64,000 bases of DNA from Pirellulimonas nuda (GTDB lineage Bacteria; Planctomycetota; Planctomycetia; Pirellulales; Lacipirellulaceae), in assembly GCF_007750855.1 (NCBI RefSeq), contig NZ_CP036291.1, positions 1,240,001 to 1,304,000 on the forward strand, written 5' to 3'. The translations under genes and the position numbers were made by a program. Positions 1 to 64,000 of the stretch are shown here, piece by piece (within the stretch, counting starts at the first letter, position 1; each line of letters opens with the position of its first letter). The notes below the pieces were generated by a model. It was not told the origin of the DNA and did no database searches. It worked only from the letters and a program-made list of their open reading frames with translations.

Positions 1-918
1 GCCGGCTTCGACGAGGCGCCCTCGGCGATTTCGTGCGTTGTGATCGGCGGCGCCGACATCGGCGCTGCGCTGGCCGCAGACGAGCGGCTGCCGTTGATCT
101 CGGCGACCGGCTCGGTCGCCATGGGCCGCAAGGTAGCCGTGACGGTCGGCGAGCGGCTGGGGCGTTCGCTGCTGGAACTCGGCGGCAACAACGCGATGAT
201 CGTCACCCCCTCGGCCGACCTCGAGATGGCCATCCGGGCGATCGTTTTCTCGGCGGTCGGGACCTGCGGGCAGCGTTGCACGTCGCTGAGGCGGCTGTTC
301 GTGCACCGCAGCATCGCGGACAAGCTGGTCGGGCGGTTGGAGCAGGCCTACGCGTCGCTGTCGATTGGCGACCCCCGCACGCCGGGGGTGCTGGTGGGGC
401 CGCTGGTGAACGAGCCGGCTTACGAGCGGATGCAGGCGAGCCTGCGTGCAGCGGTCGCTCAAGGGGGAAAGGTAGTGTGCGGCGGCGAACGCCTGACCGC
501 CGGGGCGCCTAGCGGCGTGTACGTGCAGCCGGCGATCGTGCGCATGCCGGAACAGACGCCGATCTTGCAAGAAGAGACCTTCGCCCCGCTGCTGTACGTG
601 GTTGAGTACGACGAGCTGGAAGAAGCGATCGAGCTGCAGAACGACGTGCCCCAGGGGCTATCGTCGGCCATCTTTACCAGCGACGTCCGCGAGGCGGGCC
701 GGTTCACCGGGCCGGCGGGCTCCGACTGCGGCATCTCGAATGTCAACATCGGCACCTCGGGCGCCGAGATCGGCGGCGCGTTCGGCGGCGAGAAGGACAC
801 CGGCGGGGGCCGGGAGTCGGGCTCCGACTCGTGGAAGCAGTACATGCGGCGCGCCACCACCACGATCAACTATGGCTCGACGCTGCCGCTGGCGCAAGGG
901 ATCAAGTTCGGAGAGTGA
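1..918 (+). CDS. ALDH7-type aldehyde dehydrogenase, 5' truncated
   Basis: This is the C-terminal 305 codons of an NAD(P)-dependent aldehyde dehydrogenase; the reading frame is open from base 1, so roughly 200 residues lie upstream of the window. The ALDH landmarks are visible: the cofactor-side segment [11 protein letters not shown], the LELGGNN segment with the general-base Glu, and GQRCTS with the nucleophilic Cys at codon 93. The ending ([20 protein letters not shown], then YG and LPLAQGIKF) is typical of the ALDH7 subfamily, that is alpha-aminoadipic semialdehyde or piperideine-6-carboxylate dehydrogenase of lysine breakdown. The substrate is inferred from the family. It is convergent with the next gene, with 26 bases between the stops. 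Confidence 0.85.
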
Positions 919-944
919 GGCCGCTACTCGGCCCGGGTTGGGGT

Positions 945-1697
945 TCAAGACCTCCGCGGACTGGTCCGCACGCTGCTCAACCCCCCGTCGACCGAGAAGA
1001 CCTGCCCGGTGATCCAGTTGTTGCTGGGATCCAGCAGCCAGACGACCAGCGACGCCACGTCAGCCGGTTCACCCAACCGGCCGAGCGCGTGAAGGTCTTC
1101 CGAGGCCTTGGCCGCGGTGTCGCGGGACCAGATCTGCTCGGTCATCGGCGTCTTCACCAAGCCGGGCGCTACCGCGTTCACCCGGATATTGCTGCTGGCG
1201 TACGTTGCAGCGGCCGAGAGTGTTAGGCCCGCGACGCCCGCTTTTGCCGCGGCGATCGCCTCGTGATTGGGCAGCCCTAGCCGAGCTGCCGCCGAGGAGA
1301 AGAGCACCACGGACCCGCCCGTTTTGCGCATCGTCTTGGCCGCTGCGCGGACAGCCGCGAACGCCGTGGTGAGGTTGGTCGACAGCGTTTGCTCCCACTC
1401 TTCCGCAGAGGTCAGGTGAGCCGGTTTGAGCAGAAGCGATCCTGCGCAGTTGATGATTCCGTCGAGTCGGCCGAACCTTTCGGCCGCGCCCGATGCACAG
1501 GCCTCTACGGCGTCCAGGTTGGTGGAGTCCAGTTGTTCGGATTCGCAGGAGATCGACCGGGCAAGCGCTTCTAGGGGCGCCACCGATCGCCCGGCCAGGA
1601 GAATCTGCGCGCCGGCGGTCGTCAGCCGCTTGGCGACCTCTGAGCCGATGCCGCCGGCGCCCCCGATGATCAAGTAGGCCGCGTTGTCAAATGCCAT
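945..1697 (-). CDS. SDR-family oxidoreductase lacking the catalytic Tyr
   Basis: A 250-residue Rossmann-fold short-chain dehydrogenase/reductase. Seen: cofactor motif GGAGGIG at residues 12-18, NCAG at 83-86, Asn108, SS at 134-135 and Lys152 in AAAKAG. In classical SDRs a Tyr lies four residues before this Lys (YxxxK); here that position is Ile148 (IAAAK), so the usual catalytic tetrad is incomplete. The start ATG at 1697 follows a GGAGCGGAG sequence; an in-frame ATG at 1721 also exists. The start overlaps the stop of the upstream FAD oxidoreductase by 11 nt, so the two are probably co-translated. Substrate unknown. Confidence 0.85.
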   Translation of the reverse strand: MAFDNAAYLIIGGAGGIGSEVAKRLTTAGAQILLAGRSVAPLEALARSISCESEQLDSTNLDAVEACASGAAERFGRLDGIINCAGSLLLKPAHLTSAEEWEQTLSTNLTTAFAAVRAAAKTMRKTGGSVVLFSSAAARLGLPNHEAIAAAKAGVAGLTLSAAATYASSNIRVNAVAPGLVKTPMTEQIWSRDTAAKASEDLHALGRLGEPADVASLVVWLLDPSNNWITGQVFSVDGGLSSVRTSPRRS

Positions 1698-2712
1698 CTC
1701 CGCTCCCGAGGCTCGTCCCATCGAACTGTTCCAACAACTGATGCGCCGCGGCGATCCCCGACAGGAACGCCCCTTCTACCCGGGGCCCGCCGCACCAATC
1801 GCCGCAGGCGACCAGCGAGCCTTCCGCCGATTCAAGCACACGCGAAGGGAGCGCCGGATCGGGCAGGGCGTACCGCCAGCGGTGAGCGGTCCAAGACCCG
1901 ATCGCCGAGGCCGGCAGGTCCATCCTCTCCAAGAACTCCGAAACCAGCACGTTGCCCGCCTGCTCCTGCGATTCATCCACATGTTCGTCGGACCAAACGC
2001 CGAGGGCGTGCAGCACCCAGCTCTCCATGGCGGGCCTGCCGGGCTTTGAGTTGTCTCGCGCCGCCCAGGCCAGCGGCCCGCCATTAATGAACAGCCCGTC
2101 AAATTCGATCGGCAGCAGATCGGGGCAGGCCGCCATTACCGCCCAGCAGGACCGCATCTTGGCGCGGCGAGCGCTTTCGGCCATCTCGGGCGCCGAGGTC
2201 TCGAGCAGCAGGGCGGCTTGCGGCGCCGGCACTGCGATGACCACGGCATCGAACTCGCCCCGATCGTCGCCGAGGTCGTCCCGAAGCGTCCACTGCATCT
2301 CGCGACGAGAGATTGATGCGATCCGTACGCCAAACGCAACCCCAAGCCGCTCCCTCATCAGCTTGCACACCGCGTTCATGCTGGGGACCCCCACATAGCG
2401 AGGCTTCGGCGCGGAAGCGGCCGCGGCGGCCAGCCCCTGGCCTGGGGCGATCGACCCGATTATCCCCTCCCACGTCTCGACAACTCCGGCCCGCTCCCAC
2501 GCAGAGACCGCCCGAGCAAACGTCTCGTCTTCGACCGTGAAATACTGGGCGCCGTGATCGAACTGGCGACCGTCGGCCGCTCGGCGGGTGCTCATCCTCC
2601 CACCCGGTCCCCGCCCTTTGTCTAAGACGCACACCGAGTGTCCCGCATCAGCCAACGCAGCGGCCGCGGTCAACCCAGACAACCCTGCTCCGATCACGCC
2701 AATTCTTGCCAT
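1687..2712 (-). CDS. Renalase-like FAD/NAD(P)-dependent oxidoreductase
   Basis: A 341-residue flavoprotein of the amine-oxidase fold, COG3380-like. The N-terminus carries the ADP-binding GAGLSG motif (residues 8-13) followed by GRGPGGRMSTRR, which is characteristic of this group. The C-terminal part ends in a second FAD-contact region (CGDWCGGPRVEGAFLSG). Members of this family are often encoded near photolyases; no photolyase lies in the visible neighbourhood. It overlaps the SDR gene downstream and is divergent from the PfkB kinase. The reaction cannot be assigned from sequence. Confidence 0.8.
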   Translation of the reverse strand: MARIGVIGAGLSGLTAAAALADAGHSVCVLDKGRGPGGRMSTRRAADGRQFDHGAQYFTVEDETFARAVSAWERAGVVETWEGIIGSIAPGQGLAAAAASAPKPRYVGVPSMNAVCKLMRERLGVAFGVRIASISRREMQWTLRDDLGDDRGEFDAVVIAVPAPQAALLLETSAPEMAESARRAKMRSCWAVMAACPDLLPIEFDGLFINGGPLAWAARDNSKPGRPAMESWVLHALGVWSDEHVDESQEQAGNVLVSEFLERMDLPASAIGSWTAHRWRYALPDPALPSRVLESAEGSLVACGDWCGGPRVEGAFLSGIAAAHQLLEQFDGTSLGSGDGI

Positions 2713-2866
2713 GGCTGTTTCCTTCTCCTAGCGACGCGGGCGCCCACACTATACCCGCCGCAGCGAAAACGCCACGTCGGAACACCTCGGTCCCGCGGAA
2801 CCGGCTGTGTACCATCCGGGGCCTATCGGTTAAACCGAAGGGGCACGCGCCGTCGGAAACCGGAGA

Positions 2867-3826
2867 ATGAAATTGGACGCTGACAACGAAAAACGCCCCC
2901 CCTCGGCCCCCACGCGGCTGCTGGTGGTTGGGCTGGGAGAGTCGCTGTTCGACTGCTTTCCGGACGGAGAGCGGCTAGGAGGCGCCCCGCTCAATGGGGC
3001 GGTTCATGCGCACGCGTTGCTTTCGCGGCTCGTGGGTGGAGCGATGGTCGCCACACGCGTCGGCCGCGACCGGCGGGGGGACGAAGTCCGAAGCATGCTC
3101 GCCAGCCGCGGCATTGATACGGCGTGCGTGCAGTCAGACCCAGACCGTCCGACCGGAACGGTCCGCGTGACGTTGGACGGCGATGGCCACGCGAGCTACG
3201 TATTCACGTCAGACGTTGCTTGGGACGCGCTCGCCATGGAGGGCGCCTGGCGGTCGCTGGCCGAGTCTTGCAACGCGGTTTGTTTCGGCACACTCGCCCA
3301 ACGCAGCGAGCCGAGCCGGCGTGCGATCGGCCAGTTTCTTTCCGCGTGCAGCGGCGCGCTGCGGGTGTTCGACGTGAACCTGCGGCAGGACTTCTATTCC
3401 GAGACGGTCCTCCGCGACAGCCTTGTCGCCTGCACGGCCTGCAAGATGAACGAGGAAGAACTGGGGGTCGTATGCGAGTTGCTGGGGATTGCCGGGGACG
3501 CTGCGGACGACGACGAGCGAGCCGAGAACGTGCGCAGCGCCTTCGAACTTGCGTGGCTGGCGGTCACGCGGGGCGAGCGTGGCGTGGCGCTCTACCGCCC
3601 CGACGGGAAGCACGAGGGGACCCCGGTCCCGCTGAACCCGCTGCCCGGTGCCGATACGGTGGGTGCCGGCGACGCGTGTTGCGCGGGATTGATCGTCGGC
3701 AGCCTGCTCGGATGGCCCGCCGCACGCGTCGTGGCGCTAGCGAACCGGCTCGGCTCTGAGGTGGCGTCGCGCCCCGGCGCCACGCCGGAACTCCCCGAAG
3801 AAGTGCTGGCCCTGGTCGACGGCTAG
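2867..3826 (+). CDS. PfkB-family carbohydrate kinase (fructokinase-like)
   Basis: A 319-residue ribokinase-fold sugar kinase. The N-terminal half has the substrate-binding pattern GESLFDCFPDGERLGGAPLN, where the GGAP segment matches fructokinase-type PfkB proteins, and the C-terminal half has the signature DTVGAGDA near residues 263-270 with the catalytic Asp and anion hole. It presumably phosphorylates a hexose such as fructose with ATP; substrate is inferred. GGAG lies only three bases before the ATG, so the start is moderately certain. Its TAG shares four bases with the stop of the convergent ABC ATPase gene. Confidence 0.85.
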   Translation: MKLDADNEKRPPSAPTRLLVVGLGESLFDCFPDGERLGGAPLNGAVHAHALLSRLVGGAMVATRVGRDRRGDEVRSMLASRGIDTACVQSDPDRPTGTVRVTLDGDGHASYVFTSDVAWDALAMEGAWRSLAESCNAVCFGTLAQRSEPSRRAIGQFLSACSGALRVFDVNLRQDFYSETVLRDSLVACTACKMNEEELGVVCELLGIAGDAADDDERAENVRSAFELAWLAVTRGERGVALYRPDGKHEGTPVPLNPLPGADTVGAGDACCAGLIVGSLLGWPAARVVALANRLGSEVASRPGATPELPEEVLALVDG

Positions 3827-4620
3827 CCCCAGATCGGCCAGAGCCGGCCGCCCGAACGCTCGATCCGCTTGATCGGCGTCGCGTAGACGCGGCCGAGCAG
3901 TTCCGGTGTTAGCACGTCGGCGGTCGGTCCCGCTGCGGCGACCCGACCCTCGGCCATGACGAGCGTGTTCTCGAATCCGGGGGTGATCTCTTCGACGTGG
4001 TGGGTCACCAACAAAACGGCAGGCGTTTGCGGCGACGCGATGAGCGACCGCAGCCACGCTAAGAACCGCTCACGCGCGCCGGGGTCCATGCCGGCGCACG
4101 GCTCATCGAGCACCAGCAGCCAGGGGTCGGCCATCCGCGCACGGGCCACAAGAACTTGTTGGCGTTCCCCCTGTGAGAGCACGCCCAGCGGCTTCTCTTC
4201 CAGCCCTTGGCATCCCATTGCCCGCATCAACGCACGCGCGGCCTCAAAGTCGCCGGCCGTCGGCCTCCGCTGGCCCACGCCACGTAGGCCCAGTTGGCCT
4301 ATCCGCCCCGAGGTGACTGTCTCCACTGCCTTCTCTGCGGGCCTAAGCTGACTGAACAGGGTCGAGGCGACCCAACCGGTGCGGGAGCGGAACTCTGCCA
4401 GGTCGATCAGCTCCCGGCCCTGCCGCAGCACCGTGCCGGAGGTGTGCCACTGGTAGCCGCACGCCACGCGCAGCAGCGTGGTCTTGCCAGAGCCGTTGGG
4501 CCCGAGCACCGCCCAGTGCTGGCCGGGGGTGAGCGACCAATGGATGTCTTGCAGGATGAGCGCGTCGTCCTGCTGGTAGCCGGCGCCGCGGAGTTCGAAG
4601 ATGGGAACGTCGTCAATCAC
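3823..4620 (-). CDS. ABC transporter ATP-binding protein
   Basis: A single-domain 265-residue ABC ATPase with Walker A GPNGSGKT (residues 40-47), signature LSQGERQQ and Walker B LLVLDEP followed by the D-loop. It resembles stand-alone ModF/YlmA-type ATPases; no permease is adjacent, so the partner and cargo are unknown. The start is GTG at 4620, overlapping the TGA of the PIN-domain toxin gene by four bases (GTGA), which implies translational coupling to the toxin-antitoxin pair upstream. Its stop overlaps that of the convergent PfkB gene. Confidence 0.87.
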   Translation of the reverse strand: MIDDVPIFELRGAGYQQDDALILQDIHWSLTPGQHWAVLGPNGSGKTTLLRVACGYQWHTSGTVLRQGRELIDLAEFRSRTGWVASTLFSQLRPAEKAVETVTSGRIGQLGLRGVGQRRPTAGDFEAARALMRAMGCQGLEEKPLGVLSQGERQQVLVARARMADPWLLVLDEPCAGMDPGARERFLAWLRSLIASPQTPAVLLVTHHVEEITPGFENTLVMAEGRVAAAGPTADVLTPELLGRVYATPIKRIERSGGRLWPIWG

Positions 4621-5000
4621 CAGCCGACTCGTGTGATGCCGGCTACGTGGTCAAAATGAGCGTCACGGCTGGCGATCGGCATAGCGTGCTGACGGGCCAA
4701 GGCCGCAATCCAGAGGTCGTTCAGCGGGATAGGGGTTCCCCGGAGCTTGAGCTCGTGGCGGATCTCTGCGTAGTGCCAAGCAGTCTCCGTAGTGACCGCC
4801 AGGATCGTGGCGGCGTCGAGGAAGTCGGCAAGAGCGGCGAAGAGCCGCAACTTGTATCGCGAGCCGAAGAGTCCAAAAACGTACTCGCCGATCACGATCG
4901 TAGGGACAGAATGTTGGTCGTCCAATCCCAACGTGTCCTCAAGCGACTCTTCACCATCAAGCAAAGCGCTGATGCAGTTCGTATCGAGGATCACTTCCAA
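4617..5000 (-). CDS. PIN-domain toxin, VapC-like ribonuclease
   Basis: A 127-residue PIN-domain protein. The four expected acidic metal ligands are present: Asp6 in ILDTN, Glu39 in IGEY, Asp95 in NDLWIA and Asp113 in SRDAHFD. VapC proteins of this family cleave RNA and are held inactive by a partner antitoxin, here the ribbon-helix-helix gene directly upstream. The annotated start is TTG at 5000. A GTG at 4994, which overlaps the antitoxin stop as GTGA, is an equally good start and would begin VILDTN. It overlaps the downstream ABC ATPase by four bases. Confidence 0.8.
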   Translation of the reverse strand: MEVILDTNCISALLDGEESLEDTLGLDDQHSVPTIVIGEYVFGLFGSRYKLRLFAALADFLDAATILAVTTETAWHYAEIRHELKLRGTPIPLNDLWIAALARQHAMPIASRDAHFDHVAGITRVGW

Positions 5001-5350
5001 TCCTCGGGGTCGATCTTGGAAAATTCTTCATCGACGATCTGCTGCAACTCCGTGAGCGCCTCATGGTCTCCAGTGCCGAAAACGTCCCTAAGGGTCTTGG
5101 GGCCGTTCGGATCCCGGCGTCGCTGCTCAACCATTGCGGCGAATTCTGCCGCACTCCGCGGGAACCCGTCAGCGGGCGCATCAAGCGTCTCATGCGGAAC
5201 TTCGGCCTCGCTTTCAGGCCGGGGCGCCAAAGTAGCGACATGTTCGCGCGCCTTGGAGACTATATACGCCTCGACCGACTGCCCCGCCGCGGCGCTCGCG
5301 GCAGCGATTTGCGGGTAGAGGTCGTCCGGGATATCGATGGTCGTCTTCAT
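4991..5350 (-). CDS. VapB-like ribbon-helix-helix antitoxin
   Basis: A 119-residue protein beginning MKTTIDIPDDLYPQI, a typical MetJ/Arc ribbon-helix-helix DNA-binding start (beta strand then two helices to about residue 40). The acidic C-terminal half (DEEFSKIDPEDW) is the part expected to wrap the PIN toxin. Start ATG at 5350 was chosen because the RHH fold begins exactly there; longer readings upstream run across the ClC gene on the same strand in another frame and are not credible. It lies 47 bases after the ClC stop and overlaps the toxin gene. It probably autoregulates the pair. Confidence 0.78.
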   Translation of the reverse strand: MKTTIDIPDDLYPQIAAASAAAGQSVEAYIVSKAREHVATLAPRPESEAEVPHETLDAPADGFPRSAAEFAAMVEQRRRDPNGPKTLRDVFGTGDHEALTELQQIVDEEFSKIDPEDWK

Positions 5351-5397
5351 GCCCCAAGTATACCCCGCAACACCGGGCGCCCCAAATGCACAAATGG

Positions 5398-7422
5398 CTA
5401 ATGCAGCGACAGCATCTCTTGCCGGTACCGCTTGATCACGTCGGCCCGCAGCAGCAGCCCCACCAGCCGGCGGCTCTCGCCCTTGCCCACTTCGACCGGC
5501 AGCGTCTCGACGTCGCGGGCGCCGAAGTCGCGCATTGCTTCGATCAGGTTCTCCGACGGGAAGACAGACAGCGGCGCCTTGAGGGCGATGTCCATCGCGT
5601 TGATGAGCGTGGGCGAGATGTCGCTGTCGAGCACACGGTGCAGGTCTTCGGCGCGGATGATGCCAATGAGTTTGCCGTCGTCCCCCATCACCGGCAGGCT
5701 TTCGATCTCCGGGTTCTGGCGGGCCACCTTGATGATGGCCAGCGCGTCGTCCTCGGGCTTGAGCGTGGGGAAGTTGCGGATCATCACGTCGCGGACCATC
5801 ACGTGGTCCAGCGCGTGCAGGTCGTGCCCGCGGGATATGTTCTCGCCCCGCCGGCTCAGCTTCTTGTAGTAGATGCCCTCGGGCTCGAAGTAACGCGCCA
5901 CCAGGCTCGCCAGGCCGGCCGCGGCCATCACCGGCAGGATCACTTGGTAGTTGCCGGTCATCTCGTAGACGATCAGGATGGCCGACATCACGCCCTGCGT
6001 GGCCCCGGCCACCACGGCGCCCATGCCGACGATGGCGTACACGCCGGGAGAGTGGCTGTACTCTGGCAGCAGCAGGTTCATCACCACGCCGAACGACGCG
6101 CCGAGCGTCGCGCCCAGGAACAGCGACGGCGCAAACACGCCGCCGGAGCCCCCGGCGGCGAGCGTCAGGCTGGTGAGGATCGGCTTCAGGAACACCAGGG
6201 GCACAAGCCATACCAGTTCCCAGAGCAAGCGGTCTCGCCGGAAGACGACCGTCTTGCTCAGCTCGTGGTCGCCCCGGATCTGATCCGCCAGCGTCTCCAG
6301 GTCCTTGGCCCGGCGGGCGCCGGCGTCCAGCAGGTCGGCGAAGTTGTTCAGCCGCAGCCGCTGGGGGTCGTCTGGGCGCTCCAGGTGCAGCGCGTGGTCG
6401 ACCACGCCGTAGCCAACGCCCATCGGCGGGGGGAGCGGCGCCTCCTTGCCCTCGAGTTGCATCGCTTCTTGTTCGGCGGAGAGCTCCGGCGGCCAGATCG
6501 GGTAGACCGCCCCGATCGTGCCGATCAGCAGCCCGATGACCACGGCGCGGACGATCCAGTTCGGCAGCAGCCGCTGCGTCAGGTCTTCGGTCCCGTACAG
6601 CGTCTTGATGAACCCGGCCGCCGCTAAGCCCGCCAGCAGCCCCAGCACCAGGTAGCTGGGTAGCTGGGTCCAGGCGCCCCCGAAGTCGTAGCCGCTAAGC
6701 TGCGCAAACGCCGGCTCGAAGCGGTGCTCGCCCACGTGCTGCTGCACCACGTCGGCCGTCACGCTGGCCAGCACGATGGGGGTGAGCGACTCGACCGCGA
6801 AACTCCCCAGGATGATCTCGCTGGAAAAGATCACCCCCGCCAACGGGGCGTTGAACGTGGCGCTAATGCCCGCCGCGGCCCCGGCGGCGACCAACACGCG
6901 GATATTCCGCGCCGAGAGCCGGAACAACTGCCCGGCGGCGCTCCCCAGGGCGCTGCCGATCTGCACGATCGGCCCCTCGCGGCCCACGGAGCCTCCGGAG
7001 CCGATGGTGATGCCGCTGGCGATGATCTTCACCACCGCCACGCGGGGGCGGATCATGCCGTCGTTGCGGGCGACCGCCCGGATGACCTCCGGAACGCCGT
7101 GGCTTTGCGCCTCGGGGGCGAACGTGCGCGTCAGCCACGCGACGAACAGGATGCCGATCGCCGGGCTAACCACGATCGCCAAACTCCACCACGGGCTCCC
7201 CCCCAGCCGGAGGAGGTTGGCGCCCCCGAACATAAAGCTGGTGACGAAATCGATAATGTGCGTAAACAGCACGGCGCCGAAGCCGGCAAGGATCCCCACC
7301 ACGCCTGCAAGGATAATCGTGAGCGTCCCCCCGGGGATGGCCCCGCGGCGGACGACGGACGAGAGCCAACCAGAAAGCCGGGAGGGGAGGGGGGCTCGGT
7401 CGGCGTTGGGGGTCGCGGACAT
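5398..7422 (-). CDS. ClC-family chloride channel/antiporter with CBS pair
   Basis: A 674-residue membrane protein of the ClC family. Selectivity-filter segments are visible: SHGVPE (residues 107-112), GSGGSVGREGP (141-151) with gating Glu149, and GGSGGVFAPSL. Glu202 in FSSEIIL aligns with the internal proton glutamate of bacterial ClC exchangers, so H+/Cl- antiport is more likely than a passive channel. A C-terminal tandem CBS pair (from DVMIRNFPTLKPEDDA to VGLLLRADVIKRY) should bind adenine nucleotides and gate activity. An unusually polar loop sits mid-protein between the two halves. It is divergent from serC; I saw no fluoride riboswitch upstream. Confidence 0.92.
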   Translation of the reverse strand: MSATPNADRAPLPSRLSGWLSSVVRRGAIPGGTLTIILAGVVGILAGFGAVLFTHIIDFVTSFMFGGANLLRLGGSPWWSLAIVVSPAIGILFVAWLTRTFAPEAQSHGVPEVIRAVARNDGMIRPRVAVVKIIASGITIGSGGSVGREGPIVQIGSALGSAAGQLFRLSARNIRVLVAAGAAAGISATFNAPLAGVIFSSEIILGSFAVESLTPIVLASVTADVVQQHVGEHRFEPAFAQLSGYDFGGAWTQLPSYLVLGLLAGLAAAGFIKTLYGTEDLTQRLLPNWIVRAVVIGLLIGTIGAVYPIWPPELSAEQEAMQLEGKEAPLPPPMGVGYGVVDHALHLERPDDPQRLRLNNFADLLDAGARRAKDLETLADQIRGDHELSKTVVFRRDRLLWELVWLVPLVFLKPILTSLTLAAGGSGGVFAPSLFLGATLGASFGVVMNLLLPEYSHSPGVYAIVGMGAVVAGATQGVMSAILIVYEMTGNYQVILPVMAAAGLASLVARYFEPEGIYYKKLSRRGENISRGHDLHALDHVMVRDVMIRNFPTLKPEDDALAIIKVARQNPEIESLPVMGDDGKLIGIIRAEDLHRVLDSDISPTLINAMDIALKAPLSVFPSENLIEAMRDFGARDVETLPVEVGKGESRRLVGLLLRADVIKRYRQEMLSLH

Positions 7423-7719
7423 ACAGACGGGGGTTGTCGGGTGACGCGTGGTTCGCGTTCGGTAGAGGCAGGCATCCGGTAAGGTAGGCCGCTTCGGCGA
7501 AACTCACTACCCGCCATTTTATTAGGGTAGGGCCGCGGCCTCGCCGGGGCAGGGGCCCCGGAGACGCTGGGCCCGTCTGCCGGCGGCGTGGCCCGCGGCA
7601 GCGAGAGGGGCCCACGCCTCGGACCGCTGACGAACATGCATGCGATTGGGTATCATCGCGTTTCCCAGGCGGGGGGAAGGCTCCCGCTGGCAATCGTGTT
7701 CTCCCAACGGGCCGCAGCG

Positions 7720-8811
7720 ATGAGTGAGCGTACGTTCAATTTTTCGGCGGGCCCCGCGGCGTTGCCGGTGCCGGTTCTCGAGAAGATCCGCGACGAAATG
7801 CTGGTGCTCCCCGGGGCGGGGGCGTCCATCCTGGAGATCTCGCACCGCAGCAAGCCGTTCGAGGCGATCATCGCCGCGGCCGAGGCGAACCTGCGTAGCC
7901 TGCTGTCGATCCCCGACGAGTACGCCGTGCTGTTCCTTCAGGGGGGCAGCCGCCTGCAGTTCTCGATGATCCCGATGAACCTGGCGCCCGGGGGCGCTTC
8001 GGCCGACTACTTGATCACCGGAACGTGGGGCAAGAGCGCGCTCGACGAGGCCAAGAAGATCGGTCCGGCGCGGGTGGCCTACTCGTCGGCCGAGTCGAAC
8101 TTCGATCGGCTGCCGACCCCCGACCAGCTCGACCTCGACCCCAATGCGGCCTACCTGCACTACACCTGCAACGAGACGATCCAGGGGGTGCAGTTCGCCA
8201 CGGAGCCCAAGACGGGAGACGTGCCGCTGGTGTGCGACGCGTCGAGCGACTTCTTGCACCGCCCGCTCACCATCGGGCACTACGGGCTGCTGTACGCCTG
8301 CGCGCAAAAGAACGCCGGCCCGGCCGGGGTGACCGTGGTCATCATCGACAAGAAGCTGCTGGAGCGTTCGGCCGACAACCTGCCCGGCTACCTGAACTAC
8401 AAGATCCACGCCGACAACGACTCGCTGTGGAACACCCCCCCGACGTTCGCGATCTACGTCCTCAAGCTGGTGACCGACTGGCTGAAGGACGACATCGGCG
8501 GGCTCGACAAGATGTACCAGCAGAACAAGACAAAAGCAGAGATGCTGTACGAGGTGCTCGACGCCTACCCGGCCTTCTACCAGGGCCACGCCCAGCCCGC
8601 CTGCCGGAGCCTGATGAACGTTACGTTCCGGCTCCCCAGCGACGACCTGACGGCGAAGTTCCTGGCCGAAGCCAAGGAGCACAACCTGGCCGACCTCAAG
8701 GGCCACCGCAGCGTCGGCGGCATCCGCGCCTCGATCTACAACGCCATGCCCGTTGAAGGGGTGGTGACGCTGCGGAACTTCATGGACAAGTTCGCAAACG
8801 CCAACGCCTAA
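7720..8811 (+). CDS. serC: Phosphoserine aminotransferase
   Basis: A 363-residue PLP enzyme converting 3-phosphohydroxypyruvate and glutamate to phosphoserine, step two of serine synthesis. Seen: the family N-terminus FNFSAGPAALP, LFLQGGSRLQF, and the PLP lysine in AQKNAGPAG (Lys197). An in-frame ATG far upstream exists, but the conserved N-terminus begins at 7720. It stands directly before serA, the preceding pathway enzyme. The 186-base spacer between them holds an inverted repeat, so co-transcription is uncertain. Confidence 0.95.
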   Translation: MSERTFNFSAGPAALPVPVLEKIRDEMLVLPGAGASILEISHRSKPFEAIIAAAEANLRSLLSIPDEYAVLFLQGGSRLQFSMIPMNLAPGGASADYLITGTWGKSALDEAKKIGPARVAYSSAESNFDRLPTPDQLDLDPNAAYLHYTCNETIQGVQFATEPKTGDVPLVCDASSDFLHRPLTIGHYGLLYACAQKNAGPAGVTVVIIDKKLLERSADNLPGYLNYKIHADNDSLWNTPPTFAIYVLKLVTDWLKDDIGGLDKMYQQNKTKAEMLYEVLDAYPAFYQGHAQPACRSLMNVTFRLPSDDLTAKFLAEAKEHNLADLKGHRSVGGIRASIYNAMPVEGVVTLRNFMDKFANANA

Positions 8812-8818
8812 AAAATTC

Positions 8819-8965
8819 GCCACAGAGCCACAGAGAGCACAGAGACGAACGTGGAGAATGAAAATGACCAATGACCAAGCCTCAATGACCAATGGACGGT
8901 CGCCATAGCGGTTTGGTCATTGGGCGTTCGTCTTCTGTGGTTTCTTCGTCCGTCTCTGTGGTTAA
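8819..8965. repeat. Inverted repeat of cacagag units (serC/serA spacer)
   Basis: Just after the serC stop, cacagag recurs three times on the plus strand at 8-9 base spacing, then caatgacca occurs three times. The complementary elements ttggtcattgg and tctctgtgg follow at about 8910-8965, so the spacer can fold into a two-part hairpin. Pairing is imperfect. It belongs to the same class as the repeats at 18825, 25074, 26536 and 30131. Confidence 0.75.
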
Positions 8966-8997
8966 CTCCCCCTAACACCTCAACCTTTCCCACTGCT

Positions 8998-10617
8998 ATG
9001 CCTTCGGTGATTGTGCTGGACGACCTTTCCCAAGAGGGTCTCGACCTGTTGGACGCGGCCCCGGGGATCACCTACGAGGTCCGCACCGGGCTCAAGGGCG
9101 CCGAGCTGCGTGACGCGCTGCGGCAGTTTGACGGGGCGATCTGCCGCAGCGGCGTGAAGCTGACGGCGGACATCTTGGAAGGGAACACCCGTCTCCGCGC
9201 CGTGGTCCGCGCCGGCGTTGGCACCGACAACATCGACAAGGACGCGGCCACCCGCGCCGGCATCGTGGTGATGAACACCCCCGCCGGCAACACCATCAGC
9301 ACCGCCGAGCACGCCATCGCGTTGATGCTGGCCCTGAGCCGCAACATCGCCCCCGCCTACCAGAGCCTGGTGGAGGGACGCTGGGACCGCAAGAAGTTCA
9401 TGGGCGCCCAGGTCGCCGGCAAGACGCTGGGCGTGGTTGGCCTGGGACGCATCGGCCTGGCCGTGGCGAGCCGCGCGCACGGGCTGGAGATGAACGTGCT
9501 GGGTTACGACCCCTTCATGACCGCCGAGCAGGCCGGCAAGCTGGGGATCGAGCTGCTGCCGAGCGTCGCGGACATGCTGCCGCGGGTCGACTACCTCACG
9601 GTCCACACGCCGCTGACCGAGGAAACCAAGAACCTGATCAGCGACGCGCAGATCGAGCAAATCAAGCCCGGCGCCCGGCTGATCAACGCCGCCCGGGGCG
9701 GCATCTACGACGAGGCGGCGCTGGCCGCTGGGCTCAAGTCCGGCAAGCTGGCGGGCGTAGCGCTCGACGTTTATCCCGAAGAGCCCTGCACGGACAGCCC
9801 GCTGTTCGGCATGGAAGGGGTCTGCTGCACGCCGCACTTGGGCGCCAGCACCGAGGAGGCCCAGACGCAGGTCGCCGTTGAGGCGGTCGAGCTGCTCTCG
9901 GCATACCTCAACACCGGCGCCATCCGCTGTGCCGTGAACGTGCCGGCGGTCGATCCCAAGACCCTCGAATCGCTACGCGGCTACCTGGACGTCGCCTACC
10001 GGCTCGGCCGGCTGGCCGCCAATTTGCAGCCGGGCAGCGTCAACTCCTGCCGGCTGACCTACCGGGGCGAGATCGCAGACCGCGAGACCAAGGTGCTCAC
10101 GGCCGCATTTGCCGCGGGGCTGGTCGAGGGCGCCATGGCCGAGGAAGTCAACCTAGTGAACGCCGAGCTGATGCTCCGCGAGCGCGGCATCGACATCGTC
10201 GAAGAGTGCCGCGGCGACATGGGCGCCTTCCGCAGCTCGATGACGGTCGAGGTCGGCGGCGGCGGCCCCACCCGGCGCGTTTCAGGCACCGTCTTCGGTC
10301 ACAACATGCCGCGGCTGGTGTCGATCGACGACTACCGCCTCGAGGCGTTCCTCGACGGCTGCATGCTGTTCTTCTCCCACAAAGACGTGCCGGGCATCAT
10401 CGGCAAGGTCGGCACGCTATTCGGCGAGCACGGCGTGAACATCGCCCAGATGGCCGTCGGCCGGTCGGGCCCCGGCGGCACCGCGATCGGGGTGCTGAAC
10501 ATCGACGGCGAGCCCCCGGCGGCGGCGCTCGAAGCGGTCCGGGCCCTGGACGCGATCAGCTCGGCGACCGTGATCAGCCTCCCCGCGGCGGGGCATTTGC
10601 CGCCTTGGCTGGGTTAG
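8998..10617 (+). CDS. serA: D-3-phosphoglycerate dehydrogenase, long ACT form
   Basis: A 539-residue enzyme that oxidises 3-phosphoglycerate with NAD+, the first step of serine synthesis. In order: substrate domain, Rossmann domain with VVGLGRIGLAVASRA, catalytic region with INAARGGIYDE and CTPHLGASTEEAQ (His of the Glu/His pair), an intervening allosteric-substrate-binding-like domain, and a C-terminal ACT domain (MLFFSHKDVPGIIGKVG to the end) expected to bind serine. The four-domain, about 530-residue form is shared with actinobacterial and planctomycete enzymes. Start ATG 8998 is the first that gives the normal N-terminus (MPSVIVLDD). Confidence 0.95.
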   Translation: MPSVIVLDDLSQEGLDLLDAAPGITYEVRTGLKGAELRDALRQFDGAICRSGVKLTADILEGNTRLRAVVRAGVGTDNIDKDAATRAGIVVMNTPAGNTISTAEHAIALMLALSRNIAPAYQSLVEGRWDRKKFMGAQVAGKTLGVVGLGRIGLAVASRAHGLEMNVLGYDPFMTAEQAGKLGIELLPSVADMLPRVDYLTVHTPLTEETKNLISDAQIEQIKPGARLINAARGGIYDEAALAAGLKSGKLAGVALDVYPEEPCTDSPLFGMEGVCCTPHLGASTEEAQTQVAVEAVELLSAYLNTGAIRCAVNVPAVDPKTLESLRGYLDVAYRLGRLAANLQPGSVNSCRLTYRGEIADRETKVLTAAFAAGLVEGAMAEEVNLVNAELMLRERGIDIVEECRGDMGAFRSSMTVEVGGGGPTRRVSGTVFGHNMPRLVSIDDYRLEAFLDGCMLFFSHKDVPGIIGKVGTLFGEHGVNIAQMAVGRSGPGGTAIGVLNIDGEPPAAALEAVRALDAISSATVISLPAAGHLPPWLG

Positions 10618-10660
10618 CCGGCTGAGTTAGCCAACTGGGCTAATCACTAAGCGACTTGGC

Positions 10661-10771
10661 GAGCCGGGGCGTCCCCGCCCCCGGCGCTGCTGCGCACGGT
10701 CGCCCCTTCGAAGAGGCTCAACAAGTCGCAATAGGGGCGCCGCTGCGCCGGGGGCGGGGACGCCCCGGCCC
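10661..10771. repeat. GC-rich inverted repeat, family A copy 1
   Basis: Left arm 10661-10687 starts gagccggggcgtccccgccc; the right arm 10745-10771 is its reverse complement with one mismatch over 27 bases. The same left arm recurs identically at 49898-49924 and in diverged form at 28786. It lies between serA and the DUF1559 gene. No T tract follows, so it is not a textbook intrinsic terminator. Confidence 0.85.
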
Positions 10772-10890
10772 GCTGGGTTTGCCGGTCTTTTTGATGGTTG
10801 ACAGGCTGGCAGGTTGCCCTGAGAATCGATGGTATTGAGAGTGAATCTCAGTAGCGACTGTCCCGCCAAAGTTCCCACCCAGGTCCCGCC

Positions 10891-11928
10891 ATGCCCCGCC
10901 CCTCCCGCCGATTCTGCGCTGGTTTTACGCTCGTAGAGCTCTTGGTTGTCATCGCGATCATCGGGATCCTCGTGGCCCTGCTGCTCCCAGCGGTGCAGGC
11001 CGCCCGTGAGGCGGCCCGGCGGTCGGGTTGCCAGAACAACGTCCGCCAGATCGCCCTGGCGATGCTGAACTACGAGTCGGCCCAGGGGAGCCTCCCCCCG
11101 GCACGGGTGACCTTCGGCGTCGATGTCGCGGACTCCGCCGGTCGGTTCGGCCGCAACAGCAAGTGGTCGCCGCAGGCGCGGGTGCTCCCCTACCTGGAAG
11201 AATCGCAGTTCGAGTCGCTCATCGACTACGAGCGAGACTACTACGACGTGCAGTTCGGCGACGGCTTGATCGGCGCCTACCGCGTGCCGATCTACCTCTG
11301 CCCCACCGAGGAGAAAGACGAGGTCCGACTTAGCTCGGCGGGAATACCGGAGCACTACCCGATCAACTACGGCGTCAACCGCGGCGTGTGGATGGTGTAC
11401 GACCCCACGGGCCAGCGCCAGGAGCTGGGCGCCTTCCAGTCGAGCCGAGCCACCGAGCTGCGGCAGGTCTCCGACGGGACCAGCAAGACGCTGATGCTGG
11501 CCGAGGTGAAGGGCTGGACCCCTTACAAGCGCGACGCGGTTCATACCAGCGACACGCCGCCGACGCTTGCCGAGGTGTGCGGCCTCGCTGGTTCGTTCAA
11601 GGAGAACAGCGGCCACACCGAGTGGGTCGACGGCCGCAGCCACCAAACGGGCTTCACCGCGGCGTTTACCCCGGGAACCAAGGTCCTTTGTCCGCAATCA
11701 GGAACCGAGTACGACATCGACTGGGTCAGCAGCCGCGAAGGGGTCAGCGACACGGACCGCACCTACGCCGCGGTAACCGCCCGCAGCTACCATGCGGGCG
11801 GCACGGTGAACGTAGCGATGGTCGATGGCTCGGCGAAAGGGGTGACCGAAGGGGTCGACCTAGTGGTGTGGCGGGCGCTGGCGACCCGCGCCGGTGAGGA
11901 AACGGTCAGCGACACGGACTACAACTAA
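10891..11928 (+). CDS. DUF1559 prepilin-type protein
   Basis: A 345-residue member of the large planctomycete DUF1559 family. It has a short basic leader, then a class III prepilin-type segment (GFTLVELLVVIAIIGILVAL), which a prepilin peptidase would cut before Phe, leaving a methylated hydrophobic helix. The family-typical LLPAVQAAREAARRSGC follows. Near the C-terminus is the H-x9-DG motif (HAGGTVNVAMVDG). The role is unknown; a pseudopilin-like cell-envelope or secretion protein is the usual interpretation. A second copy lies at 35051-36052. Confidence 0.9.
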   Translation: MPRPSRRFCAGFTLVELLVVIAIIGILVALLLPAVQAAREAARRSGCQNNVRQIALAMLNYESAQGSLPPARVTFGVDVADSAGRFGRNSKWSPQARVLPYLEESQFESLIDYERDYYDVQFGDGLIGAYRVPIYLCPTEEKDEVRLSSAGIPEHYPINYGVNRGVWMVYDPTGQRQELGAFQSSRATELRQVSDGTSKTLMLAEVKGWTPYKRDAVHTSDTPPTLAEVCGLAGSFKENSGHTEWVDGRSHQTGFTAAFTPGTKVLCPQSGTEYDIDWVSSREGVSDTDRTYAAVTARSYHAGGTVNVAMVDGSAKGVTEGVDLVVWRALATRAGEETVSDTDYN

Positions 11929-11976
11929 CCGGCGTGTGTGCCGCTAGCCACGCAGAGCTAGGAGACGGACGAACAG

Positions 11977-12100
11977 CACCACGGATAACACGGATTGGCA
12001 CGGGTAAGAAAAGTAGGGAGCGCTTGCGGTGGGTTCGCTTACCCGCCGTAGTCCAATCGCGTCTTTCTTATTCGTGTCTCCTCAGTGCTATCCGTGGTCA
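11977..12100. repeat. Imperfect inverted repeat between convergent genes
   Basis: Left arm 11977-12013 (ccacggataacacgg and gtaagaaaag) pairs imperfectly with 12062-12100 (ctttcttattcgtgtctcc, gctatccgtgg). It sits between the stops of the DUF1559 gene and the ATPase gene and could serve both directions. Confidence 0.65.
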
Positions 12101-12125
12101 AGAACCGTCAATCCTCTACCTAGGT

Positions 12126-13250
12126 CTACCGCCGGTTGAACAGCGCCTGGCGGATTTCTTCGTCGAACGTGGCGCTCTGGTCGATCACGCGTCGGAACTC
12201 GTCTTTGTCCAAGGCGTACAGCACGCTGGGTTCGAGCGCGATCACCGAGGCGTTCCGCGGCTGCTCGTGGATGAGCGCCGCTTCGCCAAAGTAGTGCCCC
12301 TCGGTCAGCTCCGCCTTGCGGCTTGTGGTCCCTTTCTCCTGCACCTCGACCGCCACGCGGCCCGAACGGATCAGGTAGAAGTAGTCGCCGGCGTCCCCCT
12401 GGCGGATGATGGTCTCGCCGGCGTCCGCCTCGCGGACCGACATCATCTCGGCCATCTCTGAGAGGGTGTGGGGCGTCAGGTCGGCAAAGAACGAGATCGC
12501 GCGGAGGAACTCGCAGATGCGGGCCGCCTCGTCTACCAGCACGTTGGAGTAGACCCGGCCGTCGACGATCTTCACCATCCGGTCGGCGACGTCCAGGATG
12601 CGGTTGTCGTGCGTGACCATCAGCACGGTGCAGCCGTCCTCGTGGGCGAGCCGCTGGAACATCGTCACGACGTCTCGCCCCGATTTTTCGTCGAGGGCGG
12701 CGGTCGGCTCGTCGGCCAGCACGACGCGTGGTTGGTGCACGAGCCCGCGGGCGATCGCCACGCGTTGCTTCTGGCCGCCGGATAGCTGCTTGGGCTTCTT
12801 CTGGATGTGCTGCTCCAGCCCCAGGCGCCCCAGCAGGTCGCGGATCCGCTGGTCGGCCTCGTGACGGTCGAGCCCCACCAGCTCGGCCGCCATGTTCACG
12901 TTCTGGTACGCGGTGAGCGACTCGAACAGGTTGTGCGCCTGGAAGATAAAGCCGAACTGCATCCGCATCCGGGCGATCGTCGCCCGGTCGGCGCCCAGCA
13001 GCTCGTTGCCCAGCACCTTCAGGCTCCCCTCCATCACGGTGCGGAGCGACCCGATCAGCGTCAGCAGCGTGGTTTTGCCGTGCCCCGACGGGCCGGTGAT
13101 GATCACTACCTCGCCCCGGTGGATCTTCAGCCCGATGTCAAACAGCGCCTGCTTGCGGAGCTCGCCCGAACCGTAGTAGTGGTTCAGACCGGCGACCTCA
13201 ACGGCGGGGGTGATCGGCAAGACGGCGGGGGCCGAAGGGATTGTGACCAT
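12126..13250 (-). CDS. DevA-like ABC ATPase fused to cyclic-nucleotide-binding domain
   Basis: A 374-residue two-domain protein. Residues about 18-245 form a MacB/LolD/DevA-type ABC ATPase with Walker A GPSGHGKT, signature LSGGQKQR and Walker B VVLADEPTAALD. Residues about 250-374 form a CAP-like cyclic-nucleotide-binding fold (FFADLTPHTLSEMAEMM; GETIIRQGDAGDYFYLIRSG; FGEAALI then RNASV), which carries the phosphate-binding-cassette pattern. DevA proteins are normally single-domain, so the fusion suggests ligand-gated or tethered control of the exporter. It is the last gene of the four-gene exporter run, after a 151-base spacer containing a perfect inverted repeat. Confidence 0.9.
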   Translation of the reverse strand: MVTIPSAPAVLPITPAVEVAGLNHYYGSGELRKQALFDIGLKIHRGEVVIITGPSGHGKTTLLTLIGSLRTVMEGSLKVLGNELLGADRATIARMRMQFGFIFQAHNLFESLTAYQNVNMAAELVGLDRHEADQRIRDLLGRLGLEQHIQKKPKQLSGGQKQRVAIARGLVHQPRVVLADEPTAALDEKSGRDVVTMFQRLAHEDGCTVLMVTHDNRILDVADRMVKIVDGRVYSNVLVDEAARICEFLRAISFFADLTPHTLSEMAEMMSVREADAGETIIRQGDAGDYFYLIRSGRVAVEVQEKGTTSRKAELTEGHYFGEAALIHEQPRNASVIALEPSVLYALDKDEFRRVIDQSATFDEEIRQALFNRR

Positions 13251-13294
13251 GGAACAAGCACGCAGTGGAAAGTCGGAATTGAGAACTGGGCAGC

Positions 13295-13375
13295 AGCCGA
13301 CGGGCTACGCCCCGTCGGAGGGGCTCGGTCGATGTGGGTTACTCAGCCGCGCCGACGGGGCGTAGCCCGTCGGCT
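13295..13375. repeat. Perfect 24-bp inverted repeat, family B
   Basis: Left arm 13295-13318 (agccgacgggctacgccccg then tcgg) is the exact reverse complement of 13352-13375; each arm is itself nearly palindromic. It lies inside the exporter gene run, between the second permease stop and the ATPase start, so a full terminator here would uncouple the ATPase. Sixteen bases of the right arm recur at 21994-22009. Confidence 0.88.
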
Positions 13376-13401
13376 ATTGGGTCTTGTTTTCTTGGTTTTC
13401 C

Positions 13402-14583
13402 TTAGAACAAACTTGCTGGGTCGGCGCTGCGGAGCTTGCGGACCGCCAGCAGCCCCGAGCCCAGGCACATCGCCAGCGTCAGGCCGTACACCAGCAGGCC
13501 TTGCGTCAGCGACATCTGCAGCAGCAGGCCGGTCCGTTCGCGCAGCACCTCGTACAGCACGTAGCTCACCGCCATGCCGGGCAGGAAACCGAACACCGAC
13601 AGCAGCAGCGCCTCGCCGACGATTAGCCGCAGGAAGTAGTTGTCGCCGTAGCCGATCGCCTTGAGCGTGGCGAACTCCGGCAGGTGGTCGCTGATGTCCT
13701 GGTGGATGATCTGGTAGCAGATGACCATCCCAACGATGAACCCCAGCAGCTTGCCGGCGAGGAACACCGGGCCGATGGGGGTGTTGGTGCGCCAGTAGTT
13801 CATCTCTTTGGCGCGGAAGTCGTCCTTGGTCAGCACCTGGACGGAGCTCCCCAGCAGCGTCTGCAGCGTGCCCCGCAGGCTTTGGGGGTCGGCGCCGTCG
13901 ACGAGGCGGACGACGCCGATGTCGACCACCCCCAGGGGCGAGCCCCCGGGGTTCCGCGCCGGGAAGTAGCGCTCGAACTGGTCGGTGGCCATGATCAGGT
14001 TGCCGTCGTGCACAAAGTCGACGCCGAGGTTGAAGGTGTCGACAATCCGCAGGCTCTGCGAGGCGAGCTCGACCGGCTGGGCGCCGAGCGCCGTTCCCCC
14101 GTGCAGATCGAGCCGGTAGGCCTTGCCCTTGCTGCGGGAGTCGATCAGCGCGGTCTTGGGGGCGTCGAGCTCCGCGAGACGCGCGGTGATCTTGGGGTCC
14201 TTAAACACGTCGTCCTGCGGCCGGACGGCGATCGTGCGGATGGGGTAGCCCTTTGAGCCGTGGTTGCCCACTACCCGCTTGAGCACCGACCGCGCGTACT
14301 CCGTGTAGAGCGGCATGGCTGCCTCGACCCCGGGGACCGACTGGGCCCTGAGCAGCAGATCGCGGGGGAACCGCTTCTCGGCCGCGAGGGCGAACCGGGC
14401 CCGGCTGATAATGAACAGGTCGCCCTTGAGGGCGTCGACAAGCTGCACCTGGCTGTCGAACAGCGAGTTCTCGAACCCGGTCTGCATGAACATCAGCAGC
14501 ACGGCAAAGCCGATGCCCGCCACGATCACCACCAGGCGCGGCTTATCGTGCGTCAGGTTCTTCCAGGCGAGTGGGGTGTTCAT
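13402..14583 (-). CDS. DevC-like ABC exporter permease 2
   Basis: A 393-residue FtsX/MacB-type permease: one N-terminal membrane helix (LVVIVAGIGFAVLLMFMQTGF), a large extracytoplasmic domain, then three C-terminal helices. The opening (PLAWKNLTHDKPRLVV) and the LPEFATLKAIGYGD segment match DevC of cyanobacterial DevBCA exporters. Start ATG 14583 aligns with its paralogue just upstream; an in-frame extension overlaps that paralogue's 3' end. It is followed by the ATPase-cNMP fusion gene. The extracytoplasmic domain differs strongly from permease 1, suggesting a heterodimeric exporter. Confidence 0.88.
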   Translation of the reverse strand: MNTPLAWKNLTHDKPRLVVIVAGIGFAVLLMFMQTGFENSLFDSQVQLVDALKGDLFIISRARFALAAEKRFPRDLLLRAQSVPGVEAAMPLYTEYARSVLKRVVGNHGSKGYPIRTIAVRPQDDVFKDPKITARLAELDAPKTALIDSRSKGKAYRLDLHGGTALGAQPVELASQSLRIVDTFNLGVDFVHDGNLIMATDQFERYFPARNPGGSPLGVVDIGVVRLVDGADPQSLRGTLQTLLGSSVQVLTKDDFRAKEMNYWRTNTPIGPVFLAGKLLGFIVGMVICYQIIHQDISDHLPEFATLKAIGYGDNYFLRLIVGEALLLSVFGFLPGMAVSYVLYEVLRERTGLLLQMSLTQGLLVYGLTLAMCLGSGLLAVRKLRSADPASLF

Positions 14584-14606
14584 GGATTGGGGCGCCGGTG
14601 TGGCGG

Positions 14607-15860
14607 CTAGAACAGGTCTGCCGGTTCGGCTTGATAAAGCTTGCGCAGCGCGGCGATCCCCGAGGCGATGCAGATCCCTACCGCCAGCACGAGCACGAAG
14701 AGCGCGATGTCCCAGGTCATCTTCATCGGTATCCCGGCGTACCACTCCACCAACGCGTACAGCCCGAACGCCACCGCCAGCGACGGCAAGAAGCCGAACA
14801 CCGCCAGAAGCACCGCCTGCTGCAGCACGATGGTGGTCAGGTACGTGTCGCTGTAGCCCATGGCCTTGAGCGTGGCGTACTCGCTGATCATGTTGCCGAT
14901 GTCATTGGAGAGCACCTGGTAGACCACCGCCACTCCCACCAGCACGGCGATCACGACCCCCAGGGTGAGGATCTGGCCGAAGGGGGTGTCGTCGAGCCAC
15001 TGGCGGCGTTCTTGCTCGAACACCTCCTCGCGCGTCAGCACCACCCGCTCGGGTTCAGCGTCGCTCGACCGCGAGACGCGGGAAACAGGGAGCAGGCCGG
15101 CGATGGCGTCGCGCACCCGCTCGGTGCGCTGCGGGTCGGCGTGCTGGGTATCGGCCAGCTTGACCAGGCCGAAGCTCGCCTGGTCCCCTTGCTGCCACGG
15201 GCAGGCGCGGCGGAACCCGTCGTGGTTGGTCATGCACGAGCCGTTGCAGGCCATGCCGGCCCCCAGCTCGTAGAGGCCCACGATCTGCACCCGCCCGGTG
15301 CCGAGCACCGTTTCAACGCCGATGTCCTCCTCGCCGAAGCGGCGGCCGTTCTGGGGACCGAACTCTGGCTTCGTCTTGGTGTCCATCAGCACGAAGCGCG
15401 AGTCGGTGAGCGCCGTCGCGGCGTCGTTGATGGCGGCGTAGTCTTTGGGTACGAACGGCGGGTCCTCTGGGTTGATCCCCAGCACGATGATGCCGCGTGA
15501 GAGCCCGGCGACGTCGTCGTCCGTGGCGTCGGTACGGCGCCCCTCTTTAGGGTAGGGCGCCTGCCACTCGCTCAGGCCGATGTCCAGCGGCCTGACCCAC
15601 TCCACCTCCGGCAGCGAGCCGGCCTGGTACAGCCACCCGCGTGGAACCGACCGCGGGTCGGTCAGGCGGATGTAGGCGGGCGAGCGGATCAGCAGGTCGA
15701 AGTCCAGCGACTCGAAGATCTGGGTCGCGGTCCGCTCGATGGCGCCGCGGAACCCCAGTTGCATGAAGATCAGCACCACCGCGAAGCCCACCCCGAGCAC
15801 GCCCACGACCGTCCGCAGCCGGTTGTGCAGCAGGTTCTTCCAGGCCAGGGGGGTGGTCAT
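14607..15860 (-). CDS. DevC-like ABC exporter permease 1
   Basis: A 417-residue permease with the same plan as its neighbour: N-terminal helix (VVGVLGVGFAVVLIFMQLGF), extracytoplasmic domain to about residue 275, then three helices beginning near LTLGVVIAVLVGVAVVY. The conserved loop ISEYATLKAMGYSD is typical of DevC. It lies 57 bases after the adaptor gene and 23 bases before permease 2. The extracytoplasmic part has a paired-Cys segment (MACNGSCMTNHDGFRRACPW) absent from permease 2. Confidence 0.88.
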   Translation of the reverse strand: MTTPLAWKNLLHNRLRTVVGVLGVGFAVVLIFMQLGFRGAIERTATQIFESLDFDLLIRSPAYIRLTDPRSVPRGWLYQAGSLPEVEWVRPLDIGLSEWQAPYPKEGRRTDATDDDVAGLSRGIIVLGINPEDPPFVPKDYAAINDAATALTDSRFVLMDTKTKPEFGPQNGRRFGEEDIGVETVLGTGRVQIVGLYELGAGMACNGSCMTNHDGFRRACPWQQGDQASFGLVKLADTQHADPQRTERVRDAIAGLLPVSRVSRSSDAEPERVVLTREEVFEQERRQWLDDTPFGQILTLGVVIAVLVGVAVVYQVLSNDIGNMISEYATLKAMGYSDTYLTTIVLQQAVLLAVFGFLPSLAVAFGLYALVEWYAGIPMKMTWDIALFVLVLAVGICIASGIAALRKLYQAEPADLF

Positions 15861-15917
15861 CGCGCGGTGCGGGTTCGGTGGGTCGGAAGCTCACACGGCG
15901 CCCGCCGCTCGGCTCGA

Positions 15918-17201
15918 TTACGGGGACGGTTCGGAGGAAGGTTCCAACGACGCGTCTGGACCCGCCGCCCCGCCCGGGGCGTCCGGCGGGGCCTGCGGCT
16001 CCGGGTCGAACTCGACCCCCACCTCCAGGCCGACGAGTTTTGCGGCCTCAGCGATCGCTTCGGGGTTCTGCGGGTCGATCTCGATCCGCACCTCGACCAC
16101 CGGCCGGTCGAGGGGCGCCAGCGGGTCGAGCGGGATCAGCCCGGCGTTGCCCACCATCCGGCTGATCGCGACAACGCGGCCCTTGATCCCCCGCTTGAAG
16201 GTGGGGCCGAACGCCGGGCTGGTGAGCGTGGCGCCGCGTCCGTCCTTGATGCCCTTCACGTCCGCCTCGTGCACCTCGGCCACGCACACCATGTGGCTGA
16301 GGTCGCCCAGTTGCACCACCGGGAACTGCCCCACCAACTCGCCGGGCTCGAGCCGCTTCTTCAGCACGGTCAGCTCACCCGGCGGGGTGCCGGGCGCCAA
16401 GGACACGTCTTTCAGCTCGCGGTCCGTTCGTCCATCGGCGGGCGCCCACAACAGCGAACGCAGGGCCGCTTGCTCGGCCATCGCGATTTCTTGGTCCAGC
16501 GCCGCTAGCACGTCGTTGCTTTGGGCCTGCGCAAGCGCCACCTGCGCCGCGTTCTGGCTCGCCAGGGCGGCCTTCATAGAGGCCTCGGCCGCGGCCATCC
16601 CCGCCTGCCACACCCGGCGCGACGTGTCTGCTTCGGAACGGGCCTGCCGCGCCTGCAGCGACCGGCGTTTTAGTTGGTGCGACGTTACCAGGTCGGGGTC
16701 GGAAGCGGCCAAGTCTTCGAGACGCCGCAGGTCTTCCTCGGCGATCTCGGCCGACTCGTCCAGGTAGCCGAGCCGGCTTTCCTGGGCGGCTACTTCTTCC
16801 CGTTTGGCGGCGGCCTGAGCGGCGGCGGCGGCGGCCTGCTCTGCCTGTGCTTGGGCGAGCCGCAGGTCGATCTTCTGCTTGTTGACGGCCAGCTTTCTGC
16901 GGTGCTTCAGGGCGTCGAGCTGCGCAAGCCGCACCCCCCGGCTCTCAAACTCGCCCAGCAGCCCATCGCTGGGGGCGGGCTCGCCCTCTTGGACGTCGGG
17001 GTCGTAGCGCAGCAGCCGTTCGCCGGGCAGGGCGCTCACGGCGACAACCCCCCCCGCCGGCAGCAGCTTCCCCAACGCGTGCACCGACCGGGGCCCGGTC
17101 GATCCGCCATCGGACGGGCCGTTGGTGCCTTGGGCACAGCCCGCGCACAGGGTGAGCAGCGCTGCGGCGATCCACAGACGTGGCCGGCGGGCTGCGGTCA
17201 T
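15918..17201 (-). CDS. DevB/HlyD-like membrane fusion lipoprotein
   Basis: A 427-residue periplasmic adaptor. Residues 1-20 form a lipoprotein signal ending in lipobox LCAGC, so the mature protein should be anchored by its N-terminal Cys. A biotinyl-lipoyl-like start (LPAGGVVAVSALPGERLL) precedes a long Ala/Gln/Glu-rich coiled-coil hairpin (residues about 85-240), then a beta-barrel region (PVVQLGDLSHMVCVAEVHEADV) typical of DevB. It ends in an acidic Pro-rich tail. Start ATG 17201 was chosen because the signal peptide begins there. First gene of the exporter run; divergent from the TPR-AAA gene. Confidence 0.87.
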   Translation of the reverse strand: MTAARRPRLWIAAALLTLCAGCAQGTNGPSDGGSTGPRSVHALGKLLPAGGVVAVSALPGERLLRYDPDVQEGEPAPSDGLLGEFESRGVRLAQLDALKHRRKLAVNKQKIDLRLAQAQAEQAAAAAAQAAAKREEVAAQESRLGYLDESAEIAEEDLRRLEDLAASDPDLVTSHQLKRRSLQARQARSEADTSRRVWQAGMAAAEASMKAALASQNAAQVALAQAQSNDVLAALDQEIAMAEQAALRSLLWAPADGRTDRELKDVSLAPGTPPGELTVLKKRLEPGELVGQFPVVQLGDLSHMVCVAEVHEADVKGIKDGRGATLTSPAFGPTFKRGIKGRVVAISRMVGNAGLIPLDPLAPLDRPVVEVRIEIDPQNPEAIAEAAKLVGLEVGVEFDPEPQAPPDAPGGAAGPDASLEPSSEPSP

Positions 17202-17455
17202 TGCGAACAATCCGTGTTGAGCGGCGGGTAAAACGGGGCGTCGTGGGCGTAGCGGGGCGTAGTGGCGGCGCATGCACACCGTTTAACCATTGGCAGCATA
17301 GGTTAGGGGTGTCAAGCAATTCCCGCAGGAGGGGGCGGCTCGCGGGGGGCCCCGGCCCGCGCATCCGAGCCAGCCCGTACGCCCCGGACAACCGACGCAG
17401 GGTTTTTGGTAGGATCTGCGGTTTCCAACCTTCATGCCGCCTACCGCGTGTCGCC

Positions 17456-18820
17456 ATGCCCAGCCCGGTTGACCCTACCGCTGCCCTGCGCAGCGCCCTG
17501 GCCGTATCGCCAGAGAACGCCCCGCTCCGCCGCCATCTGGCCGAAACTCTGATGTCGCTGGGGCGGTTCGACGAGGCGGTCGCCGAGTACCGGGTGCTGC
17601 TGGAGCAGAAGCCGGACGACGACGCCACCAAGGTCGGCCTGGCGGACGCCTACCTGCAGCAGGAGCGGTTCAGCGAGGCGGCGGTGGTGCTTGAGTCGAT
17701 GGTCGACCGCCGCGACCCCCCCGCCGCGGCGTGCGTGCTGTACGCGCGGCTCTGCGTCCGCGAAGGGCGGATCGAGGATGCGGTCGCCCGCTACAAGCAG
17801 GCGCTCGAGATCGACCCCGAGAGCGCGGACGAAGAGCTCGCCGCGCGGCTGGGCGTGCGGCCCGAGGAGGGGTTTGACGACCTGTTCGACGACGACGTGA
17901 GCGAGGGCCGCGTCCGCCGCGGCGATGGCGCCTTCGACGACGACGAGCTGGGGATCGAGATCGAACGCCCCAAGATCGGCTTCGCCGACGTCGGCGGGAT
18001 GGAGGCCCTCAAGCAAGAGATCCGCGTCAAGATCATCTACCCGATGGAGCACCCGGAGGTCTACGAGGCGTACGGCAAGAAGGTAGGAGGCGGCATCTTG
18101 ATGTACGGCCCCCCCGGGTGCGGCAAGACCTACCTGGCCCGCGCCACCGCCGGCGAGATCAAGGCCTCCTTTGTGTCGGTCGGCATCGACGACGTGCTGG
18201 ACATGTGGATGGGGCAGAGCGAGCGCAAGCTGCACCAACTCTTTCAGCACGCCCGCGACAACGCCCCGTGCGTGCTGTTCTTCGACGAGGTCGACGCCCT
18301 CGGCGGCCGGCGCAGCGACATGCAGAGCGGCGCCGCGAGGCAGCTCATCAATCAGTTCCTGGCCGAGCTAGACGGCGCCGAGCACAGCAACGAGGGGGTT
18401 CTGGTGCTGGCGGCCACCAACGCCCCGTGGCACGTCGACGGGGCGTTCCGCCGCCCGGGCCGGTTCGACCGCGTGCTGTTCGTCCCGCCGCCCGACGAGC
18501 CGGCCCGGGCCGACATCCTCCGCATCCAGTGCGCGGGCAAGCCGACGCGGGACATCGACTACGCCAGGCTCGCCAAGCGGGCCGCCAAGTACTCCGGCGC
18601 CGACCTCAAGGCGGTGCTCGACCTGGCGATCGAGGCGAAGCTGACCGAGGCGATCCAGTCGGGCGCCCCGCCGCAGCCGATCCTGGGCCGCGACCTCGAG
18701 CGCGCGATCAAGCAGCACAAGCCAACCACGCAGGAGTGGTTCGCATCGGCCCGCAACTACGCGCTCTACGCCAACGATGGCGGGCTGTACGACGACGTGC
18801 TGAAGTACTTTGAGAAATAA
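17456..18820 (+). CDS. TPR-AAA+ ATPase
   Basis: A 454-residue fusion. Residues about 5-120 contain tetratricopeptide repeats (AVAEYRVLLEQKPDDDATKV; AVARYKQALEIDPES). A very acidic linker (FDDLFDDDVSE) leads to a classical AAA ATPase related to the FtsH/p97 clade: Walker A GPPGCGKT (residues 218-225), Walker B VLFFDEVDAL, and a second region of homology with RRPGRFDR carrying arginine fingers. No protease domain or membrane segment is visible, so it is more likely an unfoldase or remodeller whose TPRs recruit a partner. Start ATG 17456 is the first after the divergent spacer. Confidence 0.87.
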   Translation: MPSPVDPTAALRSALAVSPENAPLRRHLAETLMSLGRFDEAVAEYRVLLEQKPDDDATKVGLADAYLQQERFSEAAVVLESMVDRRDPPAAACVLYARLCVREGRIEDAVARYKQALEIDPESADEELAARLGVRPEEGFDDLFDDDVSEGRVRRGDGAFDDDELGIEIERPKIGFADVGGMEALKQEIRVKIIYPMEHPEVYEAYGKKVGGGILMYGPPGCGKTYLARATAGEIKASFVSVGIDDVLDMWMGQSERKLHQLFQHARDNAPCVLFFDEVDALGGRRSDMQSGAARQLINQFLAELDGAEHSNEGVLVLAATNAPWHVDGAFRRPGRFDRVLFVPPPDEPARADILRIQCAGKPTRDIDYARLAKRAAKYSGADLKAVLDLAIEAKLTEAIQSGAPPQPILGRDLERAIKQHKPTTQEWFASARNYALYANDGGLYDDVLKYFEK

Positions 18821-18824
18821 CGAA

Positions 18825-18983
18825 GATGGCCACAAAAAGGCACAAAAAAGCACAAAGAAGCAATTGCACAACGACCAACCTCCAATCAGTAAGCACAGAG
18901 CGGTCGCCTGCGTAAAGTCATTGGGGCTCTATTTATCGGTCCTCTCTTTTCTTTGTGCTTTTTTGTGCCTTTTCGTGGCCATC
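18825..18983. repeat. 35-bp inverted repeat of gcacaaa units
   Basis: Arm 18825-18859 begins gatggccacaaaaaggcaca and consists of gcacaaa-type units; arm 18949-18983 is its reverse complement with one mismatch in 35. It starts four bases after the TPR-AAA stop and ends nine bases before the stop of the convergent glycosyltransferase gene. The T-rich ends on both strands would suit a bidirectional terminator. Confidence 0.9.
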
Positions 18984-18991
18984 TGTCGTCG

Positions 18992-19960
18992 TTAAGCCGC
19001 TGCACGCAGCTCGGGCGTCTCGAAGCCGGTCACGCGATCAACGGCGTAGGGCCGGCGGCCTTGGCTTTCGTAGTAGGTGCGGCTGCTCATCTCGGCGAGC
19101 ATCCCCATCGACAGGAACTGCAGGCCCGCCATCTGGCCGAACAACGCCGCGTACAGCAGCGGGTTGCCGGTGAGGTCGAATCCTGCAAAGAGCCGCATTC
19201 CGATCGCCACGAGGCCCGCCGCGGCGCCCGCCAGCATCGCGCCGGCGCCGATCGTGCCGAACAGCCGCATCGGCTTCAGCGCGAAGCGGGTGAGGTAGAC
19301 GATGGTCACCAAGTCCAGCAGCACCGCAAAGGTGCGCGAGATGCCGTACTTGCTGGCGCCGGCGCGGCGTGGGTGGTGCGTGGTGACCACCTCGGTGCAG
19401 CGGGCGCCGTAGAAGTTGGCCATGATCGGGATGAAGCGGTGCATCTCGCCGTACAGCCGCAGGTCGGCCGCGATCTCGCGACGCATCGCCTTGAGCGTGC
19501 AGCCCAGGTCGTGGCACTGGAAGTTGGTCGCCCAGGCGATCAGCTTGTTGGCCAGCTTGGAGGGGAGCTTGCGGCTGAGCCACGGGTCTTGCCGGTTCTT
19601 CCGCCAGCCGTGCACCAGGCTGTAGCCCTGGTCGATCTTGTCGAGCATCATCGCGATGTCGGCGGGGTCGTTCTGCAGGTCGCCGTCCATGGTGACGATC
19701 ACGTCGCCCGTGGCGTGGTCGATGCCGGCGCTCATCGCCGCGGTCTGGCCGTAGTTGCGGCGCAGCTCCACCACCTTCAGCCGGCGGTCCGCGCGGGCCA
19801 GCTCGCGCAGCTTCTCACGCGAGCCGTCGGTCGATCCGTCGTCTACCAGCACCACCTCGTAGGGACGCTTGGCGGCGTCCATGGCCGCGCAGACCGCGTC
19901 GCACAGCGGGCCGACATTCTCAATCTCGTTGTAGATAGGGACGACGACAGAGACATGCAT
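18992..19960 (-). CDS. GT2 glycosyltransferase, DPM1/ArnC-like
   Basis: A 322-residue membrane-associated family 2 glycosyltransferase. The GT-A domain has VVVPIYNEIENV, VDDGSTDGS and TMDGDLQNDP (DxD-type metal and nucleotide-sugar site). Two C-terminal helices (residues about 225-290) place it with polyprenyl-phosphate glycosyltransferases such as ArnC, GtrB and DPM1. It likely makes a polyprenyl-phosphate sugar used by the PMT-type transferase encoded upstream on the same strand. Start ATG 19960 gives the canonical MHVSVVVPIYNE. Confidence 0.88.
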   Translation of the reverse strand: MHVSVVVPIYNEIENVGPLCDAVCAAMDAAKRPYEVVLVDDGSTDGSREKLRELARADRRLKVVELRRNYGQTAAMSAGIDHATGDVIVTMDGDLQNDPADIAMMLDKIDQGYSLVHGWRKNRQDPWLSRKLPSKLANKLIAWATNFQCHDLGCTLKAMRREIAADLRLYGEMHRFIPIMANFYGARCTEVVTTHHPRRAGASKYGISRTFAVLLDLVTIVYLTRFALKPMRLFGTIGAGAMLAGAAAGLVAIGMRLFAGFDLTGNPLLYAALFGQMAGLQFLSMGMLAEMSSRTYYESQGRRPYAVDRVTGFETPELRAAA

Positions 19961-19970
19961 AGCGGGGAGA

Positions 19971-20022
19971 GGTGTTAGGTATAAATAGTTTAGGTTTTAG
20001 GCGTTAGTCTTTAGGCGCTAGT
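19971..20022. repeat. Heptad-like gttaggt/tttaggc repeat
   Basis: Ttaggt, ttaggtttta, gcgttag and ctttaggcgctag recur at 7-8 base spacing directly upstream of the GT2 start. The same word class forms the inverted repeat at 52841-52970. Only one arm is present here. Confidence 0.6.
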
Positions 20023-20037
20023 TCAATCCGTGGCGAA

Positions 20038-20057
20038 CCGTCGGCGTGGGCCGACGG
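20038..20057. terminator. Short GC hairpin after PMT gene
   Basis: Ccgtcggc (20038-20045) and gccgacgg (20050-20057) form a perfect 8-bp stem with a 4-base loop, six bases after the minus-strand stop of the PMT-family gene. No T tract follows on the minus strand, so terminator function is tentative. Confidence 0.5.
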
Positions 20058-20063
20058 AGCGTT

Positions 20064-21866
20064 TCAGCGAATCACCGCTTCCGACTGCGCCGCGGCGACG
20101 ATCGCCGGCGACTTGCTCAGCATCACGACGCGCCCGTTGCGGCGGAGGAACCGCTTCTCTTCGGCGACCACCGTGGCGCCCTCGGGGAGGTTGGGTTCGA
20201 TCTGTTCAAACACGTCGCCCGGCACGAGCACGACCCCCGGGCTGGGCCCGGCCAGGTAGTCGGCGATCGCGTCGGCGCCGATCTGCTCGACCGGCCGGCC
20301 GAGGTAGAACACCAGGTTCGGCGTGAAGTAGCCGCACAGGGCCACGCGGGTCGGCTCGGGGGCGCCCGCCTCGAACGCGGCGATCCGCTCGGCCAGCCGC
20401 GGGCCCTCTTGGTAGGGGCTCGCGCGGTAGGCAGAGAAACTCACCGTCGCGGTTGTAAACAGCACGCAGCCCGTGGCGAAGCAGGCCATCGCACGCGGGC
20501 GGTTGTTCCGGTACAGCATCACCAGCGCCGCCGTGCTGGCGAACATCGCAGAAACGGCCGGCAGGCCGATCCAGGGGTCGGCCTTGAGCAGCGTCGACGC
20601 CAGAACGATCAGCCCGACCCCAACGGCCAGACCGGCGATCCCGAACGCAGAGAACCCGACCCTAAGCCGCCTGAGCGGCGGCAGCTCCAGCCGGCAGGCC
20701 CGCACCAGCCAGCACCCGGTCACCAGCGCCACGGCCGGGTAGCAGGGCGTGACGTAGTTGGGGAGCTTGGTCGCCGCGAGCGTGAAGAAGCCGACGTACC
20801 CGCCGATCCAGCAGAGCAAGAAGCCGAGCGACGGACGCTGCGGGTCGGCGCCGCGGACACGCAGCACCGAGGAGGTGATCGAGGCGGGCAGGAAGACCGA
20901 GCCGGGGAAGAACCCGACCATGATCGCCACCAGGTAGTAGATGACCGGCCCGCGGTGGTTCTCCATCGGCTGCATGAACCGGCCGACGTTGTGGCCCCCC
21001 AGGAACCCGGCGAGCCAGGCGCCGTCGGTCCGCAGCCCTACGGCTACGTACCAGGGGAGCGCGATCGTCAACACGATGAGCGCCCCGGGCAGCACACGCA
21101 GCGACAGGAGGATCCGCAGCAGCCGCGCGGGCGCCAGCCGGCGTCCGAGCCCGTGCAGCACGCCGCGCCACAGGCCCACGGGCGTGCGGCTTGAGGGGTC
21201 GATGTCGACCAGCGACGCCCACAACCCGATGACAAACAGAGGGAGCACCACCCCCACAGGCCCCTTGGCCAGCACGGCCATGCCCATGGCGGCGTACATG
21301 GCGATCCAACTGACGCGCGGCAGCGGCGTCTCCGAGAGCCGCAGCAAGGCGGACCCGTCGCCAGAGAAGCTGCCGCCGCGCAGCCGGCTGATCCCCGAAA
21401 CGAACGCCAGGAAGGCCGCGGTGGTGCAGCAGATCAGCAGTGCATCGGGGGTCGACGCGCGCGACAACGCGGCGAACATCAACCCGCTGGCCAGCAGCGT
21501 TGCGCCCAGCGCGCCGGCCCAGCGGTCGAGCAGCAGGCGGCCGAGGTGGTAGGTCATCACGACCGAGCCCACGCCCGCGAGCGACGAACCCAGCCGGGCC
21601 GCAAACTCGTTGACTCCGAACAAGGAGTAGGAGACCAGCATCACCCAGTAAATAAGGATCGGCTTGTCGACGCGGAGCTGGGCGTTAAAGGTGGGCACCA
21701 CCCAGTCGCCGCGCTCGAGCATCTCGCGCCCGCACACGGCGTTCTTGGGCTCGTCCTCATCGAACAGCAGGGGCCCGCCGAGGTTGGTGAAGAACACCAC
21801 GGCGGCCACAAGGGCGACGCCCCAGGGGAGCCACCGGGCGGTAACTGGGGAACAGGGTGCGTGCAT
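20064..21866 (-). CDS. ArnT/PMT-family membrane glycosyltransferase
   Basis: A 600-residue polytopic protein of the GT39/GT83 (PMT, ArnT) type. The first periplasmic loop has the catalytic pattern DEDEPKNAVCGREMLERGDW, then VPTFNAQLRVDKPILIYW; about eleven further helices follow and a soluble C-terminal domain begins near residue 480. These enzymes move a sugar from a polyprenyl-phosphate donor to lipid or protein outside the membrane. The adjacent GT2 enzyme probably makes the donor. Start ATG 21866 is favoured because the first helix (WGVALVAAVVFFTN) begins shortly after; 40 more in-frame codons upstream lack membrane character. Confidence 0.85.
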   Translation of the reverse strand: MHAPCSPVTARWLPWGVALVAAVVFFTNLGGPLLFDEDEPKNAVCGREMLERGDWVVPTFNAQLRVDKPILIYWVMLVSYSLFGVNEFAARLGSSLAGVGSVVMTYHLGRLLLDRWAGALGATLLASGLMFAALSRASTPDALLICCTTAAFLAFVSGISRLRGGSFSGDGSALLRLSETPLPRVSWIAMYAAMGMAVLAKGPVGVVLPLFVIGLWASLVDIDPSSRTPVGLWRGVLHGLGRRLAPARLLRILLSLRVLPGALIVLTIALPWYVAVGLRTDGAWLAGFLGGHNVGRFMQPMENHRGPVIYYLVAIMVGFFPGSVFLPASITSSVLRVRGADPQRPSLGFLLCWIGGYVGFFTLAATKLPNYVTPCYPAVALVTGCWLVRACRLELPPLRRLRVGFSAFGIAGLAVGVGLIVLASTLLKADPWIGLPAVSAMFASTAALVMLYRNNRPRAMACFATGCVLFTTATVSFSAYRASPYQEGPRLAERIAAFEAGAPEPTRVALCGYFTPNLVFYLGRPVEQIGADAIADYLAGPSPGVVLVPGDVFEQIEPNLPEGATVVAEEKRFLRRNGRVVMLSKSPAIVAAAQSEAVIR

Positions 21867-21993
21867 CGCTGGCGCTGCTTCGGTGTGGTTGGACTCCGAG
21901 AGGGGGCGGAGTCTAGAAGAGCACGCAGCGCGGGGCAACGCCGAAAGAGCGCCCCGTGATAGCTCGGGCGCAGCAGCAACGCGCAAGCGGGTG

Positions 21994-22009
21994 GTAGCCC
22001 GTCGGCTAT
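21994..22009. repeat. Partial copy of family B repeat
   Basis: The 16 bases gtagcccgtcggctat are identical to part of the right arm region at 13362-13377. It lies between the stop of prs and the start of the PMT gene and lacks its partner arm. Confidence 0.65.
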
Positions 22010-22052
22010 CGGGGGCTTTGCGCTCTTAAGTAGAGGGGCGCGTGGTCGCCCG

Positions 22053-22997
<945 letters not shown>

Positions 22998-22998
22998 G

Positions 22999-23013
22999 GG
23001 GGGCTTCGCCCCC
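22999..23013 (-). promoter_or_regulatory. GC hairpin abutting the prs start codon
   Basis: On the minus strand gggggc-gaa-gccccc forms a 6-bp stem with a three-base loop, with one base between the hairpin and the ATG of prs. It occupies the place where a ribosome-binding site would be expected, and no Shine-Dalgarno sequence is seen. A role in translation control is inference. Confidence 0.5.
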
Positions 23014-23041
23014 GGGACTGGGGGCTGGGGGCTGGGGGCTG
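23014..23041. repeat. Heptad tandem repeat ggggctg
   Basis: Four consecutive seven-base units: gggactg, ggggctg, ggggctg, ggggctg. It fills the spacer between the GlmU-like stop and prs. It belongs to the heptad class described for the window. Confidence 0.8.
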
Positions 23042-23071
23042 GGGAAGCCCAACGATATTGGAGAAAGTATT

Positions 23072-23096
23072 GAGCCGGAAGCGTCAGCGCCCGGAG
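23072..23096. repeat. Family C repeat, single arm spanning a stop codon
   Basis: The 25 bases starting gagccggaagcgtcagcgcc are identical to 34496-34520, where they form half of a hairpin. Here the second arm is missing, and bases 23084-23096 include the last codons and the TGA of the GlmU-like gene, so the repeat supplies the end of the protein. Confidence 0.8.
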
Positions 23097-23866
23097 TGCG
23101 GTGGTGACGATTTGCCCATTCCGAGGCGCTTCATCTCTTCTTCAACCTTGGCCAGATCCTCCGGTGTGTTCACGCTCAACGACTCGCACGCTTCCAGTAC
23201 GGGGAGCGCTTCGACGCGCCGGCCCTGGCCGAGCAGGATGCCGGGGCCGTCGGTCACGTAGTACTCGGCTTGGGCGTTGGCGGTGGTGAGCCGGTCGAGC
23301 GCAGAGAGCAACGCCGGTGCGTCGAACACGTAGGTGCTCATGTTCACCTCCGTAACGCGTTGCTGCTCGGGCGTGGCGTCGCGTTGCTCGACGATGGCTT
23401 GGAACTGGCCGCTGGCGTCGCGTACGATGCGGCCCAGCCCGGTGGGGTCTTCACGGTGGGCGGTGCCGATGACGCACGCCGGGCGTTGGTCGGCCGGGGC
23501 GTCGAATCGGGCGAGCAGCTTCTTGACGCTCGCGGGCCGCAGCATGGGCGAATCGCCCGTCACCACCACCACCGGCCCGTCCCAGCCCGCAAGCTGCGAC
23601 CGGCACTGCATCACGGCGTGGCCCGTGCCCAGCTGCTCGGTCTGTTGGGCGAAGGCGATGTCAGACTGGCCGGCGAGCGCCTGCTCGACCAGTTCCGACC
23701 GGTAGCCCACCACGGCCACAATCTGGCGAACCCCCGCCTCACGCAACGCGTCTACCACGTACTGCACCAGGGGGCGTCCGCGGGCGGGGGTGAGCACCTT
23801 GGGGAGTTCGGACTTCATCCGCGTCCCCTTGCCGGCGGCGAGGACGATAGCGAGGGGGGCAGACAT
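23084..23866 (-). CDS. GlmU-like N-terminal nucleotidyltransferase
   Basis: A 260-residue sugar-phosphate nucleotidyltransferase resembling the uridyltransferase half of GlmU: LAAGKGTRMKSELPKVL (nucleotide loop), QLGTGHAV, GDSPML (metal Asp) and EVNMSTYVFD. The left-handed beta-helix acetyltransferase half of full GlmU is absent, so it may make UDP-GlcNAc from GlcNAc-1-P made elsewhere, or use another sugar-1-phosphate. It precedes prs, consistent with a glmU-prs unit. Start ATG 23866 gives the standard N-terminus (MSAPLAIVLAAG). The last residues are encoded by a dispersed repeat. Confidence 0.85.
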   Translation of the reverse strand: MSAPLAIVLAAGKGTRMKSELPKVLTPARGRPLVQYVVDALREAGVRQIVAVVGYRSELVEQALAGQSDIAFAQQTEQLGTGHAVMQCRSQLAGWDGPVVVVTGDSPMLRPASVKKLLARFDAPADQRPACVIGTAHREDPTGLGRIVRDASGQFQAIVEQRDATPEQQRVTEVNMSTYVFDAPALLSALDRLTTANAQAEYYVTDGPGILLGQGRRVEALPVLEACESLSVNTPEDLAKVEEEMKRLGMGKSSPPHSGR

Positions 23867-24155
23867 GCAGAGAAACACGCGGGTTCGAGTGGGCTGGCGG
23901 GAGAGCATCATCGCAAGACGGCGCGGCCCGGGAAAGTGGCCCCAATCACGCCCCGCCTGAGCGGGCGGGGCTTGCTCCCCGAGCGCTGGCGGATGGACGC
24001 AGGTTTGTCGCGGACCCCGGGGGGCCGCCGCGGTGCAATTATCCCCCGCCGAGGCGTGTGAAACATGGTTTGGCGCCCGGTAGACGACCAAGCGACCCGT
24101 CAGATATCCTACAAGATTCGCGTTTTCAAGCTTACTCACGGTCCGGAGAAGTGCG

Positions 24156-25064
24156 TTGATCGAGGCGATCCAAAAGGCCGATGTCCTCATCGAGGCGATG
24201 GGCTGGATCCGCCAGTTCCGCGACAAGGTGACGGTGATCAAGCTCGGCGGCAGCGTCATGGAAGACGACGACGCGCTGCGGCACCTGCTGGTCGACATCG
24301 TCTTTATGGAAACCGTGGGCATGCGGCCGGTGGTGGTGCACGGCGGCGGGGCCGCGATCAGCCGCGCCATGGCGGCCGCGGGGCTCGAGGCCCGCTTCGT
24401 GCAGGGGCGCCGGTACACCGACCCCGCGACGCTCAAGATCGTTGAGAAGGTGCTGGCCGGCGAGATCAACGAGTCGATCGCGGCCCGCATCGAGGAGTTC
24501 GGCGGCCGGGCGATGCCGCTGAACTTCGCCGGCGAGACCGACAACAACATCCTGTACGGCGAGCCGATCACGCTCACCGGCGACGACGGCGAGCCGGTGG
24601 ACCTGGGCGCCGTGGGGCACGTCACCCGCGTCGACCGCGACGTGCTAGACAACCTCTGCTACGCGGGCCAGGTGCCGGTGATCCCGTCGATGTGCGTCGT
24701 GGACGACGGCAAGCCTGGCGCGGGCGGCAAGCTGAACGTGAACGCAGACACCGCTGCAATGGCGGTCGCCCAGGCGATGGGCGCCGAGAAACTGGTGTTC
24801 CTGAGCGACATCAACGGCGTCCGCCGCGACAAGAACGACCCCGACTCGCTGATCCACTCGCTCGACGGCGCCGAGGCCCGCCGGCTGATCGCCAGCGGCG
24901 CGATCGAGGCCGGCATGATCCCCAAGGTCGAGGCCTGCCTCGAGACGCTGGACAAGGGGGTCCGCAAGGTCCACATCATCGACGGCCGGTTGCGTCACTC
25001 GCTGCTCTTGGAGATTTACACCAACTGCGGCGTGGGGACGGAGATCGTCAGCGACCCGGTCTGA
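24156..25064 (+). CDS. argB: Acetylglutamate kinase
   Basis: A 302-residue amino-acid kinase phosphorylating N-acetylglutamate, step two of arginine synthesis. Seen: [12 protein letters not shown] (phosphate-binding Gly loop), [19 protein letters not shown] and the C-terminal [20 protein letters not shown] and [12 protein letters not shown] segments. The start is TTG at 24156, preceded by GGAGAA at a good distance. The N-terminal helix before the kinase core is a feature of arginine-sensitive hexameric enzymes, so feedback inhibition by arginine is likely (inference). First of argB-argD-argF. Confidence 0.94.
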
Positions 25065-25073
25065 CGGCAGGGA

Positions 25074-25249
25074 ACCGCCAAGACGCCAAGAGCGCCAAGG
25101 ACGCGCCAAGACGAAAGAAAGTGATCGGATCTGCAAGACAAAAGGTTTGATGGTTTGAGAATTGTCAGGACGGGGAAAGCGTCGCGAAACTCGGTGCTTT
25201 CTTCCCATCCTTCGTGGCGCGTCCTTGGCGCTCTTGGCGTCTTGGCGGT
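25074..25249. repeat. Perfect 35-bp inverted repeat of cgccaag units (argB/argD)
   Basis: Arm 25074-25108 starts accgccaagacgccaagagc and is matched base for base by the reverse complement at 25215-25249 (35 of 35). The unit cgccaag recurs at 8-11 base spacing. It fills the argB-argD spacer, with the left arm ten bases after the argB stop and the right arm ending 22 bases before the argD start. Confidence 0.93.
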
Positions 25250-25271
25250 TTAACCAATTTCGGATCGAGCT

Positions 25272-26483
25272 ATGACGACCGCCGTACAGTCTTCGATGAG
25301 CCCAGCTACCGCCGCGTTGTTCGCCGACTATGTCGTGCCGAACTACACGCGGTACCCGGTGTCGCTGGAGCGGGGCGAGGGTTCCTGGGTGTGGGACGAC
25401 CAGGGGCAGAAGTACCTCGACTTTTTCCCCGGCTGGGGCTGCAACCTGCTGGGGCACTGCCCGCCGCGCGTGGTCGAAGCCGTGCAGAAGCAGGTCGCCA
25501 CGCTGATCCACGTCCCCAATACCTGGCACACCGAGGTGCAAGGGCGGTGGGCCAAGCTGCTGAGCGAGCGGGCCTTCCCGGGCGCCAAGGCGTTCTTCTG
25601 CAACTCCGGCGCGGAGGCCAACGAGGCGGCCATCAAGCTCATCCGGCTGCACACCCCTGAGTCGCGCTACAAGATCATCACCTTCACAGGCGGCTTCCAC
25701 GGCCGGACGATGGGCGCCGTTACGGCAACGGCGCAGCCCAAGTACCACGAGGGGATCGGCCCGCTGGTTGCCGGCTTCGAGTACGCCCCGTTCGGCGACC
25801 TGGCGGCGGTCGAGGCGCTCATCGACGACCACACGGCCGGCTTCCTGGTAGAGCCCATCCAGGGCGAGGGGGGCGTCCGCCTCGCCCCCGAGGGGTTCTT
25901 GCAAGGCCTCCGCGACCTAGCGGACCGGCACGGCCTGGTGCTGGCGTTTGACGAAGTGCAGGCGGGCTGCGGCCGCACGGGGCACTGGTTCGCCTTCCAG
26001 CACTTCGGCGTCACGCCCGACGTGATGACCCTGGCCAAGAGCCTGTGCGGCGGCGTGGCCGGCGGCGCGATGCTGGTCAAGTCGGAACTCGCCCCCAGCC
26101 TGCGGCCCGGCATGCACGCCGCGACCTTCGGCGGCAACCCTCTGGCCGCGGCAGCCGGGATCGCCACGATCGAGACGATCGAAGAGGTCGGGCTGCTGCA
26201 GCGGGCCGGTGAGCTAGAGACGCTGTTCCGCGAGCGGCTCGAACCCCAGGTCGAAGAGCTCCCCATCGCCGCCGAGTTTCGCGCCTGCGGCGTGATGATC
26301 GGCCTCGAGCTGCTCACCCCCGGCGCGCCGATCGTGCAGGCCTGCATGGAGCGCGGCCTGCTCATCAACTGCACTCAGAACACCGTGATCCGCCTGCTGC
26401 CGCCGCTGACGCTCACCGACGAAGAACTGCACGCCGGCTGCGACATCTTGATCGACGCGCTCCGCAATCACACACCCAGCTAG
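25272..26483 (+). CDS. argD: Acetylornithine aminotransferase
   Basis: A 403-residue class III PLP aminotransferase converting N-acetylglutamate semialdehyde to acetylornithine. Seen: FFCNSGAEANEAAIKL, GGFHGRTMGAV, the PLP-ring Asp in LAFDEVQAGCGRTG, and the Schiff-base lysine in TLAKSLCGGV. Its place between argB and argF supports the arginine role over other class III aminotransferases. Start ATG 25272 lies just after the right arm of the spacer repeat; no strong Shine-Dalgarno is visible. Confidence 0.94.
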   Translation: MTTAVQSSMSPATAALFADYVVPNYTRYPVSLERGEGSWVWDDQGQKYLDFFPGWGCNLLGHCPPRVVEAVQKQVATLIHVPNTWHTEVQGRWAKLLSERAFPGAKAFFCNSGAEANEAAIKLIRLHTPESRYKIITFTGGFHGRTMGAVTATAQPKYHEGIGPLVAGFEYAPFGDLAAVEALIDDHTAGFLVEPIQGEGGVRLAPEGFLQGLRDLADRHGLVLAFDEVQAGCGRTGHWFAFQHFGVTPDVMTLAKSLCGGVAGGAMLVKSELAPSLRPGMHAATFGGNPLAAAAGIATIETIEEVGLLQRAGELETLFRERLEPQVEELPIAAEFRACGVMIGLELLTPGAPIVQACMERGLLINCTQNTVIRLLPPLTLTDEELHAGCDILIDALRNHTPS

Positions 26484-26535
26484 AAAAACCAACCACGGAG
26501 CCACAGAAGAAACAGAGAAGAAGACACCCAGAACT

Positions 26536-26612
26536 CTCTCGCAGAGGCGCAGAGACGCAGAGAACTGAAAGAATCAGCACCTGTCCTCTGCGTCTCCGCG
26601 CCTCTGCGAGAG
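26536..26612. repeat. 27-bp inverted repeat of cgcagag units (argD/argF)
   Basis: Arm 26536-26562 (ctctcgcagaggcgcagaga then cgcagag) pairs with 26586-26612 with one mismatch in 27. Outer flanks carry cacagaa/cacagag words on the left and ctctgtgttc on the right that extend the pairing. It separates argD from argF. Confidence 0.9.
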
Positions 26613-26682
26613 GTTCTTGTCTTTGCGATGCTCTGTGTTCTCAGTGACTCAGTGGTTAACTAATTCGACGACCGAGAAAGCC

Positions 26683-27585
26683 ATGCGTCACCTGCTCACC
26701 GTCGCCGACCTGTCCGCCGGCGATATCGAGGCGGTCTTCGCGATCGCCGAAGACCTGAAGACCAAGTTTGCTCAGGGCCAGCGCGAGGCGCTGCTGCCCG
26801 GGCGGGTGATGGCGCTGTTGTTTGAGAAGCAGTCGCTCCGCACCCGGGTGAGCTTCGAGGCGGGCATGACCCACCTGGGGGGCGGGAGCCTGATGCTGGG
26901 GGACGACGCCGGCTTCGGCAAACGCGAGAGCATCGCGGACTTTACGCGGGTGCTCAGCGGGATGGTCGACGTGATCGTGGTCCGCGCCAAGAGCCACGCC
27001 ACAGTAGTCGAGGTCGCACGCCACTCCACGTGCAGCGTCATCAACGGCCTGACCGACACGTCGCACCCCTGCCAGGCGCTGGCCGACCTGCTGACGGTGC
27101 GCGAGCGGTTCGGCTCGCTCAAGGGGCTCAAGCTGGCCTGGGTGGGGGACGGCAACAACGTGGCCCGCAGCCTGGCGGCCGCGTGCGGTCGGGCCGGCGT
27201 GGAGTTGGCGGTCGCCACGCCCAAGGGGTACGAACTGGATGTTTCTGGCGAGGAGATGAAGGGGGTCAAGTTCACCGCGACGAACGACCCACATGAAGCC
27301 GCCGCCGGCGCCCACGCCGTGTACACCGACGTGTGGGCCAGCATGGGCCAGGAAGCCGAGCGTGAGCAGCGTCAGAAAGATTTTGCCGACTTCCAGGTCA
27401 ACAGCCGGCTGATGGCCAGCGCCGACCCCGAAGCGATCTTCCTCCACTGCCTGCCGGCCCGCCGCGGTGAGGAGGTGACGGACGAAGTGATGGACGCGCC
27501 GTACAGCCTTGTGGTGCAGCAGGCCGCCAACCGCATGCACGCCCAGAAAGGGGTGCTGGTGTGGCTGTTGGGGTCGAAGGCGTAG
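26683..27585 (+). CDS. argF: Ornithine carbamoyltransferase
   Basis: A 300-residue enzyme forming citrulline from ornithine and carbamoyl phosphate. Seen: the carbamoyl-phosphate loop SLRTRVSFE, DTSHPCQALADLLT, VGDGNNVARSL, the ornithine-side DVWASMGQE and the catalytic HCLPARRGEEV. Start ATG 26683 gives the typical N-terminus RHLLTVADLS. It ends the argB-argD-argF run, and a small inverted repeat follows before the convergent lactonase gene. Confidence 0.95.
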   Translation: MRHLLTVADLSAGDIEAVFAIAEDLKTKFAQGQREALLPGRVMALLFEKQSLRTRVSFEAGMTHLGGGSLMLGDDAGFGKRESIADFTRVLSGMVDVIVVRAKSHATVVEVARHSTCSVINGLTDTSHPCQALADLLTVRERFGSLKGLKLAWVGDGNNVARSLAAACGRAGVELAVATPKGYELDVSGEEMKGVKFTATNDPHEAAAGAHAVYTDVWASMGQEAEREQRQKDFADFQVNSRLMASADPEAIFLHCLPARRGEEVTDEVMDAPYSLVVQQAANRMHAQKGVLVWLLGSKA

Positions 27586-27599
27586 TCGCTGAGATGATC

Positions 27600-27680
27600 G
27601 ATGATAGAGGTTCGATGCTAGGGGACGCTGCGCGACGCCACTCCTTTCTCCCCAACATCTATCATTTAACCTCTATCGTC
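27600..27680. repeat. Short inverted repeat between convergent genes
   Basis: Gatgatagaggtt (27600-27612) pairs with aacctctatcgtc (27668-27680) with one mismatch in 13. It begins 15 bases after argF and ends before the lactonase stop. Pairing is shorter than in the other spacers. Confidence 0.6.
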
Positions 27681-27684
27681 TCCC

Positions 27685-28737
27685 TCAGAACCCGCTGCCC
27701 TTGGTCTTCAGCCGCACGCGGCAGAACAGGTCGTCGCTGGTCATGTAGAGCGTGCGGCCATCGTCGCCAAAGGCGCAGTTGGCGATCAGCCCGCCGGTGC
27801 GGATCGTGCCGAGGTGGTCCCCCTCGGGGGTCAGCACCAGCACGCCCCCCGGGCCCGTCACGAACAGGTTGCCCTGCGTGTCGAGCTTGAGGCCGTCCGG
27901 CATCCCGGGCCGCGTCTTGGAGAGCTCCAACGCGTCAAACAGCACACGCCGGTTCGAGAGCGAGCCATCGGACCCGACGTCGTAGGCAAAGACGTGCGGC
28001 TTCTTGGGGTCCGACTGCGCTACGTACAGCGTCTGCTCGTCTGGAGACAGCGCCACCCCGTTGGGTGCGTTGAGCGATTGATCTTCCACGTTCGACTTGC
28101 CGTCGGGCGTCACGCGGTAGACCCCCTGGAAGTCGATTTCTTTGGCCGGGTCGTCCCACTTCCCCACCATGCCGTAGGGGGGGTCGGTGAAGTAGATGGC
28201 GCCCGAGGAATGGATAGCCAGGTCGTTGGGGCTGTTGAATCGCTTCCCGTCGTAGTTATTCGTGATGGTCTTGAACTTGGGATCGGCGACCGGGCCGGCG
28301 GAGGGGAATGGGGTCAGCAGACGTGCGACGCGTCGGTCGCCGTGTTGGCACAGCACGAGACGGCCCCGAGCGTCGAGGGCCAGCCCGTTCGAGCCGGTCT
28401 CGCCGCCGCGTGGGACATCGCCCGTGTAGCCCGAGGGGGTGAGCCAAGTCGTGAGGCCCTCTTCCTGCGTCCACTTGTAAACGGTGTTCCGCGGCACGTC
28501 AGAGAACACCACGTAGCCGGGCTCCGTGAGCCACACCGGGCCCTCGCTCCAGTCGAGCCCCTCGGCGAGCACCTCGATGGGCGAGTTCGGGTCGACCAAC
28601 GCGTCGAGCCGCGGGTCGAGACGCTCGATCTCTCCGGTGGTGCGATCGGCGACGGTGCGCGGCGCGTAGGGGGCGGCGTCTTGGGCGAGGGCGGGCGCGA
28701 GCAGCGCAAGCGAGGTGATGACCGCAAGGAGTTTCAT
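27685..28737 (-). CDS. Secreted SMP-30/gluconolactonase-like beta-propeller
   Basis: A 350-residue protein with a Sec signal (MKLLAVITSLALLAPALAQ) and an SMP-30/gluconolactonase propeller: SEGPVWL (metal Glu), GETGSNGLALD, RFNSPNDLAIHSSGAIYFTD (metal Asn and Asp) and NAPNGVALSPDE. It should hydrolyse sugar lactones in the periplasm, using one divalent metal. Start ATG 28737 is the one with a signal peptide; 60 further in-frame codons upstream run through a GC repeat and are unlikely to be translated. Confidence 0.87.
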   Translation of the reverse strand: MKLLAVITSLALLAPALAQDAAPYAPRTVADRTTGEIERLDPRLDALVDPNSPIEVLAEGLDWSEGPVWLTEPGYVVFSDVPRNTVYKWTQEEGLTTWLTPSGYTGDVPRGGETGSNGLALDARGRLVLCQHGDRRVARLLTPFPSAGPVADPKFKTITNNYDGKRFNSPNDLAIHSSGAIYFTDPPYGMVGKWDDPAKEIDFQGVYRVTPDGKSNVEDQSLNAPNGVALSPDEQTLYVAQSDPKKPHVFAYDVGSDGSLSNRRVLFDALELSKTRPGMPDGLKLDTQGNLFVTGPGGVLVLTPEGDHLGTIRTGGLIANCAFGDDGRTLYMTSDDLFCRVRLKTKGSGF

Positions 28738-28780
28738 CGGAGGTCCTAGAAATGAGGGGCTGGGAAGAGCAAGTTGCAAG

Positions 28781-28883
28781 CGTGTGAGCCGGGGCGTCCC
28801 CGCCCCGGGCGCGGGAGAGCAAACGATCCGATTGGTGACGATGAGTCTTGTACGCCGGGTCCGGGGACGGTCCGGCTCGCACG
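28781..28883. repeat. GC-rich inverted repeat, family A copy 2
   Basis: The left part from 28786 (gagccggggcgtccccgccc) matches copies 1 and 3 for 21 bases, then diverges. The right part at 28852-28883 pairs with several mismatches. It lies between the MazG-like gene's stop and the lactonase start. Confidence 0.75.
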
Positions 28884-28891
28884 GGGCGGCG

Positions 28892-29203
28892 TTACGGCTT
28901 CTCGTTTTCACACACACACACGAGCGCGGCGCATCCTGGGCAGCCCTCGCCGTACTTGGCGCGGACCGCGGCGGTGAGGTCGACCCCGGCGACGTTGGCG
29001 ATCGTCGCCAGCCACGCCAGCACGTCGGCGAACTCTCCCTCCTGCGCCTGGGTGTCGCGTTCGCGGAGCGCGGCGGCCAGCTCTCCGACCTCCTCCATCA
29101 GCCACATGAACGTGCCGTCGATGCCCCGCTCGAGGTCCTTCTCGAGGTACATCGCGCGGATCAGGCCTTGGAACTCGGCGAGGGTGATGTCGGTAGAGGG
29201 CAT
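28892..29203 (-). CDS. MazG-like nucleotide pyrophosphohydrolase
   Basis: A 103-residue all-alpha NTP pyrophosphatase of the MazG superfamily. The metal-binding EExxE-12-28-ExxD pattern is visible as MEEVGELAAAL followed by EGEFADVLAWL. It probably hydrolyses non-canonical or excess nucleoside triphosphates to monophosphate and PPi. An unusual tail, GCPGCAALVCVC, has four cysteines in twelve residues and may bind a metal. Start ATG 29203 was chosen because the helical domain begins there. Confidence 0.8.
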   Translation of the reverse strand: MPSTDITLAEFQGLIRAMYLEKDLERGIDGTFMWLMEEVGELAAALRERDTQAQEGEFADVLAWLATIANVAGVDLTAAVRAKYGEGCPGCAALVCVCENEKP

Positions 29204-29398
29204 TTCAGGGACGATGCAGATTGAGCGTTGAACGATGGATCGGGCGTTGGCAGGATTATGCGGGTTGCCGGAGGCCGTGTCAAAACGGCCGCGCGACTTC
29301 GGGGAGGAATCAGAAGCGCTTGCGGGCGGCGATTCGAGTAAACTAGCTAGGGCCCGCACGCACGCCGCGTTCGGCCGCTAGACAAGAGGCCCGCACCG

Positions 29399-30106
29399 AT
29401 GCCCGAACGAAGCACCAATTCAACGGCCGCTGCGCTCGACGCCACGATCGAGCGGAGCGCCGAGGTTGTCCGCCGCAGCTACCAAAAGCCGGGCTTCCTC
29501 AAGCGGCTGGGGCTGTCGCTGCCGGTGACGGTTGAGGACGTCAAGCAGGCGTACTACGTGAAGGCGCGTGAGGCCCACCCCGACCACAACGGCGATCCGC
29601 AGCAGTTCAAGGAGATCCAGCGGGCGTTCGACGAGGCGGTCGAGTTCGCCAAGCGGAACGGCAAGCGGCTTCCCTGGATCGGCGCCCAACTGCCGATCTA
29701 CGTCGCCCAGCGAGACGTTGTTGACAAGGTGCAGCGTTGGGGGGGACGGGTTGTGGTGGAGCCGCTGGAGTGGCTCGAAGACACGGTCGGGCAGGACTTC
29801 GCCTCGCTGGCGGACCGCCTGACAGAGATCGACCTGGCGGGCGCCGACATCGGCGACGCCGAGGTCGGCGAGCTGATCGCGGACCCCGACGGCCTACGCT
29901 ACCTTGAGGTGCTGGGGCTGGCCAACACGCGCGTCACCAACGCCGGCGCGCTCAAGATCGCCGGCGCCACGAGGCTCAAGCTGCTCGACCTGCGCGGCAC
30001 GCCGGTCACCATCGGCATGCGGAAGCAGCTCCAGACCCTGCGCGCGATCGAGTCGGTGGCCGGCACCAGCCGGCTGGCCGAGTGGGCGCGGCGCATGTTT
30101 GGCTGA
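29399..30106 (+). CDS. J-domain protein with leucine-rich repeats
   Basis: A 235-residue protein not assignable to a known chaperone type. Residues about 30-90 resemble a DnaJ J-domain: SLPVTVEDVKQAYYVKAREA, then HPDHNGD with the HPD tripeptide, then FKEIQRAFDEAVEFAK. Residues about 140-215 hold leucine-rich-repeat units (LTEIDLAGADIGDAEVGEL; LRYLEVLGLANTRVTNAGAL; LKLLDLRGTPVT). It likely recruits an Hsp70 to clients bound by the LRR part (inference). No signal peptide. Divergent from the MazG-like gene. Confidence 0.75.
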   Translation: MPERSTNSTAAALDATIERSAEVVRRSYQKPGFLKRLGLSLPVTVEDVKQAYYVKAREAHPDHNGDPQQFKEIQRAFDEAVEFAKRNGKRLPWIGAQLPIYVAQRDVVDKVQRWGGRVVVEPLEWLEDTVGQDFASLADRLTEIDLAGADIGDAEVGELIADPDGLRYLEVLGLANTRVTNAGALKIAGATRLKLLDLRGTPVTIGMRKQLQTLRAIESVAGTSRLAEWARRMFG

Positions 30107-30130
30107 GACTTATGAACGACGGCCTCGAAG

Positions 30131-30345
30131 AGGCACAAAAAGGCACAAGAAAAGGAAATCGGCAAGCGACTGAAGCGTGTGCTTCAATCTAGGTACGACC
30201 GCCAGCAAACGTTCAATCACAGCGCAAGGCAAGCTGGATCCTACCGCGCTACGCCTTCTACTTTCTTTGTGCCTTCTCGCGCCTTTTCCTGGCCATCTTC
30301 GTCGGTGCCATCTGTGTTATCCGTGGCAAGCCCGTCCGTGGCCAG
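30131..30345. repeat. Imperfect inverted repeat of ggcacaa units; right arm coding
   Basis: Left arm 30131-30156 carries aggcacaaaa and aggcacaaga. The right region, about 30255-30345, carries tttctttgtgccttctcgc and further gcc-tt words in inverse sense. The right arm lies inside the reading frame of the MMPL transporter, whose stop is at 30241-30243. Word content matches the repeat at 18825-18983. Confidence 0.7.
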
Positions 30346-32628
30346 GCGGCGTTCTCGCAGCGCCAGGAAGCTCGGCACCACGACGCTTCGCACGTAGAAC
30401 GTGTCGAGCAGCACCCCCAGCGACAGCGAGAACCCGAGTTCGATCATCGCGCGCAGCGAGCCGGCGGTCATGGCGATGAACGTGCCGGCCATGATCACGC
30501 CGCAGCTAGTGATGATGCCGCCGGTTTGCACCAGCGCCCGGCGGAGCCCCTCGCGGCCGCCGTGCTTGGCCTGTTCTTCGAAGACGCGGGTGGTGAGGTA
30601 GATGTTGTAGTCCTGCCCGACCGCGATGAGGATCACGAACAAGAAGATCGGCGCCTTCCAGTCGAGCCCGCTGTAGCCGGGGCCGTAAAGCCACTCGAAG
30701 TAGACCTCGGTCACTCCGATCGTCACCCAGTAGCTCACCAGCACTGTTGCGATCAGGAACAGGCAGACCCACGGTCGGCGGAGGATGAAGAGCAGCACGC
30801 AGTAGACCGCCAGCACGGTCGACACCTGGATGCGCAGGCGGTCTGCGTTGGTGACGCGTTCCAGGTCCCGCATCCCCGGCGTCGTGCCGGCCAGCTCGAA
30901 GCGGGCGCCGCGCCACGGCGAGTCGTCGTCGTCGGCCAGCTTTTCGAGGGCGTCCTCGATCTGCGGCATGAGGTCGCGGCCCTCCTGGGAGAAGGGGTCC
31001 TCGGTCAGCACCACGCTTAGCTGCGTCACGCGTCCGGCGTAGGGGGGAGAGTCGGAAACGAACGCATCGGCCGTGATGGGGCTGCCGGCCAGCGCGCGTG
31101 CGGCCCACTGCTCGGGGCTCAGCATCCGCGTCCTGCCCGGCTCGCCCCCGGTGGGGAGGTAGAAGCTGCGCACGTCGGCCACCGCCGGCAGGTCGTACAA
31201 CGCCTTGTGCAGCCAGGCCACGGTGAAGCGGCTGTCGGCCGTCTTGAGGTCCCCTTCGGGGAGCTCGGCCGTCACGGTCAGCGGCGCCACGGCGCCGGGT
31301 CCGAAGAACTCTCGCACGAGCGACGCCCCTTCGACCGACGTGCTCCCCTCGGGGAGCTCCGACAACAGGTCGTGGCTGACGCGCACCGAACTCCCCGCCC
31401 AGACGAGCGGCGCCGCGACCAACGCGCTCACGGCGAGGATCGTCGCGGGGCGGCGGAGCACCAGGTCGGCGAGCCAGTTCCAGAACCTCGCCGCGGGGCC
31501 GTGACGCACCGACTCTTCGGCCGCGACCCCCAGCGGCCAGAAGACGACGGGGCCGAGCACCCTCAGCAGCGCGGGGGCAAACGTCAGGCAGGCCGCCAAC
31601 GCGATGGCCAGGCAGAGCCCGACGATGGGCCCGCTGCTGGTGAACTTGCCGTAGCGGGCGAGCACCATGGTCGCCAGCCCGACGATGGTGGTCAGCGCGC
31701 TGCCCAGCAGCGCGCTGCTGACCCTCCGCAGGGCGAGCCCCGGCGCCCGGTTGCGCCGCGTGCCGCGGGCGAGCTCCTCGCGGTAGCGGGCGATCAAGAA
31801 CAAGCAGAAGTCGGTGCCGGCGCCGAACAAGATCACCACGACAAAGATCTTGGTGGTGGTGAACACCTTGAGGCCCGACCACCAGTAGTCGTCCGGGCCG
31901 AAGTGCTCCGCCAAGAGCGCCACCGTGTTGTACGACACGCTCAGCGACACCGCGATCGTCGCCAGCGGCACCAGCACCAGCAGCGGCGAGCGGTAGATCA
32001 ACATCAGGCAGGCCAGCACCAACGCCACGGTGGCGACCTCGGTGTTCTGCAGGCTCTCGATGGTCGCGGCGCGGACGTCGCCGCCGATGAGCGCCGAGCC
32101 GGTCATGCCGATCCGCAAACCCGCGGGGGCCTGCGGCCGGAGCGTGTCGATGGCCTCGCGGACGGCGTTCAGGACCCGGATGTTGTCGATGGCCATCAGG
32201 TCGTTGGTGGTGCGGGCGACCACCATCTGGGCGCGGTGGTCGGGCGAGCGGAGCATGCCGCCCACAACCGGCGTCTGTTCGTCCCAGACCGGAAACTGGG
32301 CGTCGGCCAGCGGCACGCCGGGGAGCGCCGCGAGCGCCTTGGCGACCTCGAGCGCAAAGTTGCGGTCGTCGATCGTCAGCGGCTCTTCGTCCCGGGCCAA
32401 GACCACCACGATCTGGCTCTTGGCCCGCTCGTTGGGGAAGGCCTCGCGGAGCAGCTTGGCGCCCTGCTGGCTGGTGACGTCGGCCGGCAGGTAGTCGAGG
32501 TCGCCGTCGCGGGCGACCTGGTCCCAGCCGGGGGCGACCAGCTTGAGGCAGACCGCTAGCGCGACCCAACCCAGGATCACGAGCCAGGCCCGATCGTTCG
32601 CCAGCCGGCCGAGCAGCGATGCGAGCAT
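30241..32628 (-). CDS. MMPL/RND-type transporter
   Basis: A 795-residue membrane protein with two copies of a one-plus-five-helix unit, typical of MMPL/HpnN-type RND transporters. Seen: N-terminal helix (WLVILGWVALAVCLKLV), a first large extracytoplasmic domain, a helix cluster with GAGTDFCLFLIARYREEL, a second domain, and the matching FVILIAVGQDYNIYLTTRV; the paired Asp residues are proton-relay candidates. Cargo is probably a lipid or other hydrophobic compound (inference). The last ~30 residues (TDNTDGTDEDGQEKAREG and onward) are encoded by a dispersed repeat. Start ATG 32628. Confidence 0.87.
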   Translation of the reverse strand: MLASLLGRLANDRAWLVILGWVALAVCLKLVAPGWDQVARDGDLDYLPADVTSQQGAKLLREAFPNERAKSQIVVVLARDEEPLTIDDRNFALEVAKALAALPGVPLADAQFPVWDEQTPVVGGMLRSPDHRAQMVVARTTNDLMAIDNIRVLNAVREAIDTLRPQAPAGLRIGMTGSALIGGDVRAATIESLQNTEVATVALVLACLMLIYRSPLLVLVPLATIAVSLSVSYNTVALLAEHFGPDDYWWSGLKVFTTTKIFVVVILFGAGTDFCLFLIARYREELARGTRRNRAPGLALRRVSSALLGSALTTIVGLATMVLARYGKFTSSGPIVGLCLAIALAACLTFAPALLRVLGPVVFWPLGVAAEESVRHGPAARFWNWLADLVLRRPATILAVSALVAAPLVWAGSSVRVSHDLLSELPEGSTSVEGASLVREFFGPGAVAPLTVTAELPEGDLKTADSRFTVAWLHKALYDLPAVADVRSFYLPTGGEPGRTRMLSPEQWAARALAGSPITADAFVSDSPPYAGRVTQLSVVLTEDPFSQEGRDLMPQIEDALEKLADDDDSPWRGARFELAGTTPGMRDLERVTNADRLRIQVSTVLAVYCVLLFILRRPWVCLFLIATVLVSYWVTIGVTEVYFEWLYGPGYSGLDWKAPIFLFVILIAVGQDYNIYLTTRVFEEQAKHGGREGLRRALVQTGGIITSCGVIMAGTFIAMTAGSLRAMIELGFSLSLGVLLDTFYVRSVVVPSFLALRERRLATDGLATDNTDGTDEDGQEKAREGTKKVEGVAR

Positions 32629-32791
32629 AGGGGGCCGTTGAGGGTGCAAAGATCGGTGTTCGCCGGCGAGTAGCGTAGTTGGCGGGGGCGCCGAAGCCAA
32701 GACGCTTGCGTAAAAACTACCCTCGGATGCGCAAAGCGAGGAAGGCCGTGGCGTTGCGTGGCGTTTCCAATCGCCGGGGGCGCCGGGGGGC

Positions 32792-34456
32792 TTATGTTGC
32801 TGGCTCGACCGGGGTTGTTGGGTTGTCTGCTGGCCCGAAACCGTACTGGCTGACGTCGATGGAGTAGTGCCGCTCGAAAAACTCGGGCAGGTCTGCCAGC
32901 GGGGCGTCGTCGTAGCCGCGGGTCACGCTGAGGGTAGACCCTTGCGGGACGGACCGCATTTCTCCCTCCTCGGCAACGACCGCGCCTCCCTTGATCACTA
33001 CCCGCGGCAACTGGAACATCACCGCCAGGTTCTCGTGCGGCGTATAGATGGTCACGTCCGCATCGGCGCCAACGCCGAGCTGGCCCTTGTGCGCGAGCCC
33101 CAGCATCCGCGCAGGGCCGGCCCGGGTGATGATGGCGATCTCGCCCAGCGTGTACTCGCGCTTCAGGTCGGCCAGCACGGTCCGCTCGCGCACCGCCGGC
33201 GGGCAGGTCGCCAGCACGTCGTTGCGGTAGCTGCGGTCCATCAGCAGACGGATTAGCTCTGGGTAGGCGAGGAACGACCCGCCGTTGGGGTGGTCGGTGC
33301 TCATCGCTACCTGCCATGGGTTGTCGACCAGCAGGTACCACTCCAGCCCGATCGCCCATTGCAGGGCGTGGATCAGGTTCTTGTTCTTGTACACCAATGG
33401 CGACACGCCGCATCCCGCCTCGGCCTCGCAGTCGGAGCTCACCCACTTGGCGCCGGTTACTTTGTGCAGGAAGTACCCCAGCGGGCCGTCGGCCGTCATG
33501 CTGGTGGTGGCGCCGAACATCACCTGGCCCACGTCGACCGTGAGCAGCGGGTGGGCGTTCACCCACTCGGCCAGCGGCGCCGTGCGGCTGCGCATGGACC
33601 GCTCGTCGGCGTCTGTGCCGCCGTAGCTGTGGAACTGAATATGGGTGAGGTGGGCGCGCAGGCCGTCGAGCCCCTGCATCGTGTCGAGCGTGGTCCGCCA
33701 GTTGCCGGGGATGCCGAGCTGGTTGCAATGGATGTGCACCGGGTGGGGCAGGGCGAGGCGGTTCGCGGCCTCGGTCACCTGCCTGAGGATCTGCCGCGGC
33801 GTGACGCCGAAGCCCGGCACGGCGTCGTCCAGCCCGTCGACGTTGCCGCTGGGGGCGTGCTTCCACGCCTCGACCCCGCCGGGGTTCACCAGCTTGAGCG
33901 CATAGCCGCGCGACCGCCCCAGCAGCCAGGCCAGGAACGCCTCGAGCCGCCGCGGGTCCCCCTGCTCGATCGCCCGCATCACGTAGTGGTTGTTCCCCAC
34001 CAGCATGTAGCACCCCTTGTCGAGGCACGGCGTGTCGTCTAGTTCGGCGTGCACGTGCCGCGCCAGCAGCGGGGGCGCCGCGGCTTCCATCGCGGTGGTG
34101 TACCCCAGGCCGGCGTACTTGTAGCCGGTGGCGAAGGTGCTGGGGACGCTCCCCAGCCTGCCGGACCGCGTGAGCGCCGTCCGCATCACCTGCTCTGCGG
34201 ACGACCCTTTGTCGTCCGCCCGCAGGATGCGTCCCGCGTTGACCTTCGGCCCCGCGATGTGGCAGTGCATGTCGACCCCGCCCGGCATAACCACAAGCCC
34301 CGAGGCGTTGATCGTGCGGGCGGGGCGTTCTGCGGGGTCGCTAGGCGGCGCGACGATCTTGCCGCGTTCGACCCACAGATCGCGGACCTCGCCGTCGACG
34401 CCATTGGCCGGATCGTAGAGGGTTCCGCCGGCGATCTTCAGCAGGTCGCGGGGCAT
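32792..34456 (-). CDS. fhcA: Formyltransferase/hydrolase complex subunit A
   Basis: A 554-residue amidohydrolase-fold protein matching FhcA/FwdA. Seen: VVMPGGVDMHCHIAGPKVN (HxH metal site), a central GYALKLVNPGG segment with the lysine that is carbamylated in this family, VHIHCNQLG, HIQFHSYGGTD and AMSTDHPNGGSF (metal Asp). In the Fhc complex this subunit hydrolyses the formyl-carrier formed from formyl-tetrahydromethanopterin, releasing formate. The partner fhcB lies about 12 kb away at 46627; fhcC and fhcD are not in the window. FhcA in methylotrophs usually sits in an fhc operon. Confidence 0.92.
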   Translation of the reverse strand: MPRDLLKIAGGTLYDPANGVDGEVRDLWVERGKIVAPPSDPAERPARTINASGLVVMPGGVDMHCHIAGPKVNAGRILRADDKGSSAEQVMRTALTRSGRLGSVPSTFATGYKYAGLGYTTAMEAAAPPLLARHVHAELDDTPCLDKGCYMLVGNNHYVMRAIEQGDPRRLEAFLAWLLGRSRGYALKLVNPGGVEAWKHAPSGNVDGLDDAVPGFGVTPRQILRQVTEAANRLALPHPVHIHCNQLGIPGNWRTTLDTMQGLDGLRAHLTHIQFHSYGGTDADERSMRSRTAPLAEWVNAHPLLTVDVGQVMFGATTSMTADGPLGYFLHKVTGAKWVSSDCEAEAGCGVSPLVYKNKNLIHALQWAIGLEWYLLVDNPWQVAMSTDHPNGGSFLAYPELIRLLMDRSYRNDVLATCPPAVRERTVLADLKREYTLGEIAIITRAGPARMLGLAHKGQLGVGADADVTIYTPHENLAVMFQLPRVVIKGGAVVAEEGEMRSVPQGSTLSVTRGYDDAPLADLPEFFERHYSIDVSQYGFGPADNPTTPVEPAT

Positions 34457-34494
34457 GACGCGGAGCGCGGGATGATGCGGAGGGGGTAACGCTT

Positions 34495-34561
34495 GGAGCC
34501 GGAAGCGTCAGCGCCCGGAGGTTAACGCGACAAACCTCCGGGCGCTGACGCCTCCGGCTCC
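34495..34561. repeat. 29-bp hairpin, family C
   Basis: Arm 34495-34523 (ggagccggaagcgtcagcgc then ccggaggtt) and arm 34533-34561 are reverse complements with one mismatch and a 9-base loop. It lies between the stop of the small membrane-anchored protein gene and the start of fhcA. The left arm recurs alone at 23072-23096. Confidence 0.92.
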
Positions 34562-34585
34562 ACTGCATTATAGCGGATCGCGACG

Positions 34586-35011
34586 CTACAGCGTTAGGCG
34601 ATCGACCTTCCAGACGCCCCCTTCGGCGCCCAACAGCACGCGCGCCTGCGTCCCCGACTTGGGAGACTGGTAGATGTACTCGCGCCGGGGCTGGTCCTGC
34701 ACGGTCACTTCCTGTGCCGAGTAGAACGCTAATTCCTCTTTCAGCAGCGGCTGCTTGCGGGTGCTGCGAACAAAGCTTTCCCGTCCTTCAAGGCTCTTAA
34801 ACTCGGCGGTGGTCGTGTCCCACGCCTCGCCCCCCTTGCCGGTGCGGATGCTGGTAAGGAACTGCTCGACCACGGGCCGGCCCTCGTCGACGGACGGGAT
34901 TGGCGCCGGCCGGGTCCGCAGGTAGACGACCGCGGCCAACGCAACCAGAGCCACGGCCGCGACCGCTAGGACGATGGATTGCCGGGCGCTCGCCGTTCGA
35001 TCGTTTCGCAT
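34586..35011 (-). CDS. Small membrane-anchored protein of unknown function
   Basis: A 141-residue protein with one N-terminal membrane helix (IVLAVAAVALVALAAVVYL, residues 13-31), then a soluble domain of alternating helix and strand (VVEQFLTSIRTGKGGEAWDT; FVRSTRKQPLLKE; VLLGAEGGVWKVDRLTL) that resembles DUF4878/NTF2-like lipoprotein folds. I do not recognise a specific family. It begins 39 bases after the DUF1559 stop on the same strand, so it is probably the second gene of that unit. Confidence 0.65.
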   Translation of the reverse strand: MRNDRTASARQSIVLAVAAVALVALAAVVYLRTRPAPIPSVDEGRPVVEQFLTSIRTGKGGEAWDTTTAEFKSLEGRESFVRSTRKQPLLKEELAFYSAQEVTVQDQPRREYIYQSPKSGTQARVLLGAEGGVWKVDRLTL

Positions 35012-35050
35012 GGTGTGTCCGCCGATAGGGTCTGGAGGGACGCTGGGTTG

Positions 35051-36052
35051 TCAGTTCAGGCCGACGCTCTCGCCGCCGGCGCGGGTGCCGGCCGCACGCC
35101 AGGGGGCGAGGTCGATATCATCGGCGACCGCTCTGACCGAGCCGTCGAGCATCGCGGCGTTGACGACGCCGGGGTGGTAGCTGCGTGCGGTGATCGCGGC
35201 GTAGGTGGGGACGGTGGTCGATTCGCCGTCGCGCATCGAGGTCACGTCGATGTCGTACTCCACGCCGCCGTTGGTGTAGGGGATGCGTGTGTTTGGGGGG
35301 AAGGTGGCGGTGACGCCCGTTTCGTGCACGTCCCCCTCGACCCACTCCGTGTGCCCGTTGAAGTCGAAGGTGCCGCCGAAGTAGGCGGCCAGCGCCGCTG
35401 GAGTCGCGGGGGCCGGCTCGCCGACCGTCGAGGGGTTGTTCGTGTCCCACACGTTGGGCTGGTAGGCCTTAACCTCGCAGGCCGCCAGGGTCTTGCTGAG
35501 CCCGTCGGAGACCTCGGAAAACTTGAACGGGTGGTTCGGCGCGAAGGCGCCGTCGCCCGCCTTGCCGGTGGCCGGGTCGTACACGAACCAAGTGCCGACG
35601 TTCAGCCCGTAGTTGAGCGGGTAGTAGGTGAGCGTGGGGGTGGCCCGGGCGCGGTCGTTCTCCTCGGAGGGGCACATGTACAGGGCGATGCGTGTTTGAG
35701 CCACTTCCGGATGCTCGGTGAATGGCACGGCGACGTCAAAATCGACTAGGTCCGCAAGCTGCTGCTCTTCGATGTAGGGGAGGATCCGCACCATGGCGGA
35801 GAAGGGCTGGAAGGTCTGCCCGCGGGGGATCTCGGCGAACGGGGGCAAGCGATTCTGGGCGCTCTCGTAGTTCTGCAACGCCAGGCCGACCTGCTTGAGC
35901 TGGTTCTGGCACTGGGAACGTCGCGCCGCTTCGCGCGCCGCCTGCACCGCGGGCAGCAGCAGCCCGACCAGGATGCCGATGATGGCGATCACCACCAGCA
36001 GTTCTACGAGTGTGAAGGCGCGTTTCGTGAGTACGTTGTGTTGTCTCGACAT
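35051..36052 (-). CDS. DUF1559 prepilin-type protein, second copy
   Basis: A 333-residue DUF1559 protein. The leader is followed by AFTLVELLVVIAIIGILVGL and LLPAVQAAREAARRSQCQ. The H-x9-DG motif near the C-terminus reads HPGVVNAAMLDG. It shares overall plan and many segments with the copy at 10891-11928 (DFNGHTEWVEGDVHETG versus ENSGHTEWVDGRSHQTG). Start ATG 36052 was chosen over an adjacent TTG. It is divergent from a two-component regulator, and the spacer has an 11-bp-spaced direct repeat. Confidence 0.9.
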   Translation of the reverse strand: MSRQHNVLTKRAFTLVELLVVIAIIGILVGLLLPAVQAAREAARRSQCQNQLKQVGLALQNYESAQNRLPPFAEIPRGQTFQPFSAMVRILPYIEEQQLADLVDFDVAVPFTEHPEVAQTRIALYMCPSEENDRARATPTLTYYPLNYGLNVGTWFVYDPATGKAGDGAFAPNHPFKFSEVSDGLSKTLAACEVKAYQPNVWDTNNPSTVGEPAPATPAALAAYFGGTFDFNGHTEWVEGDVHETGVTATFPPNTRIPYTNGGVEYDIDVTSMRDGESTTVPTYAAITARSYHPGVVNAAMLDGSVRAVADDIDLAPWRAAGTRAGGESVGLN

Positions 36053-36159
36053 CAATCAGCCCCCGGACCGGTTCTGTACGATCGCACTTGTGCGTCGCCG
36101 TGCGGATTGTAGCCACGCCGCCCGGCCCGCGAAGGCGCATTCTGTGCCGGCGTTGCATT

Positions 36160-36176
36160 TCTCATCCTGGTCTCAT
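36160..36176. promoter_or_regulatory. TCTCAT direct repeat, possible response-regulator site
   Basis: Tctcat occurs at 36160-36165 and 36171-36176, one helical turn (11 bp) apart, as in tctcatcctggtctcat. OmpR/PhoB-type regulators commonly bind direct repeats with this spacing. It lies in the divergent spacer between the DUF1559 gene and the response regulator. Binding by that regulator is inference. Confidence 0.45.
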
Positions 36177-36316
36177 GTTGGCCCGGCTAGACTGAACGCC
36201 GCAGGGCGTGTCGCTTCCGCCCCCGGCAGGGGATACGCTGGTAGGACGCGCCGCGCGCCCTTTTAACCTGCGACGGCTGGCTCGGTGGCGATAGACCTGA
36301 CCCGTGGGGCGTCGGC

Positions 36317-36991
36317 GTGAACATCCTGGTGGCGGAAGACTACGCACCGATCCGCCGCGCAGTGCAGGCGGCGCTCGCCGAATCGGGGTACACGGTCGAT
36401 TCCGTCAGCGACGGCGGAGAGGCGAGGTGGGCCGCCTCCACCGGAGAATACGACTGCATCGTGCTCGACTGGATGCTGCCCACGCTGAGCGGGATCGACT
36501 TGGTGCGCGCGCTACGGGCGGACGAAGACTCGACGCCGGTGCTGATGCTCACCGCGAGAGACGCGACGGAGGATCGCGTGCAGGGGCTCGACAGCGGCGC
36601 CGACGACTACCTGGTCAAGCCGTTCGCGCTCGAAGAGCTGCTGGCCCGTGTGCGGGCGCTCGTCCGCAGGCGTTACGCGTCGGCCTGCCCGCTGGTCAGC
36701 GTCGGGGACCTGGATGTTGACACCGTCGGAAAGCGGGTCCACCGCGCCGGAAAGCCGATCGATCTCACGGCGCGCGAGTACGCCTTGCTCCACTACTTGG
36801 TCTTGCGAGCCGGAGAGGTCGTCTCTCGCACGGATATCTGGAACCACCTCTACGGCTTGATCGACGACTCGCACAGCAATGTGGTGGATGTCTACATCGG
36901 CTACCTGCGGCGCAAGCTGGCCGCGGGAGGGGGATCGCCGATGATCCGCACCATCCGCGGGCAGGGGTACGTGCTGGAGGGGACGCCGTGA
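36317..36991 (+). CDS. OmpR-family response regulator
   Basis: A 224-residue regulator. The receiver domain (1-115) has acidic residues in VAEDYAP, the phosphoacceptor Asp in CIVLDWMLP, Thr in LMLTARD and Lys in YLVKPF. A C-terminal winged helix follows, with DLTAREYALLHYLVLRAGEV and SNVVDVYIGYLRRKL then IRTIRGQGYVL. The start is GTG at 36317, which gives the normal MNILVAEDY. It overlaps the histidine kinase gene by four bases, so the pair is co-translated. Possible target: the divergent DUF1559 unit. Confidence 0.93.
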   Translation: MNILVAEDYAPIRRAVQAALAESGYTVDSVSDGGEARWAASTGEYDCIVLDWMLPTLSGIDLVRALRADEDSTPVLMLTARDATEDRVQGLDSGADDYLVKPFALEELLARVRALVRRRYASACPLVSVGDLDVDTVGKRVHRAGKPIDLTAREYALLHYLVLRAGEVVSRTDIWNHLYGLIDDSHSNVVDVYIGYLRRKLAAGGGSPMIRTIRGQGYVLEGTP

Positions 36992-38490
36992 CCTCCTCGA
37001 TCCGCGCACGCGTGTTGATCGCCTCGACGCTGGTCATCAGCCTTGTGCTGTTGGTCGCCGGGCTCGCGGTGTACGCGCTGCTCCGCAACGGCCTGTCCCG
37101 GCAGTTCGACGTGAGCCTCATGGCCTCGGCCGAGGGGCTGGCGCGGGCGTTCGAGTACGACAGCCGAGGCCTACACTGCGACCGGGAGGGGCTGGAAGGG
37201 GCGCCCAGAGCGATCTTCCGCGCCTGGAATACAGCGGGAAGCGTCGTCGCCCAATCGGGCGGAAACCTGACCCTGCCACCGATGTCGGCGATAGATCTCT
37301 CCGCGACGCACGACGGGGTCCAAGAGTGTCGGCTTAGCGACGGCTCGTCTGCGCGTGGCGTACGCGTGAACTTTATGCCGCACGTGGACAGCGACTACCC
37401 GGGCCCCGAACCTCCCTCCAGGATCATCCTTGTCGCCGCCGTGCCGCTCGCCGAGGTAGAGCAGACGTTGTCGCTCGCCGCACGCCAGCTGGCGCTGGCG
37501 CTGCTGGGGGGCGTGCTGCTGGCGCCGCTGGTGCTCTGGCCCGTCACGCGCCTGGTGGTGCGACCGGTTGAAGCCATTGCTTCGCGGATCAGCCGGCTCG
37601 ATGTGGCGGAGCTCGACGCCCGGCTCGATCCGGCGGGCTGCCCGATCGAGCTGCGGCCCATCGTCCAGCGGCTCAACGAGACGATCGCCCGATTGGAAGA
37701 CGCGTTCCAGCGAGAACGCGCCGCCACGGCCAACATCGCGCACGAGCTGCGCACGCCGCTCGCCGGGCTGCGGGCGACCATCGAGTTGGCCACGACCAGG
37801 CCCCGCGCGACGGACTACTACCAGCAGACGCTCGCCGAGTGTCGGCAGATGACGGCCGAGCTGGAGACGCTGGTCGAGCGGGTGTTGCTGCTGTCGCGCC
37901 TCGACGCCGGCCGACTGCCACAGAACCCAGAGCGGATCGACGTGGGGGGGCTGCTTCGGGCGTGTTGGGACGAGGCGGTCCGCCGAGCGCCGCAGCCCCC
38001 CTCGGGGGTGCGGTGGGACATAGACGAGGGCCTCACCCTCACCGCCGATCGCGCCTGCGCCCGCCAGGTTCTCCGCAACCTGCTGGCGAACGCGGTCGAC
38101 CACGGCGCCCCTGACAAGCCGATCGCGATCTCCGCCGCCCGTTCGGCCGCCGGGGTCGAGCTGCGGATCGCCAACACCAGCGCCCGGCCCGTTGGTGGCG
38201 ACGTGCAGCGGCTCAAACAACGCTTTGTCCAACAAGACGAGAACCGCTCCCGCACGGGCCGCAACGCGGGGCTGGGGCTGTCGATTTGCGACGAGTTGGT
38301 GCGGCAGATGGGGGGAGAGCTGTCGCTCTGCGTCGGCGCGGGCGACCGGTTCACCGCCGTGGTTTCGCTGCCCGGCGATCCCGGCGAAAGAGGCAAAGCG
38401 GCGGCCGCCGCTTTGGTGTCGTTGCCGATGGCTGTGTCACGGCTTGCGCCGGCCGCCCCGTCGTCCGCACCGTCGCCCGCCAAAACTTGA
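36988..38490 (+). CDS. Sensor histidine kinase
   Basis: A 500-residue membrane kinase: helix 1 (VLIASTLVISLVLLVAGLAVY), a periplasmic sensor region to about residue 160, helix 2 (LALALLGGVLLAPLVLW), HAMP, the H-box NIAHELRTPLAG with the phosphorylated His, then an ATPase domain with N-box LRNLLANAVDHG and GRNAGLGLSICDEL. The start is GTG, overlapping the regulator's stop as GTGA. It is cognate to the regulator upstream; the signal is unknown. A Pro/Ala-rich tail of about 30 residues follows the ATPase domain. Confidence 0.92.
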   Translation: MTSSIRARVLIASTLVISLVLLVAGLAVYALLRNGLSRQFDVSLMASAEGLARAFEYDSRGLHCDREGLEGAPRAIFRAWNTAGSVVAQSGGNLTLPPMSAIDLSATHDGVQECRLSDGSSARGVRVNFMPHVDSDYPGPEPPSRIILVAAVPLAEVEQTLSLAARQLALALLGGVLLAPLVLWPVTRLVVRPVEAIASRISRLDVAELDARLDPAGCPIELRPIVQRLNETIARLEDAFQRERAATANIAHELRTPLAGLRATIELATTRPRATDYYQQTLAECRQMTAELETLVERVLLLSRLDAGRLPQNPERIDVGGLLRACWDEAVRRAPQPPSGVRWDIDEGLTLTADRACARQVLRNLLANAVDHGAPDKPIAISAARSAAGVELRIANTSARPVGGDVQRLKQRFVQQDENRSRTGRNAGLGLSICDELVRQMGGELSLCVGAGDRFTAVVSLPGDPGERGKAAAAALVSLPMAVSRLAPAAPSSAPSPAKT

Positions 38491-38595
38491 ATGATTCCCC
38501 GACCCGATCTAAGATAGCGGGCTCGTGGCGCTCGCCCGCTTGGGCGCGTGTGCTCTTCACCAACTTCGCTGCGGCGCTTCTTGTAGGAAACCCGG

Positions 38596-40059
38596 ATGAT
38601 TAGCCCCTTTCTCCCTGTGCGTTTGGTCTTGCCCTGCCTGCTGGTCACGAGCGCGGCGTTTGCGGCCGCCGATGCGCCGCGGACGGCCACGCCCAACATC
38701 GTGCTGATCATGGCGGACGACCTCGGTTACGGCGACGTTAGCTGCTACGGCGCTACGAAGATCGACACCCCGCACATCGACCGGCTCGCCGAGCAGGGGA
38801 TGAAGTTCACGGACGCCCACACGGCGGCGTCGGTCTGCTCGCCGTCCCGCTACGGCGTGTTGACCGGTCGTTCGCCGTGGCGGCTGCACCGCAAGGGCAA
38901 CGGCTACCGACTCGAGCCGGAGCAGATGACCATCGCCTCGCTGCTCAAGCCGCTGGGCTACACCTCAGCCGCCATCGGCAAGTGGCACCTCGGCTACAGC
39001 AAAGACTGGAACAAGCCGCCGATCACCGGGCCGCTGGAGCGGGGCTTCGACTATCACTTCGGCGTTCCTCAGAACCACAACGATTCGACCCGCGCGTTCA
39101 TCGAGAACCACGACCTGGTGGGTCGGAAGCCGGGCGAGCCGTACCGGATCGTGGAGGGGAAGGACTACCCCGAGGGGCTGGCGGAGCCCCGCGTCGAGGA
39201 CCAGGTCGATACGACGCTCACCAACAAGGCGGTCCGCTTCATCCGCCAGAACGCTTCGGGTCCGTTCTTCCTGTACTTCACGCCCTGCGCGCCGCACACG
39301 CACGTCACTCCGTCGGCCGAGTTCCGCGGGACCAGCGAGGCGGGCACGCTAGGGGACTATATCCAAGAACTTGACTCGCACGTGGGCGAGATCGCCGACG
39401 TGCTAGACGAGCTCGGGATCGCCGACAACACGCTGTTGATCTTTACCAGCGACAACGGCGGTTCGCCCAAAGACTTCAAGGGGACCAACGGCATGAATCT
39501 CAACTTCGCGAGCGAGGCGGGCGACCTCCGCGCGAAGTACCGCACCGCCAAGGCAGACGCGGCCAAGATGGGGCACGCCACCAACGGCCCCTGGCACGAC
39601 GGCAAGGGCTCGCCGCACGAAGGGGGGCACCGCGTGCCGTTCATCGCCCGCTGGCCGGGGCGGATCGCGACTGATTCTACCAGCGACCGGGTGACCTGCC
39701 TGACCGACCTGATCGCCACGGCCGCCGACGTGGTAGGGAGCGAGCTCCCCGACGACGCCGGCCAAGACTCGTTCACCATGCTCCCGACGCTGCTGGGGCA
39801 TTCGACGGGGGAGCCGGCCCGCGAGGCGATCTTTGTACAGGGCGATACGAACGACGACGCGATCGCCGTCTGCACCGGCAAGTGGAAGATGATCGAGCGC
39901 CGGGGCGGCGAGGGAGGCAAGGCGCACGAGCTGTACGACCTCGAAAGCGACCCGGGCGAGACCCGTAACGTGGCGGACAGTCACGCGGACCTCGTGACGC
40001 GGCTGGCCGCGGCGCTCGACAACGCACGCGACGAGGGCCGCACCCGGCCAAAGGGCTAG
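38596..40059 (+). CDS. Secreted FGly-type sulfatase
   Basis: A 487-residue exported sulfatase. Signal peptide up to about residue 25; then NIVLIMADDLGYGDVSCYG (calcium ligands), the maturation signature CSPSRYGVLTG with Cys81 to be converted to formylglycine, GKWHLGY, and the later metal site LLIFTSDNGG. Marine planctomycetes carry many such enzymes for desulfating algal polysaccharides; the substrate cannot be told from sequence. Length and motif order resemble arylsulfatase A-like (S1) enzymes. Not in a visible operon. Confidence 0.92.
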   Translation: MISPFLPVRLVLPCLLVTSAAFAAADAPRTATPNIVLIMADDLGYGDVSCYGATKIDTPHIDRLAEQGMKFTDAHTAASVCSPSRYGVLTGRSPWRLHRKGNGYRLEPEQMTIASLLKPLGYTSAAIGKWHLGYSKDWNKPPITGPLERGFDYHFGVPQNHNDSTRAFIENHDLVGRKPGEPYRIVEGKDYPEGLAEPRVEDQVDTTLTNKAVRFIRQNASGPFFLYFTPCAPHTHVTPSAEFRGTSEAGTLGDYIQELDSHVGEIADVLDELGIADNTLLIFTSDNGGSPKDFKGTNGMNLNFASEAGDLRAKYRTAKADAAKMGHATNGPWHDGKGSPHEGGHRVPFIARWPGRIATDSTSDRVTCLTDLIATAADVVGSELPDDAGQDSFTMLPTLLGHSTGEPAREAIFVQGDTNDDAIAVCTGKWKMIERRGGEGGKAHELYDLESDPGETRNVADSHADLVTRLAAALDNARDEGRTRPKG

Positions 40060-40172
40060 ACGTGGCTGGGAGCACGAGAGTTTGACGCAAAGCACGCGGG
40101 TTTCTGGCCTCGACTCGTTTCTGCTGCGCTGGTAGCCTCTTGCCCCGGTTCCCACTAGCCAGCAGAGCTGCC

Positions 40173-41075
40173 ATGCGACGCGGACTCTCGGTCCTGCTGT
40201 GCCTGGCGCTCCATGCGTGGATAGCCCTAGCCGTACCCGCCCAGTCGCCCAGCGACCTTGAGTTGGAAGGGCTTCCTATCGAGGCCGAGCCGGACGTCGG
40301 TGATCTGCGGTTCCAGTTTGAAGGGCTCGACCTCGCGGGCCGCGAAGAAGAAGAGCAGCAGTTTTCGCTGCTGGAGCGGATCGGCGGCGACCTGCGAAAC
40401 TTCTACGACGCCCCGACGCTCGGCCTGATCGGCGTGGGCGTAGCCGGCCACGCGTTGGTTTCGAACACCAACGCCGATGAGTGGGCCCGCGCCGAGTACC
40501 AAGAGCAGATCCGTTCGATCGGCACCGACGAGGTCTCGGAGTTCGTCCATGGGAACAAGTTCTTCGGCGAGGGGACCTACGTGCTGCCGGTGTTCGCCGC
40601 GGCCACGCTGGCCGGGTTGCCGTTCGATCGCGACTCCTCTGGCGGGCGGGTGGGCGAGTGGGGCGAGCGATCGCTCCGCGCGGTGCTGGTCGGCGGCCCC
40701 CCGATGCTGGGGCTGCAGTACGCGCTCGGATCGTCGCGGCCCGGCGAGTTGGACAGCGCCTCGCATTGGGAGCCGTTCAAGGACACCAACGCGGTGAGCG
40801 GTCACGCCTTCATGGGGTCGATCGGCTTCCTGTCGGCGGCGAAGATGACCGACCGCCCTGGGCTCAAGGCGTTGCTCTATGCGGGCTCCACGCTCCCGGC
40901 CCTCTCGCGGATCAACGACGACGACCACTACGCGTCGCAGGTGGTCTTGGGGTGGGGGCTGGCCTATCTGGCGGTTTCCGCCGTGGACGACACCTACCGC
41001 GAAGAACGCCCCTACCGCCTGCTCCCCGGGCCGGTGGGCGATGGGCTCGGCGTGAACGTGATGTTCGAGTACTGA
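40173..41075 (+). CDS. Exported PAP2-superfamily protein
   Basis: A 300-residue protein with an N-terminal signal (MRRGLSVLLCLALHAWIALA) and a PAP2 phosphatase core. Motif 2 is visible as VSGHAFMGSIGFL (SGH) and motif 3 as SRINDDDHYASQVVLGWGL (SR-x5-H); motif 1 would be near the SSRPGE segment. It probably removes phosphate from a lipid or other ester at the membrane. Start ATG 40173 begins the signal peptide. An acidic stretch of about 60 residues precedes the core. Confidence 0.82.
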   Translation: MRRGLSVLLCLALHAWIALAVPAQSPSDLELEGLPIEAEPDVGDLRFQFEGLDLAGREEEEQQFSLLERIGGDLRNFYDAPTLGLIGVGVAGHALVSNTNADEWARAEYQEQIRSIGTDEVSEFVHGNKFFGEGTYVLPVFAAATLAGLPFDRDSSGGRVGEWGERSLRAVLVGGPPMLGLQYALGSSRPGELDSASHWEPFKDTNAVSGHAFMGSIGFLSAAKMTDRPGLKALLYAGSTLPALSRINDDDHYASQVVLGWGLAYLAVSAVDDTYREERPYRLLPGPVGDGLGVNVMFEY

Positions 41076-41162
41076 GCCGATAGGTAGGTCGGGCAGCGGC
41101 TGACGTGATCTTCTTGGACGGGTTGGCATCGCGCACTCAGCCCGCGTCAGGCACAGCACGCA

Positions 41163-41786
41163 CTACTCCTTGCTGTCATTGGTGAGCCGCTCCCCCATCG
41201 GGTCGGCCATCACGCGGAGCGTGGTGTCCTTGCGCGACTCGCCCCCGGCGCTGAGCATCCGTTGACCAACGTAAACGCCCATCGCGATCACGCCGAGCGT
41301 GCCGGCCGCGATCAGCGCGTAGGGCACGGCGGCGCCGACCCGGTGGATCGCTTCGTGCTGCCGCAGCGCGCTGTCGAGGCTCAGGCCCGACATGCCGATC
41401 GCCTCGCGCGCCGCGGTGTGCTTGTCTGCGAGGCTCGGCTCGGGCGCCGCGGGTTCGGCCTGGTGCGCGGCCGCGGGCTTCGGCTTCTTCTTTGGCTCGG
41501 CGCCCTCGGGGCGGAGCGCGTGCCGGTCTTTGATGAACGCGAGGTGGTCCTCTACCCGGCAGCCCACGCCGCGCCACGCGCCGATCAGCTTCTCGAAGCC
41601 GGGCTCGATGCCGATTACTTCATCGAACTTGGTCCCCTCGAACGCGATGGCCAGGGCGCCGTCACGCTTGTTCAGGCCGTAGGCGATGCGGTTGTCGAGC
41701 AGCTCGGCATACTTCTGAAGCTGCGCAACCTCGGCGGCCGTGGGTTGACGGTTCGGGGGGAAGACGAGGTAGCGGTAGGGGGCCAT
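41163..41786 (-). CDS. Hypothetical protein with C-terminal membrane helix
   Basis: A 207-residue protein I cannot assign. Residues 1-100 are globular (PYRYLVFPPNRQPTAAEVAQ; LDNRIAYGLNKRDGALAIAF), then a Lys/Pro/Ala-rich linker, an amphipathic part and one membrane helix near residues 160-180 (YALIAAGTLGVIAMGVYVG). The tail is charged. This order suggests a cytosolic domain anchored by its C-terminal region. Start ATG 41786 was used; a GTG three codons upstream is possible. No clear ribosome-binding site. Confidence 0.6.
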   Translation of the reverse strand: MAPYRYLVFPPNRQPTAAEVAQLQKYAELLDNRIAYGLNKRDGALAIAFEGTKFDEVIGIEPGFEKLIGAWRGVGCRVEDHLAFIKDRHALRPEGAEPKKKPKPAAAHQAEPAAPEPSLADKHTAAREAIGMSGLSLDSALRQHEAIHRVGAAVPYALIAAGTLGVIAMGVYVGQRMLSAGGESRKDTTLRVMADPMGERLTNDSKE

Positions 41787-41842
41787 AGCAGCCACTATAA
41801 CGCGATTGCCCCTCGGCTCCAGAAGTGACCGCGCAAGAAAAA

Positions 41843-41874
41843 GCCGCCGATCGGCGAAGGGGCCGATCGGCGGC
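41843..41874 (-). terminator. Intrinsic terminator
   Basis: Gccgccgatcggc (41843-41855) and gccgatcggcggc (41862-41874) form a perfect 13-bp stem with a 6-base loop. On the minus strand the stem is followed by a TTTTT tract (41838-41842). It stands 25 bases after the stop of the four-repeat protein gene and is the clearest rho-independent terminator in the window. Confidence 0.9.
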
Positions 41875-41899
41875 GTAAGCGACGCACTAGGGGTTAACC

Positions 41900-43639
41900 C
41901 TATTTCCTGGACGAGCTTTCGTTCTGAGCGCGGCGCACCCGGGTGGCGTCGCCGTTGGCGCTCTCGACCTCAAAGGCGACCAGCACGACTTTGTCGCCCG
42001 CCTTAACAGCGGCGCCGTGGACCGTCAGTTGGGTCCCCTTCTTGAGGCTCTTGTCCAACGCGTCGGGGGCGCCCAGGTCTGCGATCACCCGCTTGCCCTG
42101 GTCGGTCTTGAGCGTCACGAGCTGGCGGGGCTCGCCACGCAGCGTGGCCTGCTGCATGCTCACGATCTCACCAGAGACGCTGGACTTATCGGCCAGCCGC
42201 TCGTTGCTCTCGCGGCCGGCGACCTGCGAGGAATCGTTTCCGAGCTTCAGCGTCCGGACGATCATCACCTGCTTGCCCTGGGGGCTTTGGGTGATCATGC
42301 CGGTTGCCGTGACCCGGTCTCCCTTGCGGAGGTCGCGTTGGAACTTCTCGGCGGGGCCGAGGTCGATCAGAAGCTCTCCTCGATCCGAGTCGATCTTGGC
42401 GACCTGCCGCTCCGTCCCGCGGACGTCGAGCCGCTTCATGCTCACGACCTCGCCAGAGAGCGTCCGGCCTTGGCGCGATTGGCTCTCCTGCTGGTCGGAC
42501 TTAGCGGTCTGCGAAGGTTCCTGCGAGGCGTTCTTCGACTTCCGGCTGTTGCGACGGTCGATCGACACTTTTTCGCCGTCGTGCCGCAACGAGTCCGCTA
42601 AGAGCATGACCCGGTCGTTCACTTTCGCCGGGGCGCCTTGCACCTCGACTTGGTCGCCGTTCTGCAGGTCGACGTCGAGCGACTCGGCCGGACCCAGATC
42701 GACCAACACCTTCTTTTCCTTGCCGGTCTTAACGATCGCGGCCGTGTGCTGCTGGCCGCCCGCCTTGAACTGGCGCGTGTCGACGATCTGACCGCTCATC
42801 TTCTGGCGGTTGCGCTCGATCTGCTTCGACTGGCCATCGACAGAGGCCTTCTGGGCCACGAGCACGCGCTTGTCGCCCACTCTGGCCATGGGACCGCTCG
42901 CCTTGAGCTGTGTCCCCTTCTCGATGTTCATCGAGCTCAGTTTCTCAGCGGGTCCGAGGTCCACGATGACCACTTCGTTGGCGTCGCCGTCGTCGGGCTT
43001 GACCATCGCGACAAGGTGCTTCGAATCCCGCACCGAAGTCTTCTTGGTATTGGCGACCTTGCCGGTCACCTGCCGGGCCTCTGAGGAGCCCGAGGCCGTC
43101 TGCTGGGTGCGCGACGACTTTTGGCGATCCGAGTCTTGGGGGTCGCCAAAGGTGAACACCTCTACGTCCTCGTACAGCCCGTCGTTGTCCGTGTCGGCGA
43201 ACGAGTAGTAGGCGTCGTAGAACCCGTCGCCGTCGAAGTCGTACAACGAGTACGAGAAGTCGTACCTCCCGTCGTCGTTGGTGTCGTCGTAGTAGGCGTA
43301 GCCGTCGTCCCAGTAGTCGTAATACCAGTTGTCGGCGGCGTAGCGATCGTCGTAGCCGAACGACTTCGCAGAGCCGTTGGACGCGCGATCGTCGTTGTCG
43401 TACGAGTCGTAGCCGTCATACGAGTTGTTGTCATAGACGCTTTCGTCGTAGTAGTCGCCGCTCTTGGTGGCGGTGTCCGTCCGCTTGTAGCCGTCGTCAT
43501 CGAACCATTCGCTGACGTCGTACCAGGTTTCTTTCTCGTAGTAGGGCGAGTTCTCGACCCACTCTTCTGCCCCGAACGCCGGGGCTGTAAAGACTGCTAG
43601 CATCACTCCGGTGATGCAGGCGCTGAACGGGTGATTCAT
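41900..43639 (-). CDS. Secreted Asp/Tyr-rich protein with four tandem domains
   Basis: A 579-residue exported protein (signal up to AFGA, residue 24). Residues about 25-165 are dominated by Asp and Tyr and contain calcium-loop-like units DTNDDGRYD, DFDGDGFYD and DTDNDGLYED. Then come four copies, each 75-95 residues, of one domain: (S/T)G-(K/E/Q)-(V/I) at the start, a V-x-DLGPAE core (DLGAPD in copy 4), then KGxxLxxxG and a final VLVA-like strand. Charged linkers separate them. The repeat looks like a small beta barrel, perhaps OB-like. AAGGAG precedes the ATG and a terminator follows, so it is one transcription unit. Function unknown. Confidence 0.85.
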   Translation of the reverse strand: MNHPFSACITGVMLAVFTAPAFGAEEWVENSPYYEKETWYDVSEWFDDDGYKRTDTATKSGDYYDESVYDNNSYDGYDSYDNDDRASNGSAKSFGYDDRYAADNWYYDYWDDGYAYYDDTNDDGRYDFSYSLYDFDGDGFYDAYYSFADTDNDGLYEDVEVFTFGDPQDSDRQKSSRTQQTASGSSEARQVTGKVANTKKTSVRDSKHLVAMVKPDDGDANEVVIVDLGPAEKLSSMNIEKGTQLKASGPMARVGDKRVLVAQKASVDGQSKQIERNRQKMSGQIVDTRQFKAGGQQHTAAIVKTGKEKKVLVDLGPAESLDVDLQNGDQVEVQGAPAKVNDRVMLLADSLRHDGEKVSIDRRNSRKSKNASQEPSQTAKSDQQESQSRQGRTLSGEVVSMKRLDVRGTERQVAKIDSDRGELLIDLGPAEKFQRDLRKGDRVTATGMITQSPQGKQVMIVRTLKLGNDSSQVAGRESNERLADKSSVSGEIVSMQQATLRGEPRQLVTLKTDQGKRVIADLGAPDALDKSLKKGTQLTVHGAAVKAGDKVVLVAFEVESANGDATRVRRAQNESSSRK

Positions 43640-43913
43640 GTCTTGTTCTCCTTAGGAATGGGAGATTGATAGGGGAGCGCAGACGACCGCCGCCCGGCAT
43701 GCTCCGCCGCGACCAGACGCCGCGGACTGATACGGGCCACTGCCCGTCGTGCCAAGCTTCCGCAGCATTGATGCCAAAGCGGATTTCGGCGGAGGTTTCG
43801 CGGCATCGGGCGTGCATCTGGTCGGCGCGCCGCCAACGGCTCGCCGGCCGAGGGGCCAAGTTGGTTGACGCGCCGGCGGCTACCCGGCGCGATGCAAGCG
43901 CGCCGCGGAGCGG

Positions 43914-45446
43914 TTACTCGGTCCCCTCCGGCGCCTCGGCCGCCCGCTGGATGCCGCGCAGCATGCCCCCGAAGACGACGTGGTGCAGCGGCAGCACCGA
44001 GTACCAGTAGGCGAGCCCCGACAGGCCGCGGGGGCGGAAGCGGGCCGTCATGGTGAGGTTGGTCGCTTCTGCGCTCTCGGGATCCTGGGTTTGGGAGTCC
44101 TCGGTCTGGGGGTCGCCGCCGGCGGGCGTGCCGCCGGTGGGGGCGAGATCGAAATCAAGCCGCGCCACTCCCGGCAGCTTCATCTCGGCCAGCAGCCGGA
44201 GGGAGCGGTCGCGCTCCAGCCCGACCACGCGCCAAAAATCGAGCGCCTCGCCGAACTCGACCTCGTTGGGGTCGCGTCGGCCGCGTCGCAGGCCGGGGCC
44301 GCCCACCATCAGGTCCATCCAGCCGCGGATCCGCCAGAGCACATCGGCGGAGTACCAGCCGTGGCCACCCCCAACGCGGCACACGGCGCGGAAGACCCGG
44401 GCGGGTGTGGCCTGGATGGTGATCGAGCGGATGTCTTCGAACACCTTGCCGCCGGCCCAATCGGGGTCGCCGGGGATAGGCCCGGCGGCGGACCAGCGGG
44501 TGGGGACCTCGCCGGCGCGGGTCCGCTTGACCGCACGATGGATGGACTCTTGCACCCCCAGTGGCGTGTGGGGCATGAGCTCCGCGGCGCGGTGGTCGTT
44601 CACGACCACTCGGTTGCGGAGCCCTTCGGCCAGCGGCCTGGCGATGCGGTGGCTGACGGGCGTCACCAGTCCGATCCAGTGGGAACTGAGCTTGGGCGTG
44701 AGCACCGGCACCGGCACCACCCAGCGTTCCGGGAGGCCAAGCTCGCTGGCCATGATCTTCATGAGCTGATCGTAGCGCATCACGTCGGCGCCCCCGATCT
44801 CGAGCGTCTGGCCGACCGTCTCTGGCGTCCGCAGGCACTGCGCCAGCCAGTACAGCACGTCGTCGATGGCGATCGGCTGGCTCTGTGTGCGCACCCAGGA
44901 AGGGGTGACCATCACCGGCAGTCGTTCCACCAGGTAGCGGAGGATCTCGAACGACGCCGATCCCGAGCCGATGATCATCGCCGCGCGCAGCGTCGTGAGC
45001 GGGACGCCGGTCGAGGCGAGCGCGTCTTCTACCTCGCGTCTGGAACGCAGGTGCTCGCTCAGGCCGGCCCCCATCTCTCCGAGCCCGCCGAGGTAGATCG
45101 TCCGCGGCAGGCGGGCCTCGGCCGCGGCGCGGGCGAACTTCTCAGCAAGCTTGCGGTCGTGACCGGCGTAGTCCTCCCCCGAGGAGATCATCGAGTGGAT
45201 CAAGTAGTAAGCCGCGGAGCACCCACGCAGGTGATCGACTAGCAGAGACTTGTCGGACAGGTCGTCCTTGACCACCTCAACCCCGGGCTGGTTCCGCCAC
45301 GGCCGAAGCTGGAGCTTGCGGGGTTCGCGGACCAGACAACGCACGCAGAGACCGCGCTGAAGCAGTTCCGGCACGAGACGCCCCCCGACGTAGCCGGTGG
45401 CGCCCGTAACGATCACCGGCGCTGGCGGACTAGCGGAGGGACCCAT
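43914..45446 (-). CDS. NmrA-like SDR with DUF2867 domain
   Basis: A 510-residue protein. Residues 1-300 are an extended SDR/NmrA-type NAD(P)-binding domain with VTGATGYVGGRLVPELL at the N-terminus. Residues about 325-500 match DUF2867 (FEDIRSITIQATPARVFRAV; VVGLERDRSLRLLAEMKLPG; GLAYWYSVLPLHHVVFGGML), a START-like fold. It has a Gln/Glu/Asp/Thr-rich insertion near residue 450. The family is found in many bacteria; substrate unknown. No operon partner is obvious. Start ATG 45446 gives MGPSASPPAPVIVTGATG. Confidence 0.85.
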   Translation of the reverse strand: MGPSASPPAPVIVTGATGYVGGRLVPELLQRGLCVRCLVREPRKLQLRPWRNQPGVEVVKDDLSDKSLLVDHLRGCSAAYYLIHSMISSGEDYAGHDRKLAEKFARAAAEARLPRTIYLGGLGEMGAGLSEHLRSRREVEDALASTGVPLTTLRAAMIIGSGSASFEILRYLVERLPVMVTPSWVRTQSQPIAIDDVLYWLAQCLRTPETVGQTLEIGGADVMRYDQLMKIMASELGLPERWVVPVPVLTPKLSSHWIGLVTPVSHRIARPLAEGLRNRVVVNDHRAAELMPHTPLGVQESIHRAVKRTRAGEVPTRWSAAGPIPGDPDWAGGKVFEDIRSITIQATPARVFRAVCRVGGGHGWYSADVLWRIRGWMDLMVGGPGLRRGRRDPNEVEFGEALDFWRVVGLERDRSLRLLAEMKLPGVARLDFDLAPTGGTPAGGDPQTEDSQTQDPESAEATNLTMTARFRPRGLSGLAYWYSVLPLHHVVFGGMLRGIQRAAEAPEGTE

Positions 45447-45505
45447 GATTTAGCCGCTCTGGGTTCGAGTGGGAAATCGGATGATGCGCGATCGGTCGGA
45501 CCGCT

Positions 45506-45706
45506 TCACAGCGGGATGGCGGGCAGCCACCCCAGCTTAGCGTAGAGGCGTAGGCCGCAATCCGCGACAATCCGATCCAAGGCCCCACGATGCGCCGCGA
45601 CGTCACGGCGGACACGAATCCCAGCCAAGACCCCTGGCAGGACAACGATCGCCCTGCCTCGATAGAATTCAAGTAGCACCGGCACGCCGTGGGCAAACCC
45701 CGCCAT
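45506..45706 (-). CDS. Small hypothetical protein
   Basis: A 66-residue reading beginning MAGFAHGVPVLLEFYRGR, with strand-like and helix-like segments (AIVVLPGVLAGI; ALDRIVADCGLRLYAKLGW). It begins 11 bases after the stop of the 70-residue gene on the same strand. A longer in-frame form would overlap that gene. No strong ribosome-binding site. I do not recognise a family; it may be the second gene of a small operon. Confidence 0.45.
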   Translation of the reverse strand: MAGFAHGVPVLLEFYRGRAIVVLPGVLAGIRVRRDVAAHRGALDRIVADCGLRLYAKLGWLPAIPL

Positions 45707-45717
45707 GCGACCGGTGA

Positions 45718-45930
45718 TCAGGAGTTTGGGGCTGAGCCCTTCATCTCGGTAGAGATCCGCAGCTTTCCAGACAGCACCCACGCGGCGTGCTTGGCGTCCG
45801 TCCCGACTCCGCTGGGGATTTTGATCTGCATTTGGTCAAATTCATAGTGAATCACGGCGCCCCGACCGGTGAGGCGGTCGAAAAGCCCTACCGCGAGTTC
45901 TGGCCAATCGTTTGTCTGCTGATCTGCCAT
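45718..45930 (-). CDS. Small hypothetical protein with good ribosome-binding site
   Basis: A 70-residue soluble protein (MADQQTNDWPELAVGLFDRL to KGSAPNS). An AAGGGGA sequence precedes the ATG at suitable distance, which together with codon use supports translation. Predicted alternation: helix (ELAVGLFDRLTG), strands (AVIHYEFDQMQIKIP), helix and strand (AAWVLSGKLRIST). Not recognised. It is divergent from the DinB-like gene and upstream of the 66-residue gene. Confidence 0.6.
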   Translation of the reverse strand: MADQQTNDWPELAVGLFDRLTGRGAVIHYEFDQMQIKIPSGVGTDAKHAAWVLSGKLRISTEMKGSAPNS

Positions 45931-46097
45931 GGTTTTCCCCTTTTTTGGAAAGAAAAGAAATGAGAGCAACTCGGCGAGCCGCTCCGCCTGCGGGCCTTTG
46001 ACGTCCGGTCTCCTGATGCGTCTGATCAGAGTGTAGCGGCATGTAGTAGGATGACGACCAAAGGCGCAACACGTTTCTGGCCGCGCCTCAGGAAGCT

Positions 46098-46637
46098 ATG
46101 AACCTGACTACACCTTGGAGCGCCTCGTCGATGAGTCACCATCGAATCAACCGGATGATTGAACAGAGCGAAATGGTCCGGCGAGTGCTCAAGGGCTACC
46201 TCACCGACCTGACGCCCGACCAGTGGTTCTGGACCCCCGGCGAGGGGCTGACGCACGTCGCGTGGCAGATCGGGCACCTCGCCGCCAGCGAGTACGCGTT
46301 GCTGATGAAGCGCGTCCGCGGCGCTGAAAAGGCCGACCAAGATTTCATGCCCGACGCGTTCTTTGCTCAGTACGGGCGGGGGTCGACACCCGACCCCGAT
46401 CCGTCCGCCAACTGGCCCGTTGACGACATCCTGCTTGTGTTCGACGACGTTCACGACCGCTGCATGGCCGCCGCCGCGGACTACGACGAGGCCGAGCTCG
46501 TCGAGCCGCTCGAACAGCCCCACCCGGTGTTCAAGACCAAGCTGGCCGCCATCGAGTACCAACCGATCCACGAGGCGATGCACATCGGCCAGGTGGTGCT
46601 GCTGAGGCGGCTGATGGGCAAAGCGGCTAGCTGGTGA
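46098..46637 (+). CDS. DinB-family (DinB_2) protein
   Basis: A 179-residue four-helix-bundle protein of the DinB/YfiT superfamily. Candidate metal-binding histidines are in GLTHVAWQIGHLAASE and near the C-terminus in YQPIHEAMHIGQVVLLRRL. Members act as thiol-dependent transferases or hydrolases; the specific reaction is unknown. AGGA precedes the start ATG 46098; a Met at codon 12 is an alternative start. Its stop overlaps the end of fhcB on the opposite strand by 11 bases. Confidence 0.8.
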   Translation: MNLTTPWSASSMSHHRINRMIEQSEMVRRVLKGYLTDLTPDQWFWTPGEGLTHVAWQIGHLAASEYALLMKRVRGAEKADQDFMPDAFFAQYGRGSTPDPDPSANWPVDDILLVFDDVHDRCMAAAADYDEAELVEPLEQPHPVFKTKLAAIEYQPIHEAMHIGQVVLLRRLMGKAASW

Positions 46638-47874
46638 GCCGGGGCGGTGTGATCCGGTCCAACAGTTCCGTAAGCACTTCGGCTGCGGTTGGCAGTTGGT
46701 CATCGCGAAACGGCCGGAGTTCGAGCGGCACGCCGTCTACGCGCAGCACCGTGCCGCCGCAGGCTGCGCCCGGCTCGGCGATAGCGATCGCGACGCGAGC
46801 GGCGCGTAGCGTCGCGGAGTCTTCGTAGCCCAGCGCTACGTAGGGTGCGGCCCTTAGGGCCTCGGCTGCTTGTGGCGTGGTGTGGGCCAGCAGGTCGTCT
46901 CCTGCCACCAGCGCCGCGTCGACTCTCCCGCCTGTCAGCAGCGCCGCGGTGTTGTACTGCTGGGGGGCGTAGCGCGGCGCGCCCGACGCAAAGCTAACCG
47001 CCGCCGGGTAGCCGGTCTGCCAGGCGAGCACGCTCTCGGCGCCGTGGGGGTTGCCCTGCGCGCCCAACGGCAGCGCGACGCAGCGTGTGTGGGCGTGCAG
47101 CTCCTGGCACAGGGCCGCCAGCGCGCCCAGCCCAGCGTGGCCGGCGCCGGCCAGCGTGTGACTGTAGAAAACGGCGACGTAGCCGGAGGAAGTCAGGGCC
47201 GATGCAAGCTGTCGCAGCGGCGCGGAGGCCTCGATAGCCTCGCCGCGGATCAGCATCCGCAGCGCGGCCAGCGTGGCGAGATGATCGCCCCCCAGCAGCG
47301 CCGCGCGCTCATCGGCGAAGTCGGCCCCGGGGTCGTCACTCACGCACCAAACGCGGCGTGGCGAGGCGCCGTCGTCGGGGGGGCGTACGAAGCGCGACAG
47401 GTGACGCGGGTGGCTTTCTCGCGGATCGCACCCCCAGTACACCACCAGGTCGGCACGCCGGCGGACCTCGCCCAGCGTGGCGGTCGACGCCCCCTGCTGC
47501 TGAAACGCGGCGTGGTGGGCCAAGGCCTCGGGCCCAGATGTCCAGTCGGCCAGCGCTCCCAGGCGGTCCGCGAGGGCGACCGCGGCGCGTTGTCCCTCCA
47601 GCGTCTGGCCGGCCCAGCCGCACACCAGCGGCGACGAGGCCGATGCAAGAAGCTCGGCGGCCGCGGTCAGGGCCTGCTCCAGCGACGCGGGCTTGCCCCC
47701 CACCCGGCTGGGGGGAAAAGCGGGCCGTTCGCGGCCGAGCCACTCCCGGCCCAGCTCGCAGGAAATGGCCGACGCGGGCCATTGGTTGCCAGAAAACCGC
47801 GCCGCTGGGGGGATGTCGTCGCACAAGCAGCCGCAGCCGAGACAGACGATCGGCAAACCTGGAACCGGGTTCAT
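46627..47874 (-). CDS. fhcB: Formyltransferase/hydrolase complex subunit B
   Basis: A 415-residue homologue of formylmethanofuran dehydrogenase subunit B. Seen: the N-terminal cluster CLGCGCLCDDI, then ISCELGREW; WGCDPRESHPRHLSRF; and the C-terminal VLRVDGVPLELRPF typical of FwdB/FhcB. In methanogen FwdB the metal-ligand Cys (or Sec) occurs in a T-C-E-A segment; here the equivalent reads QTLEGQ, with Leu instead of Cys. That fits Fhc complexes, which hydrolyse the formyl carrier without a redox centre. Start ATG 47874 gives MNPVPGLPIVCLGC. fhcA lies at 32792-34456 and is not adjacent. Confidence 0.9.
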   Translation of the reverse strand: MNPVPGLPIVCLGCGCLCDDIPPAARFSGNQWPASAISCELGREWLGRERPAFPPSRVGGKPASLEQALTAAAELLASASSPLVCGWAGQTLEGQRAAVALADRLGALADWTSGPEALAHHAAFQQQGASTATLGEVRRRADLVVYWGCDPRESHPRHLSRFVRPPDDGASPRRVWCVSDDPGADFADERAALLGGDHLATLAALRMLIRGEAIEASAPLRQLASALTSSGYVAVFYSHTLAGAGHAGLGALAALCQELHAHTRCVALPLGAQGNPHGAESVLAWQTGYPAAVSFASGAPRYAPQQYNTAALLTGGRVDAALVAGDDLLAHTTPQAAEALRAAPYVALGYEDSATLRAARVAIAIAEPGAACGGTVLRVDGVPLELRPFRDDQLPTAAEVLTELLDRITPPRLTS

Positions 47875-48075
47875 GCTGCGGCGTCTGGCGGGTCGATCCG
47901 TGCTAGGAGAGGGCCGTGTCCGGTAGCGTACGCTCCGCCGGGCCCCCCGCCAACGGGCGAAAATCGGCAGCAATCCGCGGCATTTCGGCGCAGTGGACTA
48001 TATGGGCTGGCCTGATCGGGTAAGATAGGCGGTCGTGTAAGCAATGAAGTCGGCGGATGAGATAGCGAGGTAGCC

Positions 48076-49095
48076 ATGAGCCAAACCACTACGCTGCGGC
48101 CCGAAGTGTCGCCTGAGGTTGCGCCCGAGGAGGCACTCGACGCGCCGCTCAATTCGACGCATGTCGATACAAAACGTCTGGACCTGCCCGAGGGGGTCGA
48201 CACCAGCATCGTGCAGTGGGGCTACGCGATCTCGTTCGTCGTGATCCACGCCGCGGCCTGTTTGATCTTCGTGCCGTGGCTGTTCTCCTGGGTCGGCGTC
48301 ATCACGTTTTTGGTCGGCATGCACGTTTACGGGCAGCTTGGCGTCCCCATCTGCTACCACCGGCTGCTGACGCACAAGAGCTTCAAGTCGCCGAAGTGGT
48401 TCGAGCGTTCGCTCGCCACGCTGGCGTTGTTCAGCGCGCAAGAAACGCCCGCGCGGTGGGTGGCTTGGCATCGGATGCACCACCAGCACTCCGACCACCA
48501 GCCCGACCCGCACAGCCCGCTGGTGACCTTCTTCTGGGCGCACGCCGGCTGGCTGTGTGTGCGGAACAAGACCACGCACAACTTCCTGAACTACGAGAAG
48601 TACGCACGCGACATCTTGCAGGACCCCTATTACATGTGGGTCGAGAAGCTGCCGATGCCGATGCTGCTGTTCTTCACGGGTCACGCGGCCATCTACTTCG
48701 CCGTGGCGTGGGCAATCTCGGCCTGCTTCTACGGGCCGGCCAGCATGGAAGCCCTGCGGATCGCGCTGAGCGTGCTGGTGTGGGGCGTGTTCGCCCGTGT
48801 GGTGCTGGTGTGGCACTTCACTTGGAGCGTGAACTCGCTCTCGCACCTGTGGGGCTACCGCAACCACGAGACCACCGACGACAGCCGCAACAACTGGTTC
48901 GTGGCGATCGTCACCGGCGGCGAGGGTTGGCACAACAACCACCACGCCGACCAGTCGTCCGCCAGCGTGCAGCACCGTTGGTGGGAGATCGACACCAACT
49001 ACTACATCATCCGGCTGTTCGAGAAGGTCGGCCTGGCGTGGGACATCGTGCCGCCGCTGCACGTCCGGCGGGCCGAGCAAGCCCGCACGAAATAG
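48076..49095 (+). CDS. Acyl-CoA/lipid delta-9 fatty acid desaturase
   Basis: A 339-residue membrane desaturase. The three histidine boxes for the di-iron site are present: HRLLTH, HRMHH and HNNHH. Four membrane helices are apparent (for example FVVIHAAACLIFVPWLF and IALSVLVWGVFARVVLV). The pattern HRLLTHKSF and the box spacing match stearoyl-CoA delta-9-type enzymes, which introduce a double bond into saturated acyl chains to adjust membrane fluidity. A variable acidic N-terminus of about 45 residues precedes the core. It is divergent from fhcB and followed by a strong hairpin. Confidence 0.92.
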   Translation: MSQTTTLRPEVSPEVAPEEALDAPLNSTHVDTKRLDLPEGVDTSIVQWGYAISFVVIHAAACLIFVPWLFSWVGVITFLVGMHVYGQLGVPICYHRLLTHKSFKSPKWFERSLATLALFSAQETPARWVAWHRMHHQHSDHQPDPHSPLVTFFWAHAGWLCVRNKTTHNFLNYEKYARDILQDPYYMWVEKLPMPMLLFFTGHAAIYFAVAWAISACFYGPASMEALRIALSVLVWGVFARVVLVWHFTWSVNSLSHLWGYRNHETTDDSRNNWFVAIVTGGEGWHNNHHADQSSASVQHRWWEIDTNYYIIRLFEKVGLAWDIVPPLHVRRAEQARTK

Positions 49096-49118
49096 CCGGG
49101 CGACGTAAGCCCCAATGG

Positions 49119-49182
49119 CCAAGCCTAAACGACCAATACGCGCAGGGCGGTAACCCTGCGCGTATTGGTCATTTAGGCTTGG
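49119..49182. terminator. 29-bp stem hairpin after the desaturase gene
   Basis: Arm 49119-49147 (ccaagcctaaacgaccaata then cgcgcaggg) and arm 49154-49182 pair with one mismatch, with a 6-base loop (cggtaa). Ttttt follows at 49183, making it terminator-like on the plus strand. The caatg/gacca words relate it to the inner repeat at 8860-8920. Confidence 0.88.
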
Positions 49183-49386
49183 TTTTTGGTCGTTTTCTCT
49201 CTGTAACGCCCCCTACGCCGCCGCGTACGTGAGGGTGAAGCCTGCCCCACCCCGCCAACCGGTCGGGCAAGGCTTTCCGGCTGGGTCAACGCCTCCGGGA
49301 AACGTCTGACGTTTGCAGTCTTTCGACGTGCGTGACCGATCTCTCTCTACAGCGTTAGAAGAGTAGAGGTTCAGGAGGCCACGCCG

Positions 49387-49668
49387 ATGCACAACCAAGA
49401 TTTACTACCAATCCGTCCTGAAGAGTTCCCCCCAGAGAAGTGCGTCCGCAAAGTGCGGGCCACCCTCTACCTGCCGGCCGACCTGTTGGACGAGGCGCGT
49501 AACGCCGCATTCCACCTGGCCGGGCCGCCAGCACGGATGACCCTGACGAAACTGGCCGAAGCAGCGTTCCGCCAAGAACTTGAACGCCTCAAACAGGCGT
49601 ACAACGGCGGACGCGACTTTCCCCCGCGCACGGAGCAGCTCCGGGGCGGCCGCCCCCTCGCAGCCTAG
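49387..49668 (+). CDS. Ribbon-helix-helix-like DNA-binding protein
   Basis: A 93-residue basic protein. The segment KVRATLYLPADLLDEARNAA with a following helix (LTKLAEAAFRQELERLKQAY) looks like a ribbon-helix-helix DNA-binding domain, similar to CopG or ParB-C-type centromere-binding proteins. It ends GGRPLAA, a small Gly/Arg-rich tail. A strong AGGAGG lies about 10 bases before the ATG. It stands directly before a 67-residue gene with its own AGGAGG, so the two form a small unit. Target unknown. Confidence 0.7.
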   Translation: MHNQDLLPIRPEEFPPEKCVRKVRATLYLPADLLDEARNAAFHLAGPPARMTLTKLAEAAFRQELERLKQAYNGGRDFPPRTEQLRGGRPLAA

Positions 49669-49683
49669 GAGGCCCGCGCCTCG

Positions 49684-49887
49684 ATGTGGTCACCCGCCCC
49701 CCCCGTACCGACCGAGATCAGTCCACCCGGAAGACTCAACGTGTTCTCCCTGCCCGCCGTGGAGACCCCCGTCCTGCGGCCGTCGCTCACCCAGCTCCGC
49801 GCCAGGTTGCTGAGGATGATCCTGGAGAACGAACGCATCCGCGCCAACGATCAGGCGAGGATCCACTCAACAGGTCTGCGGGCCTGA
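49684..49887 (+). CDS. Small hypothetical protein following the RHH gene
   Basis: A 67-residue protein with a Pro-rich start (MWSPAPPVPTEISPPGRL) and a basic amphipathic helix (SLTQLRARLLRMILENERIR). AGGAGG at 49667-49672 precedes the ATG by 11 bases and overlaps the stop of the RHH gene, which supports translation and coupling. No family recognised. It may be a partner or accessory to the RHH protein. Confidence 0.5.
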   Translation: MWSPAPPVPTEISPPGRLNVFSLPAVETPVLRPSLTQLRARLLRMILENERIRANDQARIHSTGLRA

Positions 49888-49895
49888 GAACGCGT

Positions 49896-50012
49896 GCGAG
49901 CCGGGGCGTCCCCGCCCCCGGCGCAGCGGAGAGAACTTCGTCCATCGAGCCAGCCGCACCCAGTGGCGGCGCGGACGCAGCCGCCTGCGGGGGCGGAGAC
50001 GCCCCGGCTCGC
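49896..50012. repeat. GC-rich inverted repeat, family A copy 3
   Basis: Arm 49896-49920 contains gagccggggcgtccccgccc; arm 49988-50012 is its reverse complement with one mismatch in 25. Its 27-base core (49898-49924) is identical to copy 1 at 10661. It lies between the 67-residue gene and the serine protease gene, and its right arm ends about 40 bases before the protease start. Confidence 0.9.
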
Positions 50013-50053
50013 TTGCAAGGCAAACACCGAAACCCCCAAGCCGCGCGACCCGT

Positions 50054-50974
50054 TTGAGACGCCGCCCCGCCATCCTGCTTGCCGCGATAGCCCTGGCGAG
50101 CGCCGCCGGGGGGGCCGTGGCCGCTGCGCCCCACCCCGCGGTGGCGCGGATCTCTGTGGTTGAGACGGGCGGCCAGGCGTTCGGCTCGGGCACGCTGATC
50201 GACGTCCGCGACCGGTACGCCCTGGTGGTCACCAATTGGCACGTGGTCGAGGGGGCCGTCGGGAAGATCGAGGTGACCTTCCCCTCTGGGTTCAAGAGCG
50301 AGGCCCTCGCGCTGAAGCTGGACGAGACGTGGGACCTCGCGGCGCTAGTGATCTGGCGGCCGCCGACCGAGCCGGTCGCCATCGCCAAACGCCCGCCGCA
50401 GTCGGGCGAGCGGTTGACCATCTGCGGCTACGGCCAGGGGGAGTACCGCGCCATCTCTGGACAGTGCCGCAGCTACTACTCCCCGCGGACCGGGTACCCC
50501 CAGGAGATCGTTGAGCTGGACGTCGAGGCCCGACAGGGGGACTCCGGCGGGCCGATCTTCAACCAGCGGGGCGAGCTGGCCGGCGTGCTGTTCGGGGCGG
50601 GGCAGGGGACCACGCTCGGGAGCTTCGGGCCCCGCGTAGAACGGTTCTTGGCGACGCTTTCGCCCGGCGCGGCCCGTGGCGAGGGGCGTCCGCAATTGGT
50701 CAAACAGGCGGCGCCCGCGGCCGCCGCTGCGGCGGAAGAACCGGCCGTAGCGGCCGAGCAGGGGCCCACCGGGCCCGCCGACCTTGAGCCGGCAGGGGCG
50801 GTTGCCGCGGCGGGGGCGTTCCCAGCGCCAGCGCCGGTAGAAACGCCGGCAGAGGCCCCTGAAATCGAGGGTTTGCCCGGGCCCACGGTCGACTGGCTGG
50901 GGGAGGGGAAGACGCTGCTGGCCATTGTGGCGCTCGCCTTCGTGCTGATGCAGGGCGCGCGGCTGATGGTTTGA
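50054..50974 (+). CDS. Membrane-anchored trypsin-like serine protease
   Basis: A 306-residue protein: N-terminal signal (PAILLAAIALASAAGGAVAA), then a chymotrypsin-fold protease domain with catalytic His in VVTNWHVVEG, Asp in ETWDLAALV and Ser in ARQGDSGGPIF. A Pro/Ala/Glu-rich linker (residues 210-280) leads to a C-terminal membrane helix (TLLAIVALAFVLMQGARL). The domain is thus tethered at the cell surface or periplasm. The start is TTG at 50054. No PDZ domain, unlike HtrA/DegP. It ends next to the SHD1 protein gene. Confidence 0.82.
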   Translation: MRRRPAILLAAIALASAAGGAVAAAPHPAVARISVVETGGQAFGSGTLIDVRDRYALVVTNWHVVEGAVGKIEVTFPSGFKSEALALKLDETWDLAALVIWRPPTEPVAIAKRPPQSGERLTICGYGQGEYRAISGQCRSYYSPRTGYPQEIVELDVEARQGDSGGPIFNQRGELAGVLFGAGQGTTLGSFGPRVERFLATLSPGAARGEGRPQLVKQAAPAAAAAAEEPAVAAEQGPTGPADLEPAGAVAAAGAFPAPAPVETPAEAPEIEGLPGPTVDWLGEGKTLLAIVALAFVLMQGARLMV

Positions 50975-51072
50975 GCCGCGGCAAGATAAGTTGGCGGTTT
51001 GGCCACCGGTCTGTTAGCCTTGCGTTGTGGACCGTGGGTTTGTTCCGCCCCTCCAACGCCGGGGAGTTTTCC

Positions 51073-52317
51073 GTGGCAGACGCGGGCCGTCATCTGCTCA
51101 TCACGTTACTTGCGTTTTCCGCCATCGGGGCCTTGCGGGCCGATGCGCGGCAATGGGTCAACGACCGCGGCCAACGGGTCGAGGGAGAACTGATCCGTGT
51201 GTCGAAGTCGATGGCGTACCTGAGCGTCAACGGCAAGACCGTTGAGGCGCCCATCAACCGGCTGAGCGAGGCCGACCAGGCGTATCTCGAGGCCTACCAG
51301 CAGGCCCACAAGTACCGCGACTGGGAGACACGCGACGGCGAGTCCCGCCGGGCCCGCTTCCTGCGGGTGGAGGGGGAGACCGTGACGCTCCAGTTCCGCG
51401 GCGAAGAGATCGAGCTGAAGCTCAGCGACCTGATGGACGACGAGCAGCGGCTGGTGGCGTCTGTCTCGGAGGAAGCACAGCCCCGGTCGCCGAGGCCTGC
51501 GCCGTTCGGGCAAGCCCCCCCCGAAGCGGCGGCCGACGCCGGCCCCCCGCGGCAGTGGACCAGCAACGACGGCAAGACCATCACCGCCAGGTTCGGCGGC
51601 GTTGAGGGGGGTAAGGTGGTGCTGTTGATGGACGGCAAAGAGTTCCGCGTCCCCGAAGACCGGCTCTCCGCGGCCGACCAGGCGTACATCGCTCGGCAGA
51701 GCACGACGCCGCCCGCGGCGGTGGCGGAGTCGCGCCCTGCGCCGAGCAGCTTCCCGTCGATGGACACCGACTTCCAGACGCGTCACGAGCAAATGGTGCG
51801 AGAGAGCCGCGAACGGATGGAGAGGCTGCGGGCCGAGGCCGACGCGCGGCACGAGCAGCGGATGGCGGAGATGGCCTCACGTTCGGCCGCGCCGGCTCCC
51901 GACGTAAGCGCCCCCACTCACAGCATCCCTTCTCATTTTGATTCCCCCGCGGCAGGCCCCTCTGCTTCGAGCCTGGCCGATTCTGATTCAGCACCCGATG
52001 TGTCGGCGTTCCCCACCCCGCGTGGCCCCACCTACGCCCCCCCCACGCTGCCGGCGCCGCGGGCGTCTCCCACGTACCCCACGTCGGGCGAGTACAACGT
52101 GATCATCTGCGGCAAGTGCAGGCACGAGAACGCGCTCCCCTTCAAAGCGGGCGACAAGTGCCGCAAGTGCGGCACCCGGATCGACATGATTGAGAACGAA
52201 GACGGCTCGATCCAGAGCTCGTCGCCGCAGTACTGGGCGCGCAACGTCCGCGGAATGATCTTCGGCGGCATTTTCGTGGCTAGCATGATCGGCGCGTTGA
52301 TCAAAAAGTTCTCCTGA
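51073..52317 (+). CDS. Triple SHD1-domain protein with zinc ribbon
   Basis: A 414-residue protein. After a signal-like start (HLLITLLAFSAIGALRADA) come three SHD1-like repeats: ARQWVNDRGQRVEGELIRVS to SEADQAYLEAY; RDWETRDGESRRARFLRVEG to MDDEQRLVAS; and RQWTSNDGKTITARFGGVEG to SAADQAYIARQ. Then a Ser/Pro-rich coiled region, a zinc ribbon (ICGKCRHENALPFKAGDKCR, then KCGTRI) and a C-terminal membrane helix. SHD1 domains are common in planctomycetes and bind peptide motifs in eukaryotic Sla1. Start GTG 51073 has GGGGAG six bases upstream; an earlier TTG start overlaps the protease gene. Confidence 0.8.
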   Translation: MADAGRHLLITLLAFSAIGALRADARQWVNDRGQRVEGELIRVSKSMAYLSVNGKTVEAPINRLSEADQAYLEAYQQAHKYRDWETRDGESRRARFLRVEGETVTLQFRGEEIELKLSDLMDDEQRLVASVSEEAQPRSPRPAPFGQAPPEAAADAGPPRQWTSNDGKTITARFGGVEGGKVVLLMDGKEFRVPEDRLSAADQAYIARQSTTPPAAVAESRPAPSSFPSMDTDFQTRHEQMVRESRERMERLRAEADARHEQRMAEMASRSAAPAPDVSAPTHSIPSHFDSPAAGPSASSLADSDSAPDVSAFPTPRGPTYAPPTLPAPRASPTYPTSGEYNVIICGKCRHENALPFKAGDKCRKCGTRIDMIENEDGSIQSSSPQYWARNVRGMIFGGIFVASMIGALIKKFS

Positions 52318-52337
52318 TCGCGTCGAATCCCAGCGCG

Positions 52338-52826
52338 TCAGCCGCCGAGCCGTGCGCGTAGGTCGGGGATGATCTCGCGCGGCACGAACCGCGCCAGCTC
52401 TTCGTCGTCCGCCAGCGGCGTGATCTGCTTGATGAGCGAGCTAGAGACGTGAGAGAACTCGTCGTCCGCCATCAAGAACACCGTCTCGATGCCGGGGTCG
52501 AGCTTGCGGTTGGCGAGCGTCATGGTGAACTCCGTCTCCATGTCGGTCAGCGAGCGCACGCCGCGGACGATCACCCGCGCGTCGCACTCGCGCACGAACC
52601 GCACCGCTAGGCCGTTGAACTGCCGGACCTCGACGTTGGGGAGCTTCGCGGCGACGCGCCTGAGCAGCTCGACCCGCTGCTCCGCGGTAAACAGCGGCTG
52701 CTTGTCGACGTTCAGCCCTACGCCGACGATCAGCTCGTCCACCAACCGGCTGCTGCGCTCGATCACGTTCCAGTGGCCCAGCGAGATAGGGTCGAACGAG
52801 CCCGTGTAGACAGCGCGGCGAGACAT
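52338..52826 (-). CDS. coaD: Phosphopantetheine adenylyltransferase
   Basis: A 162-residue CoA-synthesis enzyme transferring AMP from ATP to 4'-phosphopantetheine. Seen: the nucleotidyltransferase motif TGSFDPISLGHWNVI (with the HxGH-type site as LGH), RGVRSLTDMETEF, and the C-terminal DDEFSHVSSSLIKQI. Length matches bacterial CoaD (about 160). It is convergent with the SHD1 gene (20 bases between stops) and followed upstream by a heptad repeat spacer. Confidence 0.94.
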   Translation of the reverse strand: MSRRAVYTGSFDPISLGHWNVIERSSRLVDELIVGVGLNVDKQPLFTAEQRVELLRRVAAKLPNVEVRQFNGLAVRFVRECDARVIVRGVRSLTDMETEFTMTLANRKLDPGIETVFLMADDEFSHVSSSLIKQITPLADDEELARFVPREIIPDLRARLGG

Positions 52827-52840
52827 GGCGGAGGGATAAG

Positions 52841-52970
52841 GCGTTAGGTGTTAGGTACTAGTCGTTAGGTGTTGGGCGCTAGGTGTTGGGCGTTAGGGGG
52901 GCGGGCCCGGAGCTGAGTCTAGCAGGGAAGGCACAACGACTAAGACCTAAAACCTAAAACCTAACTACTA
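52841..52970. repeat. Inverted heptad repeat of gttaggt units
   Basis: The left part (52841-52897) is a run of seven-base units such as gttaggt, gttgggc, gctaggt. The right part (52935-52970) carries the inverse class (aacctaa, gacctaa). Pairing is imperfect but extends over about 20 bases (ttaggtactagtcgtta against caacgactaagacctaaa). The right part ends at the stop of the class V aminotransferase gene. Confidence 0.75.
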
Positions 52971-54128
52971 CAACATGCTGATGAGCCGATCGACGTCTTC
53001 CCGGTTGGTGTAGGCGTGGGGGGCGATCCGTAGCCGGCCGGCGCGGCAACTGAGCACGACCCCGGCCTCGAGGCACCCGCTGCGGAACTCCATCGGGTCG
53101 CGGCCCGGCAGTTCGAACGAGACGATGCCCGAGCGCGGGTCGCGCCCGTCCTCCGGCGTCCGGTGCGAGACGATCTGGGCGCCGGACGATTGCAACCGCT
53201 CTACCGCGTAGTCGGTGATGTCCAGCACGCAGGCCGCGGCGGCGCCGGCCGGGAGCGACCGCAGCAGCGCCAGGCTGGCGCCGAAGCCCAGCATGCCCGG
53301 CATGTTCATCGAGCCCCCTTCGTAGCGGGCGGCCGTGTCGCGGAGGTCCATGTCGATCCGCGTGTAGTCGTGGGCGTGCTTCACGCTGTGGGCGCCCACG
53401 CCCACCGGGCGGAGCTGCTCAAGCCGGTCGCGGCGGATGTACGCCATCCCGGCGCCCTCGGGGCCCAGCATCCATTTGTGGCCGTCGGCCGCCAGGAAAT
53501 CGACCGGCGTGCTGCGCACGTCTAGCGGGAAGACCCCGAGTCCCTGGATCGCGTCGAGGAAGAACCACGCGCCGGCCGCGTGCGCGATCTCCACCGCGGC
53601 GTCGATGTCGTGCCGGTAGCCCGCCGAGAACTGCACCCAACTCATCGAGACGATACGCGTGCGTGCGTCGCACGCGTCGCGCAGGGCCGACAGGTCGACC
53701 CGGCCGCGGTCGGTCGGCAGCGTTCGCACCTCGACGCCGCGCCACGCTTGGTTGAGCCACGGGTACTGGTTGGACGGGTACTCGTCGGCCGGCAGCACGA
53801 GGTTGTCGCCCTCGCGCCAGTCGATCCCCTCGGCCACCAGGTTGATGCCCGCGGTGGTGTTGGCGACCAGGGCGATCTCACCGGGATCGGCGCCGATCAA
53901 CGCGGCCGCGTCGCGGCGTGTTGCTTCTGCCTGTTTGGCCCACGCCGGCCAGGCGGTGTCTCCCTGCTCGCCGGCCTGGGTGGTCCACTCTTGAATGGCC
54001 TGCATCGTCGGGCGCGGCAGGGGCGCCACCGCGGCGTGGTCGAAGTACGCCCAGCGCTCGGTGATGGGCATTTGCGCGCGTAGCGCAGCGCGGGTCGATT
54101 CAAGCGTCGCGTTGTCGACTTCTAGCAT
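52968..54128 (-). CDS. Class V aminotransferase, cysteine desulfurase-like
   Basis: A 386-residue PLP enzyme of the NifS/CsdA/isopenicillin-N-epimerase-like family. Seen: YFDHAAVAPLPRPT, VANTTAGINLVAEG (PLP phosphate), DAIQGLGVFPLDV with the PLP-ring Asp, and ADGHKWMLGPEGAG with the Schiff-base lysine. The catalytic Cys loop of true desulfurases is not obvious (only SGCLEAG and LSCRAG segments), so it may be an epimerase, lyase or desulfurase. Start ATG 54128 is favoured; a GTG nine codons earlier overlaps the preceding hairpin. Confidence 0.82.
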   Translation of the reverse strand: MLEVDNATLESTRAALRAQMPITERWAYFDHAAVAPLPRPTMQAIQEWTTQAGEQGDTAWPAWAKQAEATRRDAAALIGADPGEIALVANTTAGINLVAEGIDWREGDNLVLPADEYPSNQYPWLNQAWRGVEVRTLPTDRGRVDLSALRDACDARTRIVSMSWVQFSAGYRHDIDAAVEIAHAAGAWFFLDAIQGLGVFPLDVRSTPVDFLAADGHKWMLGPEGAGMAYIRRDRLEQLRPVGVGAHSVKHAHDYTRIDMDLRDTAARYEGGSMNMPGMLGFGASLALLRSLPAGAAAACVLDITDYAVERLQSSGAQIVSHRTPEDGRDPRSGIVSFELPGRDPMEFRSGCLEAGVVLSCRAGRLRIAPHAYTNREDVDRLISML

Positions 54129-54153
54129 CCGCCAGCCCCAGTCAATCACAAAC

Positions 54154-54185
54154 ACCCGCGGCCGGCGTTGCTGCAGACCGCGGGT
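54154..54185 (-). terminator. Possible terminator hairpin
   Basis: Acccgcgg (54154-54161) and ccgcgggt (54178-54185) form an 8-bp stem with a 16-base loop, between the stop of the 95-residue gene and the start of the aminotransferase gene. On the minus strand it is followed by gtttgtg, a weak T-rich stretch. Confidence 0.45.
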
Positions 54186-54206
54186 GGTTCAAAATCAATC
54201 AGACAA

Positions 54207-54494
54207 CTACCAGCCGTAGCGGACGCGCGTCACCGGCCCGGCGAAGGGCCGGAAAGGGCGGTAGCGGGTCCGGTAGACCGCCCTGGGCGCCACCACGGGG
54301 GGGGCCACCACTACCGGCGCCGCAACCACCGGGCTGAATGCTGTTACCGTGACCGGCGCGGGGGCCCACACGGCAGGGGCGGGCGCCCAGACCGACGGCG
54401 CGACGACCACGGGGCGGTACGTGGTAACCCACTGGGCCTGGGACAGGCCCGCCGTGGCGAAGACGGCGGCGGCCGCGAGCAGAGCGATTCGCAT
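54207..54494 (-). CDS. Small secreted Val/Pro/Ala-rich protein
   Basis: A 95-residue exported protein: signal peptide to about residue 20 (MRIALLAAAAVFATAGLSQA), then low-complexity WxPAP and VVAPxVV units (SVWAPAPAVWAPAPVTV; APVVVAPPVVAP) ending in a Tyr/Arg-rich tail (YRTRYRPFRPFAG). A GGAAGAG sequence precedes the ATG. Such small Val/Pro-rich envelope proteins are common in planctomycetes and have no assigned function. Confidence 0.7.
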   Translation of the reverse strand: MRIALLAAAAVFATAGLSQAQWVTTYRPVVVAPSVWAPAPAVWAPAPVTVTAFSPVVAAPVVVAPPVVAPRAVYRTRYRPFRPFAGPVTRVRYGW

Positions 54495-54625
54495 GGTTCT
54501 CTTCCTTCTCAAATCGGGGGCAGTACGTTCGGCGTCCATTATGGCGTGAGGGCTGCCGAAAGTCGATTCGATGCGTCGCAGGCACAGAGAAACCGCCGTG
54601 GGCGGGCAGGACACGCCGCTGGGCG

Positions 54626-55861
54626 CTAAGGCGCTACTGCCCCCGCCGCAGGGGGCGCCGGCGGGTCGTCGGGGCCCCCGATGCCTTGCGAGGCGATCGT
54701 GATCCCAATCGCTACAACCGCTACGGCTGCGAGCAGCGCTAGCAGCTTCCCGTTGGACGCCGGCGCCGCGGCGGGCGGCCCGACGCTCAAGCGGTGGGCA
54801 AGGTCGGTCGGCCGCGGCGCGTCGGCCGGTTCTTCCGGCGCCAGTTCCGCCGCCTCGTCCGCGGCTAGCAGGCCGCTTGCGGGCGTGCTTGAACCGTAGA
54901 GGGAGTCCTCTTCTTCTGCGTCACCCACGGGCAGCGGCTCGATGGCGGGCGTCGCACCGCTCAGGTAGGCATCGAGGGAGGGGACCTCGCCCGCCTCGGA
55001 ATCGAGCAGCGCAGCGAGCGCCCGGCCGAGCGCCTCGGCGCTGGGTGGCCGGTCGTGCTTGTCCTTGCTCAGCAAGCAATCGACCAGCGCGTCGAGCGAT
55101 CGCGGCGCCCCCGGCGCCAGCGTCCGCACCCGTGGGGGCGCCTCTTCGACGTGCTGCATGAAGGCCCGCATCGGCTCGGTAGAAACAAACGGCGGGCGGC
55201 CGGTGAGCATCTCGAACAGCACGCAGCCCAACGCGTAGAGGTCGCAGCGGCCGTCCAGGTCGCGCTGCCCACGCACCTGCTCCGGCGCCATGTAGCGGAC
55301 CGAGCCGACGGTCTGCCCGCCGAGCGTGATCTGGCTCCCCTGGTCGGTGAACGCCAGACCGAAGTCGCCCAGCTTCAACAACCCAGACTCCGATAGGAAG
55401 ATGTTCTCGGGCTTCAGGTCGCGGTGCACCACGCCCGCTTGGTGCAGGGCGCTGAGCGCGTCGGCCACGTGCATGGCGCCCTCCACGGCGTCGCGCCACG
55501 ACAGCACCCCCCGTTGCCGGAGCACCTGTCGCATGGTGCCGTGCGGAACGACCTCCATCGCGTAGTAGAGCGTGCCGTCGGCGATCCCCGAGTCGAGGTG
55601 CCGCATCAGGTTGGGGTGATCGATCTGCTGCGCGAGACCGATCTCACGGACGAACCGGCGGAACAGCTCCTCGCTGTCCGCGTGCGACGGCAGCAGCAGC
55701 TTGACCGCCGCCTCGGGCGGGTGGTCCGCCGGCCCGTCGGCGCGCTGTTGGTCGGTGGGCGCCCACTGCGCGCGGAAGACCTGGCCGGCGCCCCCCTCGC
55801 CCAGGACCCCGGTCAGCCGGTAGGGGCCCACGCGATCGCCCACTTGGTAGACGGTAGCCAT
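54626..55861 (-). CDS. Hanks-type Ser/Thr protein kinase, membrane-anchored
   Basis: A 411-residue kinase. The catalytic domain (13-280) has the Gly-rich loop GEGGAGQVF, the AAVKLLL lysine, HRDLKPEN with the catalytic Asp, DFGLAF and the APE motif as MAPEQV. A Pro/Ala/Glu-rich linker leads to one C-terminal membrane helix (LLALLAAVAVVAIGITIA) and a short outer tail, so the kinase faces the cytosol. Start ATG 55861 gives MATVYQVGDRVGPYRLTGVL. Divergent from the PDZ protein, which could be an envelope partner (inference). Confidence 0.9.
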   Translation of the reverse strand: MATVYQVGDRVGPYRLTGVLGEGGAGQVFRAQWAPTDQQRADGPADHPPEAAVKLLLPSHADSEELFRRFVREIGLAQQIDHPNLMRHLDSGIADGTLYYAMEVVPHGTMRQVLRQRGVLSWRDAVEGAMHVADALSALHQAGVVHRDLKPENIFLSESGLLKLGDFGLAFTDQGSQITLGGQTVGSVRYMAPEQVRGQRDLDGRCDLYALGCVLFEMLTGRPPFVSTEPMRAFMQHVEEAPPRVRTLAPGAPRSLDALVDCLLSKDKHDRPPSAEALGRALAALLDSEAGEVPSLDAYLSGATPAIEPLPVGDAEEEDSLYGSSTPASGLLAADEAAELAPEEPADAPRPTDLAHRLSVGPPAAAPASNGKLLALLAAVAVVAIGITIASQGIGGPDDPPAPPAAGAVAP

Positions 55862-56212
55862 GACTTTCTCGAAGCAGAGGGGAGAGAGACCCAAGCCGCG
55901 GACCGCCCGACCGCTGCCTGGCTCGCCGGTTCTAGGGCCCCGAACCTGGCCCGTCAAGAAACCGAAGCCCCCTGGTCGCGCAAGGTTCGCCGCCACCCAA
56001 CTGGACGCGAGGCGCCCAGGCTGCTCGCCCGTCGCCCGGCGGGCGCCAGGCGGCGGACAGCCCGCCAGCCAGCCGGCGCCGGATTGAGCCCCACTGGGCC
56101 ATCGGCACGCGATTCGCTTCACCGTTCCGACGCACACATCTTGTCGACCGAGCGCTCTGCTCCAACGAGCTCGGCCATCCCTCTAGCACCCTACTTCTCC
56201 AGGAAGACAGCA
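55862..56212. other. Divergent spacer, nothing recognised
   Basis: This 351-base GC-rich region separates the start codons of the kinase and the PDZ protein and must hold both promoters. An AGGAAG near 56200 serves the PDZ gene. Open frames across it are shadows. I saw no repeat, RNA gene or clear operator. Confidence 0.6.
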
Positions 56213-58042
56213 ATGAGCATCGCACTTCGGACGCCAAACGGCCCATGCCACGCCCCGCGGTCCCTCTGGCTCGCGTCTGCAGCGCTCGCTGCGATGCTTA
56301 TCGGTGGTTCAGCCGCCGCGGCGCCCCAAGACGACGCCCCCGCGGCCGACGCGCCGTCGGCCGAAAACGAGGACGCGGACGCGGACGCGGACGAGCAGCC
56401 CGCGGAGAACCCTTCCGATTCTGAGGAGGAAACCGCCTCGCACCTGCTGGGCATGCGGATCATGCACTCAGACGAGGGGGGCGCGTGGGTGGCCAAGATC
56501 GAGCCGCTGAGCCCCGCTTGGAACGCCGGCATCCGCAAGGGGGACCGCGTGGTCGAGTTCTACGGCGTGAAGAGCGCCCCGTTCGAAGAGTTCATCGAGG
56601 CCGCCAAGACCGTGGTGCTTGAGAAGAAAGAAGGCGACACCATCCCGATCACCGTCGAACGCAACGACGAACAGCTAAACCTGCAGATCGCCGCCCGCGG
56701 CGAAGAAACGCCAGATCCGGCCCAGGCTCAGGGCGTTCAAGCTCAGGGCGCCCAGCCGCAAGGCGCAGCACAGGGCGGGCAAGCGACCGCCCCCGCGGCG
56801 GGCGGCGCGGCGGGGCCCATGCCGGGCGCCACGGCGCCGGGGCAGCCCGGATACACCGCGGGTGGCGGGGTCGCTGGCGGAGGGGCTGTCGGCGATGGCG
56901 GCGTGTTGGTTGTCCCGTCGGCCGGCTATGGGGCGGGAGTGAACTTCAACGGCGCGGGGAACCAGGCGGGCCTCGGGGGCGGTGGCCTACAAAGCGGTTC
57001 ACAGCCGCCTGTCGGCGAGCAGCGCCGCAACGAGCTCGCTAACCTCCGCCAAGCCCAGCGGAACGGCCAAACGTTGGACGACCAGCAAACGCGCCGGCTG
57101 CAAGAACTGACGCAGCTAGAAGCCAATGGCCAGCTCGAAGCCGACACCGGCCCTGAGCTGAACGAGCAGCAGCAGAACCAACTCAGCGAGTTCCGTCGCC
57201 GCATCGACGCAGGGGGAAGGCTCTCCGACGCCCAGATGCACGAGTACCGCCGCCTGCAGGGGATGGCCAGGAATCAACAAGGGACGGCCGACTCCGTGCC
57301 AGACTACTCACGGCAGGACGAGCTAGAAGAGCGCGCGATGCAGGGCCGGCTGAGCGCGGACGAGCAGCAAGAGCTGGGGCGGCTCCGCGAACAGGGGGGC
57401 CCGCTCGTCGACGACCCTCAGCAGTTTTCTTCTGTGGCGGACGACCTGCAGCGCAGCCGTGGCGAGAACTTCCTGCCCCCGCAGATGCAGGACCGCTACA
57501 ACGAACTAACGCGCGACGGTCAGCGTCTGTCTTCCCAGCAACAAGACGAGCTGCAACGCATGGACCGGTACCGGGCCTACCGCACGCAGCGCGCCGCGCA
57601 GCAGCACATGCAGCAACAACAAGCGGGGGGCAACCGCGGCGTGGCTTCGCCGCAGCAGGCTGCCCAGCAGCGCCGCTTTGAGCAGTACCAGCAACAGATG
57701 CAACAACTCCGCGGCGGACAGGGTGGCCAAGGGGTGCAGGGTGCCGCTGCCCAGCAGGCGCAGCAAGGCGCCGCGATGCGACAGCAGGGGCAGCAAGCGA
57801 TCGGCCAACAAGGCGCCGGTAATCAGAACGCCGGGCAACAGGGCGGCAACCAGCCCAATGGCGCTCAGCAGCAAGGCGCCGCCGGAGCCGCCGGCGGAGC
57901 GAGCGGAACCGGTGGAGCAGGGGCCGCCGGCGGATCGAATGGAGCCGGGGGCGCAGGGGCCGCCGGAGGAGCAGGGGCCGCGGGGGGCGCGGGCGGAGCG
58001 GGCTCAGGCGGAGCTGGTGGCGCCGGGGGGGCGGGCGGCTAA
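56213..58042 (+). CDS. Secreted PDZ protein with helical repeats and Gly/Ala tail
   Basis: A 609-residue exported protein. After the signal (about 1-38) and an acidic stretch, residues about 85-160 form a PDZ-like domain (HLLGMRIMHSDEGGAWVAKI; GIRKGDRVVEFYGVKSA). A Gly/Ala/Pro/Gln-rich link follows, then five or so related helical units of 25-40 residues with L-x(5-7)-G-x2-L-x(6)-Q-x2-L spacing (NGQTLDDQQTRRLQEL; DAGGRLSDAQMHEYRRL; MQGRLSADEQQELGRL; DGQRLSSQQQDELQRM). It ends in Gln-rich and then Gly/Ala-rich (GAGGAGAAGGAGG) low complexity. AGGAAG precedes the ATG. Function unknown; an envelope scaffold is conceivable. Confidence 0.8.
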   Translation: MSIALRTPNGPCHAPRSLWLASAALAAMLIGGSAAAAPQDDAPAADAPSAENEDADADADEQPAENPSDSEEETASHLLGMRIMHSDEGGAWVAKIEPLSPAWNAGIRKGDRVVEFYGVKSAPFEEFIEAAKTVVLEKKEGDTIPITVERNDEQLNLQIAARGEETPDPAQAQGVQAQGAQPQGAAQGGQATAPAAGGAAGPMPGATAPGQPGYTAGGGVAGGGAVGDGGVLVVPSAGYGAGVNFNGAGNQAGLGGGGLQSGSQPPVGEQRRNELANLRQAQRNGQTLDDQQTRRLQELTQLEANGQLEADTGPELNEQQQNQLSEFRRRIDAGGRLSDAQMHEYRRLQGMARNQQGTADSVPDYSRQDELEERAMQGRLSADEQQELGRLREQGGPLVDDPQQFSSVADDLQRSRGENFLPPQMQDRYNELTRDGQRLSSQQQDELQRMDRYRAYRTQRAAQQHMQQQQAGGNRGVASPQQAAQQRRFEQYQQQMQQLRGGQGGQGVQGAAAQQAQQGAAMRQQGQQAIGQQGAGNQNAGQQGGNQPNGAQQQGAAGAAGGASGTGGAGAAGGSNGAGGAGAAGGAGAAGGAGGAGSGGAGGAGGAGG

Positions 58043-58086
58043 GATAGGGGTCTGCTCGTCACCTCTATTCTCGATGGTAGTAAGTA

Positions 58087-59706
58087 ATGAAGGCGACTCG
58101 ATCGGTGGCGATCGTTTGGCGGAGTTTGGTAGCGGTGCTCGCGGTTTGGACCGTCGCCGCCCCGAGCTACGGGGCCGCGGCGGACCGGCCGAACCTGTTG
58201 TTCGCCTTCGCCGACGACTGGGGTCGGTACGCCAGCATTTATGCACAACTAGACGGCCCGGGCCGCGCCAGTGACGTCGTGCGCACGCCGAACATCGATC
58301 GCGCGGCCCGCGAAGGGGTATTGTTCCGCAACGCGTTTGTTAATGCCCCCTCGTGCACGCCGTGCCGCAGCTCGCTGCTGAGCGGGCAGTACTTCTGGCG
58401 GACCGGCCGCGGCGCCATCCTGCGCGGCGCGGTGTGGGACCCGGCCATCCCGTCGTACCCGCTGTTGCTGCACGACGCCGGTTACCACATCGGCAAGTCG
58501 TATAAGGTGTGGGGCCCTGGAACGCCGAAGGACGCACCGTACGGCGAAGACAAGCACGCCTTCGAGTCGGCCGGCGGCGCGTTCAACAGCTTCTCGCAAC
58601 AGGCCTCGAAACTCGTGAAGCAAGGCGTCACGCTCGACGCGGCCAAGGCCCGGCTGCTGGACCAAGTGCGCGCCAACTTCGCCGCGATGCTCGACGCCCG
58701 CGAGCCCGGGCAGCCCTTCTGTTATTGGTTCGGCCCGACGAACGTCCATCGGAAGTGGGTGCAAGGCTCTGGCAAGGCTTTGTGGGGGCTCGACCCCGAA
58801 GAGCTCAAGGGCAAGCTGCCGGCGTTCCTGCCCGACGTGCCGGTGGTCCGCGAGGACTTCGCAGACTACCTGGGCGAAGCGATGGCCTTCGACGCCGCGG
58901 TGGGGGTGCTGCAGGAGGAGCTGGCGCGACGCGGCGAAACCGAGAACACGCTGCTAGCGATCAGCGGCGATCACGGCGCCCCCGGGTTCCCCCGCGGCAA
59001 GTGCAACCTGTACGACTTCGGCGTCGCCGTGCCGTTGATCGTGAGCGGCCCTGGCGTGCCGGGGGGACGCGTTGTCGACGACCTGGTGACCCTGGTCGAT
59101 CTGGCGCCGACCTTCCTCGACGCGGCCGGCGAGACCCCGCCCGGCGTGATGACGGGCCGGTCGCTGATGCCGGTCTTGCGTTCCGACAAGTCGGGGCAGG
59201 TCGACCCCGAGCGCACCTGGGTGGTCACCGGTCGCGAACGCCACGTTGAATCGGCCCGGCCCGGCAACCTTCCCTACCCCCAGCGGGCCATCCGCACCCG
59301 CGACCACCTGTTCATCATCAACTTTGAGCCGGACCGCTGGCCGATGGGCTCGCCGATGTCGGACGACCCCCCCAGCGAGCAGCGGGTGCTAGACGACACC
59401 CGCGCGATCTACGCCGACATGGACGCCAGCCCCACCAAGGCCTGGCTGGTTTCACAACGCGACAACCCCGAGTGGGCGCGTGACTACAACCTGGCGTTCG
59501 GTAAGCGGCCGCGCGAAGAGTTGTATGTGTTAAACAGCGACCCGGATCAAGTAAACAACGTTTCGGCAGACCCGCGGCACGCCGGCGTGGTTGCCGAGTT
59601 GCGAACGCGGCTGATGGACGAGCTGCGCCGCACCGGCGACCCGCGCGTGGCGCCGGGCAAAGTCGTGTACGAGCACCCGCCGTTCACGGGCGACGGATCT
59701 GATTGA
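58087..59706 (+). CDS. Secreted FGly-type sulfatase, second
   Basis: A 539-residue exported sulfatase: signal to about residue 31, [12 protein letters not shown] with calcium ligands, maturation signature [11 protein letters not shown] with Cys90 for formylglycine and Arg94, and the second metal site [12 protein letters not shown]. The CTPCR signature and DDWGRYA start resemble heparan-N-sulfatase-like (S1_8) enzymes; the substrate is not decided by sequence. It lies 44 bases after the PDZ protein gene on the same strand. Confidence 0.92.
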
Positions 59707-59791
59707 ACGGCGCTGCTTAAACGGCGCCTCTTATTGCGTACCCGCGTAGTCGGGGCGCTCTCCGCTTCAATAAGCGTGTGTAAGTCAACAA

Positions 59792-59830
59792 GCCGCAGGG
59801 CGTCCCGCCCCTTGCCGGACGCCCCGCGGC
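59792..59830 (-). terminator. Hairpin after the PEP-CTERM gene
   Basis: Gccgcagggcgtcc (59792-59805) and ggacgccccgcggc (59817-59830) pair with one mismatch over 14 bases. On the minus strand it is followed by TTGTTG, so it may terminate the PEP-CTERM gene whose stop is at 59851. It also lies in the convergent spacer after the sulfatase. Confidence 0.65.
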
Positions 59831-59850
59831 GCTGTTGTTGCCTTGCGGCG

Positions 59851-60885
59851 CTACTTGCGGCGCGCGCAGGCGAACACGCCCAACGCCGCCAGCGCGGCCA
59901 GCGTCGCCCCGGCCGGCTCGGGGACCGGGGCCCCGAAGCTGAAGTCGTCGAAGAAGTTCTTGCCGGCGTAGTTGCCAACGATGATGTTGTCTTCCAACTG
60001 CCAGCGGAGACCGGTGAGGTTCGTCATCGCCTGGCCCAGCGGCGTTCCTGCCGGCACAAAGTTTGTCCAAGTGCTGGCGGAGACGTCGAAGTAGTCCATC
60101 GCGAAGGTGTCGTTGGTCAGGTCGAGCCCGATCTTAAGGCCGTCCCAGTTGGTCTGATCCGCGACGAACGCCGTGGCGTTCCAGGGGTTGGAGGGGCTGG
60201 TGCGCCACACCACCGAGTTGTCGCGGAGGTAGCCCCATTCGAAGCCGATGCTGCTTGCGCTGTCCTGAAACGACAGGGTGAACTTGTCGCCATTGGCGCC
60301 GCTGGGGTCGGGGGCGTCACCCGGGTTGGGGCAGAAGTAGAACTGGATGTCGAGGGTCCCCGACGTAACGCTGGCGGGGCTGACGCCGCCGAAGTCGAAC
60401 GAATCGAGCGCGTACTCGTAGACGGCCGGCCCCGTGCCCGAGGCGAGCGTGTTCAGGAAAGCCAGGTTGGCCTGGTCCCCCGTGCGCCCGGGAAAGTGGT
60501 TCCCGATCAGGTAGACCCCCACGGCGTTCGGATCGCTCGCCGCGTAAGGGGTTCCCGACGATAGGTAGGTTGTGCGGTCCGCCGGCTTGGAGAAGTACGC
60601 CCCCACCGGGCTGACGAGACTCCAGAGCCCGGAGTCGGCCGCGATGTCTGTCGGCCCCGATCCCCCACCCGCGTTGGCGCCGTAGGCGCCGGCGTTGTAG
60701 TAGGTGACGTCACGCGCCACATTGCTGTAGGGCAGCGCGTAGCCGTCCTGAGACGTGAAGCTCCCCAAGTAGGCCCGGGCGGCCGGGGGCAAGAAGAAGA
60801 GAGTCGCCGCTACACACAGGCCGCGGGTAACCAACCCGCGCGTGGCGGACGCCCCAGAGAGCGTCCGACCCATGCAACTGACCAT
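59851..60885 (-). CDS. PEP-CTERM sorting-signal protein
   Basis: A 344-residue exported protein. An N-terminal signal (GLCVAATLFFLPPAARA) is followed by a beta-rich domain (residues 35-315) and the C-terminal sorting signal VPEPAGATLAALAALGVFAC then ARRK, that is VPEP, a membrane helix and basic residues. Exosortase-type enzymes cut such tails; none is in the window. Start ATG 60885 has AAGG eight bases upstream; ATG 60873 is the alternative. The mature domain is not recognised. Confidence 0.88.
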   Translation of the reverse strand: MVSCMGRTLSGASATRGLVTRGLCVAATLFFLPPAARAYLGSFTSQDGYALPYSNVARDVTYYNAGAYGANAGGGSGPTDIAADSGLWSLVSPVGAYFSKPADRTTYLSSGTPYAASDPNAVGVYLIGNHFPGRTGDQANLAFLNTLASGTGPAVYEYALDSFDFGGVSPASVTSGTLDIQFYFCPNPGDAPDPSGANGDKFTLSFQDSASSIGFEWGYLRDNSVVWRTSPSNPWNATAFVADQTNWDGLKIGLDLTNDTFAMDYFDVSASTWTNFVPAGTPLGQAMTNLTGLRWQLEDNIIVGNYAGKNFFDDFSFGAPVPEPAGATLAALAALGVFACARRK

Positions 60886-61315
60886 TAGCGCAACCTTTTC
60901 AGAAAGAGCGGCCGCGGTCGCAAGAGAAGAGTAAGAAGGACCGCAGCGCCGCACCAGAGGAGCGACCCATCGGACCATCCCGGCGGGCATCTGTGCAGGA
61001 TGCTAATCTCGACTTCCGGTACGCGTCAAGCAAATTCGGTTGAAGTTTAAGGAGTTGTAACGCTGTCGCGTCGGTCGTTCGCGCGTGAATTGTTTAGCGC
61101 AAGCCTTGGGACTTCCGCCAGCGTCTTCAAGCCGTCGCCTCGACCGTCCCCCGCCGTACTTCGCCGCGGCGTGGCCGAAGAGCGTCTTCTTGCGGAGCGA
61201 ATAGCGCATGGGAAGAGTCCGCGAGCCACAGGACGCAGCCGGCCATTCGTGGCATACTACCGCGCTGCCATCCGCCGCACACACATCGCTTGCGCGTCCC
61301 CCCAGCCCCGCTGCT
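60886..61315. other. Divergent spacer, nothing recognised
   Basis: These 430 bases separate the start codons of the PEP-CTERM gene and thpR and must hold both promoters. Reading frames through the region on the minus strand have atypical composition and overlap thpR; I treat them as non-coding. No repeat or RNA gene was seen. Confidence 0.55.
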
Positions 61316-61891
61316 ATGCCACGCACCCGCACCTTTATCGCCTTGACCGTCAACGACGCGGTTCGCGCCGCCGCTGTTGGGGCCATCAATCGGCTGCGGG
61401 GGCTGTCGGACGCGGTCCGTTGGGTCGAGCCGGAGAACCTGCACTTCACGCTCCACTTCCTGGGCGAGATCACCGACGCCGACCTGGTAGACGTCTGCAA
61501 TGTCGCGGCCGAGGCGGCCCGGCAGGCGCCGCCGTTCTCGGTGCGTGTCCGCGGCGCGGGTGCGTTCCCAGACCTCGACCGGCCCCGGGCCCTTTGGTTG
61601 GGGGTGGCCGAGGGGGCCCAGGAGCTCACGGCGCTGCACGACTCGCTGCGACCCCGGCTGGCAGAACTGGGCTTCCGCACCGATCAGCGGCGCTACCGCC
61701 CCCACCTGACGATCGGCCGCATCGACCGCATCGCCTCCAAGCAGGCAGGCGACCTGGTCGACGGGATCGCGGCGCTCGACAGCTTCGATGCGGGCGCGAC
61801 CCCCGCCGACGCCCTGACCGTCTACGCCAGCCGCCTCCGTCGCGAAGGCCCCGGCTACCGCGTGATGGCGACCTGCCCGCTCGGCGGCTGA
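61316..61891 (+). CDS. thpR: RNA 2',3'-cyclic phosphodiesterase (2'-5' RNA ligase family)
   Basis: A 191-residue 2H phosphoesterase. The two catalytic H-x-T-x motifs are HFTLHFLG and HLTIGRI. Start RTFIALTVNDAVR and the LHFLGEI and RYRPHLTIGR contexts match ThpR. It hydrolyses cyclic 2',3'-phosphates on RNA and can ligate tRNA halves in vitro. It lies 234 bases upstream of recA, with a heptad repeat between them. Confidence 0.9.
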   Translation: MPRTRTFIALTVNDAVRAAAVGAINRLRGLSDAVRWVEPENLHFTLHFLGEITDADLVDVCNVAAEAARQAPPFSVRVRGAGAFPDLDRPRALWLGVAEGAQELTALHDSLRPRLAELGFRTDQRRYRPHLTIGRIDRIASKQAGDLVDGIAALDSFDAGATPADALTVYASRLRREGPGYRVMATCPLGG

Positions 61892-61902
61892 GCCGCCGCC
61901 TT

Positions 61903-61980
61903 TCAGCCCTCAGCTATCAGCCGTCAGCCAAAACGGGATTCACCTCCCAAACAAGCTGAAAGCTGATCGCTGACCGCTGA
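61903..61980. repeat. Inverted heptad repeat of tcagcnn units (thpR/recA)
   Basis: Left arm 61903-61928: tcagccc tcagcta tcagccg tcagc. Right arm 61955-61980: gctgaaa gctgatc gctgacc gctga. The arms pair over 26 bases with five mismatches, all in the two variable positions of the seven-base unit. Starts 12 bases after the thpR stop. Confidence 0.88.
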
Positions 61981-62012
61981 CAGCCAAAAGCCGAAAGCTT
62001 TCAAAAAACCTC

Positions 62013-62041
62013 TTGCACCCACTACTGTACACCGATATAGT
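62013..62041 (+). promoter_or_regulatory. Sigma-70-like promoter of recA
   Basis: TTGCAC (62013-62018) and TATAGT (62036-62041) are separated by exactly 17 bases and lie 85 bases before the recA start. Both match sigma-70 -35 and -10 consensus at five of six and four or five of six positions. An inverted repeat overlaps the promoter. Confidence 0.65.
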
Positions 62042-62057
62042 ATTCGTGCGTACAGTA
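62023..62057 (+). promoter_or_regulatory. Inverted repeat overlapping the recA promoter
   Basis: Tactgtac (62023-62030) and gtacagta (62050-62057) are perfect reverse complements separated by 19 bases. The first lies in the -35/-10 spacer and the second just after the -10. This placement suits an SOS (LexA-type) operator, and CTGTAC resembles half of the E. coli-type CTGT-ACAG box, but the spacing is longer than that box. Confidence 0.5.
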
Positions 62058-62125
62058 TCTGCCGCGCTCCCGTCGGGCAGCCAGCTTGCAACTTCTCTAT
62101 CCCTCACGCATAAAAGGGGCCTCAC

Positions 62126-63376
62126 ATGGTAGCCGCAGCACAGACCGCCAAAGCAGGGGCGAACGGACGTATGGCAAAGCGAGACAAGGCCTCTTCAGCA
62201 TCTGATAAGGGGGCATCGGATAAGGGGGCGGCCCAGAAGGGCAGCGACAAGAAGTCCACCGCCAAAGGGGCGGCAAAAAGAAACGACACAAAGACCACCG
62301 CGATGGGTCGCATCCTGGAGACGAGCGACGACCTGCGGCACACCGTGGCGGCCATCGAGAAGCAGTTTGGCGAGGGCGCCATCATGCCGCTGGGCGCCGG
62401 CGCCGACCGGCGGATCGAGGGGATCCCGACCGGCAGCCTGTCGGTCGACATCGCCCTGGGTGGGCAGGGGATCCCGCGGGGCCGGGTGATCGAGGTGTTC
62501 GGCCCCGAGTCGAGCGGCAAGACCACGCTCGCGCTGCACGTGATCGCCCAAGCCCAGAGAACAGGCGGAATCGCGGCGTTTATCGACGCCGAGCACGCGT
62601 TGGACCCCAGTTGGGCCAAGAAGCTGGGGGTCGACCTCGAGACCCTGCTGGTCAGCCAGCCGGGGCACGGCGAAGAGGCGATGCACATCACCGAGATGCT
62701 GATCAAGAGCAACGCGGTCGACGTGATCGTGGTCGACTCGGTTGCTGCGTTGGTCCCCAAGCGGGAGCTGGACGGCGAGATCGGCGACTCGCACGTCGGC
62801 CTGCAGGCCCGGCTGATGAGCCAGTCGATGCGTAAGCTCACCGGCGCCATCGCCAAGAGCAAGACGTCCGTGATCTTCATCAACCAGATCCGCGAGAAGG
62901 TAGGGGTGATGTTCGGCAGCCCCGAAACCACCCCCGGCGGGCGGGCGCTCAAGTTCTACGCCTCGTGCCGGATCGATATCCGCAAGATCGGCTCGCTGAA
63001 GGACGGCGAAGAAGTGGTGGGCCAGCGGGTGCGGGCCAAGATCGTGAAAAACAAGGTCGCCCCCCCATTCCGGGTAGCCGAGTTTGACATGATGCACAAA
63101 GATGGCATTAGTTATGAAGGAGACCTGATCGACCTGGGCATCGAGCAGAAGGTAGTCAGCCGCACCGGCGCCTGGTTCCGCTTCGGTGAGATGCAGCTCG
63201 GCCAGGGGAAAGAAAAGGCCCGATTGTTCCTCAAGGAAAGCCCGGATGTCGCAGAAGACATCAAGAACAAGATCCTCGCGGCCGGCGGCCTGGACGACCT
63301 GCTGTCGGTCGGCCCGATGGCTGCCGGCGGCGACTCCGAGGGGGACGAGGATGCCTCTGGATCGGACCAGGAGTAG
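62126..63376 (+). CDS. recA: RecA recombinase with long N-terminal extension
   Basis: A 416-residue RecA. Seen: Walker [19 protein letters not shown], Walker [12 protein letters not shown], the L1/L2 region [19 protein letters not shown] and [19 protein letters not shown]. RecA polymerises on single-stranded DNA for recombination and triggers LexA self-cleavage. Compared with E. coli RecA (353 residues) it has an N-terminal extension of about 60 Ala/Lys/Ser/Asp-rich residues before the conserved region. The C-terminal tail is acidic, as usual. ATG 62126 gives the longest form; ATG 62171 and ATG 62302 are internal alternatives, the latter near the canonical start. It overlaps the next gene by 26 bases. 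Confidence 0.93.
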
Positions 63377-64000
63377 CCGAGCGGCCTGCTTGGCGTCTTT
63401 GCTGCTGGCGGCGGTGCTGCTGCCGGCTGCGCCTGTATGGGCCCAAGCGCCGGCGGACGCCCCGGCCGATGGGCTTGCAGAGCTGAAACGCCGCGATGCG
63501 GCCATGGCGGCGCTGATCGAGCGGGTCGAGCCGTCGGTCGTGGCCGTGTCGCAGTACCCGGCGGACGCCGGCGCCGCGGCGGTTGCGGCCCGCAACCCCG
63601 ATATCGTGATCAACGTCGACCCGTTCGGCGCTATCGCCCGCCCCTCCGAGCCAGAGCCGACCGTCGTCGGCGCCGGCGTGGTCGTGGCGCCCGGCAAGGT
63701 GCTGACGCAGTACCTGGTGGGCACCGGAGGGCGCGTTGCGGTCACCAATACCGCGGGCGATCGGTTCGACGCCCGTCTGCTGGCGGCCGACCCACGCAGC
63801 GGGCTCGCCGTGCTCGATGTTGGGGAAGCCGAGGGCGCGGTCGCCGGGCTCACGCCCATCCCGCTCGGCCGGGCCGAAGACGTCCGCAAAGGCCAGTCGG
63901 TGCTGGTGGTCAGCAACCCCCAGGCGATCGAGAGCGACGGCCAGCCGTCGGCCAGCCTGGGGATGGTCACCAATTTGGCGGCCAAGCTGGGCGCCGACAT
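63351..64000 (+). CDS. Degenerate HtrA/trypsin-like protein, 3' truncated
   Basis: The frame is open from ATG 63351 to the window end (216 complete codons, no stop). The start overlaps recA by 26 bases and has GACGAGG just before it. A signal peptide ([20 protein letters not shown]) is followed by a trypsin-like, HtrA-type fold: [39 protein letters not shown]. In active HtrA proteins LTNxHV carries the catalytic His and DxxxDLAVL the Asp; here LTQYLVG and RSGLAVL lack both. The Ser region is beyond the window. It is probably an inactive, binding-type relative. Confidence 0.75.

Follow-up and report, generated by a model that had tools for sequence, protein, structure and literature searches.

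A putatively exported planctomycete protein that combines an acidic region with DxDxDG loops and repeated units predicted to adopt the OB fold

The Gene and Its Surroundings

The window, which is the whole 64,000-nt stretch of Pirellulimonas nuda DNA that was analyzed, carries on its reverse strand a gene for a secreted-type protein with an acidic N-terminal part and four repeated units (Table 1). A preliminary description of this DNA had proposed that the gene is real and self-contained and that its product is secreted, and the flanking signals agree with the first of these points, as the 579-aa open reading frame (ORF) begins with ATG, has a good ribosome-binding site and is followed by a 13-bp GC-rich hairpin, with TTTTTCTT 3′ of the stop codon, and a T-rich tail. 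Two terminator-like sites were found in the scan, compared to 1.6 expected in shuffled sequences, and both correspond to this same hairpin. No sigma-70-like promoter was found in a scan of positions 41780–43850. The signal peptide was called by eye, as were the similar leaders seen in 27 printed homologues, and the protein also contains Q/S/N/R-rich linkers. The gene is a real gene of planctomycetes, and its product is probably exported.

Table 1. Features of the gene and of its flanking sequence (positions are those of the window).
Feature	Position	Strand	Basis or remark
Whole gene, 579 aa + stop	41900..43639	(-)	ATG start; homologues in 8/43 family genomes, own included
AAGGAG ribosome-binding site, 8 nt 5′ of ATG	43648..43653	(-)	From sequence
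Putative Sec-type signal peptide, ~aa 1–24	43568..43639	(-)	By inspection
N-terminal motif, conserved, aa 30–55	43475..43552	(-)	23/30 unit-bearing genes, 21 genomes
Asp/Tyr-rich four-strand sheet with three DxDxDG loops, aa 114–163	43151..43300	(-)	Loop starts aa 119, 134, 149
Predicted OB unit 1, aa 189–278, A-type	42806..43075	(-)	BLASTP, profile, model, tree
Predicted OB unit 2, aa 279–364, B-type	42548..42805	(-)	BLASTP, profile, model, tree
Unit 3, aa 392–477, extra copy	42209..42466	(-)	Tree: inside B clade; profile: A/B tie
Unit 4, aa 487–572, extra copy, B-type	41924..42181	(-)	BLASTP, profile, tree
Intrinsic terminator: 13-bp stem, 6-nt loop, T-rich tail	41835..41874	(-)	Terminator scan

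Nearby lie a sulfatase gene (38596–40059, forward strand; Pfam Sulfatase, E 1.1e-52), an ORF at 40140–41075 with a PAP2 match just under the cut-off (25.1 versus 27.2 bits), and a reverse-strand gene (43914–45446) that joins an NmrA/NAD-binding domain and DUF2867 in one protein. A 448-aa ORF (46627–47973, reverse strand) matches Pfam Molybdopterin only weakly (E 0.22), and it presumably resembles a formylmethanofuran dehydrogenase subunit.

The Four Units and Their Predicted Fold

Four copies of a unit had been noted in the preliminary description, and all six pairs align by BLASTP (E 1e-13 to 5e-9 in a database of these four only; 30–38% identity). A profile of the four copies, the check suggested at the time, recovers all four together with the matching units of the fetched family homologues. 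The two motifs then ascribed to every copy hold in part, with the V-x-DLGPAE core being exact in copies 1–3 while copy 4 reads ADLGAPD, and KGxxLxxxG being exact in copies 1 and 4 while copies 2 and 3 have NGDQVEVQG and KGDRVTATG. Across the four units G, D, L, G, G, and G are invariant. In an alignment of unit pairs, K153, D156 and R157 are each present in 27 of the 30 rows (the rows without R157 have K instead), and unit 1 has K at position 71 in 24 of the 30.

The unit, which had been described as belonging to no recognized family, is indeed undescribed by Pfam and NCBIfam, the latter giving nothing credible for either the protein or its units. The result named in advance as counting against this was a clear match to some annotated domain whose function is known. 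The PilZN domain of YcgR (PF07317) does exceed its gathering score with the whole protein (30 bits versus a cut-off of 23, in two stretches), yet the match is partial, the best stretch covering profile positions 38–73, that is, 36 of 107; the domain is also found in 4 of the 29 single units (best E 0.0035), with member 1 at 17.7 bits. None of the OB models in Pfam reaches its cut-off: tRNA_anti-codon reaches 24.5 bits with the whole protein (cut-off 27), and among the 29 units there are weak matches at E ≤1 to tRNA_anti-codon (5) and tRNA_anti-like (3). The whole protein has no match in the plasmid collection, and a literature search on Rhodopirellula baltica and secreted OB-fold proteins found no paper. 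Further literature listings contained no title about the protein family, and none of five terms looked for occurs in PMC2754498.

The preliminary description had guessed at an OB or SH3-like barrel, and structure prediction points to the former. In an AlphaFold2 model, units 1–2 form two OB folds (mean pLDDT 91.8), each a five-stranded barrel built of three strands, a short helix and two strands, while the pTM of 0.63 makes the placement of the barrels relative to each other less sure. With VIA-align, PriB superimposes with a Z score of 11.3 (rmsd 1.9–2.1 over 79–80 residues), mostly on unit 2, and one of the listed matches, to SSB (Z 9.9), falls on unit 1. SSB is also the best of the Foldseek matches (E 2.8e-5), 19 of which are at E 0.001 or better. 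The units of the window protein are thus predicted to carry an OB fold, as modeled for units 1–2. The predicted fold is shared with PriB and SSB (1woc, 2pnh, 4gs3, 1se8), whereas sequence identity is 11–21% among the 50 matches listed, no sequence-family link was found, and the window protein differs in having a signal peptide, tandem units and an acidic DxDxDG region. Neither an SSB nor a PriB family was found for the 29 units at E 1 in Pfam and NCBIfam, searches that weak matches can escape. A comparison of the unit profile with the sequences of solved structures gave five weak hits at E 5 (best E 0.17), none of them SSB or PriB, and was set aside.

The Acidic N-Terminal Region

Ahead of the units, the three DxDxDG-type loops that the preliminary description had placed in an Asp/Tyr-rich stretch are present with a spacing of exactly 15 residues, and all three have Asp or Asn at positions 1, 3, and 5 and Gly at position 6. 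Three or more such loops occur in 1 of 2000 shuffles of aa 24–165 (mean 0.14), where the pattern was chosen after the sequence had been seen. At the DNA level the stretch is a 45-bp repeat of 2.6 copies (TRF). The three turns lie between strands, 15 residues apart, and in this they resemble the calcium-binding loops known from EF-hand, dockerin or FG-GAP proteins, whereas no calcium-binding Pfam family was found for the protein at E 1 and no Foldseek match for the N-terminal fold at E 0.001. It is plausible from the loops that the turns bind calcium, and they probably do so.

A conserved motif that the preliminary description did not mention lies at about aa 33–55 (YYEKETWYDVSEWFDDDGYKRTD), near WYDxSEWFDGNDYNPTDE. 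In an alignment of 28 rows E10, W14, D16, E19, W20, F21, D22 and others are invariant. The named loci were found with two peptide patterns, the N-terminal motif and a DxDxDG loop, so conservation of both among these loci is partly built in. Independent of that selection, the motif is present at E 0.001 in 23 of the 30 unit-bearing genes of 21 genomes that had been found by their units (excluding G057, with gene numbers taken from the unit and motif tables), and it occurs in all nine proteins of the window's taxonomic family. The seven unit-bearing genes without it include three on contig C36 of genome G100 and one each in G108, G126, G257 and G290. These genes, together with the selection bias, weaken the case for the motif. 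In the distant relatives L095–L098 one DxDxDG-like loop is present and the motif was not seen by eye. A general sorting signal was considered and rejected, as all 23 motif matches in 28 genomes fall in genes of the window's protein family.

The N-terminal part has a charge of −22 to −58 in all 27 homologues. Its model is poor (mean pLDDT 61.7), being weak over about aa 26–112, with a pLDDT near 50 in the motif region; the exception is aa 114–163, a four-strand sheet at about 83–90. With VIA-align the N-terminal fold reached a Z score of at most 5.7, with kinetochore chains, which is not convincing.

Homologues and History of the Units

Homologues were found by protein search in 8 of the 43 genomes of the window's family, its own included. 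The unit profile is positive in 10 of 59 relatives and, across the order, in 22 of 296 genomes (one of them, G057, at no better than E 8e-4). Across the phylum, the unit-pair profile is positive in 17 of 392 genomes. In the window's own genome the unit profile has four matches, all of them the gene's own units. Among named genomes at least 26 loci were confirmed from at least 588 pattern stretches, with homologues, among the matches listed, in Rhodopirellula, Stieleria, Rubripirellula, Roseiconus, Neorhodopirellula and MAGs.

Two units are present in 26 of the 27 proteins of the named records, among the matches listed, and four in the remaining one (L041), while in the window's family six of nine proteins have four units and three have two (L009 and L010 being a single protein). 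Among the six family members with four units, unit 1 is A-type in five (one tie), units 2 and 4 are B-type in all six, and unit 3 is B-type in five, with that of the window protein tied. In a tree of 84 units, flagged for its few columns, the family's units 3 and 4 fall inside the clade of second units (99/96), so the four-unit form would be a later expansion, and the window protein would consist of an ancestral A–B pair and two later copies of the B unit. Units 3 and 4 of L041 pair together (98/88) outside that clade, and by this tree extra units appear to have arisen twice and separately, once in the window's family and once in L041.

Several other arrangements were observed. In Rhodopirellula maiorica (L050:4432–7098) two divergent paralogues lie side by side on opposite strands, and a 14-kb stretch of contig C36 of G100 (42520–56173) holds three paralogues that all lack the N-terminal motif at E 0.001. 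Among the far relatives, L101 combines the unit with a PDZ domain, and L102 combines it with two PRC barrels.

Genomic Neighborhood

The gene has few neighbors in common with its homologues: among 37 fetched loci, the ORF at 32795–34507 is shared with one, the ORF at 35054–36055 with two and the sulfatase with four. The neighborhood set for two other families of the order comprises 13 genomes with 21 unit-bearing genes, and here BrkB, which we take to be linked to stress, lies within 8 kb of a unit gene in 8 genomes, compared to 0.09 expected (the 8-kb limit was chosen after the positions had been seen), and within 2 kb in 4. These eight genomes are not independent, because they belong to four of eight genera. 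As a control, the 67 Rhomboid genes of the same 13 genomes all lie 74 kb or more from a unit gene, and no genome has one within 8 kb (0.25 expected). One of the 13 genomes has CHAD nearby and two have baeRF3 (0.06 and 0.05 expected), and rows under the cut-off, three for BrkB and one for CHAD, were excluded from the neighbor count. None of the eight genomes from the window's own family has BrkB near a unit gene, and the single copy in the window's own genome is about 4 Mb off along the contig. Other stress-type neighbors, picked by eye and without a control, are YflT, DUF1269, MscS-BON, EcsC and a trehalase-like GH15, all of a kind that presumably marks stress islands; single CHAD and baeRF neighbors were likewise picked by eye.

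Proposed Function and Alternatives

The observations in the preliminary description were thus confirmed, and its interpretation as a calcium-binding envelope or matrix protein was partly supported. The reading that we tentatively prefer, with slightly less than even confidence, is of an exported, multi-domain, ligand-binding envelope protein that protects or organizes the envelope under stress. The signal peptide would carry the protein across the inner membrane. The acidic N-terminal region, which holds the WYD-SEWFD motif and the four-strand sheet with its probably calcium-binding DxDxDG turns, would position the protein, stabilized by that calcium, while the OB domains would present a ligand surface, with the conserved K and R around the β4–β5 turn, and hold a periplasmic or surface ligand. 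The most likely role would then be that the envelope is protected or organized under stress. The computations bear out the gene, its homologues, the boundaries of the units, the OB prediction for units 1–2, the unit tree and the BrkB neighborhood in the two other families; export, calcium binding, the stress role and the ligand, like placement in the envelope or matrix, are what we infer. Counted in favor are the predicted OB fold, the conserved basic positions, the split in charge and the BrkB context in the two other families, and counted against are the lack of BrkB near the unit genes of the window's family, the poor model of the motif and the seven unit-bearing genes that lack it. A protein that might work in a like manner is YgiW/SipA of the BOF family, a periplasmic OB protein in stress, and one report (PMC6370654) describes SipA as binding antimicrobial peptides in the periplasm; unlike it, the units of the window protein have no BOF among the Pfam families listed for the 29 units at E 1.

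OB barrels look alike whatever their ligand, and the fold reveals no ligand. This bears on the alternative that the protein is a secreted binder of nucleic acid or another polyanion, in which basic OB loops would grip extracellular DNA or an acidic polysaccharide of the surface matrix and the acidic part would provide an anchor via calcium. The nearest solved folds, PriB and SSB, do bind ssDNA, the K and R of the β4–β5 turn are kept, and the OB part is positively charged (+1 to +13) in 25 of the 27 homologues (−1 in two), but the net charge of the single window units is only 0 to +6, no conserved aromatic residue was noticed by eye in the unit alignment, and the family searches with the 29 units gave neither SSB nor PriB at E 1, and we consider this alternative unlikely.

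Tandem barrels and an acidic head could also serve as a passive structural spacer that thickens or crosslinks the planctomycete surface without a specific ligand. The separate gains of extra units in the window's family and in L041, the Q/S/N/R-rich linkers and the patchy presence within the family would suit such a role, but the turn residues are conserved over 30 unit pairs, beyond what a spacer seems to need, which makes it a rather improbable explanation.

In comparison to the envelope-protein reading that we prefer, a further alternative comes from relatives of the unit, L105–L108, which are small secreted proteins of one or two units with a common WYIENQD segment. Three of them match NCBIfam MamS (NF040991; L105 at E 1.3e-5, L106 at 1.5e-4 and L107 at 1.1e-3), and L106 also matches MamX (NF040996) at E 0.047. 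A profile of these small proteins compared with the units of the window's family gives a probability of 96% and a score of 50.9, and this bridge is strengthened by 60 column-shuffled controls that score far lower, at most 15.1. MamS and the C-terminus of MamX have also been modeled as OB folds, and deletion of mamS is reported to lead to defects in crystal size and morphology (PMC3905215). The link is, however, indirect and far under the cut-off, the best match being 25.4 versus 200 bits in a distant relative, and the proteins of the window's family differ in their acidic head and in the number of units, which is two or four. Of 14 well-known genomes used as controls, 3 likewise contain MamS matches below the cut-off, so these weak matches are not specific, and MamS has no match to the 29 single units at E 1 (NCBIfam) or in the window's own genome at E 10. 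That the OB units and the very acidic Asp/Tyr face of the N-terminal part steer the deposition of metal or mineral at the cell surface, in the manner of MamS, is doubtful.

The same bridge, a weak score well above its shuffled controls, suggests that the magnetosome domain could be an example of a common type of exported OB domain. A speculative extension, which we regard as unlikely as a whole, is that the OB domain of MamS and MamX belongs to or derives from a wide class, as yet without a name, of OB-fold proteins that bacteria export. The window's family would be an elaborate branch of this class, in which the conserved motif, an acidic sheet dependent on calcium and the multiplied OB units would jointly deal with a ligand of the envelope, or with a metal, during stress. 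For a probably exported protein of planctomycetes that is undescribed in Pfam and NCBIfam, the present analysis supplies a predicted fold, a family boundary and a history, and the WYD-SEWFD motif and the turn residues are named starting points for experiment.

The small secreted relative L107 gave 16 hits against the sequences of solved structures, 15 of them ubiquitin chains (best E 3e-6); none of its stretches passes alone, and the hits were rejected as spurious. L107 also matches four cyanobacterial plasmid records, and in three of these the gene at the match is named hypothetical protein.
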